DNA of 64,000 bases from Paratrimastix pyriformis (taxonomy: Eukaryota > Preaxostyla > Paratrimastigidae), in NCBI GenBank assembly GCA_027972325.1, contig JAPMOS010000052.1, positions 147,501-211,500 of the forward strand. Direction: 5' to 3'. Under the pieces are notes generated by a model. That model was not told the DNA's origin. It saw nothing but the letters and a program-made list of their open reading frames with translations, and ran no database searches. Below, one piece after another: positions 1 to 64,000 of this stretch. A program made the translations under genes and the position numbers. The first letter of the stretch is position 1. Every line of letters begins with the position of its first letter.

Positions 1-240
1 ATCATCATCATCCAAGCATCATCATCATCATCATCATCCAGTCATCATCATCATCATCATCATGATCATCAGCATCAGCATCAGCATCATCATCATCATC
101 ATCATCCAATCAGCATCATCATCACCCGATCATCATCATCATCATCACCCGATCATCATCATCATCATCCAATCATCATCACCATCATTCAATCATCATC
201 ATCATCCAATCATCATCATCATCCAATCATCACCCGATCA
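1..240. repeat. ATC/CATCAT microsatellite
   Basis: Near-continuous ATC trinucleotide array interrupted by short variants (CATCCA, CAGCAT, CACCCG). It touches the left window edge, so its full length is unknown. The same repeat type recurs inside introns further along the window. Confidence 0.95.
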
Positions 241-553
241 TCATCATGCGAACTGAAACGGGGAAAGACGCCCGATTGCCGTCATATGACTCAGACGGGA
301 GCGGCACCCAGACCATGATGCCAAAACTCACAGCGGGACGATGGGGGGGAGGGGGAGGAGGGGAGGGGGTGGCGATGGGAGAAGAGGTCGTCCCTCCCCT
401 GCACACCCAACCATCGGATCGGGCGGGGGATGGAAATGACTTGGCTGATGGCAATGACAGGCGACGACCCGCCGTGCCCATGTCTGGAAGAGGGGGCATG
501 CGCCGGGAACTGTGGGCCTTTGGGTGTGACGGTGCGGCACGGCGGAGGCCAAA

Positions 554-1439
554 TCATGCAGCGTGGCAACACAGAAAGGGTGCTGTGCTGTGCTGTGCGA
601 TGTGATGTGATGTGATGTGATGTGATGCGGGCGTGATGTGATGCGGGATGTAGGATGTGATGATGTAGGATGTGGGATGTGATGTGAAGAACCATTCGCG
701 ACCTCGCCCCGTGGAGAAGGCTGTGGGTTGGAGCATCGAGGTGCGGGTGGGCTGTGATGGGCGGTTTCGTGGGGCCGAACGGAGCCAGTCAGCCAGACTG
801 ACCTTGACATCGGAGTGAGAGGTCAGTTTCTCAGTTTGCACCAGAAAATCCTCGAAATTCAGGGCCGGGGCGAGCCGCTCCGCCCAGGTCGAGTAAGTCT
901 GGATGACCATTGCGAGATACTCGCCCTGGGGGAGGGTGAGACATGCTTGGGGGAGGGAGAGTCGGACTGACCTCATTACCCTCGATCGGTGGCGGAATTT
1001 TCTGGGGTCCGTGCTGGAAGAGCCACTCTAAACCAATTGGAGAAGTCAATAGTTGGGGGGTCACTTTTGGCTTGTTGGCTGTGGCTCGGCGCGGTTTGGC
1101 TGTGGCCGGCGATACTGTGGTGGCCGACGAGGTGGGAGTTGTGGTGCCTGTTGTTCCCTGAGCCTGAGTCGCGGGAGGGCGCACATTTTTTCGCTTGGTG
1201 CCCAGAAGATGTGGTGGCACAGCATCAGGGGGGAGAGGGATCTTTCGTCGTCCGGCAAAGATGGGCGGAGCCTTCGTTTGCTTTGGTTTGGTTGATTCAC
1301 CAGAACTTCGAGGAGACCCGAGCGCACCCGCACTCGGAGACCCAACAGCGGTAGCTTGGGGTCCAGTCGAGTGGCCCGGTGATGGTGATGATGGAGGGAG
1401 GTTGGGGTTGAGTTTCTGGCGAAGATGCGCGTATAACAT
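554..1439 (-). CDS. Swi3/TIPIN-like replication fork protection protein
   Basis: Likely the small subunit of the TIMELESS-TIPIN (Tof1-Csm3) complex, which stabilises stalled replication forks in the nucleus. Seen: a Pro/Ser/Thr/Lys-rich N-terminal region, then a Swi3 domain reading LLTSPIGLEWLFQ, then after a 46-nt intron (971 down to 926, GTCAGT...CCCAG) GEYLAMVIQTYSTWAERL and NFEDFLVQTEKL. Joining the exons restores the family's G-H/N-E-Y-x-D/A-L spacing, which supports the intron. The start is uncertain: the frame is open back to an ATG at 1613, but that would overlap the uL6 start on the other strand, so the ATG at 1439 is preferred. The 3' end is also uncertain, because the frame runs into TGATG repeats before the stop at 554 and coding may end or splice near 800. 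The domain call comes from pattern matching by eye. Confidence 0.6.
600..682. repeat. TGATG/TGATGTGATG tandem repeat
   Basis: Short tandem pentamer/decamer array (TGATG, GCGGGATG variants) downstream of, or inside, the 3' end of the Swi3-like gene. It is read through in the last open frame of that gene but looks non-coding. Confidence 0.8.
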
Positions 1440-1592
1440 TAAACAAAGTCCGGGTTGATGCCACAAGCGCCGTTTTCGGCGAGATGGACGGTTTGTGCGA
1501 GTGTTTGTGTCTTTGAAAGGACCTGGGTCAGTCGGTAACCCCTTCCTGGTTGATCTCTCGTTCCCGCCGAGTCCTCGTGGAAATCTCAGACC

Positions 1593-2348
1593 ATGAAGCT
1601 TCTGCACGCTCACGACTCTGTTGCCATCCCTGAGGGCGGTCCGTAGTGTTACCGCTCAAAGGATGTTTTGCTCATGTATAGCGGAATGCGGCAAATTTAT
1701 TTTTTGGTCCCGTCTATTGATCATATCCAGTTAAGGTTGAGCTTAAGAACCGTCGCGTCCGCGTCACTGGCCCCCGCGGCACCCTTTCTCGCGACTTCCG
1801 CCACTGCAACCTCGATATGGCCGTTGTTGGCAACAAGGTCCAGGTTGAGCTCTGGGAGGGCTCTCGGAAGACCATTGCCCGCGTTCGCACCCTCTGCTCT
1901 GAGGTTGAGAACCTGATCACTGGTGTCACCAAGGTTTGTTTGGGAAACTTCGCCCGGTCCACTCACCATCACAATTAATTAGGGCTACAAGTACAAGATG
2001 CGCTCTGTGTATGCTCACTTCCCCATCGTCTGCGCCATCTCCGACGATAAGAAGACTGTGGAAGTCCGCAACTTCCTTGGTGAGAAGCGTGCTCGCGTCG
2101 TTCAGCTCCGCGATGGTGTTATTGCCAACCGCTCCGAGAACGTGAAGGATGAGATCACCATCGAGGGTAACGATATCGATGCCGTGGGTCTCTCTGGTCT
2201 GTTGGATTCTGTTTCCATTAGTTCATCTCGCCTTTTTCTCCCAACAGCCGCCCAGGTTCAGCAGATTTCTCGCGTTCGCAACAAGGATATCCGTAAGTTC
2301 CTTGATGGTGTCTACGTCAGCGAGAAGACCACCATTACCTCCGATTAA
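1593..2348 (+). CDS. RPL9: 60S ribosomal protein uL6 (L9)
   Basis: Structural protein of the large cytosolic ribosomal subunit, next to the sarcin-ricin loop. Four exons: 1593-1638, 1731-1933, 1983-2196 and 2248-2348, giving 187 residues, the normal length. Exon 1 encodes [15 protein letters not shown]. Exon 2 holds the family motif [12 protein letters not shown], exon 3 [12 protein letters not shown] and [10 protein letters not shown], exon 4 [17 protein letters not shown]. Donors are GTCCGT, GTTTGT and GTCTGT, and the acceptors end in AG. The last intron is 51 nt and in frame, so an unspliced reading would stay open. The start lies about 150 bp from the likely start of the divergent Swi3-like gene, so the two may share a promoter. 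Confidence 0.95.
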
Positions 2349-4045
2349 GCCCGCTCGAATACATCCACTGAGGACCGTTTTTCTCTTCCCTGCCCTTGAC
2401 AAGCGATGACTGTTGGGGAGCAGGCTTCAATGAAAAATTCACTTCGTCCAATTTATTTGCTGACTCGTGCGGGTGTTGCTTCAGGCCCTGATGGAAACAC
2501 ATCACAGCTTGTTTGAGCGAGTGAAACAGGGGCCTTTTTCACCACTTCCACAAGATATTTTCACATTCAACTGATCACCAGATTCCCCGAACGGTGCGAA
2601 GCGCTTGAAGATCATCGCGGCCCGCATCGGTGTGGTCCTGCGTTGGAATTTCGCCAACCAGAACACAGACCGCGCACCCCGCGAGTCCCTGAAACGCTCC
2701 GGACACTTCTCAATTGTCATGTTCTGCCACCCACCACCCACCATCCACCATCCACCCACCACTGTTGGGCGTGGCACGCGCCAACACAACCCGATTCGGG
2801 GTGGTGCGTTCAGTGGCGCCGCTGCTCAACGCAGGCATTTGTGGCGTGTTTCAACAGCAACCCGGGCAGGCATTTGTGCGGTTCAACAGTCTCACCCGAG
2901 GTCGGTGGCCCCACACAGAAACGTGTGACCCGTGGTGGCCGCATGACCCCGGTGTTCCCTTCCTGCCGGCAATCCGACTGGGCGCCGCCGCTGCCCAGGA
3001 TCGACCCCCTCCCCCCTCCCTCCCCCCCTCCCTCCCTCCCCTCCCCCTCCCCCCCCCTCCATCCGACGAGCCGGAGCGGATGAGAGGGTTTGTCATTGTT
3101 TTATCCACCACGAAACACGCACAACGCACAACCGAGTGACGACAAAATCATTGTGGAAAATACGGTCCCACCGGTGCGCGGGCGGGCGGGCGGGCGGGCG
3201 GGCGGGCGGGCGGGCGGGCGGGCGGGCGGGAAGACGGTGGGATGCGACCGGCAGGAGCAAAACGATGGCGAGAGAAGGGAAAAGCGGCAAAGGGATGGAT
3301 GACGGTGCGGTGGTCGGTGGCTGGATGGGGTGGGGGGACGGCGCGATGGCCAGGGAACGAGAAATGAGCCCCCCACACAGACCAAGCGGCCGCACCACGC
3401 CCGCATCCAAACGTAACAGAACCCAACACACGACCCCCCGAAACGAAAGAGAGCAGAGAGACTGAGTGGGGGTAGGTAGTGGGAACAACCGATGGAAGGG
3501 AAGAGAAGAGAGGGTCAGATCGAAAAACCGATGGAAAGTGGGAGAAGAGCAAAGAGAAGCGGCGCATTTCAAAAAACAGAAGAACGAAAAAAAAGGCAGA
3601 CAGACGGGGAAAAATAATTGTTCACAGTCACACACACGCAGGGCAGGAGGGACAAGTGCACGCAAACACAACACAGGAGGAAAAACGGGGACAAGAACCG
3701 AGTTTGATGGGGGTGGGGGGGTGGGACGGGGGGAAAGTCCCGTGACCCACCAGCCACCCCCCAACCGCCAGCCGGAGCGGTGGTGGTGTGATGATTGCGC
3801 GGGACCGCGGGCCGCGTGAAGTACAATGTCAAAAAAAAATAAAAATAAAAAAGGGGATCTGAAAAAAAAAAAAAATAACGGCGTGAAGGGGGATGGGGGG
3901 AATGGGGATTGTGTTGCAGTTTGGCAATGCGTCATCTTGACGGCACAAAATATTATTAGTCGGCGATGGTGGATGTGGCGCGGGGGACGAGGAGGAACGG
4001 TGGCGGGGGCTGGCGGTTGTTGGTCCCAGGAGGCTGTACGGCCCC
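2349..4045. other. Gene-free interval with low-complexity DNA
   Basis: No ORF here carries a recognisable domain. The interval holds the uL6 3' flank, a C-rich CCCTCC tract (about 3005-3062), the GGGC array (3176-3231), purine-rich DNA (3450-3720) and an A-rich patch (3830-3885). A long minus-strand frame spans 3093-4250, but its composition follows the repeats. Its first ~40 codons coincide with the last ATPase exon read in another frame. Confidence 0.6.
3176..3231. repeat. (GGGC)n tetranucleotide array
   Basis: About fourteen uninterrupted GGGC/GCGG units. Pure G+C, and able to form G-quadruplex or hairpin structures. Located in a gene-free interval. Confidence 0.97.
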
Positions 4046-11855
<7,810 letters not shown>

Positions 11856-12419
11856 GCAAAGTGGTTCAGTGTGGAACGCCAGGGTGGTGACCTGTCCCGG
11901 CCATTCCGAAGAGTCGGTCTCTCATCCGCCCAGGCCCCACGGTTGGACCACCTGCCTGAGTCGAGAGTTGGCCCATCCGTTTCCGGTGGTGGGGGAGGGA
12001 AAGGGATGACCAACTTCGTTGCCCAAGGGAATTGACCGAACCCCCTTCAACTGCGACCCTCTTTGATTCATTCGACGCATATCCACAAGTCGTCCGTTGA
12101 TTTCGTCCAGCAATGCCCCCGCCTATGCTGGAAAAATTCCGTTGGCGCGCCATTTTCGGGATCCACGCCGGAGGGGTCGATGTGCCTTCGGTTGTGAGAG
12201 ACTGCGGCACGTTGGCGCAGACGGACCCCTCTCCCGAAACAGAGGGAGACTGTTTTCACATATATGTTTTTTTGCGCTGAATATGAAACACTCCGGGTTC
12301 AGCAGACACTCCCTCCAATTATTCTGACGATAAAATGAAATAGAAATCCACAAACGGGAATGGCGGGCAGGGGAAAATGAAGATCGCTCCGGCGCCCAAT
12401 GGGGCGCGAAGCGATCCGA
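11856..12419. promoter_or_regulatory. Intergenic: ATPase upstream region and permease 3' flank
   Basis: About 560 bp between the ATPase start and the permease stop, both on the minus strand. No domain-bearing frame is seen. An AT-rich stretch with CACATATATG lies near 12257-12268 and could serve as a core promoter for the ATPase; this is inference only. Confidence 0.35.
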
Positions 12420-14707
12420 TCACCCTGCCGCTGGGACCGGGTTGTATGCGAGCCAACCACACTTGCTGGAGACAAGCCAGAGGAGGAACAGGATTACAAT
12501 CGCCCCGGGGCAGATCGCCCAGGCCAACCAGGAGGCCATCGCCACCAGAAAGAGACAGCAGGCGAAGGGCGGCAGAGCCAGCAGTACTACGAGGACCGGG
12601 TGCTTCACGGGGACCCGATAGCACGCAGCCGGGGCGGCAGCGGACGGAGCGGCGGCCGGTTCCTTCGACTCGGACTTGTCGGCCCGAACGTCGGCAATTT
12701 GTTCAACCGCGGCGGCCGCCTCGCGTTCGGCCGGGTCCAACAGAGGCTCCTCCAGATCCTCCCGGACCTCAGCCGTCGTCACGCGGACGGTGGCCTCGCT
12801 CATCACGGACCGCTGCTCTGTGGTCGGGGTGCCCACGAGCTCCGCAGGCCGGTTCAGGGTGGTGACGGCCGTGAAGGCGGGCGAGACGGGGGGGCTCCGC
12901 GAGACAAACATGACATCGCCCCCGTCGGCGTTGAGGGATCCCAGGCCCGGGGGCAGGAGCATGGGCGGGGTGGCGTGCGGGTCCGAGGATGGGGCATCGA
13001 GAGGCACCGAGAGAAACGCATCGGCCTCGTTGATGGAGAGCGGAGGCGGGGGGGATGTGGCAAGTTTCTGTTTGCGCTGGCGGACGAGCGGCCGCAGCCG
13101 GACCACCACGAAGGTGACCATGGTCAGGCTCAGGGCCAGCGTGTAGGTAAACATCTGCAGCTGGACGATCGTGTCGAAGTCCAGGAAGGCTGACGGGGTG
13201 GCCGAAGAGGCGGCAATGAGATCGTCGGCACACCGAAAAAAGGAAGGGGTGTGGCACAGATCGGAACGGACCCGCCATCACGAGGACGACCACCCCCTGG
13301 AGCAGAAGGGCCGCAATGGGGCACTCGCGCCACTCGCGGGCGACCAGCAGCGGGGCGAACCCGAGCTCGGAGGATGCCGCCAGGGCACCCGATGAGGACG
13401 CGGTGAACACGATGCCCAGCCCGAAGCAGCCCACCGCGGCCGCGATGGAGACGAACATGGAGAGCCACGGGCCCACCGCGCTGGCCGCCTTGACAAATAC
13501 AGTGCCCTCCACCCAGTCGACAGGCTAAAATGGCGGGAGGAGATGGACGGGCCATGAGATTGTGACTGGTGGGCTGTGCGCGGGTCTGCGGGCAGGGGAT
13601 GGAGGGTTGCGAGCGGACGTGTTCGACGCCGAGAGATACACACGAGACCAGGGGCACGATGTATTGGGCGATGACCAGCAGTAGGGCCAGGAAGAGCCCA
13701 ATGGGGAAGTCGACCTGAGGTTTTTTCACACGCGACCCGAAGCTGCTCGCAGAGTCCCAGCCATACAACTAGACCGATGGGGTGGAGGAAGCAAGAGGAA
13801 GTGGCGAAGAGAAGAAAACCGCGGATGATCGCGGTGAGCGGGGGCGGGTTGGCTGCACACAGACGGCGAAGGCGATGACGGAGAAGGCCACCGGGTAGTT
13901 TGGATGTGGCGCCAAATTGGAGAAAGAGAAGAGCGCTTGCCAGTTAAGATGCGGGACCGCAAACGCAAAGAGAATTACGAAAGGACTGAGGACGATTATT
14001 GTCAGGAACATCATACATCGAGCAACGACGCTGAGCCCGAAAATGTTGATGATAATGCAAATAAGCACGAATCCCACCCGAACAAGTGGAGGGACCCAAT
14101 TCGGGGGCGTTTCGGCCCCCTCGTACCCCAAGATCAGGGGAAGGAGGTACTCACCGGCCAGACACGAGTAGGTCACTTGGCCAAAAATGTTTCCAACAAT
14201 CCGTGCCATCGCGTGCGCTGCCCCAACATATTTCCCAAGGCCACCGAGGGTCCACTGATTGTACCCTTTGGGGAAAACAGTCGAAAGCTCCGCAACGATG
14301 AGTGCTACGCGGAATGAAAGCGAGAAGCCGGTACCATAATAATATAACCTTGAGGAAGTGCCCAGAGCAGAGCGAACGCGAAAATTCCAATGAAAACAAT
14401 AACAGGAGAGCTCCATGACAGCTGCTTCAAATCCAAAGGGACCTCCGCCCACCGAAAAATAAACGAGAAAACAAAGATGCCACCACCTCAGAGACCCAGT
14501 TGGCTTTTGTTTCTCGTCTGAAGGCAGATCCGCAGGGTGATCTCTTCGAAATGGAGGAGGTAACCCAAAAGGGGATAGATGCTGTGACCCGTCTGTGGGC
14601 GCGAAGCTGCGGCCTTGTCGGGGCCGGCATTGAAGGTTCGAAAAGTCTTGAAGATGGGAGAGCGATTTTTTTAAGATTGCGACCAAATCCCCGCAAAGAT
14701 CCATCAT
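12420..14707 (-). CDS. APC-superfamily amino acid/polyamine permease
   Basis: Multi-pass membrane transporter of the LAT/polyamine-uptake type. Seen: first-helix motif GGGPFGFEAAV, then LLWALPQ joined to ALIVAELSTVFPKGYNQW, GWDSASSFGSRVKKPQVDFP, MFTYTLALSLTMVTFVVVRLRP, and a long Ala/Glu/Pro-rich loop before two final helices. Exons supported: up to 14349, 14304-13865, 13768-13649, 13524-13272 and 13189-12420, all phases agreeing. Donors are GTTATA, GTCTGT, GTCTCG and GTCCGT. Odd: within the first exon the frame changes by one base just after EAAV (near 14,410), and no intron can account for it, so there is either a real frameshift or a base-call error. The start is uncertain: 14707 is the first ATG in the open frame, and an upstream exon is possible. 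The region just upstream is duplicated in front of the gene at 15.6-16.2 kb. Confidence 0.82.
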
Positions 14708-14830
14708 TTGGACACAAAAGAAAGCATTAGCATGATGAAAAAACGCATAATAGGGAACAGTATATATGAGAGACTGAGACTCCTTTTTCCTTCTCCGCAG
14801 CTCACTCACCAGTGAGAGTAGCGTGTTTTG
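14548..14830. repeat. Duplicated leader block, copy 1
   Basis: About 280 bp sharing long stretches with 16186-16602: AGGAGGTAACCCAAA, GGGGATAGATGCTGTGACC, TGCGGCCTTGTCGGGGCCGG, GTCTTGAAGATGGGAGAGCG, AAAGAAAGCATTAGCATG, GAGACTGAGACT, and the end TCTCCGCAGCTCACTCACCAGTGAGAGTAGCGTGTT. It lies immediately 5' of the permease and contains the 3' end of the uncertain gene at 14.8 kb. Confidence 0.85.
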
Positions 14831-15404
14831 GTCGCACATGGGGAAAGGGCGAACCTTCCCAGGGCAGCTTGGAGAATGTCCACCTCGAATCGTTCGGGGA
14901 GGAGCCACACACAGCCAGGCGTTTGCCTGATCCCTTCATCAAGGTCGACCTGCTGGTGGCCCCGTGCCACAGGGACCTCTTTCGTCCCCCGCTCCTCCTC
15001 CTCCTTCCTCCTCCCCTCCCCCCCCCCCCCCCCCCCCCCCCCCACCACCACCGCCGCCATCACCATCACCATCGCCATCGCCATCGCCATCACCATCACC
15101 ACCACTAGTACTCACCCCTCTCCTGTTCCTTTTCGCTGCTACAGGATGGGCTCCGGAAGTGCGGTTCCCCAGCTTCATTCGCAGCGGTTCCCCACCTGCC
15201 GCGCCGTGCACGCCAACGTCATGCCCTCCAAGTCTGCGCCTGTACCTGTACCCGGTTCGATCATAACCGTCCCCGTGTGCGGTGGTGCTGATGTCATCTC
15301 CCCGACTGTCGCCAATCTCAGACAACCTTCGCTCTTCGTGGCCATGAGCCCCTCCTGCCGCCGCCCCTTCGCCCCGCATCCCAAGCGCTGCATGGCCGTC
15401 GACG

Positions 15405-15436
<32 letters not shown>

Positions 15437-15580
15437 TGGCCCGCAGGTGGTGAGGTGGCGCGGCACTGTACCACCGAAGAGAATGGTGCGGACTTGGGGG
15501 AGGCCGCGCTCGGGGTCGTATCCGCCCGCTCCCTTGGGGTCACCAAAATATGTTCGAAACCAGTCCTTTTTATTCCGCCA
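14806..15580 (-). CDS. Unresolved minus-strand gene (low confidence)
   Basis: I do not recognise this gene. Three minus-strand segments have protein-like composition: DWFRTYFGDPKGAGGYDP (about 15575-15430), a Cys-containing stretch with GLMATKSEGCLRLATVGEM (about 15400-15175), and a C-terminal piece with TPGCVWLLPERFEVDILQA that stops at 14806. They lie in different frames separated by long C/G runs (15021-15042, 15407-15435) and a CATCAC array (15055-15105). This suits a multi-exon gene with low-complexity introns, but I could not place all splice sites. The plus strand is also open (14828-15616); its product is Pro/Ser/His-rich and less convincing. Confidence 0.3.
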
Positions 15581-15612
15581 AATTCACCATGTCAGTTTGT
15601 TAGAAGGCCGAG

Positions 15613-16185
15613 CTAGGGCCTTTTCTCCACAAGAGCATACCATCCGGAAAAAAAGCGGTCGGTCGCGCTATTCTCTGGGAGGGCGTCCACCCCTCGAATG
15701 TACCGTACAATCTCTCGAATCTGCCCTTCGGTCCATTTCTTGTGACTCTCCGGGAGGCGCCGACAGAGCGCTGCAAACTCATCCGCCTGAGCTGAGTCAG
15801 AGGGGCACAAAAAACCAAAAAGCAAGAGACCTCTTTCTGGGTGAGCCTACGAAGTGGTGGCGGAACAAATTTGCCCATAAAGGCCTCCATAGTGTAATTG
15901 ATGAAAATACCTAAGGGGGTCACGTCGTGCCGGTCAAATTCATCAAAAGAGCCCCGCTGAATGGTTTGGATGCGCCTGACAGCATCCGAGTCATTCCATT
16001 GGAGAGGGCTGGTGGTGGGAAGTTTCCCTGCGATCACGTTCAGTTCCTCGCGACTCCAGTGTGGCTTCTTGAATGGCGACCTCCTGTTTTCTCCGTTCCT
16101 CGAGATCGACAAAGGTGACAATGCGCCTCTTGGTGCGCCCTGATGGTGCCGAAGAGGATGGAGCTGGATCCCGTGCGTGTTTCAT
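15613..16185 (-). CDS. Conserved-looking hypothetical protein, three exons
   Basis: Family not recognised. Likely start ATG at 16185 (MKHARDPAPSSS). The frame then moves to HWSREELNVIAGKLPTTSPL, most simply through a ~43-52-nt intron ending in TTCAAG near 16080. A second intron, 15830-15787 (GTCTCT...CTCAG), joins LRRLTQKE to ADEFAALCRRLPESHKKW. The protein ends FFSGWYALVEKRP at 15613. It is predicted soluble, basic at the N-terminus and mostly helical, about 160 residues. No signal peptide or membrane segment is visible. It shares its 5' flank with the permease gene through the duplicated block, so the two may share regulation (inference). Confidence 0.5.
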
Positions 16186-16602
16186 GGAGGAGGTAACCCA
16201 AAGGGGATAGATGCTGTGACCAGGGTGGGCGCACAAATCGTGCTCGCCACTGCGGCCTTGTCGGGGCCGGCGGATTGAAGGTTCCAAAAAGTCTTGAAGA
16301 TGGGAGAGCGATTTTTTTTTTCAGATTGCCGCAGTCGATCAGATCAAATCTTTGCGGGGATTCATCATTTGGACGCAAAAGAAAGCATTAGCATGGCGGA
16401 AGCATAATAATGAGAAAACGCGTAATAGGGAATAGGACCTTTATGAGAGGCTGAGACTGCGCATGGGTCGAAATCCCGCGAGCTCGGCTAGCGAAATTTG
16501 AAATACAAACATTCTTGCCTGTGTCATGTTCAGTAGTGCATCCTCAAAGGTTTCCTTTTTTCCTTCTCCACAGCTCACTCATCAGTGAGAGTAGCGTGTT
16601 CA
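16186..16602. repeat. Duplicated leader block, copy 2
   Basis: Second copy of the block at 14548-14830, in the same orientation and longer because of a ~120-bp stretch (16455-16555) absent from copy 1. It lies immediately 5' of the hypothetical gene (-) and at the 5' end of the F-box/LRR gene (+), so it may hold divergent control sequence. Confidence 0.85.
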
Positions 16603-18699
16603 TTCTGCATCTGTTGAACCAGATGATCTTTGGGAGCGCCTCCCTCGTGAAATCCTGTGCGCGATTGTTGAGTCCTCTCCGTGTCCAGAACATTGTTACA
16701 TTCAATTACTGAGCCTTTCGCATGTTATTCGCCACAGGGCATCATCCACGAGCTGTGTTTCATTTCCGACCTCAGCCGACCCACCGCCCGACGCCCTGGC
16801 CGCCCTTGTTGGGCCCTGCAAATCCATCCGCAAGCTCAAGTTCCCGATCCCCGATGGATGGAACGACGTCGACGAGGCCGCACGTGCCAGCTGGGTGGAT
16901 GTAACCTTTGGGGGACATACCCAGCTGGCCGTTCTCACGAAAGTCCCCCTGCTCTCGGAATCCGTGGTCGAGCGGATCCTGAGCCACCTGCCCGGGCTGG
17001 TGGAGCTCACGGTCAGCAGACAGCTCTCCATGAGCGCCCGCCTGCTGGCTGCCCTTGCCCGCTCCTGCCCCGGCCTCCAGGTGCTGCGATGCTCCGTCTC
17101 GGGAACCGACCCCCTGCGCTGGCGCCCCTCTCGGGCGTCCTCAATGAGTTCGACATCCAGCGTCCCTTGAAGTCGAAGGAGAGCCTGGACGCCTTCGTGG
17201 GCCGCCTCTCGGCCGTGACCAGCCTGATGCTCCCCGACTGCGCGCCTGCCGCCCTCGTGCCCATCGCCTCCCACCTGACCTCGCTCAAGCTGTACGACAG
17301 CGTGTGCGACGAGAAGGACCTGCCTGGGCCGTGGCTCTGCCAGCTGGAGGCGCTCTCCTTGGATTTGGCCCCGAGACTCCTATCTCCGCAGGACCGACTG
17401 ACGAACCGTTTTATGGCTCTGCTGGCTGCAAACCGGACCACTTTGCGCCGCCTCAGCCTGACGCTCCGTAGCATGAAGGCCGCCGAGGTGTCCTTCCTGA
17501 TGGCCTCGCTGTGTGCCCTGCCGCACTTGACACACCTGGATTTGTTCGTGCCGACCACTGACTGCGCCCTCTCGGCCCTACTGCCCCCCGATCTGGTTGG
17601 CCGGTTGGAGCGCCTCAGCCTTGACATCAGCATCGAGGGTGGGGTGATGGACCCAGTGCGCATCACCAGCAGTCACCTGCAGTTCTTCTGCCTGAGAATT
17701 GAACCCGACCCCGAGCTCCGGTGCTCCCTGTCCCTGCAGTGCCCGCGGCTACGCACTATGAAGGTGAACTGCCAGATGAGCCTGGACCTGGCAGCCCACA
17801 TACCCGACCTAGAAGAGGCCGTCTTCAGTGGAGAGCACTTGGTGACTAACCCCGCCTGGCTGCTGGCCGGGTCGCCGCCCCGGCTGCGAGTGCTCTCGGG
17901 CGTCATACTGACCCGGCCCAAGCTGCTGGCCAGGCTGTGCGCCTCCGGGTCGCTGGTTCGCCTGGGGGAGTTGTACCTGGACCCGGCCAAGTTCTCGAAC
18001 CCGCTCGTCCTGCGGCTGCCGGGACAGCTGGAGCAGCTCGATTTGAACATCGCTCGCCCCGAAGCAGAAGGGTCAGTGCCGCCCCTGCCGCCGTTCGACC
18101 TGCAAGTGGAGGCCCCGGGGCTCCGCGACTTCGCCCTGACCAACACCGACAATGAGCCGCTCTCGGTTCGGCTGCGCCTGCGCAACTGCCCAAACGTGGC
18201 TCGCCTCGAACTCAGATCACACGCTGGCTCGCTCTCCATCCAGACCGACCATGAGATGATGCAACTCCGGTCCCTCTTTGTCTGGGGTGTCACCGAGGTG
18301 GCCAGTCTGCTTGGCTTGCTGACCCGACACGGGGCCCGGCTGCGCAAAGTCACATACTGGTGCGGAGCCGAAGTGAAGCTGAATGCAGTCTGGTCCACGC
18401 TCATGGAGGCCCTCTCCGGGCTGCCCCGGCTGATCAGTCTCAAGCTGGGCGTCCCCCAAGACGTCCTGGAAGCCTTGCCCCATCTGTCGGTTGCATGCCC
18501 CCGGCTGCGGTGGCTCTATCTCATCTTGCCCGACGAGGCCAAGACCAAGGTGGAGTTGGCCTGTCCGCTGCTGGAGTGGATCACGGGCATTGACGATGAG
18601 AGTCGCCAGCTGGTGCTTGCCCTGCCCGCCCCCAACCTGGGCCTCCAGGACCTCGGCGAGAATGGGGTGGTGGATGAGGAGGAAGACGACGAGGCGTAA
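16597..18699 (+). CDS. F-box and leucine-rich-repeat protein
   Basis: Probable substrate-recognition subunit of an SCF-type ubiquitin ligase (inferred from architecture). Seen: an F-box-like start PDDLWERLPREILCAIVES at about 16620-16675, then ~20 degenerate leucine-rich repeats (e.g. LTSLKLYD, LEALSLDL, LRRLSLTLRS, LTHLDLFVP, LERLSLDIS, LRWLYLILP), and an acidic tail ending EEEDDEA. A 65-nt intron, 17096-17160 (GTCTCG...ATCCAG), joins LQVLRCS to RPLKSKESLDAF. Without it the frame would shift. The 5' end is unresolved: a stop precedes the F-box in frame and there is no ATG, so an upstream exon exists, perhaps spliced at the AG in GAGAGTAG (about 16596). About 680 residues are visible. Confidence 0.7.
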
Positions 18700-18994
18700 T
18701 CTTGTAAGCGGCGGTCAAAGGAGACTCACCCAACAAAACATGCACTCATCCACAAACTTTCACAGACAGTGCGACCGAGGTACCCAGGTCGTGCCTAAAT
18801 GCGGAGTACAAACGTTGTTTTGTCGGGGAGATTATATGGATACTGGAGGAACGGTGACTGTACTTTTCGATCCCTTTTCGTGGTTCGATGTGGTGGGGAC
18901 GCGGCCCTCGGCATGCATTCGCCCCGAATCGCCCTCGCCGGCGGTGAATGTCTTCCGTCCTTGACAGGTTTTGTCTTTCGCACCGCGAGGCAAA
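18700..18994. promoter_or_regulatory. Intergenic: upstream of eIF2B-epsilon
   Basis: About 295 bp between the F-box/LRR stop and the eIF2B-epsilon ATG. No feature is supported beyond its position. No clear TATA element. Confidence 0.35.
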
Positions 18995-21482
18995 ATGTCC
19001 AAAGAGAAAAGAAAGCTTCAAGCTCTTGTGATCTGTGATACATTCACGGAGCACTTTGACCCCATCTCACTTGAGATCCCGGAGGTTTGTTTTTGTAGAG
19101 GACTCTCGCCTGCGATTCTCCGGAACTTTCGGTAGATTCTCTTCCCAATCGCCAACATCCCTCTCCTCGAGTACACTCTTGAATTCCTCTCGACCTCTGA
19201 GGTTCAAGATGTTATTTTGGCCACAAATTTTCATTCTCAGGCGCTGGAAGACTATTTGAGGACCTCTCGGTGGCATTCGGCCAAACAAAAGATCCATGTG
19301 CGGGTAGTGAAATGTGGCAAAGCAAATTTTGGCGACACCATGCGCTTTATTGATGAACACCACGTCGTTTCGGGCGATTTCGTTCTCTGTGTCGGCGGAG
19401 TCGTTTCCAACATGAATCTCGATGAGGTCATCCGGCTTCATGGGTCTGTGCAACATTCTTTCGAATCTGCCCTTCACCTCTCTGGTAGCGCTCGCCTTGA
19501 AGCGGATCCGAACTCTGTCTGCACTCTGGTCTTTAAGGAGATGGGGCGTGCACTGCCTGCCCGACCCCGGGACGCGGACCTCTTTGTGGGCTACGAGGCG
19601 CTCGAGCAGCAGCTGCTGCTCTATCAGTGGTTAGCTCCTCCATCCCCTATATGGCCTCCTTTGAAAAATTGTGCTTCCACCCCCGGCGATGCCATCCTCA
19701 CCTTGTTTCGGGCGGGCGATCTGTTTTTATACCCCCGGGGGGATAGCTCCACACGGGGCACGGCCGCCGCCCGAGAGCCGGTGACCATGGGTGCCGAGCA
19801 CGTCACCCACAAGCGACCCATGACCATCCGCTCGGACCTGGTCTTCTCCCAGATCGCCGTGTGCTCAACCGATGTCCGTCTCCTCGCCCCCGACCCCGCC
19901 CACCTCATCCCGTTTTTCTCTTTCTGCTGTGCAGGCGCCGGGCCTGTTCACGTCGAACTACGACTACCAGACCTTCCAGGACTTCGTCGAGGGCGCCCTC
20001 GAATCGCTGCTCGGCCACCGGCTCTTCGTCCACGTGCTGACCGAGGAGTACGCCTCGGGGGTGCCCTCGTGGGCCCTCTACCACGCCGTCACCCGGGACG
20101 TCCTCTGTCGGTGGGCCTACCCGCTGGCCCCCGACACCCTCATCACCAGCCCCGGCGAGCCGCCATACACCTACCAGCGCACGTGCATCTACCGGGGCCA
20201 GGAACTTGAGCTCAGCCGGACCTGCGTCCTCGGGTGCAACACCATCCTGGGCAACCGGACGGCCGTCGGGGCGGGGGTGGTCATCCAGGGATCCGCACTG
20301 GGCAAGCGCTGCCGCCTGGGTCGGTGCCCCTGGCTGGGGGGCGGGCGGGAAGGACCGGGGGGGGGGGGGGGGGGGGGGTCGGTGAGTGGGATTCGAAACG
20401 AGTGTTTCACGGCCCGCATATGATGTTGTTGATGTTGATTGGATGTTGATGTTGATGACTGGGTGATGTTGATGTTGATGACTGGATGTTGATGTTTTGA
20501 ATGCCTCCCGCCAGTCCCTTGCGAAGCTGTCCATGAAGCTGCTGGTGCAGGCTGCCCGGTTCGTGCCCGGGACGCGTCGTGAGCCGACGATCTCACGCCT
20601 TCCGCTTCCCTTCCTGCCCCCTCCGATAGCCGATCGGGTCGAGCTGCACCAGAGCCACCTCTGGGAGGACGTCGAAGTGGGGGCGGGCACGGTCGTCACG
20701 GGGGCCGTCATCTGCAGCGGGGCCCGAATCGGGGCCAACGTGCGCATCGGCGAGGGCGCCATCATCGGCCCGGAGGTCTGCCCCTGCCGTCCCCGCGCCC
20801 GATCGCTCGTCAACGAGCTCCCCATCTCTGCAACACGACCGCTACCACTCCGGAATCTTCACCAGCATCATCACCAGCACCATTACCATCACCATCACCA
20901 TCACCATCACCATCCGCAGCATCACTGTTCATCATCACTACTGTTCATCATCACTACTGTTCATCATCACTGTTCTTCGTCATCACCACCACCACCACCA
21001 CCACAACCCGACCACCACCACCACCACAACCCGGCCACCACCACCACAACCCGGCCACCACCACCACCACCACCACCACCACCACCACCACCACCACCAC
21101 CACCACCACCACCACCACCACCACCACCACCACCACCACCACCACCACCACCACCACCACCACCACCACCGTCGCCTCTGGCCATTTGATTCACATCCCC
21201 AACTGTTCACTGCGTCCACTCTTGCGTTCTCACGGGGCAGGTTCGCATCCCCGACGGGATGGTCGTGCCGGCCCGCGTCTGCCTGACCACAGTCCACCGG
21301 CGGCCCACCTTCGGCCCCGGGGCGGCCGCGGAGACGGAGGACGAGGAGGAGGGCGGTCCGCCCGTGCTTCTGCTGCCTGCTCGCTCCATCTATGGATGTC
21401 TCGCGCAATCTCTACCACCTCTCCACCACCACCGCAACCATACGATGAGAATGATTCGATGATGATGATGATGGTGTGATGA

Positions 21483-21539
<57 letters not shown>

Positions 21540-23357
21540 CGATGATGCTGTTCCTGCATGTCCAACCGTGATGATGACGGGGCTGTGTGCAACCGCCGCT
21601 CATGCGGGACCCACCCCCACCCCACCCCATCCACCCCCTGCTGCAGAACCCGAGGCCGCCGCGACGACATGCAAGATCGCCTTCCCGGCCGGGTCGCCCG
21701 TGTGGGTCTGGCCCTACTCGACCGGCTCGCCCGATGTGGGTCTCGGTCCGTGGCCCCGCGGCGCCCCGGTTGTTGCTGATGGGGGGCTGCCGTTGCTGGT
21801 GGTGTGATCTGTCAAGAAGCAGGACGATGGGCAGGTCCTGAAGACATGTGAGGACCACCTCGTGCCTGCTGGGTTGCTGGTGATGCCTTTTGCTTGTTCG
21901 GTCGTTCGGGCGTTCGGGCGTTCGGGCGTTCGGGCGTTTCGGTCGTTCGGTCGTTCGGTCGTTCGGTCGTTTCGTTCTTGTTTGGTTTGCGTGCTTGGCT
22001 TGCTTGTTGGCTTGGTTCTTATGGGGCGTCCCTTCCGTGATTCATCCGCGGCACATCCCCCCTCCGACTTCCGACCCCTCTTGACGGTGGCCTGCCCTTG
22101 GGCCCCCAAGTGCCGCCCGAGCTGCCCGAGCCGACGGACGAGGAGGAGGACCTCGAGGAGGAGGGCGAGGAGCACATCCAGGACATCGACCAGCGTCCGT
22201 CCTCCCCTGCCGCACCACCCTGCCGCACCACCCTCAGCTGGTTGGAATGTGCGGCCGGGAAGGGCCATTCAAAGCCCCCATTGCATCATCTGCCCTGAGG
22301 GGCGGGGCGACCCGCTGACTCGGATTCGCGGCTCGTGTCACATCACCATACAACACACGTCTGTTTGATCTGTGACCTCACCCACCCCCCCACCCCCCAC
22401 TCCCCCGCGTGCGTTCGTTTTTGCAGGGTTCCACGAGGAGCTGGCGGACACCTTCCTCCGCGGCATCCACGGGGGCCACAAGTGCGAGAACGTCGAGGTG
22501 GAGATCTCCGGGGTTCGGTTCGCCTACGACAAGACCGCCCTCGACTGTCTGTGCCCCCCGTTGCCTCCTCCTGTCTCGTGCCCTCCTGTCTCGTGCCCTC
22601 CTCCCTCCTGTCTCGTGCCCTCCTCCCTCCTGTCTCGTGCCCTGTCTCGTGCCCTCGTGCCCTCGTATCTCTTGCCTCTCTCGGGCCAAACCCACATCCT
22701 TGGGGGCCGCCACCCTTCCACCCCCCCCCCCCCCCCACCCCCCGTCACCCCCAGGCGGCCAGGCGATGCTGGAGGCGATCATCCTCGACCAGCCACCCAA
22801 GGACACCATCCCCGCCCTGAAGAAGGTCCGCTCCTTCGTGGCGCCAGCCCCCACCACCCACCCAGCCCCTTTCCCCCCACGCCATTGGTTTGCCCACACG
22901 CTCCGATGTGGTTTCCACGGAACGGGGTCGCGCCCTGCTCACTCCTCGCTTCTCGTGCCCGCCCCGGCCCCACCCCACCCCGCCCCACTCCGCCCCGCCC
23001 CGCCCCGCTCTTGCAGCTGTTGCCCAAGTGGGGCCCCACCCTGGCCAAGCAGTTCTCCAACGAGAACGAGGACCAGCTCGAGGCCGTATACACCCTGCAG
23101 GTCCGTCCCCGCCCGCGCCCTTCCCGTGGTGACCCAGCCATTCATACGGGACCCCCCCGGACGCCGCAAAATCACATTGTTTCTGCTTCTTCTGCTTCTT
23201 CCACCGTCCCATCACCACCAGTCCCTGGTGGAGCACAGCCCGGAGTATCAGTCCTCGTTCATGATGCTCCTGCACACTTTCTACAACGCGGATATCCTCT
23301 CCGAGGAGGCCGTCCTCCAGGCCCGCCGCCCGCTGTCCCTTGCCCTCACCGCCACCG

Positions 23358-23390
<33 letters not shown>

Positions 23391-24120
23391 TCATCATCAC
23401 CACCACCACCATCCACCATCATCATCACCCACCATCAGCATCACCCACCATCAGCATCACCATCACCATCAGCATCAGCATCATCCAATCATCACCACCA
23501 TCATCACCATCATCACCACCACCACCATCATCCCACGGCAACAGTACGCCCTGTCCTCCTGACTTCCTCTCCCCTCCACCTCGGCAGTGGTCCCGCGAAG
23601 TGGCCCAGGAGGCGGCAGACTCCCTCGAGGCGACCCTCCTCAAGCAGGTCCGTGTGCGCCGCCCCTTCGACCGGACATCCCGGGGTTGGGTTGCGCAGCA
23701 GCTCCCCCCGGGTTGGGCCCCCGAATGACGTGGGGTGTGAGCGCGGCATTGGTCGGGTGGTCTGGTGCCTCATGCTCGTCGCCCGGCCTCTCTGGGTTGC
23801 AGTGCGCCCCCTTCTTGCAATGGCTCCAAGAGGACGATGACGAGGACGAGGAGGATGAGGAGGAGGATGACGAGGACGAGGACGAGGATGGGAAGAAGCC
23901 CGCGGCACGTGGGGGTGTCGATGACGAGGAGGATGATGAGGACGAAGACGACGAGGACGGGGCCGCTCCGGCATTGGCTAAGAAGGCGCCGGCCGGCAAG
24001 GGCGACGAGGATGATGATGATGATGACGAGGACGAGGACGAGGACGAGGACGAGAACGCCCACAAGTCGCCGATGGGGCCACCACAGCAAAGGGCGCCCG
24101 GGCCGAAGGTAAAGAAGTGA
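18995..24120 (+). CDS. EIF2B5: Translation initiation factor eIF2B, epsilon (catalytic) subunit, 15 exons
   Basis: Guanine-nucleotide exchange factor for eIF2, which recycles eIF2-GDP to eIF2-GTP in the cytosol. Exons: 18995-19084, 19136-19443, 19489-19629, 19747-19873, 19935-20319, 20630-20775, 21241-21355, 21647-21739, 22111-22194, 22427-22546, 22755-22825, 23017-23100, 23222-23320, 23588-23647, 23803-24120; all phases agree (746 residues). Seen: nucleotidyltransferase-like domain (LQALVICDTFTEHFDPIS, LEYTLEFL, SNYDYQTFQDFV), left-handed beta-helix repeats (GNRTAVGAGVVIQGS, ARIGANVRIGEGAIIG), acidic linker, and a W2/HEAT catalytic domain ending FLQWLQEDDDEDEE. Odd: the normally short acidic end is extended to ~100 residues of Asp/Glu runs interrupted by basic and Pro patches. 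Exon 13 seems to end before GC rather than GT. The exon 8 donor is the least certain boundary. Confidence 0.95.
20858..21176. repeat. CAC/CCA microsatellite in eIF2B-epsilon intron 6
   Basis: Long (CCA)n array with CATCAC and ACCCGGCCACCA interruptions, filling most of the 465-nt intron. Just after it lies the exon 7 acceptor GGGGCAG. Confidence 0.95.
21455..21542. repeat. GATGAT microsatellite in eIF2B-epsilon intron 7
   Basis: About twenty-five GAT/ATG trinucleotides within intron 7 (21356-21646). Confidence 0.93.
21893..21975. repeat. TTCGGGCG / TTCGGTCG octamer repeat
   Basis: About ten tandem octamers of the form GTTCGGGC or GTTCGGTC in intron 8 of the eIF2B-epsilon gene. Confidence 0.85.
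22560..22680. repeat. CCTCCTGTCTCGTGCC repeat
   Basis: Roughly eight imperfect 8-16-bp units (CCTCCTGT, CTCGTGCC) in intron 10 of the eIF2B-epsilon gene. Pyrimidine-rich in the sense strand. Confidence 0.85.
23345..23535. repeat. CATCAC microsatellite in eIF2B-epsilon intron 13
   Basis: Mixed CAT/CAC/CAG trinucleotide array occupying most of intron 13 (23321-23587), between the W2-domain exons encoding SEEAVLQ and WSREVAQ. Confidence 0.93.
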
Positions 24121-24880
24121 CCGAAACAGGAGCGGTACGTACGGGCGAACCGGCAGTCGCAGGGGTTGATCGGGTGATGATGATGACTGTGGTTGAAAGT
24201 ATCTCCTTTCTCAGCTCGGGTCGGCTGGTTGGGGACAGAGACAGGGGGTGCGGATGGCAGGGTGATGGCATGACGTTGAATCCGGGAAGGCAGAAGCAAG
24301 ACGCGTCTCCGTCCTTTTCCCCATTCCGTCTGGGCGACACTTGCGCTCGCACCTGCCTGCTGGAGCACTCTCTCCTCTGGGTCTGTCAATGACCTGTACG
24401 TATGCATGCATCCGGGGAGTGCGCGACCAAAAGCGGAAGTTCCGCCCGACCGTAACCCTGGAAACGGCCGCACACAGCTTCCCAACCGGGCGACAGAATC
24501 GCAAGTCGAGCTCCCAGCCCTCGACGCCCCCGCCCTTCGGAGGCCGCCCGGGGCCTCCCCACTTTCCTGTTGCCGGCACCCACACACCGACAAACAACAG
24601 GGGGCCGCCCGTCTGATGCAACTCGATCTGTTCAAAAACAAAAATCCAAACCCAAAGCGAACGCACACACAATCCGGGGAACGGGGGGGGGGGGAGGGGA
24701 GAAGAAACAAACGAGGCTGGAGGGAGAGCGGAAGGGAGAGGAGAGGAGGAGGCGAAAAAACGGAAAAGAAAAAAACGGAATGGACGAGTGATGGGAGGGG
24801 GAGAGAGAGACCAACCACACACAGACGCCCCGGACACAGAGCCCGGACCCACAAATCGACACGAAAGGACAGAAAGACGC
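24121..24880. other. Convergent intergenic region
   Basis: About 760 bp between the convergent stops of eIF2B-epsilon (+) and the kinase (-). It contains a G-run (24681-24690) and purine-rich DNA (24690-24810). No supported gene or RNA. Confidence 0.5.
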
Positions 24881-33451
<8,571 letters not shown>

Positions 33452-34191
33452 CTTCAGGTGTGGAATTTCGAGAAAAATCCGAGAAAGAACCCAAAAACGG
33501 TGAGCATCTCACAATGAAATGGGACCAGAACACACCTTCATTGTGAAGAAACGAGGTGAGATTAGAAGAAGAGAAGCATGTGAGGATATGGACGGGGGAT
33601 TAGGAACTGCTTTGATTTTTTTGGACTCGAGATTTCTGCTCTTTTTGCGTCTCGTTTGGTCCCATCGAACCTTTTCCCGGGTGGGGCATATCTCCAAGAA
33701 CACGCCTTTTCGAAAGGCAGACAGACACCCCCCACCCCTTCGATACATGCATCCTCTCGTGGGTTTTGGCACCGAACCCTTGACCTCGCCAACGGGCACG
33801 CACTCAATGCAGTTCTCCTTGTTTGCGGCCCGCCCGATTCCGATGGAGTTGGACAGGTCACAAACTTCGAACGTTTCAGATGTCGAGCAGATGTAGCAAG
33901 TTGCGGTCGAGGAAATCACTTTGCCAGGGTGAATGTTGCCAGGAGGTGCTCGCAGAGGCCCCCCACCCCAGAGCGATGGCTCATACTGTTGACTTCCTCG
34001 GCCCTCTTGGGTTCCGGTGCCACCCGCGCGCTCGGTAGTCCTCCCCGCATCCGCCCACCCCCAGCCGTCCGCAACGCCAGGCCGACGGGGTGCGAACATT
34101 TCCTGTTGGATCTGCGGGGGTCGCGGACCGGCACGCCGCCGCCACCCAACCCCGACGTTTCGTGGCCCAGTCGAAGGAAGGGAAAGCGGAT
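33452..34191 (-). other. Open minus-strand segment with two CxxC pairs, unassigned
   Basis: Between the kinase and MED11 the minus strand is open from 34330 to 33509. Around 33920-33745 it reads TCYICSTSETFEVCDLSN and NCIECVPVGEVKG, with two CxxC pairs that could bind zinc. It may be an upstream exon of the kinase gene or a separate small gene. I could not place a start, splice sites or a known family. Confidence 0.3.
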
Positions 34192-34689
34192 TCAGGCAGG
34201 GGGAAGGTCCGCATTGGCTGGTGAGGCTACAGGAGCGGGAGGTGATGAAAGGGCTTCGCCGGCCTCCTTCAGTCGAGCTTCGCCGGCCTCCATCTGTGGA
34301 CGGGCAGGTGGGAATGAACGATGGCAACAAGCATGTCAGACCTTGAGCTGTGCGATACGGAGTTTGATACGCTCCTGGTACGATTCAAACTCGTATGGAA
34401 CCAACGCTGTTAATGGCACCGAAATGGTGGTGAGCAACTCGTTGATTGCCTCAAAACAGATTTAGAACACGAGAGCTGGTACAACAGACTGCTACATTCG
34501 AATAAAAACTAGCGGCAACAGAGGAAAGTTCTTTTGCATCCATTTTGGGATAGGAGGACAGCAGCCGAAGAGCGTTTGCCGAAATATCGAGAAGTCCCAC
34601 GATTTTCTGAAAGACGGGTCAGCCCAAAGATCAAAAAAAAAAAATCCAAATCAGACATCTTCAGCTGTGAGAAGACGTTCGAAGGACAT
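34192..34689 (-). CDS. MED11: Mediator complex subunit 11-like protein
   Basis: Small head-module subunit of Mediator, which with MED22 links RNA polymerase II to activators. Exons 34689-34657 (MSFERLLTAED), 34606-34490 (KIVGLLDISANALRLLSSY), 34449-34342 (AINELLTTISVPLTALVPYE...) and 34293-34192; donors GTCTGA, GTCTGT, GTCTGA. Length is 119 residues (human MED11 is 117). Matches to the family: an N-terminal helix of the ERLxxLxxIExxI type, then a long helix, then YQERIKLRIAQLKME, resembling the SYxxRKxxxxAxxRVxxARLKL end of animal MED11. The exon structure and length support the call; the sequence similarity is modest. Confidence 0.6.
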
Positions 34690-35288
34690 AGTCAAGAGAA
34701 CATAAAACAACCTCTCCGGTCAGAAAAAAAAGCGAGCCGAAGCAACCTTCGGGGAGGAGGAAGGTTTCCCGGCAGATCCCCGACAGCATAAACGAGGGGG
34801 ATCTGAGCAAGACGTGGTCGGTTGGCGGACCCCGTTCGTGCTTAGAGGAAGAGCCCAACAAGGGATGCTTCCATGAAATGCAATGGGTTGATTGTCCGAA
34901 GGCCGGCGCTGCGGTATATATGCGTTGAAAGGCGGAGACAACAGCATCACGTCTCCTCCGTCGAGACAGTCGTCACACTCGGGCCGAGACTCCGAGCGGC
35001 CCCGAAGCGTGTCCAAGCCGCGACGGGGCGGTCGCGACGGCTCACCTCGACGGTCGGCCGAGATCACTGCCCGGGAATGGTTCGTGGGCGTCGCCGTGGC
35101 CGCCGATCGCTTCCTTGGTCGTCGCGGTGCAGGACTGGTTCACCAGCCTCGCGCACTCAGGCGGGGCGTGCCAGTGCCACCAAGGCCAGGGTCGCCTCGG
35201 CCGCCAGGGCGTCGAGCGAGCGGATGGACGGTGCCTGCATGATTGGCTTCTTCCGACATCGTAAGTGGCGGATTGGCGGGCTGGTACC
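34690..35288. other. Intergenic region between MED11 and actin 3' end
   Basis: About 600 bp. TATATA lies near 34913-34919 on the plus strand, some 225 bp upstream of the MED11 ATG. No supported coding frame: the longer frames are Arg/Pro-rich with no domain. Confidence 0.4.
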
Positions 35289-35547
35289 TCAGAAGCACTT
35301 CTTGTGGACGATGCTGGGCCCGACCTCGTCGTACTCGGCTTTGGTGATCCACATCGCGCGGAAGGAGGCCAGCGAGGCCACGATGGAGCCACCGATCCAA
35401 GCGGCGTACTTGCGTTCCGATGGTGCCACGACACGCAGCTGGCTCTGTGGTGGTGCGTGGGCAGCGATGTCTCGAGTGACCCGCTCCGGGAAGCCGCGGA
35501 ACATCTGCACAAGGCATATGGCATGACGTGAGACGGGTGGTGGTGGT

Positions 35548-35596
<49 letters not shown>

Positions 35597-36953
35597 GAGG
35601 AGGAGGAGGGGGGGGGGGTCTGTTCGCCCCATTCGCTCAATCACATGTCACTCTCTCTGTACAGACTGTGGAGCCACCGCAGAGGACAATGTTGCGGAAG
35701 AGTTCCGTGCGGACGTCCTCGTCGCAGCGCATGATCGAGTTCAACCCCACGCGATCGATGCCCTCGGCGGGCCCATCTGGGGCCAGCAGCTGCGGCCGGA
35801 ACAGAAGCTCCGCGCACCTGCCGCAAAGCGAAGAGACGACCGAGAAAAAGGTGAGGAAGAGGTCTATCGCAGAAGAGGTATCGCTGGGTGCCAACTGCCG
35901 CGGAAACGGGCGCCTTCCACATTGCCCACACGGCTCGCAGACATGATGCGCTCGCGTTCCAGAGGGATGACAGTCCCGTCGGGCATCTGGTAAGCCGGGG
36001 CCCCGGGGTACGTGCGAGGATTGACAGCGATGTCGCGCTCGTAGTCAAACGAGACGAAGCACAGCCGCTCCTTGATGTCCCGCAGGACGTCGAACTCGAG
36101 AGAAAGCGGGATCTTGACGCCGCTGCGAAAGGGAACCAAACGACGACCGTCAGGAAAACGAGAAGGCATCGAAAATATCCGGGTGGTGTGTATGTGGTGG
36201 TGGTGTGGTGGTGGTGGTGGTGGTGGTGGTGGTGGGGGGGTGGGGGGGCACGGACCGCTCTTCGAGGGTTTTGTGCAAGAACCGGGTGATGTCAATCCCT
36301 CCCATGTCCATCCGGAGCACCCCGTGCGGCATTGGGTAACCTTCGTAAATCTTGCGAGAAGGAGATGACATGATTCGATCGGAAGAAATGGTGGGTGGGC
36401 ATGCAGACCGGAACTGCATGGGTGATTCCCTCTCCGGAGTCGACCAGCAGCCCGGTAATGCGACCGCTGCAATAGAGCGCCAGGGCGGCAGAAATCTGGG
36501 AAAACATACTCGGCACGGCAAACGTCTCGAAGAGCATGGTGGTGGTGTGCTCGCGATGCTGCTTGGGGGTGAGTGGTGCCTCGGAGACGAAAACAGGGGA
36601 GCTGTTTGGGTCCACACAGAGCTCAGTGTACATGGTATGGTGCCTAACAAACAGCCTGAGCGAGCGAACGCGAGAGCGAAAAGTGAGGACCAGATTGTTT
36701 CCATCTCGTCCCAATGAGTGACCAGCCCACGCTTGATAGGGAAATGAAGGTCCAACAAGCCGCTATTTCGCAGCGCCTCATCACCGATGTAGAGCCGAGA
36801 ATCGGAGGCAGGAAGCAAGGATGCTTCAAGTTGCCGATGCCGTCCGACAACAGAAGGGAAGATGGTTCGAGGAAAATCTTCACCGGCAAAGCCTGCTCGG
36901 CAGACGCCACTCCCACAATCCACAACAACACTGCGCTGGAGAGGCTCAGTCAT
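35289..36953 (-). CDS. Divergent actin, six exons
   Basis: ATP-binding cytoskeletal protein. Exons 36953-36691, 36655-36409, 36350-36256, 36122-35943, 35817-35667 and 35504-35289 give 383 residues (conventional actin is ~375). Seen: phosphate-1 loop [42 protein letters not shown], phosphate-2 loop [46 protein letters not shown], and C-terminus [10 protein letters not shown]. The order and the C-terminus are those of true actin. Many positions are changed: SRYYR-independent loops shortened, [10 protein letters not shown] in place of LAGRDLTDYL, and LCGGST in place of LSGGTT. It may be a diverged actin paralogue or a novel actin-related protein. Introns have GTCYG-like donors and one carries a GGT array (36190-36235). 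Confidence 0.9.
35553..35620. repeat. G-run and GGA array in actin intron 5
   Basis: A run of about 20 G followed by (GGA)n and another G-run, inside the intron between actin exons 5 and 6. In the transcript it is a long poly-C/CCT tract. Confidence 0.9.
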
Positions 36954-39396
36954 CTTTGAAAAATCCGGAACCGAGAGAGCCCTTGGCGTGTTTGATTCTT
37001 CTCCCGTTCTGCTCTTTGGATTTTCGGTTGCAACAGAAAAAGCCGTTTTTTTCTCTCCCACCGGCTTCCGGGGACCGCCCAGGCCCAACCAGACGTGATC
37101 GGAGGCCCGCTTTTTTTTTGTTGGAAAGGCAACAGCAGCCCGCGTCGGGTGGCCAAAGTTTGAAGGGCCTTGCAAAGAGGACCACTGATGTGCGATGCCC
37201 GCGATATCATCGAGCTGGTTTGTTACACGAAAATGGTTTTTTCTCACAGTTTTCAACAAATGGGAGTGGCTACGCGATATCGGGACGGCCCCGATGATCT
37301 TGCGAAAACCAATCCCAAATGACCCCCGTTTATCCCCCGCACCTGAATACCAATTGACCCATAAAACCAACCCTGCTATCCAGACCTCACCAAACTTCCC
37401 CGCACATTTCGCCATCTGAGCAAAAAAATCCCGTCCCAAATGACCCCCTTTTCTCTGAAGGAATAGAATCTCCCGCAAGTGAATATTGAAGGGCACCGCG
37501 GGCCGTGGGTCGAAACTTCCTCTCCAGTGAACGACCCAACAAACGGGAAAATACCAGCCGAAACGGAGAGAGGGACTAGAACCTTTGTAAAAGCGATCCT
37601 GGCATATTTGAATGCGGGTGACTCACGTGCTTGCTTACAAAAGATTTTTTCTTTAGAAAAACCGCAGTGCATCAATTAGAGGATAGTGACGGAACCACAT
37701 CGTGCGATATTTTCTCCCATTCTCGCCGTGAAACCTGCATGAACGCAAACTCGCATTCTCGTGTTGCAAAGTTCCCTCCGAATCCTCCGTTTGCTTTACC
37801 TCAAGTTGTGGTCTTCTTTCTTTGGTTTCCTCAACCACAACACATTCCGATTAAGCTCATCGGCATCACGCTCAGCTGCGTGGTCAGTGGCTCAAACGAT
37901 CTGTGTAATTTAGTTTCTTTGTCTTGTTTTCACAGCACACGACACGAAAAACAAAGTGGATACCTCACTCGTCTGTCTTTGGGCAGTTTTCACGGGAGAA
38001 AAAACAACAATGAGAACCAGGGGGTAATATTGCTTCGGCCGGCGGTTCAGGTGGGAGGTGCTCTTGGGTGTGCTTTGGGTGTGCCCATTCGGCAGCACCC
38101 CTAATGGCCATCCATTTGAGATAGTTGGGAGATGGCTGCGTTTTTTGGGTGAGACTTCCGGAACCCTATCATCGTCCCGGATTCTCGTGGCCGGACCCAA
38201 ATAGACTCAACTAGTTGTCTTGAAAGGCGTCTCCACGTCCCGGTCACTCGCCGACTCAAGCATCGTCTCGACATGTGGGACTGGTTTCTACATTTTGGTA
38301 CCAGAGGGGGAAAAAAATATTGTTGGTGCAAACGAACGGACCTTGCACGGTGAGTACGGGATGGTGGGCCACTAAGGTCGGAGGGCCCTGGGCCCGGGTG
38401 GGTGGGCTGATCAAGAATGTGCATTCGGAAAAACTTGCTCCGATCCAAATGCTTGGTGGACTGATATGAAGTTGTGAGATGGCCAAGTGGTTTGGTGTGG
38501 TGAGTGAGACTCCGGTGCCGAGTGGTGGTGGTGAAATGAGGATACTCGAATGTCTGAAGTGAACCGAGTGAGTTGAGGCCTGGAAATCACCTGGATGTGA
38601 GAATGAATAGATAACGCGAATGACTTGGTGATCTAGTGAAAGAGTAAGGTGAAAAGTGATAAGTGATTCCCATCCCTAAAAAATTGATAAAGCGTCGATC
38701 TATTCGGAAAGGAAGCAATGAAATACATAAACAGATACAACAGAAACAAAAGATTAGCCAGAAAAAAAAAGCGTCGCGACCAAAGGCGGCTGGAAAATTG
38801 ACGCGTTCAAAAAAGAGAGAGATGCTGAAGCGCAGGTTGAAGCCGCTCCGGTCTTTTTCAAATCTTGTTTGGGGTCCACGACCCCCGTGCCGCGGGCTTT
38901 TTGGCCATGATGCGGTTTCAAAAAAATCTTTGTTTGAATCCATTTGTTTTCCCGTTTAGAAAACACGGTACACAGTGACGATTTTTGCCCATTCTTTTAT
39001 TTGAATGCCCTTGCCGCGGGCTTTTTCGAGGTTTGTTTCCACCAGGACACCCGGCCGTCGCGGGCCGCCAGGTTGGTCATGTGAAAACCGGGTACACAGA
39101 GACTCGTTTTCGCGCTAGCCGGCCATCTATGATGGCCGGTTCCACTTTCCGGAAACCAGTCCCCTTTCCGGAAACCAGTCCCATGTGATGTAAGCAATCA
39201 GGTGTGCAAATCTGTTCCCCACTCCGAATTCAAACAAATTCTCCATAAGAATTGACTTTCTTGGTGCGCCATCTGTTCCCAATCGCGCCACTCAAGCATC
39301 AGATCATGCGATCTCCGGTTTGTTCTTTCTTCTTTCTTCTCGCCCCTCTAAATGCCCATTGCGCGCAGGTTCCCGTCAATTGGTCGTTAAACAAGG
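36954..39396. other. AT-richer gene-free interval
   Basis: About 2.4 kb with visibly lower GC than its surroundings and many homopolymer A/T runs. Frames are short and carry no domain. Two related patches contain CCGCGGGCTTTTT and GGTACACAG near 38,890-38,990 and 39,010-39,100, and GAAACCAGTCCC is repeated at about 39,160-39,183. Actin upstream control sequence must lie at its left end. No RNA gene recognised. Confidence 0.45.
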
Positions 39397-42300
39397 TCAG
39401 CACCACCCGGGCCAGAGAAGAGGATGGATGGGACGGAGCCCAGGGGGGGGAGGAACGGGGACAGCGGCAAGGGGGGGTGGAGGGAAGAAGAAGCGCGGGG
39501 GAGCCCCGACTGGGACCGGAAGCGAGGTATGAGGAGCGAAGGGCACATTCGGGTATGTGGAGGCCCAGCAGGGTGGATAGCCACCGGTGAACGGGCGGGG
39601 GTGTAGCTGCGGCTGCGGCTGCGGCTGCGGCTGCGGCTGCGGCTGCGGCTGCGGCTGCGGCTGCGGCTGCGGCTGCGGCTGTGGCTGTGGCTGTGGCTGT
39701 GGTTGTGGCTGTGGCTGTGGCTGTGGCTGCGGCTGCGGTGGCAGTGGGGCAGCGCGTACCACCGGAGTCCCTGGGGGCGTGGGCGTGGGCGCGTCCATCT
39801 CGTCCTTCTCGGGGCTCATGCGCTGTTTCTTCTTGCCAACAGCAGACGACTTCGAAGCTTCTGCTCGTCTCTTCTTGGCCAGCGCTCGTTCTTCAGCCGC
39901 GCGCCGGGCCTTGGCCTCGTACTTGCCCCGCGCGACACGCCATTGCCACTCCTTCAAGGGCAGATCCTCGTTCATCCGGAACCTGAACAGCACATGAGGC
40001 GTCTCCGAGCGCAGCTGCCGTTGGTCGAGGCCTTTCACTGTCTGAACCGCTTTTTCTGAGAGGACGTTTGACACGGGAAGGGGGTCATAGATGGCATGGA
40101 GGATCACCTCGAGGGCCGGGAAAGCGCTGAGCGGCTGGCCCTCGCGCAGTTTCTGAAGCTGAGCCCATTGAGATCAACGTATGATGTATAAGGTGGAGGC
40201 GAACAGACCACTCCTGGCCACCATGCCGACCTGAGCAGCGTATGGACGGGGTGCTCCATCTTCAGCAGGGCAGGCGCAAGACGCTCGTCCCCCAACACCC
40301 GAGCGGCGTGGCTGTACCAAACGTTGTCTGTTTCTGTTTGCAGCAGTTTCGCCACTTCACGGGTGACCCTCATATCCCCCAGAGCGGCCGGCAGGAAGGG
40401 CACGTGCAGGTAACGCTCGAAGCGGCGCACATGGGAGGCGTACAAGATCTGGGCGGCCCCGCTGCATATTTTGGCACTGTCTTCATGAAGTCCAAAGGTT
40501 TGCCGGAAGTGGTTCTCCGGATGATCGCATGCGTCCTTGAGGATTCGCTGAGTCTCAGTCAGGCGATGGAACAGCAGCATGCTCCTGTATGTGTGCGTGT
40601 GTGCGTGTCCATGTGTGGCGAACGTATCACAATCACCTCGTACACTGTCCAACACACGCGCAACAGGCGAGGGGCTGGCAGGCGGACCTGTTGTGGTTGC
40701 TCATCGACCAAACGAGATCCTCCTTCAACCGCATGGTGGCCTCAAGGTAGGCCCAGAGCCGGATCTCGAAGCGAACATCCTTCAAGACCTCCACCACAGT
40801 CTTCAGGTCTTTGGCCCCCACATCCTGCTTCGACTTGGGGGTTCGAACTGTGGCCTCCTCCTCCTCAGTCTCGTCATCCTCATCCTCCTCTTGCTTCTTG
40901 AGCACTGCGGGTTGTTCTCGGAGGTGGTATCTGGAGGTGGGTTTGACTGCTGCTGCTGGTTTGCTGGTGGCCTTCCGTTTGCGCTCTTTCTGCGCCTTCA
41001 ACCTCTTCTTTTCACCGCGAGCGCACTCGATGACGTGGGATGACAACACGGGCAGGATGTCATGAAGGCGATTGTTGGCGGGATCGAAATTTGGGTGCGC
41101 TGGTGATCCGTTCGAAAGAAGAAAGATGATGAGATCGACATAGAGGTTGAACCTACACCCCTCCATAACGTTATCCCATAATTTTTTTCCCCAAAGGACA
41201 GACCTCGAATCGACTCCATTGGGCATCTCGAAAGGGCAACTTCTGGGCAAGGTCGGGGTCCCGGCGGATCAAGTTGGAGAGGGTCTCCAGGATGATAGGG
41301 ACGATCCCCTTTTTGCACCCCGGAAAGAGCTTCTCGGCCATGGCGCGGTCTTCCTCGTTGTTCAGGACATCTCTATCCGATGCCTAATGCATATGGTCAG
41401 AAAGGCGAACAGACTTGACGCAGTTGTCGATTGTGTGCGAGAGGCACACCACTGGGTAGATCAAATGGCCGTCATCGCGGAGCAGGGCCCAGAGGCCGTT
41501 TGTTCCGCCGACGTTGGTCGAAGCGCCATCTCCCATGCCCCAAATCACATTCTCCGTGCCCACTTGTTGCAGCACCTTCCTCACATGTCCTGCGAGGGTC
41601 GAGGCGTCCTCGCGGGTGATGAAGACCATGTCGGCAGCCCAGGTCCGTGGGTTCCCCAACGCCTCGTATTCTTGGGCCTGGTTGATGTTGCGCGCCTCCT
41701 CTTCAGTGACTTCATGTTTCTCCTCCTCCTTGGGTGATGTGGGCATATTCCAGCGGGCGGGGGCATGGCCTCGGCTCAACGTTGCCAACCGCCGAGAGGC
41801 TTCCGTCGTCAGCTTCCCCGAGACGAATTTGATGACGATCACCATGAACCCCTTCCCTGTTGTGTGTGTATGTGGGGGGGTTGGGGGGGGGGGGGGTCGG
41901 GTTGTGGGAGGTGAGGTGCTATGTACTGTCGCTGTCTGTGTGTGATCATACGGACCGGTGCGCAAGGCTTGCCGACAGGTGTACGTGCCACAGTCTGTCA
42001 TCACACACGAGTATCCTTTTCTGATGATTTCTGTGTAGAGGTCCCGCTGCGCCAGGTCCATGATGAAATCATGGATTCGAACGGAGCTGGCTTGGGGGGA
42101 CGGCGGAGCTTTCTCGGCCCCCTTTTCGATCAGGAGCTGCTTGGCGGCCTCGATGACGACTGGGGTTCTCGCCCATGGCAGGTGTGTCAGCCTCCTGAAC
42201 CGGCGCATTGACAGGACGTACTCGACGCGGTACTCGGCGGGCCCTCCTCTGGGAAGGAGAGTCTTTCGCCACTTGATTGTCGGCAGCCTCTTCGTCTCGA

Positions 42301-42818
42301 GCTTTTTTGTGCAATGCTTGAGCGTGTTCAAGGACAGCTCGCGCTTGCGCACCACCATCAGGCGCCTGGTGAATCGGGTGATGTGCGGATGTGGAGCGAG
42401 ATTGCTTGCACCCCAACACAGACCCCTCCTCCTCCTCCCCCTCCTCCTTTCCGCCCTCACTCACCTCATTCCCCCTTTTCCCTTTCCCTCACTCCCAGGT
42501 GCGGCACGAACCGGTAGTCATATTCCCCCAACTGCTCCTTCAGTGACGGGACGGGTGCGGGTGCGGTCGCCGCAGGCATGGCGGGACCGGCCGTTCCGGC
42601 GCTGATGCGCAGGCAGTAGGCGGCCAAAGTCTCCCCCTCGAGCAGCAGCCCGGCAGCCTTGAGTTGATCGACTTTCTGCATGATGACATGTCCAGAGGAT
42701 CAATTTGCTCGGGGTGCCCCAACGATGCTTTATCGGCACTGACCTGATGAATAGCGTGTCTCGCACTTTCCCGAACCCGACTGGGCGATTTGTGCAAATC
42801 ACGGAATCTTTCTTTGAT
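39397..42818 (-). CDS. hAT-like transposase-derived protein, interrupted in its 5' part
   Basis: RNase H-fold transposase-like protein. Seen: VMTDCGTYTCR (first catalytic Asp), GMGDGASTNVGGTNGLWALL (second Asp) and CLSHTIDN, the motif order of hAT transposases; then a long helical region, a Lys/Glu-rich linker, and a C-terminal (PQ)n tract. Exon junctions that restore frame include 42744|42675, ~41950|41857, 41408|41366, about 41200|41162, 40687|40578 and 40211|40165; donors are mostly GTCYG. The most upstream exon (ERFRDLHKSPSRVRESARHAIHQ at its end) continues at 50209, because a retroelement sits inside it. Frames are otherwise open, which suggests function until recently. It may be a domesticated gene or a hAT transposon gene; no terminal inverted repeats were found. 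Confidence 0.55.
39604..39745 (-). repeat. GCGGCT/GTGGCT hexamer coding for (PQ)n
   Basis: About 23 hexamers. On the minus strand they encode alternating Pro-Gln in the C-terminal region of the hAT-like protein. The block changes from GCGGCT to GTGGCT near 39,680. Confidence 0.95.
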
Positions 42819-43044
42819 TGTGGGCAGGGTGGGTGCAGAGAGGGTGCCTGCACGAGTATATTACCCAGGAGCACAATCCTATTCCAAACGCCTAACACGC
42901 ACACTACCCCCCTTCGAGACGAAGACACAGGTGAGGGAGAGGAAGGGGAATGGCAAAGGCAGGGCGAAGAAGACGGATGGAATAGACAAAACAAAGGGAA
43001 AGAAGTTCGGCTTTACGACAAACGACAAGTCAAGACCCCTACCC

Positions 43045-43129
43045 TGTGCGTGTTAGGCGTTTGGAATAGGAGAGTTCTCCTGGGTAATATACTCGTGCAG
43101 GCACCCTCTCTGCACCCACCCTGCCCACA
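43045..43129 (+). repeat. 5' LTR of element A
   Basis: 85 bp starting TGTGCGTGTT and ending TGCCCACA. Unusually short for Ty3/gypsy. Immediately followed by the palindrome GTATCGATAC and then TGGGCACTTCTCC, a possible primer-binding site. Confidence 0.9.
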
Positions 43130-43193
43130 GTATCGATACTGGGCACTTCTCCTTTTTTCTTGATTTCAACTAGTGCCTGGTAACCGTTACACC

Positions 43194-44604
43194 ATGTCTA
43201 GACAGAAATTCGCCACCATTCTTTTGCCGTCGAAGATTCGGAGCATGAAGCCGGAAGCTTTTGTTTCACCTTTGCCGAGTCTTCCTCGCCTCCGCAACAT
43301 CTTGAACTTTGAAGAGTGTGTGAGATTTGAGGACACCATCTCACAGACTATTGGATCGATTGATGGCCTTCCTGTTGATTTGAGGCAATTGGTCCCTCCT
43401 TCTGCGGTGGGTATTCTTTTGCGTTACAATCAACATTGCTTCGATTCTTGTGAAGATCTCTTTGATTCGCTTTACGACATCTCTCGACCGAAATCAAATT
43501 TTCTCCGAACTCGTCTTTTGGCATCGCTTGTTTTTCTCCTCCACCGACGTCTGAGCAAATCGCCTTCTCACTTGAGGAACATATTTGGAAGTTCCTCAGG
43601 TTTGTTGATGGGTTGAAGTTCCCGGCTGAGGCCGCCGCGAAGCTCTTTCTCAAGTCTTTCCGCGGTTTCTTTGGCGACATGGTCAAGGATGAGTTCCTTG
43701 TTGGTTGCGCCGCGTCTCCTTCTTCGGACGATGATTCCTCTTCGTCTTCGTCTGAGGACGAGAAGCCAGCTCCTTTGGCTTCTGCCACTTCTGTTCCGGC
43801 CACTTCTGGTTCTGACCCCGCGGGTACTTCTGCCGGGGTTGCGAAGACGCCTGCCGAACAGGCCGCTCAGGAGCTGGCGGCCCTGGATCAGGAAACCGAG
43901 TTGCATCGAGCGGTCGAGCGCGTGCGCGATCTTGCGCAGAGACTTGACGAGGCTGCAGCGCTCCATCTGTCACGAGGTGTCACGACCGCTCCTCGCCCTG
44001 TTTTCGGCCACTCCTTCGGCCATGGCCATCACCGTGAACGTGCTTTCGCCGGCCGTGTTCCTTTTCAACCTCCGACTCCGTCTCCTCCGGCCACTGCCTC
44101 GGTCCCCCCGCATCCGACTTCGCGGGGCTCCGTCGAGCGTAGCCGCCTTCGTGACCAGGGGCTTTGCACATGGTGTCATTCCCCCGGTCATGTGATCTCG
44201 GATTGTCCGGGCAACGATCATGGAATTCCCGGACGGAGCAGGTATCATCCTGAGAACAACGGGGCCCCGAGGTTGGCCCCCAACCGTCCACCTGCTCCTG
44301 CTCCACCTCCTTCGACGTCTCCAGCCCCTTTGGGTACTTCCACCACATCGGCTCCCACTTTCGGTGGCGGACGGTACCCACGCCGTTCGCGGAACCCGGC
44401 TCACTTGCGGCTTCTCCAAGCCTGTCCACCACCGGCTGGGGTTCCTCCCACTCCTGTTGGGCCTGTCACCTCTGTCGTACCGGCTGGCACCCCCGCACCT
44501 TCAGCTTCTGTTGTGGCCACCACTCCATGCTCTGGGGCAGCTACCACCGCTGTCACTTTCCCATCTTTCGGGAAGCTTGACCTCAGCTTACCACAACGGT
44601 TGTT
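43194..44604 (+). CDS. gag: gag region of element A
   Basis: Begins MSRQKFATILLPSK. Contains a helical capsid-like part, an acidic Ser-rich stretch, and one zinc knuckle of CCHC type (LCTWCHSPGHVISDC), followed by a Pro/Ala/Thr-rich linker to protease. Element B carries the same region on the minus strand, about 97-99% alike by eye. Treated here as a fossil element part. Confidence 0.8.
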
Positions 44605-47600
44605 GTGAACGGGGTGTCCGCGCCCGCTCTCCTGGACACTGGCGCAATGATTTCCGTTATCTCACCGGCTTTTGCGCATGATCTGGCACTACCGGTCGTG
44701 GAGGACGGCCCGGTTCGCTCGGTATTGCTCGCTGATGGCAGTCGTACTTCTGTTCAGCGTTTCAGTCCCGTTACTTTGAGGCTGAGCCCCGAATGCAAGC
44801 CTCAACAGGCCGTCTTGTACCATCTGGGTCGTGACCCGTTGATCTTGGTTGGTCTCTCTGAATTGCGCGGGCATGGCCTTGTTCTTGGTGATACTCCAAC
44901 CATCACTCCTCTCAACATCCCTGTTGATGATGACGACAACGATCTGGGTGATGATGATTATGGTGGTGAGGCCATTGTGGGACGCTTGGTTTTGGCCGGT
45001 CCCCTTGGTGCTCTTGATTCTGACGGCCAGCCAGATTTGGCCGCCCTTGCTCTTGCTGCTCCGCGCATCGCCACTCTTGCCACTCCGCCTTCCGGAGTCT
45101 CGGAATCCTCGCCTGTGTGGATTGCACCCGCTTCTGAACAGCCTCACCTTGGGAAGGCTGCACCGACCCTTCCTGTTGTTCGCCGTGATGTTCTCACCGA
45201 CCCTGAGGCCCAGCAGGTTACCGACCTTCTCGGCGAGTATGCGCATCTTTTCGGGGGACTCACCTCTTCCCCCGCTGTGATGGAGCCTTTTCGGGTCCAG
45301 CTCTTGCCCGGAGCCAGCCCTGTCTCGACCCCTCCCCGGCGTTTTCACGGGGAAAAGGAGGCCTTCGTGAAGAGACAAATTGATGATTGGCTCTCTGCCG
45401 GAGTTATACGTCCATCACGGAGCGTCTGGGCTGCTCCACTGACAGTCGCCCCCAAGCGTGGTGGCGGCTGGAGACTTTGTGTGGACTTTTCTCAACTCAA
45501 TTCCCGGACTGCTCAGGAGGCTTTCCCGTTGCCGATGGTCAACGATTTGACTTCGGTTTTTCGGGGCTGTGGTTACTTGGCCTCTTTTGATCTCAGTGCC
45601 GGGTTCAATCAAGCGCCGGTGGCCCCAGAAAGCGTTCCGCTGCTCTCGTTCACCTCGAGCCATGGACAATTTGAGTTTCTTCGCCTGCCCTTTGGAGTTG
45701 TTTCGGGGCCCTCCTACTTCCAGAGGCAGACCTCAACCATTTTCTCCAATTTGGCCCGGACGGTTGTCTATCAAGACGACCTGGGTATTGGAGGACGGGA
45801 TTTTCCTGAATTCCTTTCTGGCCTGCGACGTGCATTGGAACGAGCCGCACTTCACCGCCTTCGTCTGAATGTCAAGAAGGCCAACATTGGCCCCAAGGAG
45901 TTGTCTTATCTGGGTTTGCTCCTTGGCCCGGATGGGACTCGTCCTGACCCGGAGCGTGCTGCCCCTTTCCTGCAGCTGCGTGACCCTTGCAACGTGGCTG
46001 AACTGCGCAGTCTTGTGGGGACGATCCAGTACTACATCCCGTACCTCCCTGGACATTACCGTCTTTTGGCTCCGATGCTTCCTCTTTTGAAGAAGGGCCA
46101 GCGCTTTCACTGGAACGCGGAGTGCCGGGAGTCTTTCAGCAAGCTGAAGACCCTGTTGTCGCGCGCGCCTGTGCTCCATCACCCTGACCCTCAGGCGCGG
46201 CTGGAGATCCGGACGGATGCTTCTCAGAAGGGGATTGGCGCGGTCCTCCTTCAATATCCACCTGGCCGTCCGGTGGAGACCGTATGCTTCGCGGGGAGGC
46301 AGCTGACCCCCGCGGAGAGACGCTACTCCACGCTTGAACAAGAGACTCTCGCCTTGGTTTGGGCGTTGCACAAGCTCAGGGGCTATCTGCATGGCCCTAT
46401 TGTGGCGACGACCGATCACCGGAACTTGAGCTTCGGCACCAGTGATTCCACCAGTGATCGTGTTCACCGCTGGCGCGCTCAGCTTGCCACGTATGCTCTG
46501 ACTGTTCGCTATGAGCCTGGCTCTGGGAACTTCATTGCTGACTTGCTGAGCAGACTCATTGCTCCTGTGGACCCTCCCCTGCCGGTTTGTCGTGACGCAC
46601 CACCTGGGGTTCGGGTGGTTGTGGTCGACGATGACAAGGATGGTCCCCTGGTTGAACAGCCACCTTTGCCCGATCTTGCTTCTCCTCACGAGCTTCCCGA
46701 TGGGTTTTCCGTCGATGATCTTCCTTTGGTGAAGCTGTTGTCGCCTTTGAAGCACCGAATTGTCGATGGCCGCTGGGTCCTTGAGGAGCGACCTCCGGAT
46801 GATTGTGTGTCGCGCCTCTTGACATGTGCCCATTCGCTCCCACTTTCCGGCCATGGCGGAATCCAACGGACCGCCTATCGTTTGCATCAGGCGGTCACCT
46901 GGCCCCACGATGAGGAGGATGTTGCCAAGTTTGTCCGGTCTTGTGTGGGGTGCCAACTTGCAGCCCGCAAGCCGGATGCTCCTGCTGATCTTCTGACGAC
47001 ACCAGCTGGGAGTCCTTTCTCGTCTCTGCAACTTGATTTCATTGGGCCCCTGCCGAAGACGTCGGCGGGATCCGTGTATGCTCTCACTGTCGTTGATCGC
47101 TGGTCTCGCCTGACCGAGGTCTCCGCTTTTCCTGATGCCACCGCTCAGTCAGCAGTTTTGGGACTCCTCTCGTGGATTTCGCGCCATGGGGTTCCTCTTT
47201 CAATTTGCTCTGATGGCGGCCCGCACTTTGCGTCCGGAGCTTTTCACCAGGTCGTGGAGTCTCTTCGGGTTGATCACCATATCTCTCTGGCCCATGCGCC
47301 GACTGGTCATGGTTTGGTGGAGAGGCAAAACGAAACCGTTCTGGATGCGGTCCGAGCGCTCCTGCTCGACAATCATGCTGCTGATGTGGAGTGGGATACC
47401 ATCCTGGAGCCTGTCTCTTTTGCCATTAATTCTGCTCCGAACCGTGTGACTGGACTTTCGCCTTTTGAGGCCGTCCACGGGTTCAAGATGCGGTTGCCGA
47501 TTCAGCAAGAGCTGGGGTTTCGCTCTGTGCTCGCTGATGATCCTTTGGCTTTTGCTGCTCGCCGATCGGCCCAGCTCCAGACTATTGTCGCCCGTTTTGC

Positions 47601-48105
47601 TGAGGCGGAGCGCAAGGCGTACGAGGGACGCCGCCGCGCGTATCTCCAGCGCGTGGCCCGTCGGCCGAAGGCTGAGTATGATCCGGCCGAGTTCGTCCTG
47701 GTTTCTTGGCCTGCGCCCAACAAGCTTGCTTCGGTGTGGCGTGGGCCGTACCAGGTTGTCTCTCGCGAGTCGCCTGTGAGTTACCGGCTCCGTGATCTGG
47801 TCTCGGGCATCGAGACTGTCTTTGCCGCCTCGCGGCTCCGTCGTTTTTTCCAGGGCGACATGTCCGAGAATGATCTTCGCGAGGTGGCCGCTGCGAAGGG
47901 GGAGTTCTTTGTGGAGTTTGTCCGGAGTCACCGTCGCCAACCTGCCCTTGAGTTCCTGGTGCATTGGCTCGGCTATCCCGACGCCGATGAGACTTGGGAG
48001 CCGTACGAGAACTGTGGTTCGGAGGATCGGCCCCAGCCCCGTGGCCAGCCCCGTCGCAAGGCCACGAGGGGGGAAGGGGTAGGGGTCTGGACTTGTCGTT
48101 CGTAA
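44605..48105 (+). CDS. pol: pol polyprotein of element A (protease, RT, RNase H, integrase, chromodomain)
   Basis: One long open frame of 1,166 codons. Protease LLDTGAMISVIS, RT with VVYQDDLGIGG, RNase H with IRTDASQKGIGAVLL and TTDHRNLSF, integrase zinc finger ending CVGCQLAARK, DDE core with LQLDFIGPLPK and CSDGGPHFASG, and a C-terminal chromodomain FLVHWLGYPDADETWEPYENC. The chromodomain places it among chromoviruses, which target integration to particular chromatin. Confidence 0.93.
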   Translation: MNGVSAPALLDTGAMISVISPAFAHDLALPVVEDGPVRSVLLADGSRTSVQRFSPVTLRLSPECKPQQAVLYHLGRDPLILVGLSELRGHGLVLGDTPTITPLNIPVDDDDNDLGDDDYGGEAIVGRLVLAGPLGALDSDGQPDLAALALAAPRIATLATPPSGVSESSPVWIAPASEQPHLGKAAPTLPVVRRDVLTDPEAQQVTDLLGEYAHLFGGLTSSPAVMEPFRVQLLPGASPVSTPPRRFHGEKEAFVKRQIDDWLSAGVIRPSRSVWAAPLTVAPKRGGGWRLCVDFSQLNSRTAQEAFPLPMVNDLTSVFRGCGYLASFDLSAGFNQAPVAPESVPLLSFTSSHGQFEFLRLPFGVVSGPSYFQRQTSTIFSNLARTVVYQDDLGIGGRDFPEFLSGLRRALERAALHRLRLNVKKANIGPKELSYLGLLLGPDGTRPDPERAAPFLQLRDPCNVAELRSLVGTIQYYIPYLPGHYRLLAPMLPLLKKGQRFHWNAECRESFSKLKTLLSRAPVLHHPDPQARLEIRTDASQKGIGAVLLQYPPGRPVETVCFAGRQLTPAERRYSTLEQETLALVWALHKLRGYLHGPIVATTDHRNLSFGTSDSTSDRVHRWRAQLATYALTVRYEPGSGNFIADLLSRLIAPVDPPLPVCRDAPPGVRVVVVDDDKDGPLVEQPPLPDLASPHELPDGFSVDDLPLVKLLSPLKHRIVDGRWVLEERPPDDCVSRLLTCAHSLPLSGHGGIQRTAYRLHQAVTWPHDEEDVAKFVRSCVGCQLAARKPDAPADLLTTPAGSPFSSLQLDFIGPLPKTSAGSVYALTVVDRWSRLTEVSAFPDATAQSAVLGLLSWISRHGVPLSICSDGGPHFASGAFHQVVESLRVDHHISLAHAPTGHGLVERQNETVLDAVRALLLDNHAADVEWDTILEPVSFAINSAPNRVTGLSPFEAVHGFKMRLPIQQELGFRSVLADDPLAFAARRSAQLQTIVARFAEAERKAYEGRRRAYLQRVARRPKAEYDPAEFVLVSWPAPNKLASVWRGPYQVVSRESPVSYRLRDLVSGIETVFAASRLRRFFQGDMSENDLREVAAAKGEFFVEFVRSHRRQPALEFLVHWLGYPDADETWEPYENCGSEDRPQPRGQPRRKATRGEGVGVWTCRS

Positions 48106-48217
48106 AGCCGAACTTCTTTCCCTTTGTTTTGTCTATTCCATCCGTCTTCTTCGCCCTGCCTTTGTTTCCATTCCCCTTCCTCTCCCTCACCTGTGTCTTC
48201 GTCTCGAAGGGGGGTAG

Positions 48218-48302
48218 TGTGCGTGTTAGGCGTTTGGAATAGGAGAGTTCTCCTGGGTAATATACTCGTGCAGGCACCCTCTCTGCACCCACCCTGCCCA
48301 CA
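48218..48302 (+). repeat. 3' LTR of element A
   Basis: Same 85 bp as the 5' LTR with no difference seen by eye. Confidence 0.9.
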
Positions 48303-50059
48303 TCGTTGTCGTCATCATCAACAGGGATGTTGAGAGGAGTGATGGTTGGAGTATCACCAAGAGCAAGGCCATGCCCGCGCAATTCAGAGAGACCAACCAA
48401 GATCAACGGGTCACGACCCAGATGGTACAAGACGGCCTGTTGAGGCTTACATTCGGGGCTCAGCCTCAAAGTAACGGGACTGAAACGCTGTACAGAAGTA
48501 CGACTGCCATCAGCGAGCAATACCGAACGAACCGGGCCGTCCTCCACGACCGGTAGTGCCAGATCATGCGCAAAAGCCGGTGAGATAACGGAAATCATTG
48601 CGCCAGTGTCCAGGAGAGCGGGCGCGGACACCCCGTTCACAACAACCGTTGTGGTAAGCTGAGGGTCAAGCTTCCCGAAAGATGGGAAAGTGACAGCGGT
48701 GGTAGCTGCCCCAGAGCATGGAGTGGTGGCCACAACAGAAGCTGAAGGTGCGGGGGTGCCAGCCGGTACGACAGGAGGTGGACAGGTGACAGGCCCAACA
48801 GGAGTGGGAGGAACCCCAGCCGGTGGTGGACAGGCTTGGAGAAGCCGCAAGTGAGCCGGGTTCCGCGAACGGCGTGGGTACCGTCCGCCACCGAAAGTGG
48901 GAGCCGATGTGGTGGAAGTACCCAAAGGAGCGGGAGACGTCGGAGGAGGTGGAGCAGGAGCAGGTGGACGGTTGGGGGCCAACCTCGGGGCCCCGTTGTT
49001 CTCGGGATGATACCTGCTCCGTCCGGGAATTCCATGATCGTTGCCCGGACAATCCGAGATCGCATGACCGGAGGAGTGACACCATGTGCAAAGCCCCTGG
49101 TCGCGAAGGCGGCTACGCTCGACGGAGCCCCGCGAAGTCGGATGCGGGGGGACCGAGGCAGTGGCCGGAGGAGACGGAGTCGGAGGTTGAAAAGGAACAC
49201 GGCCGGCGAAAGCGTGTTCACGGTGACGGCCATGGCCAAAGGAGTGGCCGAAAACAGGGCGAGGAGCGGTCGTGACACCTCGTGACAGATGGAGCGCTGC
49301 AGCCTCGTCAAGTCTCTGCGCAAGATCGCGCACGCGCTCGACCGCTCGATGCAACTCGGTTTCCTGATCCAGAGCCGCCAACTCCTGAGCGGCCTGTTCG
49401 GCAGGCGTCTTCGCAACCCCGGCAGAACCCGCGGGGTCAGAACCAGAAGTGGCCGGAACAGAAGTGGCAGAAGCCGAAGGAGCTGGCTTCTCGTCCTCAG
49501 ACGAAGACGAAGAGGAATCATCGTCCGAAGAAGGAGACGCGGCACAGCCAACAAGGAACTCATCCTTGACCATGTCGCCAAAGAAACCGCGGAAAGACTT
49601 GAGAAAGAGCTTCGCGGCGGCCTCAGCCGGGAACTTCAACCCATCAACAAACCTGAGGAACTTCCAAATATGTTCCTCAAGTGAGAAGGCGATTTGCTCA
49701 GACGTCGGTGGAGGAGAAAAGACAAGCGATGCCAAATGACGAGTTCGGAGAAAATTTGATTTCGGTCGAGAGATGTCGTAAAGCGAATCAAAGAGATCTT
49801 CACAAGAATCGAAGCAATGTTGATTGTAACGCAAAAGAATACCCACCGCAGAAGGAGGGACCAATTGCCTCAAATCAACAGGAAGGCCATCAATCGATCC
49901 AATAGTCTGTGAGATGGTGTCCTCAAATCTCACACACTCTTCAAAGTTCAAGATGTTGCGGAGACGAGGAAGATTCGGCAAAGGTGAAACGAAGGCTTCC
50001 GGCTTCATGCTCCGAATCTTCGACGGCAAAAGAATGGTGGCGAATTTCTGTCTAGACAT
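48303..50059 (-). CDS. gag: gag-protease region of element B
   Basis: Minus-strand relative of the element A gag, starting MSRQKFATILLPSK near 50059 and including the zinc knuckle (LCTWCHSSGHAISDC) and protease LLDTGAMISVIS. It ends where element A begins. Fossil element part. Confidence 0.8.
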
Positions 50060-50397
50060 GGTGTAACGGTTACCAGGCACTAGTTGAAATCAAGAAAAAA
50101 GGAGAAGTGCCCAGTATCGATACTGTGGGCAGGGTGGGTGCAGAGAGGGTGCCTGCACGAGTATATTACCCAGGAGCACAATCCTATTCCAAACGCCTAA
50201 CACGCACATGATTGTGACATCACTGATCGAATATATTGTGAAACTTTTTCACAACTTCTTTCTGACAAGTAATTTTTTTAAGCGAGAGGTAAAAAGCGTC
50301 CTGGGCCTCCCGAAGGCAGGGAAGGGCCATCCGTGCAGAACAAAGCGTTTGTTATGTGGCCCCGGGGCTTGAGGCCAAATGCTGGGGTTTAAGAAAG

Positions 50398-50841
50398 AAA
50401 GGGGAGAAGGGAAAGATGATGAAATGATCGGACAGAAGAGAAGGAACACACCTCCCGTTTGGCAAAGTGGTTCCTTTCGCTCATGAATTCCGTGCCAAGC
50501 TGGAGTCCCTCTGCGGGAAGATCCGTGAGGACGACCACACGGAGGTCGAGGTGGATGAGGCAACCGCCGCCCTGTTGGCGGTTGCCGCCCAGACGGTGGG
50601 TGTTCCGAGGCGGAAGCTGTCTACCGGCCAAGCTAGGTTGGCCGTCCCCCGGGCCGAGGCCCTGGTTGCGCTGGGTCGCGCCGCCGACGCTGTTCGGATC
50701 ATCAAGGGTGCCGACTTGGAGCCTTTGACCCCCCAGCAGCAGTTGGACGCCCTCGGTGCCCTCCATCACCCCGCCCCCTTGCACGTTGCCCCCGATTACC
50801 TGCGCCAGTATTTTGTTCCAGGGTTTCTGTGGACGCTATAG
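50398..50841 (+). CDS. Unrecognised ORF, possibly an exon
   Basis: Plus-strand frame reading VPFAHEFRAKLESLCGKI, DEATAALLAVAAQTVGVP, ALGRAADAVRIIKGADLEPLT and APDYLRQYF, with Ala/Leu-rich helical composition and codon use like a real gene. No family recognised. The frame stops soon after, at an AT-richer patch (50842-50880). It could be the first part of the mobile-looking cluster to its right, or a separate gene fragment. Confidence 0.4.
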
Positions 50842-51137
50842 ACATTGAGATTTCTATAGAAAAAAGCCCGACGCTCTGGCCTCCGGGTTTTCGTGGACAG
50901 ACCCTCCCCACTCGGCCTGTCTGTAGTGAGGGCCCGCGGGTTTTCATGAACAGACCCTTCCAAATCCTCCTTGCTTCACTTTCACCTTGCTTCACCCTGA
51001 CGCACTTCCTCCTCCTTTTTTCGAGAGAAAACGTCGAGCCTCTAATTTCGGATCAAAAAGAGAACCAGATTCATTACTCGTCTTCGTCTTCGTCTTCGCC
51101 TTGGGGGTTGGCGTTGTAGTCGTTGTTGCCAGTGTCG

Positions 51138-52358
51138 TCATCCGAATTTATCGCCGGCAAACCATTCATCTTCGTCATCATCGGCTACCGGCACGTTCTC
51201 GGGAAGTGGCACGGATTCCGGCACGGGTTCGGGCTCAGCCACAAGGACAGGAACGGGCAGAGGAAGGGGCCCAGTTAAGAGGAAGTCCCAAAGGGTAGGA
51301 AGCTCGCGCGCGCAGGTGCTGGTGCGGAACTTGTGGCACTGAATCGACCAGTCATAGGTCTTCCGTTCGTCCGCGGAGAGAGAGAGGTATTCACGTTCGC
51401 AGGCCAGGAATACCTTGGGGAACTGTTCTCCGTAGTAGTCAGTGCGCTCCAACAGGGAACGGTCACGAAGAACCCCCCTGAGGTAGAAGGGGTAAGAGCG
51501 TTCCCAGAGGACGATCTCATCGAGCCTCATCGGGCCCTCGACGGGGTGGTCGATGTCGAATGCAGCCTCGGAATCAAGGAGCAGGGTAATGAGCAAGGCT
51601 CTTGCTGACAGGCCCCTGTAGGTCTGCGACGTATCAGAACAGCGTCCGCTGGTCAAGGAAAAAAGGACGCCACCGAAAGCGAGAACCATCCGGGTGAGTA
51701 CCTTGTGCAACTCAACACAGATGGGAGCGGAGAAATGGTACTCAGTCAACGGCTTCAAAAAGTGAACGGGGACGATGAGGCCGGGATTCAGATGATTCGT
51801 GTTCGGGAACCAACTTGCCAGCAGCTTGGGGAAGATCCGTTCGTAAAAAGCCTGTCGGCTTAGGTGCACCTCGGTCTTGTCCTCCGGTTGAAAGAAGTCG
51901 TAGGTCCTGGAGGAGAGGCATGAGAAACCCACAACACATCAGGGAAAACAGTAAACAGACCGATTGAGGAGCGGGGAGCAGCGGACTTCGTAGCCGGGGG
52001 CTTGTCGTGGCATCATGCCGGGAAGGGGCTCAGGAAGGGGCTCAGGAAGGGGCTCAGGAAGGGGCTCAGGAAGGGGCTCAGGAAGGGGCTCAGGAAGGGG
52101 CTCAGGAAGGGGCTCAGGAAGGGGCTCAGGAAGGGGCTCAGGAAGGGGCTCAGGAAGGGGCTCAGGAAGGGGCTCAGGAAGGGACTCAGGAAGGGACTCA
52201 GGAAGGGGCTCAGGAAGGGGCTCAGGAAGGGACTCAGGAAGGGGCTCAGGAAGGGACTCGGGGACGTCCTCGACGAGAATGATCACCTGGCGAGACCGAG
52301 TCCGTCTGCTAAGCATGGCATGACTTGCGTGCTTCCTCTGCATTTTGGCGGTTTCCAT
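51138..52358 (-). CDS. Unknown protein with PLPE repeats (two exons), inverted paralogue of 52.7-53.1 kb
   Basis: Exon 1 (52358-51969) encodes a short basic start, then about twenty PLPE/SLPE tetrapeptides from the 12-bp minisatellite. A 55-60-nt intron (GTCTGT...CTCCAG) leads to exon 2 (about 51910-51138), reading [77 protein letters not shown] and [17 protein letters not shown], with a Pro/Val/Glu-rich and acidic tail. Helical, no signal peptide, no known family. A second copy lies on the other strand close by, so the protein is probably encoded by a repeated element. A capsid-like role is possible but not shown. Confidence 0.5.
52015..52262 (-). repeat. 12-bp GGGGCTCAGGAA minisatellite coding for (PLPE)n
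   Basis: About twenty 12-bp units with GGGGCT/GGGACT variants. On the minus strand they give PLPE/SLPE. Exact periodicity in multiples of three keeps all frames open, so the plus-strand GLRK-type peptide is an artefact. Confidence 0.97.
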
Positions 52359-52669
52359 GCGGGATACTCCAGGGGGTAACAGCCACTCTTTTCAAAACCA
52401 GGAAGTTCAAAATCAGACACAAGGAAAGCACTATTTCTCACGCCATCTCTCTGTTTTGTTCCCCTTGTAGGACGAACTACGGCTGGCACACGCTCTTCTC
52501 GGTGAACGGACCCACGCTGACGGGTTCCGCACAAGATAAAAGTTATGGTCGAACAATAGATCAACGGTCTTCTCGATGCGACGAGGCTCCAGGGGGTAAT
52601 AGCCACTCTTTTCAAAAAAACAGGGACACATGGAAAGCGGGAAGAAGGTGGCGGAGAGAGGTACTTAAC

Positions 52670-54722
52670 CGGTTGGGACTCACCTTCGGAAAAATCCTGT
52701 TTTCGATGACCTGCGGTCAAAGTGCTGATATCGAGAAGACCTACCAGTTCCTGACTTCAAGAGCCTTGATGATTCTTGTGTGTCTGGATTCCGAGGCTGC
52801 ATTCGGCGTCGACCGTGCCGTCGATGGCCACATGAGGCTGGATGAGCTTGCCCTCTGGGAACGCACTTTCCCCTTCTACGTAAAGGAGGTTTTTCATGAC
52901 CGTTCCATGTTGGAACTCACTGACTACTACGGAGAACAGTTCCCCAAGGTATTCCAGGCTTGCGAACGTGAATACCTCGCTCTCTCCGAAGACGAACGGA
53001 AGACCTATGACTGGTCGATTCAGTGCCACAAGTTCCGCACCAACACCTGCTACCGCGAGATTCCGGCCCATTGGGACTGTCTCTTCAAGTTCACTGGGAA
53101 CGCATAAACAACCCGAGACTTTTTTTGTCTCTATCTCTCCCACCGGAGTCGGCCACCGAGGAAGCCCAGCCTTCGTCGAAACCGGTGCCCGAGCCCGAGC
53201 CCAAAGCCAAGCCCCGAGCCAGCCAGTCCAAGCCGCCGCAGCCCGCCCCCCAGGCCAAGCCGCCGCAGCCCGCCCCCCAGGCCAAGCCGCCGCAGCCCGC
53301 CCCCCAGGCCAAGCCGCCGCAGCCCGCCCCCCAGGCCAAGCCGTCGCCTCAGCCCCAGCCGGCTCAGCCTCAACCCCAGACCCCGGCCCAGGCCCAGCAA
53401 CAACACTCCAAGCCACCGCAGCAGCGTCAGTCGCCCAGGCCACCACCAAGCCCGCGTCCGCTGCGCCTCGTTCCGGCCCCCAGCTGCTTTCCGCACCCGC
53501 GGAGGGCCCCGATCCCTCATGGGAAAACCTTGGCCCGGTTCTACTGCGGGGATGCCGAAGCGATCTTGTTTCGCGCGAAGGATAATCCCGGCCGTGTCTG
53601 CAGTTTCCAACTTGTTGGATCCCCACTAACATCCTCGTTTTATTCAATAGACACTGTATACCTTGGCCGTGTTGGATGCTCCCTGGGGCATTACCGACGA
53701 CCCTCGAGACAGACCCACCCCGGACTACGGATCCCTGGCCCAGTACCTCGACTCGTTCATTGCCCCCAATGGTACCATCATTGTGATGGATACCGAGGCC
53801 AACTTGTCCCAGCAATGGACGCCGGCTCTCGAGTGCTTCAATTTCGTGAGCGATCACCGAATTCGTGCCATCTGGGGAAGTCCGTGATTCATTCCCTTCA
53901 CGCAATTGGTTTTTAACTTGTGCTTCTTCATCACTTCTTCGCGCAGATTACCTCGAGGAGGCCAACCCCCGGCCGTCGCTCTCACCGGGAGCCCCCCGCC
54001 CTGAGGAGGTGGAGCTGCCCATCGAGGTCTTCCAGCGAGGCCACGAGGGGCCCGTCAACTGGCGCTGGGATGTACTGTGCCCTTCTCCGAGTGCGAAGTT
54101 GGCCGAGATGAACGCCCGGGCCAACCCGCGCACCAACGCGGTCTACCTGCGGCACCAGGCGGGGCAGGCCCGCTTCGCCAAGCCGGCCGATCTTTACGTC
54201 TACCTCTTCCGCCGCTACGGAGGGCCGGGCCCTGTGTTGGACTGCTTCTGCGGCTGTGGGCCAGCTCTCTTGGCGGCAGAGGCCACCGGAACGCGCGTTG
54301 ATCTAATTGACCGGGCGCCTGCAGTGGAGAGCCTCATGATCGGCCACGTGCCTCCGGTGCTGGTGCACCAGCAGGACGAAGCATACCTGCCCCTCGAAGC
54401 CCACGAGACGGAGCTTTGCAACGTCGTTGCACCCCTGTCGACGAATGGGACCTGCATCTTCCTCTGCTCCCCCTCAAGAAGAACCTGCCCCGGCTCTACA
54501 AGAACAGCAGGCCTCCGAGCAGACCACCACCGCCGAGCAACAACAACAAGAGCAGGCCTTCGAGCTTCAAGACGACCAAGAGGGCCCCTCATCCCCGCTC
54601 CCGATGATCAGCCTTATCAGTGGCCTCCTCCTTCCGACGAGCTCAACCCGCTGCTGGACCCGCTCAGTCCGGATGCTTTGGGCGAGGACCTTCAGCCCGA
54701 GGAAATCGAGGACTTGCCGTAA
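52670..54722 (+). CDS. Spliced gene: unknown domain, (AKPPQPAPQ)n linker and beta-class amino-methyltransferase domain
   Basis: Left part (about 52670-53107) is a paralogue of the minus-strand protein at 51.1-51.9 kb ([50 protein letters not shown]). A Pro/Ala/Gln linker with four AKPPQPAPQ repeats follows. Introns 53596-53650 (GTCTGC...AATAG) and 53880-53946 (GTCCGT...CGCAG) join three frames into a methyltransferase. Motif IV is LAVLDAPWGITDD (D-A-P-W in place of D-P-P-W/Y), then FVSDHRIRAIWG, then the AdoMet site FAKPADLYVYLFRR...VLDCFCGCGPALLAAEATG. Motif IV before motif I is the order of beta-class N4-cytosine/N6-adenine methyltransferases. So DNA (or possibly RNA) amino-methylation is the likely reaction. 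The C-terminal Pro/Glu region is frame-uncertain. Whether all parts form one protein is inference. Confidence 0.6.
53233..53341 (+). repeat. 27-bp repeat coding for AKPPQPAPQ
   Basis: Four tandem copies of a 27-bp unit (GCCAAGCCGCCGCAG then CCCGCCCCCCAG) in the linker of the methyltransferase gene. Copies look identical. Confidence 0.95.
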
Positions 54723-54926
54723 CTTGTAATACAATCCCTCTTTTCGATCCTGATTTTTTTTTTGGTTTGTTTTTTTCTAAGAAACACGATACATCGAGAA
54801 ATTGCCTCGATTGAACAACAAGCCACCGGGGCGGGATCGGGACCCGGAGGGGTCTGGGACCGGGAGTAGTGCTCGCTGGACGGGCTGCATGACCAGGGTG
54901 ATAGCCACTCCTGTGGCGCCTCTGAT

Positions 54927-56566
54927 ATGGAGCCAATCGAAGTTGACGACCTCCCTCCACCGCTTCCTGAGGAGGAGTTATTTTTCGGAGGTGATGATGG
55001 TGACGAGGCGGCACATGAGGAGGCCGAAGAGCCAGCCCTTGGAGACCTGGACCCCGCAGAAGCCGCCGAGATTGACGTCGTGGTTGATGTAGCAGCAGAC
55101 GATGGTGATGTGGCTGATTATGGAAGCTACGACCGGACGGCGCGGGGATCCATCTAATCCTTGCCGGGATCGAACGTCTGTTTTTGGTTTTTTCGGGTCA
55201 TGATCAATGCCCCCGTTTGTCTCATTTTTCCAGTTCGGGAAGGATCACGCAGTTACCGGTCGAACTGTCTAAAACACGCCAATGAAGGGTTGTACCGCGT
55301 CGAGCGGGGAGTTCTGCAGCGGCTCCGCTTCGACCACGAGATCCGCGATCGGCCCATCTGGGTGCCCGTGATCTACCCGCTTGCCCGCCGTGTGCGCTTG
55401 CTGCGGCGCTTGCATGTCCAGCAGGGGCACCTCAACCGAGATGCCCTGATTGCCTACTCGAAGGGCCTCTTCTACATCCATGGCGTGGATCAGCTTGCGC
55501 GGGACATCATCGGGACGTGTGGCCAGTGCCAGAGCGTCCGGCCCACGTACGAGCATCCCAAGTACCACGCCTTGGTGGTCAACCGGCCCCTCGAGGTGGT
55601 CGAGCTCGACTGCGGCGGCTTCGAGATGAGCTGCCAGCCGCCTCGCGCGTTCTGCGTTCTGGTGGACCACTTCACGAGCTACATGTGGGCTGCCGCGACA
55701 CGGGAGACGAAGGCCACCGGGGAGGAGGTGACCGACCTTCTCAGTCGTGTGTTCACCAGCGACGAGCCCAATCTGCTCCCCACCCGGATCGTGACCGACA
55801 ATGGGACCGAGTCCAGCGCGTGGCCGAGTGGATCGCGTCTGTCCTGTGCGTTTCGGATTTGCTCTTCACAGTCATCAACCCGCTCAGGAACAAGAACCTG
55901 CTGCCCGGGGTCCACATGGAGCACCACCGGTCGAGGCCGTACTACCCCCAGTCTCATGGGAAGGCCGAGAACGCCGTCAAGAAGATCAAGAACCGGGTGA
56001 TGAAGATGCGGATCGTGCCGGCCACCAACCGCGAGCTGCCGTGGCAACCCTTCCTGCAGCCCGCCGTGCACCTGTACAACACGGCCACGGTTTCTTCGGT
56101 CTTCCAGCAACGCCCGGTTGTGATGATGGCGCTCTACCTCCCCGAGTACGAACAACTGGGCGACATGGCCCAGCTGCCGGACAAGTTCGCCAACCTGACG
56201 GCCGCGGAGGTGCGCCAAATCAAGGAGGCCGTGGCGTTCTACCGGCACCGCGAGTACGGCTACATTGAGCGGCGCCGCAACAAGGACCAAGAGACCATCG
56301 AGGAGGGGACTCGCGTCATGGTCGCCCCGCCTGCCAAATGGCGCCGGCCCGGCATTGGCAGGTTCTGCTGGTCCGGGAGGGTGGCGGAACGCATGCGTAA
56401 CGGCACCTACGTCATCGAGTTTGAGGATCGGGTCAAGCCGGGCATTCCCAAGGTCTACGGGCGCAACAAGCTGCGGCCTTACGATGCCACCTTCGATGCC
56501 CCGCTCCCTGCTGCGGGAGGCGCTCTGGTCCCCGTCGTTGATCGCCGGCGTCACGCGCCCCCAGAA
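54927..56566 (+). CDS. Retrotransposon-type DDE integrase
   Basis: N-terminal acidic Pro/Asp/Glu stretch, then a pre-integrase region GLYRVERGVLQRLRF, an H2C2 zinc finger (LHVQQGHLNRDALIAY ... GTCGQCQ), and a DDE core with ELDCGGFEMS (first Asp), RIVTDNGTE (second Asp) and SHGKAENAVKKIKNR (Glu). The C-terminal part reads VMVAPPAKWRRPGIGRFCW and ends at 56566. It fits LTR-retroelement and Ginger-type integrases. No RT, RNase H or protease is recognisable beside it. Treated as a fossil: one apparent break in the core. Confidence 0.75.
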
Positions 56567-56876
56567 TAAACACCCCCAACCCCACCATCCCCACCACCGC
56601 CCCCCGTCCCGCAGTTTTCCGGTCCGGTTTTCTGCAAAACAAAATGATCTTATACGAATGCTCGAGGAGGGGGTGGGGTGAAATCGTTGGAGGGGCCGGA
56701 TAATCGGGCTCGGGGGGAGGCTGCGTGCATTACCAGTTTTCTCCCAGAGGATCCCCAAAACCGGCTCTCGCTCACCCCCCCCCCCCCCCCCGTTCATGAA
56801 CGCCCTGTGCACTCTGGGTTCTTGTCGACGCCCCGTCCATACAAAACCGGAAACATATTTTAATCCCACCCCCACG

Positions 56877-57857
56877 CAGGCTCCCGGCCCGGACGAGTCG
56901 GCGCCGCACTTCAGCGACCGCGATGTCAGGCGCGCCTTGTTCGGCTTCAAGCACGGGGCCGCTGCGGGTCCGAGTGGCTTGGCCCCGACCACATCCGCAG
57001 CGCGGTCCGCAAAGATCCTGCCATCCTGCCTCTGCTCGCCGAGGCCCTGAACTTCTTCGTGAAGTGCGGGCGTCTCCTCCGACCCTGGCCGCAGCCCGTC
57101 TTGTCGCGATCCCGAAGCCCAAAGGAGGCACGCGACCGATTGGAATCAGCGAGACCCTTTGCAGGCTCGCCATGAGGCTGCTGGTTCGGCGTTTCGAGGG
57201 GGTGACGAGGGAGAGGCTTTCACCCTTCCAGTTTGGTGTGTCCGTCAAGGAGGGTGCGCCCCTCATGGCATGCATCTCAGCGTCCGTCGTGGAGGCGTGC
57301 GAGGCGGGTCGGCAGCCCTACTGCCTTGTGGCTGTCGACCTCCGCAACGCGTTCCAAGCCCTTCGCGCGAGGCGGTGCCCCTGGCCGCTCAGCGCGTCGG
57401 GTGGAGCCAACCGGCTGTCAAGCTGGTCCAAGGTCTGTACGCTAACGAGGCCCTGTTCTCCGGTGGGGAGAGGGTCCCTAATGCAAGAGGAGTCCGCCAG
57501 GGATGCCCGGCGAGCCCCCCCTTGTTTGCAGGGATCCTCGACCCAGCCCTACAGGTCCTCGAGGCCGACAAGGCAATTCCGAGGCTCATGCTCCCGGGAG
57601 AGGGCTTGGGCCTGGTCGTCCCCCGCGTTCTGAGCTACTTTGATGACATCCTCCTGCTGGCACCCTCTCCCGACGTTGCCCAGCACCTTCTGGGTCTCCT
57701 GCGCACCCTCATCACTCCCCTGGGCTTCGAGATCAGCCCCGAGAAGTGTTGGGTCATCTCCAATGCCCTCGACCCCAAAGTCCGCCTGGTCCCTGGCGGG
57801 CTTCCTCTACCCGTCCGTCGCCTGGCGGATGGGGTGACGGTGTGTGTGTGTGTGTGA
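56877..57857 (+). pseudogene. Orphan non-LTR-type reverse transcriptase fragment
   Basis: Seen: FKHGAAAGPSG, DHIRSAVRKDPAILPLL, RLVAIPKPKGGTRPIGISE, LVAVDLRNAFQAL, ARGVRQGCPASP, LSYFDDILLLAPSP and TPLGFEISPEKCWVI. These are RT motifs 1-6 in the order and spacing of non-LTR (LINE/R2-like) enzymes. They are spread over three plus-strand frames, with at least three shifts (around 56,965, 57,070 and 57,380), so this copy is broken unless short introns are present. No endonuclease or RNase H is attached. It ends in a (GT)8 run at 57,841-57,857. Its GC is as high as that of nearby host genes. Confidence 0.7.
57839..57857. repeat. (GT)n dinucleotide run
   Basis: Eight GT units at the 3' end of the orphan RT frame. 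Confidence 0.9.
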
Positions 57858-58020
57858 TACTTCCCGGCTTGCGCCGAGTCCGGAATCGGGCCGAAGCCCG
57901 CGGGTGACATGATCCCCCCCGGGCCGCCTTCCCGCAGGACAAGTCCTGCAGAAAGAGCACCCCAGGGAGTTCATGGGTCGGCTACCGTCCCTCCAGGGGC
58001 GGTCTCCGCCGACTTCCGGA

Positions 58021-58906
58021 CTACAGCTCTTCTTTCATTCCTGCCTCAAATTTTTCGCACTTCTTCCTTTGCTGAATCGCTATGAGCATCGTTTTCCTGA
58101 TTCCTGCCAGCTCGCTTCCCACCTCCTTTTGAGTGTCTTCATCCACAATTCCCATTTCCGCTGCCAGTCTACATGCATTCGCGTATTCCATCTTAACACC
58201 GCACTTCGCTCTCAACCTCCTCATCACCTTCGTCACCACCGCCTCCGATATCCCCCTCCAGTTGTAAAGCGCTTCCCCATCTCTCGGGCGGCCCTCATAG
58301 TTTACCTGCACCATGCAACTCCTCCTCATTCCTCCATCCTTCCCCCCTCCTCAAGATCGGCTCCCACGCATCTGAATGTCCCCCTTGATCGCCAAGCTCA
58401 CACCGTGCTTCGGCTCACTCCCCGGCTGGATTCTGTTCGCTTTCCCTTCCCCGTACGGCACAATAACAATGCATCTAAACGCTCTTTCCCTCCTCTACCA
58501 ATCGGGCTCTCCGCCCACTCTCCAATTGCTCGGAAAAACCGATCCATCTCCTCCTGGGGTTATATTCCGGATTCGCATAAATCAACAAGTCCCGATTCTC
58601 CTTAAATAGCCCGTACCCATCCACCGAACCTCCCAGGAACCAGTCTTCCTTACTCGGCGTTCTATACTCTGGGAAACTGAGATCCGCATTCCCTGGGTGC
58701 GAAAACGCCATCACCGTTAGGCTTCCCGCCTGCCTCAGCAACGAAGATATAGTGTGGGGAGTCGTCCATTGGTTCCTCAGCGTACTCATATGCGTCCGCC
58801 CCTCCTTTACTGTCGTGCTTTTCCCTTCCTCATATCGGTCACACATCTCAGCCACCTCTGTCGAGAACCTTTCCCAAAACTGTCCCATGTTCTCGCCCGA
58901 AACCAT
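58021..58906 (-). pseudogene. LINE C-terminal extension of unknown function
   Basis: Two frames (58906-58475 and 58329-58021) downstream of the RNase H domain read TLRNQWTTPHTISSLLRQ, FPEYRTPSKEDWFLGGSV, YGLFKENRDLLIYANPEYNP and RRLRAKCGVKMEYANACRLA. No known domain. It ends KFEAGMKEEL at 58021. Confidence 0.5.
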
Positions 58907-59588
58907 CTCCCCGGGACCTCTCCATCAATTGCCATAGCCTCACCTTCGTGATCTGCCTGCCCCTTATCTTCACACACTCGCCCATCGGCTCCACCCACTT
59001 CTCCTCGAGCAACTGGTCCGGGTCTTCAGCTCCCTCCGCCTTGTCCAACCACTCAATTAGCTTCACTGCATCCGCCCCTTTCCATCTCTCCCCACATCCC
59101 GCCATCCCTGGGCACTCAAACACCAAGTGGTTCATGTGGTCCCTCACCCCACACCAACACTTCCCATCCCCCTCCCCGTTGATGTAGAACCGGATGTTGG
59201 CCGTGATATACCGCTGCAGGATTGCCATCATCGCCAGCTTCCCTGACATCTCACACCTCATCGTTTGCACGTTGATCCCTCCGTTGCGACTCTCTGCATT
59301 AATCAACACAATCTCGTTTTTCTTTTTACGAGCCGCCCTCCACATTCGACTTTTCCTCCCCCATTCCTTCATCACCTCTCTGAAGTCTGTCTCCACCTCC
59401 TTCCCGTCACTTCTCCGCACCAGCTTGAATCCCCATCCTTTCTCTTCGGGCACCACGCTCGGCTCCATCTTTATGCTCCGTCCCGCAATCTTGTCTGCCA
59501 ATCTGTTCCCCTCCGCATCCAGCGACGCACTAGTTTCCTGATGTCCCTTAACCCAGACCAGTCGTATCTCTCCACGATGCTCCTTCAC
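58907..59588 (-). pseudogene. LINE RNase H domain and zinc-knuckle-like tail
   Basis: LVWVKGHQETSASLDAEGNRLADK is cut from the RNase H end (motifs with His and final Asp). CWCGVRDHMNHLVFECP follows, a C-x-C-H-C pattern common after RNase H in this LINE group. Confidence 0.75.
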
Positions 59589-60139
59589 AATCCGCTGCCC
59601 TCCGCAGCAGTCCCTCCGCCTTCGATTCTATCAGATCCGTTGGTTTCCACCAACCCTTCCAGTCCACCCACTGTCCACTTCCACAGCCTCCAACTCCGCT
59701 TCATTGTTAGTCTGCCCCACCTCCTCCCATTTTAATCTCCATCACCGCGAACGCCGCCCGTCCCTTCCTTCTGTCGCACTCCCATCAGTATAAAACAACC
59801 TCCATTCCGCCTCTGGCTCCACTCTTACTTCCACCTCATCACACTCCGCCATCAACTCCTCCCGCCTTTCCACAATACCTCGTCCCACTCACCAGCCCTC
59901 GCCCTCCCATCTTGTTCCCCTCCCTCCACCTGCCCTTCCGCCCTCCTCTTCTTCCGCTCCCTCAATCCATTCCATCCTTTCCTTCCTTCACTCCCCCATG
60001 TTTCCTCCATTTCCTTCCCCCTTTTGCTTGCCTCTTGACTGGTTTCCTTCCCATTTTCCTCCATCCCTCCTTCCATTCCATTCCATTCCTTTCCCTTCCT
60101 CCTCCTCCGTCCGCCTCCTAATTCAGATAGTCGGACTCA

Positions 60140-61950
60140 CCCTGTTACCCTTTGATCGTCTCCACATACTGCGGCATCACCCTTTCAATGAAATCTTCCC
60201 CTATGATGAGGTCCGCCACACTCCGAATCTTCCTTTTCATGAGGGTCTGTCTGTGCTTCTTTGTTATCTTGCAGGGCTCCGCCATCTCTTCCAGTGTCGT
60301 CGGCATGCCGTACTTCACTTCCTCCTTCAGTTTCTCACCGTCCCTCAGGATCGCCATGTCTCTCCTGTGCATCACCTGCAACGCCCCAATCACCACCCCG
60401 GCATCTTCTCCTGCCCGTGCATCTTCACCCACTTCCCTGCATCATCCAACAGCGGCTCACGCGTCGTCCACAATTTCTGCAGCAGCACGATCTCCTCCCT
60501 CAGCACCACTCCACACCCCTGCTCGTCCGCCATCCTCCCAGAATTTGTGTCATCACCATCATATCATGGACATCAATCGGGTCCTTCAGCCCCATACCCC
60601 TTCCTCCTCCGGAAAGAACAGCACCTCTGCCGGGTCGCATTTCCCAATACAACCTCCGATTTCCCTGAACACCCTCGCATATCTCTGCTTCAGTGTTTCC
60701 AAGTCCCTTGTCGGCATTGGGCACTGCCTCGCCGTGTATTGTAGGCAAGTCGAGACACACTCATTAATCATTTGCACCATCAACCTCGGAGGACCTTCTT
60801 GTCCATGAGCCTGTGCAGTCGCCCACACATTTTCTGGATCACCTTCTCCGTGTTGACCTTCATGTTCATCTCCTCATCTATCCATATCCCAAGATACCGA
60901 ATTGCTCCACCCTTTTGCTGCACTCTGATCTTTCGACCCTCTCCCAGATCCAAGTCCGTCTTCCCCTTCACCCCGCCACACAGGTAGTCACACTTGCTCC
61001 ACGACAGCTCCATACCAGCCTCTTCCACTTTCCGCCTTACCGTATTCACCAAACGGACCATCTGTTCCCTTGTTCTCGTCACCAACATAATGTCGTCCGC
61101 AAATGCCAACACCTTTACCTTCCTGCCGCTATCCAGAATATAGCCCCCTCCTGTCGTCTCACCTCCGCCAAGACTCCCTCCATGAAGGAGATAAACAGCA
61201 GGCAGGACAACGGGTCCCCTTGACTAATTCCTCTCTCAATGTCATAGCTATCCGTCAACCCGTACCCCGTGATCACCCGCGCCTTTCTCCCCTCATACAA
61301 GCTGTCCACATACCTGACAAATTCCTCTTCCACCCCATCCTTCTCAACCCCTCCTGAGCGCCTCCATGTCAACTGTATCATAGGCCTTTCTTATATCTAG
61401 CGCGCACATGTGGAACTCCTTACCTCCCATAATCTTCGAGTCCGTCAACACCCCAAAATCTCGGCAATAGGCGTCTCAATCCTCCGATCCCTCAGGAAAC
61501 CAAACTGCTCCGCCCCGAATACCCCTTTTCAACGCACCAGTCTTGAAATCTCGAGGCAATCACTACCTGCAGTCCTTTCAAAAACCTGTATTAAAGTTAT
61601 AGGCCTTCTGCCGGCCGGATCCCCGGATGCTCCGTCTGCGATTTGGTTGCCATATAGACCGAGCTGAGTTTCAGCTCCTCAGGAACCTCAGACTTCTCCA
61701 ACATCTCGTTGTATCGCCTCCCCAACCACTCCTTAATTTCGTCCTGACAAGCATGGACCATCTCCGCCGTCACTCCATCCGGGCCAGCCGCTTTCCCGTC
61801 CGGCAACGCCCCCAGTATTGTCTGGATATCATGCGTCGTCAGAGGGGCCATAATTACCCTTCCACCCACGCCTCCCGTTACCTCCTTCAGTCTTTGCCCC
61901 CGTCCCCACCGGCAGCTTCCTTTTGCAAGCCCGCCATGAATCCCCACCAT
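60140..61950 (-). pseudogene. LINE reverse transcriptase domain
   Basis: LPDGKAAGPDGVTAEMVH (start of RT), RGISQGDPLSCLLF, AFADDIMLVTRTREQ (catalytic FADD) and RYLGIWIDEEM, then a thumb region ending near 60145. Spread over at least three frames. Confidence 0.8.
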
Positions 61951-62499
61951 CCCCTCTTAACCTCCGCCGGGTCCGACACCACCCTGTCCATCTTCCCTCC
62001 GCATTTCGAGTCACGTAGGTTGTAATTGGCGCCGCGCCATCCGTCATGATACCCTTATAGATACGCTTGCGCTTCCCTCCAATGCCCTATCTCTCTTACC
62101 ATAATGCACCAACCTCATCTTCGCCAACTGTTTCAACATCTCCTTCCTCTTATTCAAGTCCTCCTCCGCCAGCGCTCTCCTCCTCAATTTCTTTATCCTG
62201 AAAGGCTCAAAATCTCGATCCGTATTCATCACATCCCTATAGCCAAAACGCAGCCAGCTGTTACCCGAAGAAACTCACTCATCTGTTCAAATGATGGCTC
62301 CTCCCCTTCACAGCTGCCTCTCGCAACATTTGCGCAACCTTCCCACGGTACTTTTCCATTTTCCCAACCATAACATCATACTCCTCCTTCTTCTTGTCCC
62401 GCAACAGTGCCTCCACCTCCGTCCGGGAAGGGCAGATGGCCACCTTCCTCCGAGCCATTTTCACCGCAGAGGCGCCATGTTTCGGAGATCCGTTACAAT

Positions 62500-63690
62500 C
62501 ATGTGGTGATCCGTGACCGCCTGCCACTGAATCTCATCATTCCGCCAAACAAACAAATTGTCCAGCACCCTCCCCATTGTCCCCTGCGTCGACAGACACA
62601 AATCCAACCAGGCCCTCCCCTTCCTTCATGCTCTTCCTCTTTCGCCACCGTCCCACCCTTCCGGCTCCGGATAAAGTTATCTCCCCGCCTTCCCAACCAT
62701 CTTCGCCACATCATACAATCCCAGTTTCTCTTGCTCCCCTCCTTCCTTAGCCCATCCGTTCGCATCTGTGTTCTCCATCCGACGCCCCCCCACTCCCGCT
62801 CCACCTCACCCACCCTCTCCGTCTCCAGTAGGAAAATACATGTTGATGAGTCTCATCTGATTCTTCCCCTCCGTCCAGTCCATAAACATGAGATAACCAG
62901 GAATCACCTCCGTAATCTTTCGCACTGCCACTTGCAATGTTTTTCTATACCCAATCATCACCCCCCTCGGGTGCCTCTTAACAGACTCCTCCGCCACTGA
63001 GCTCCTCCAGCACCACCCCTTCATCCATTTTCCTGCAAAACTCCTTGTTGTCCCTCGTTCCTTTCGCAAAGCGCTATGTCCGTTCGACCCACCTTTAGCA
63101 AATCTTCTACATTTTCTTTCCATTCCGAGCCCAGCCCCCGCACATTCCATCCGACCACCCTCACCCGATCCTCCTCTTTCCCAGCAACCCCGCCCTCAAG
63201 TTCCTTTTCCTTTCCACCCTTCCACCCTTCCTTTATTTCCTCTTCTTCCTGCATCCACCTTCCTCCTCTTCCACTCCCTTCCCCCCCACCATTTCCATTC
63301 CTCCCTGGATCCTTCCACCCCACCCCATGCCCTGCTCCGCCCCGGCCCATCCCGCTCCCAGCCTTCCCTCCATCTGCATCTTCCACCCGAACGCCGGTCC
63401 CAGGGCCGACTTCCTCATCTTCAAGCCTTTTCCTGCCCCTCCACATACAGGAACACATCTCCATGACCTGCTTCCTCTTCCCCAACTTCTCCGACCCTGC
63501 TGTCATTAAACCTCCACCATTGGTCTCCAATCTTTGACCGCCACCCAGTGTCGCCCACCCCTTCTCCCACAAATCCGCCACCGCTGCGTGTGTTCCACCC
63601 TTGTCCATCCATGGTTTGTCCATTCCTTCTGTGATCCACCTTGGCTTTTCATCCACCCTTCCCATTTCCATTCCTCCATTCCACATTTAT
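62500..63690 (-). pseudogene. LINE AP-type endonuclease domain
   Basis: VRVVGWNVRGLGSEW and DLLKVGRTDIALCER (start of the APE fold), RGVMIGYRKTLQ, LINMYFPTG, then CLSTQGTMGRVLDNLFVW and TDHHMIVTD, the S/TDH end of the domain. The pieces lie in different frames. Confidence 0.75.
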
Positions 63691-64000
63691 GTCCTCCTTC
63701 CAGACCTCCATTTCAAGACCTCCTCCACTTCCATCCTTCCTTCCAAACCCTCCACCCATCTTCCCTCCAGGGGCCCCCCCCCCTCCATTATCTCGTACAA
63801 CTCACCCACCCCCCAGCCGCCTCAACCACCTGGAGGCGTGCTGATCCAGCACCGGTGGCCAGTGACATTAACTATTCCTCTATACATTCCGCCCCATTAC
63901 CATCCTCCAGCTCTCCATCACCTTCCCCCACTCCATTTCCACCTCCATAGCAATCCTGCTCCCCACCGCCTCCAATCTTTTTACCGATGTCATCGTCATT
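63691..64000. other. Window end, probably LINE 5' region
   Basis: Pyrimidine-rich on the plus strand, with open frames but no recognisable domain. It could be LINE 5' sequence or ORF1; the window ends here. Confidence 0.3.

Follow-up and report, generated by a model that had tools for sequence, protein, structure and literature searches.

Do a methyltransferase-like gene and an integrase gene that lie next to each other in the genome of Paratrimastix pyriformis belong to a single mobile element, and if so, what might a methyltransferase do there? They lie in a stretch of 64,000 nt (the window). A preliminary description had combined the two genes and a protein present twice in inverted orientation into one element. 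In line with this, the methyltransferase-like and integrase genes of the window are parts of one large mobile element with dozens of copies, as seen from ends common to the copies, from target-site duplications and from the repeated occurrence of the genes together (Table 1). The cluster had been taken to start at 50398, and this boundary has to be moved: the element begins at 50814. We found neither a single-copy host methyltransferase without the integrase nor a lack of repeated boundaries.

Table 1. Features of the element copy in the window (positions are those of the window)
Feature	Position	Strand	Remark
Entire element as found in the window, with internal deletion and partial inversion	50814–56855	+	ends common to C193 and C18 copies
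Left target-site duplication TATTT	50809–50813		
Right target-site duplication TATTT	56856–56860		
Left terminal inverted repeat	50814–50835	+	17/22 positions agree with right repeat
Right terminal inverted repeat	56834–56855	-	
Three GGTTTYNNTGRAC repeats near left end, candidate transposase-binding sites	50822–50951 (starts 50822, 50886, 50939)	+	
Uncharacterised protein, first paralogue, 264 aa	51138–51932	-	
Inverted segment with part of second paralogue	52659–53139	+	C193 20180–19704 in reverse
Junction, ~7.5 kb of C193 absent	53137–53140		window 53137 resumes at C193 27740
Methyltransferase exon with DAPW (motif IV, 53675)	53651–53879	+	limits by eye
Putative GT-AG intron	53880–53946	+	by eye; stops and frame change between motif exons
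Methyltransferase exon carrying motifs X (KP) and I (FCGCG, 54246)	53947–54722	+	
Acidic open frame, possibly first part of integrase gene	54924–55157	+	assigned by eye
H2C2-DDE integrase (putative transposase)	55234–56569	+	start by eye

The terminal inverted repeats of the window copy are imperfect (TGTT...AACA), and the first five terminal bases of the element are TGTTC and TGTTT. The shortness of these repeats was counted against a transposon. Throughout the genome the left end, as a 36-mer, occurs at at least 72 places and the right end, as a 32-mer, at at least 85 (up to 2 mismatches each), and the same search with both patterns read backwards gave 0 places. Nine copies with both ends have a length of 11.3–13.5 kb. 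Six of 13 copies are flanked by exact 5-bp target duplications, representing five different sites (TATTT, AAGCC, AAGAT, GAGGG and GGAAT); assuming equal bases, the chance of an exact 5-bp duplication in 5 of 11 copies is 4e-13. A flank match of 0–2 bp in 6 of the 13 was counted against the transposon reading; C111 could not be judged. The copies compared are 95–100% alike and, by their sequence, look recent. Neither excision nor activity was observed, a further point against the transposon reading. The interior of the element carries a 138-bp palindrome-bearing array. The GGTTTYNNTGRAC pattern, which was picked after viewing the sequence, has 3 matches in the window against a chance mean of 0.16 and 0 matches at the right end of the element; a stricter form has a single match in the C193 copy.

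The window copy is degraded by internal loss, inversion and a shortened integrase gene. Part of the description of the paired protein stood, as the pair is present (51277–51703 versus 52659–53085, 81% over 427 nt), whereas its inverted orientation is not the layout of the long copies: in both that were compared, C193 and C18, the paralogues are arranged in tandem, in C193 with a shared strand. In the family the pair is on the strand opposite the methyltransferase and integrase genes. The opposed arrangement in the window arose because ~480 nt are locally inverted. With dN 0.20 and dS 0.29, the paralogues show little constraint. Their protein belongs to no recognised Pfam family, all 25 proteins found at E <= 1 were named P. 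pyriformis, and AlphaFold2 on 9 sequences reached a mean pLDDT of 36.9. Near 55813 the window integrase is 7 nt shorter than that of C193 and is therefore frameshifted, which is why the downstream frame of the window alone remains below the Pfam cut-offs. The assignment as an H2C2/DDE integrase nevertheless holds, as the C193 copy passes them (rve E 1.3e-9, Integrase_H2C2 3.7e-6).

The second gene had been described as a beta-class amino-methyltransferase from the order DAPW, then FCGCG. Both motifs are present in this order, and at the motif level the complete beta-class (N6_N4) order is found: DAPW, then KP, then DCFCGCG. DAPW and FCGCG are coded in two reading frames, which the putative intron would join. 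By its sequence, the SAM-binding half, which has motifs X and I, is similar to N6_N4 DNA methyltransferases of bacteria: against each of three bacterial enzymes 0 of 1000 shuffles were equally good, and against a profile of these three this half ranked first of 2001, the comparison enzymes having been chosen as matches of that same piece. Weak matches occurred in 16 plasmid records, and among 10 listed 9 were named DNA methyltransferase or methylase. All 6 that were fetched belong to PF01555; among the 6 bacterial relatives, the motif order was opposite in 2, and 1 showed no motif IV. The DAPW half is assigned putatively, on the motif alone. The usual motif IV has PP, from which DAPW departs. 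In the protein search one match at E <= 1e-3 was obtained among 739 candidates (98% identical over 68%), the best PDB match was no lower than E 0.22, and none of 15 stretches of viral contigs fitting the methyltransferase patterns was confirmed. A ParB-like N-terminal domain, proposed by eye from a VVDGSHR motif upstream in C193, was unsupported by Pfam, PHROGs, PDB and a genome search with ParB_N.

It is rather unlikely, yet deserves weight, that the methyltransferase-like gene is a passenger or is no DNA methyltransferase at all (acting on RNA or protein, or reusing the fold), with the integrase alone mattering for mobility. The atypical DAPW and the unrecognised catalytic half, for which 735, 675 and 267 of 1000 shuffles were equally good against the three bacterial enzymes, would fit such a gene. 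So would the profile search that had been suggested: it recovered rve in the C193 copy, but PF01555 (N6_N4_Mtase) does not recognise the methyltransferase-like gene and gave a single weak match elsewhere in the whole genome. Matches to phages are mostly not methyltransferases either (8 weak records with the whole 234-residue query, 2 in genes named methyltransferase). However, the SAM-binding half does resemble DNA methyltransferases, and both subfamilies retain the gene, the DAPW exon differing between them by 2 synonymous and 0 nonsynonymous changes and the motif X/I exon by 5 and 5. Together these are 7 synonymous versus 5 nonsynonymous differences (537:1641 possible, P 0.013), which speaks for selection on the gene, where the first stretch counted (53663–53885) starts 12 nt inside exon 1 and extends 6 nt into the intron, and 2 of the 5 nonsynonymous differences (54436, 54444) follow a 1-nt length difference at 54431. 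The sample comprised the window, 7 closer copies and 7 of the 8 least similar among 40 methyltransferase matches.

The integrase is of the retroviral type, with a zinc-finger spacing of H-x4-H-x29-C-x2-C (counted by hand) and a DDE core of D-x62-D-x58-E. Its best NCBIfam match is IS481 (1.2e-10; 41 bits, far under the cut-off of 224). No protein at E <= 1e-3 was found for the integrase piece among 5,156 candidates, own-species gene models included, and viral contigs gave no matches to the integrase patterns. Compared with C193, four copies fetched as divergent have dN/dS values of 0.18, 0.37, 0.21 and 0.43; six close copies range from 0.21 to 0.63, resting on 3–6 changes each. Another copy fetched as divergent (L073) does not differ from a close copy in any codon compared.

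In the preliminary description no reverse transcriptase, protease or DNA polymerase had been recognisable, and scanning all six frames of the C193 copy with Pfam likewise gave no reverse transcriptase, RNase H, protease, polymerase, capsid, ATPase or tyrosine recombinase, the last being a DIRS feature. The sole family credited was the H2C2/rve integrase, and the element is therefore, to judge from its predicted coding content, an integrase-type DNA transposon. A Polinton/Maverick or other virus-like element is very improbable. Its large size and rve integrase would suit one, as would the identical flanks of the C182 and C193 copies, formed in C193 by a PolB-like open frame, but this frame lies outside the element ends, the Pfam scan of C193 scored no PolB, capsid, ATPase or protease family inside them, and the duplication is 5 bp against 6 bp given for Polinton in the part of PMC10045372 consulted. 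Slightly less credence still is due to a Gypsy/Ty3 LTR retrotransposon that has lost its reverse transcriptase: 5-bp duplications are also compatible with it, and H2C2 and rve domains recall a retroviral integrase, but the ends are inverted repeats, and C193 has no long terminal repeats in a self comparison and lacks reverse transcriptase, RNase H and protease in all six frames.

That the methyltransferase lies directly upstream of the integrase is borne out for 22 of 40 scored methyltransferase matches, which have an integrase match on the same strand and at most 2.5 kb downstream. The 40 scored in each case came from 132 and 99 candidates. The right end lies 287–379 nt beyond the integrase match in 35 of 40, and the left end 1.7–2.3 kb from the match to the paired gene in 30 of 40. 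Mere neighbourhood of a solo integrase transposon and an unrelated repeated gene can practically be dismissed, since, despite 18 of 40 methyltransferase matches without a scored integrase within 2.5 kb, the distance between the two is a constant 517–544 nt in 19 of 23 gaps measured and both lie inside shared ends.

The window thus probably holds a degraded copy of an 11.3–13.5 kb P. pyriformis DNA transposon family that would use its integrase as transposase and may use its methyltransferase on its own DNA. The integrase would bind the terminal and subterminal repeats, cut at the TG/CA ends and attach these to the target at positions 5 bp apart. More tentatively, the second enzyme might be a beta-class amino-methyltransferase (N6A or N4C) acting on the element's own DNA, for example on the ends or the internal array, and such self-methylation might time transposition, or shield or mark the element. 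It is conceivable, as a tentative proposal, that the transposon methylates its own ends and the 138-bp array (6mA or 4mC) and that the transposase works only on DNA in one methylation state. To our knowledge, and as far as the literature we found goes, this would be the only integrase-type DNA transposon of a eukaryote to set an amino-methyl mark of its own. Nanopore and PacBio reads underlie the published genome assembly (PMC10703272, in part); with copies that look recent, self-marking of DNA could therefore be addressed from the raw reads, if available.

How does the element relate to known systems? Our comparisons draw on parts of the papers cited. Its likeness to Ginger2/Tdd seems to be one of mode of working, with membership no more than possible: both have an H2C2 zinc finger and DDE integrase, no reverse transcriptase and ends starting with TGT (PMC2836005). 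A short target duplication is shared too, of 4 bp in Ginger2/Tdd and, as here, of 5 bp in TDD-4 and TDD-5. Unlike Ginger2/Tdd, the element is long (2.8–6.7 kb for autonomous members in the table of PMC2836005), has terminal repeats of ~22 bp (about 50–180 bp; 45–297 in the table), lacks the purine at the fifth base of the TGTNR termini, differs in the listed DDE spacing and carries extra genes including the methyltransferase (PMC2836005). Ginger1 is marked by a CCGG- or CCGT-specific 4-bp duplication, which the five different 5-bp targets here do not show. Some IS481EU families, eukaryotic integrase-like DNA transposons, have TGT...ACA ends, but they are without the HHCC motif, code a single protein and make duplications of ~4, 15 or 25 bp (PMC10045372).

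For the methyltransferase, the bdelloid rotifer N4CMT is likewise a bacterial-type N6_N4-like enzyme in a eukaryote and tied to transposons and tandem repeats, but it is encoded by the host, contains a chromodomain and aids transposon silencing, whereas the gene here rides on the transposon (PMC8885841). No description of this gene set was found in the literature. The earlier remark that no such element was known was fair for the exact set and left out the Dam-like adenine methyltransferases of DIRS (PMC5890265, PMC3266345). DIRS retrotransposons code their own amino-methyltransferase domain, although with a reverse transcriptase and tyrosine recombinase, neither of which was found here (PMC3266345, PMC5890265). 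LINE, DIRS and Gypsy retrotransposons of Symbiodinium and Klebsormidium have likewise captured DNA methyltransferases, of the C5-cytosine type and in retrotransposons, and DNA transposons with DNMT in marine viruses are cited as well (PMC5890265). Since methyltransferases are already known from DIRS and further retrotransposons, the element varies a known theme (PMC5890265, PMC3266345). That an integrase-type DNA transposon has retained a methyltransferase-like gene, in a free-living flagellate from a eukaryotic lineage that has been little studied, extends such carriage past the retrotransposons and the transposons in viruses that the consulted part of PMC5890265 cites.

In this analysis we show that the element is a dispersed repeat of the P. 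pyriformis genome (56.06 Mb in 495 contigs searched, the window lying at C444:147501-211500). The integrase DNA gave 132 candidates and the methyltransferase DNA 99; for a protein without a Pfam family, present as two paralogues near the left end (hereafter the left-end protein), the second coding stretch gave 176. In each search 40 candidates were scored and all of them matched, at 95–100%, 95–100% and 98–100% identity, respectively. Comparison of the window copy with two long reference copies, on contigs C193 and C18, revealed sharp ends. With up to two mismatches allowed, the genome contains 72 matches to the left 36-mer, 59 of them exact, and 85 to the right 32-mer, 70 of them exact; the same patterns read backwards match nowhere. 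The terminal inverted repeats are imperfect (17 of 22 alike; 1 of 100,000 shuffles was as good). Six of the 13 copies with both ends read are flanked by an exact 5-bp duplication (table). No duplication was seen at the ends of the copies on C18, C77, C115 and C108 (the last lying only 6 nt before the contig end), the flanks of C120 and C221 match by 2 bp and 1 bp, and contig C111 stops 1 nt past the element. The missing duplications may reflect recombination between copies, or joins made during assembly.

The preliminary description had made the occurrence of methyltransferase and integrase side by side elsewhere in the assembly its check for a single element, and this is what we found: 22 of the 40 scored methyltransferase matches are followed on their own strand by an integrase match no more than 2.5 kb away, with 19 of 23 gaps measuring 517–544 nt. 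The right end lies within 5.5 kb of 31 of the 40 methyltransferase matches and 287–379 nt beyond 35 of 40 integrase matches; eight methyltransferase matches have neither integrase match nor right end within these distances. At the other side, 30 of 40 matches to the left-end gene lie 1.7–2.3 kb from a left end in the expected orientation, and 10 of 40 methyltransferase matches have such a gene 5.9–8.1 kb upstream on the other strand. Left and right ends could be paired within 30 kb in 15 cases, two of them with one left end in common: nine span 11.3–13.5 kb, the window copy 6.0 kb and five 18.2–27.9 kb, and the last may contain nested insertions. Since the right flank of the C115 copy starts with a unit of the internal tandem array described below, element copies seem to nest within one another.

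A six-frame Pfam scan of the C193 copy credited rve (1e-8, above cut-off) and Integrase_H2C2 (2.4e-5, slightly below cut-off in the long query and above it in a separate search) and nothing else; the remaining matches fell below cut-off, with NAF the strongest of them (E 1.1e-4, 24 residues). The top PDB match to the integrase is PFV integrase (2.5e-8); the element's own integrase has the catalytic spacing D-x62-D-x58-E. C193 also carries 19.5 copies of a 138-bp unit bearing a 27-nt palindrome, AAAATCCATACCGGCGGTATGGATTTT, with 26 positions matching; the 17-nt core of the palindrome was counted 20 times in the C193 stretch L037 and 14 times in the C18 copy, whereas the window has none. All 25 protein matches to the left-end gene are named P. 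pyriformis (97–59% identical). Two public gene models, P0014 and P0009, splice this protein to a weak chromodomain or aspartyl-protease-like part, both parts below the Pfam cut-off, and are perhaps chimeric.

The methyltransferase itself matches no Pfam family at cut-off, and the PF01555 profile gave a single weak match in the whole genome, on contig C135 outside the element. Its piece from motif X (KP) to motif I (FCGCG) matches PHROG DNA methyltransferase families (E 0.0008). A tblastn search of phages with all 234 residues gave eight records, all at E 0.9 or worse (two genes named methyltransferase, four RecA-like, one capsid, one without annotation). With the 93-residue motif X–I piece, 16 plasmid records were obtained at E of about 1 or worse; for nine of the ten listed, the gene hit bears the name DNA methyltransferase or methylase (four of the nine are in near relatives), and all six relatives fetched from the 16 belong to PF01555. 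Motif IV (DAPW in the element) precedes motif I by 142–296 residues in three of them (L076, L079, L081), compared with 166 in the element's enzyme; L077 and L078 have the opposite order, and L080 showed no motif IV by the pattern used. Against the first three, the motif X–I half scored better than all 1000 shuffles each, whereas for the DAPW half 735, 675 and 267 of 1000 shuffles were as good. For this reason the SAM-binding half is supported by sequence comparison, and the beta motif order would rest on the DAPW motif and its hydrophobic strand, the latter recognized by eye.

Between two subfamilies (eight and seven copies) the methyltransferase exons differ by 7 synonymous and 5 nonsynonymous changes, with 537 and 1641 possible (P 0.013 in a simple binomial that ignores mutation bias). 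Integrase dN/dS against C193 was 0.18, 0.37, 0.21 and 0.43 in four copies chosen as divergent. Retention of both genes by function within the family fits modestly; the two left-end paralogues (dN 0.20, dS 0.29) are under little constraint.

In the window, DAPW and FCGCG are encoded where they had been reported, and translation places them in different frames with stops between, which a 67-nt putative GT-AG intron, drawn by eye, would connect. The inverted protein pair of the preliminary description is likewise present (64% alike at the protein level), but its inversion is a local accident, because in C193 the two paralogues (79% alike) stand in direct tandem on a single strand, an arrangement shared by C18. 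Relative to C193, the window copy has undergone rearrangement. Its integrase lacks 7 nt of the C193 length in the stretch from the second D to the E, which shifts the frame, and the C193 frame is itself broken further downstream; single-base indels distinguish many copies, and some may be assembly errors. A second copy on the window's contig, C444, has an integrase stretch of the window's length, 100% (rounded) identical over 1311 nt, yet a different flank at its right end. In the window the copy seems to have landed inside another element that bears a reverse transcriptase, and in two contigs a PolB-like frame (DNA_pol_B_2 E 2.5e-5, slightly below cut-off, left part only) carries it at one AAGAT site, with a GIY-YIG-like frame nearby (by eye).

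Coordinates of the element and its surroundings (window positions unless a contig or stretch is named; L037 and L038 are stretches of C193, L002 of C444, G000 is the whole genome)
Feature	Position	Remark
Element, window copy	50814..56855 (+)	5-bp duplication TATTT
DAPW; FCGCG	53675; 54246	
Integrase frame start	~55234	by eye
Inverted coding duplication	51277-51703 vs 52659-53085	81% alike
Window copy on C193	17928-19711; 20180-19704; 27740-31451	collinear; then reversed; then after a skip
138-bp array	L037:4993-7682	
Second C444 copy	239495-242613 (L002)	
5-bp duplication	C73	AAGCC
5-bp duplication	C182 and C193	AAGAT, identical flanking sequence in both
5-bp duplication	C200	GAGGG
5-bp duplication	C280	GGAAT
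Chromovirus	42819-50208	RT, RNase H, H2C2, rve, chromodomain; gag-side part duplicated inverted, long arms 97-100% alike
Element flanks	50467-50813 + 56861-57857	resemble two parts of a reverse-transcriptase-bearing element (by eye)
Non-LTR retrotransposon	57973-63700 (-)	RT- and RNase H-like open frames (by eye)
PolB-like open frame	L037:32-529 + L038:4708-5283	AT-rich frame in the C193 flanks; C182 flanks the same
Host DNMT-like fragment	G000:C168:190493-190846	

It is likely that the transposase binds the element ends, perhaps also the subterminal repeats as candidate sites, and inserts the element at a cut with a 5-bp stagger. Bacterial Dam controls Tn10 and IS50, and by analogy the methyltransferase might, less surely, modify the element's own DNA. 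The host genome has one DNMT-like fragment and MT-A70 matches at three loci (C377, C14, C35), so the host itself may methylate DNA or RNA.

Our literature search, mostly without subscription papers and with Repbase outside its scope, found no description of this gene set among the titles and abstract openings listed, and no paper on both Paratrimastix and transposable elements. Methyltransferases do occur in retrotransposons, according to PMC5890265 and PMC3266345; PMC5890265 further cites DNMT-encoding DNA transposons in marine viruses. Of the Ginger2/Tdd features defined in PMC2836005 with which the element was compared, two are found in it and two are not (TGTNR and repeat length). In our reading the element works like Ginger2, but because of these two differences we do not assign it there.
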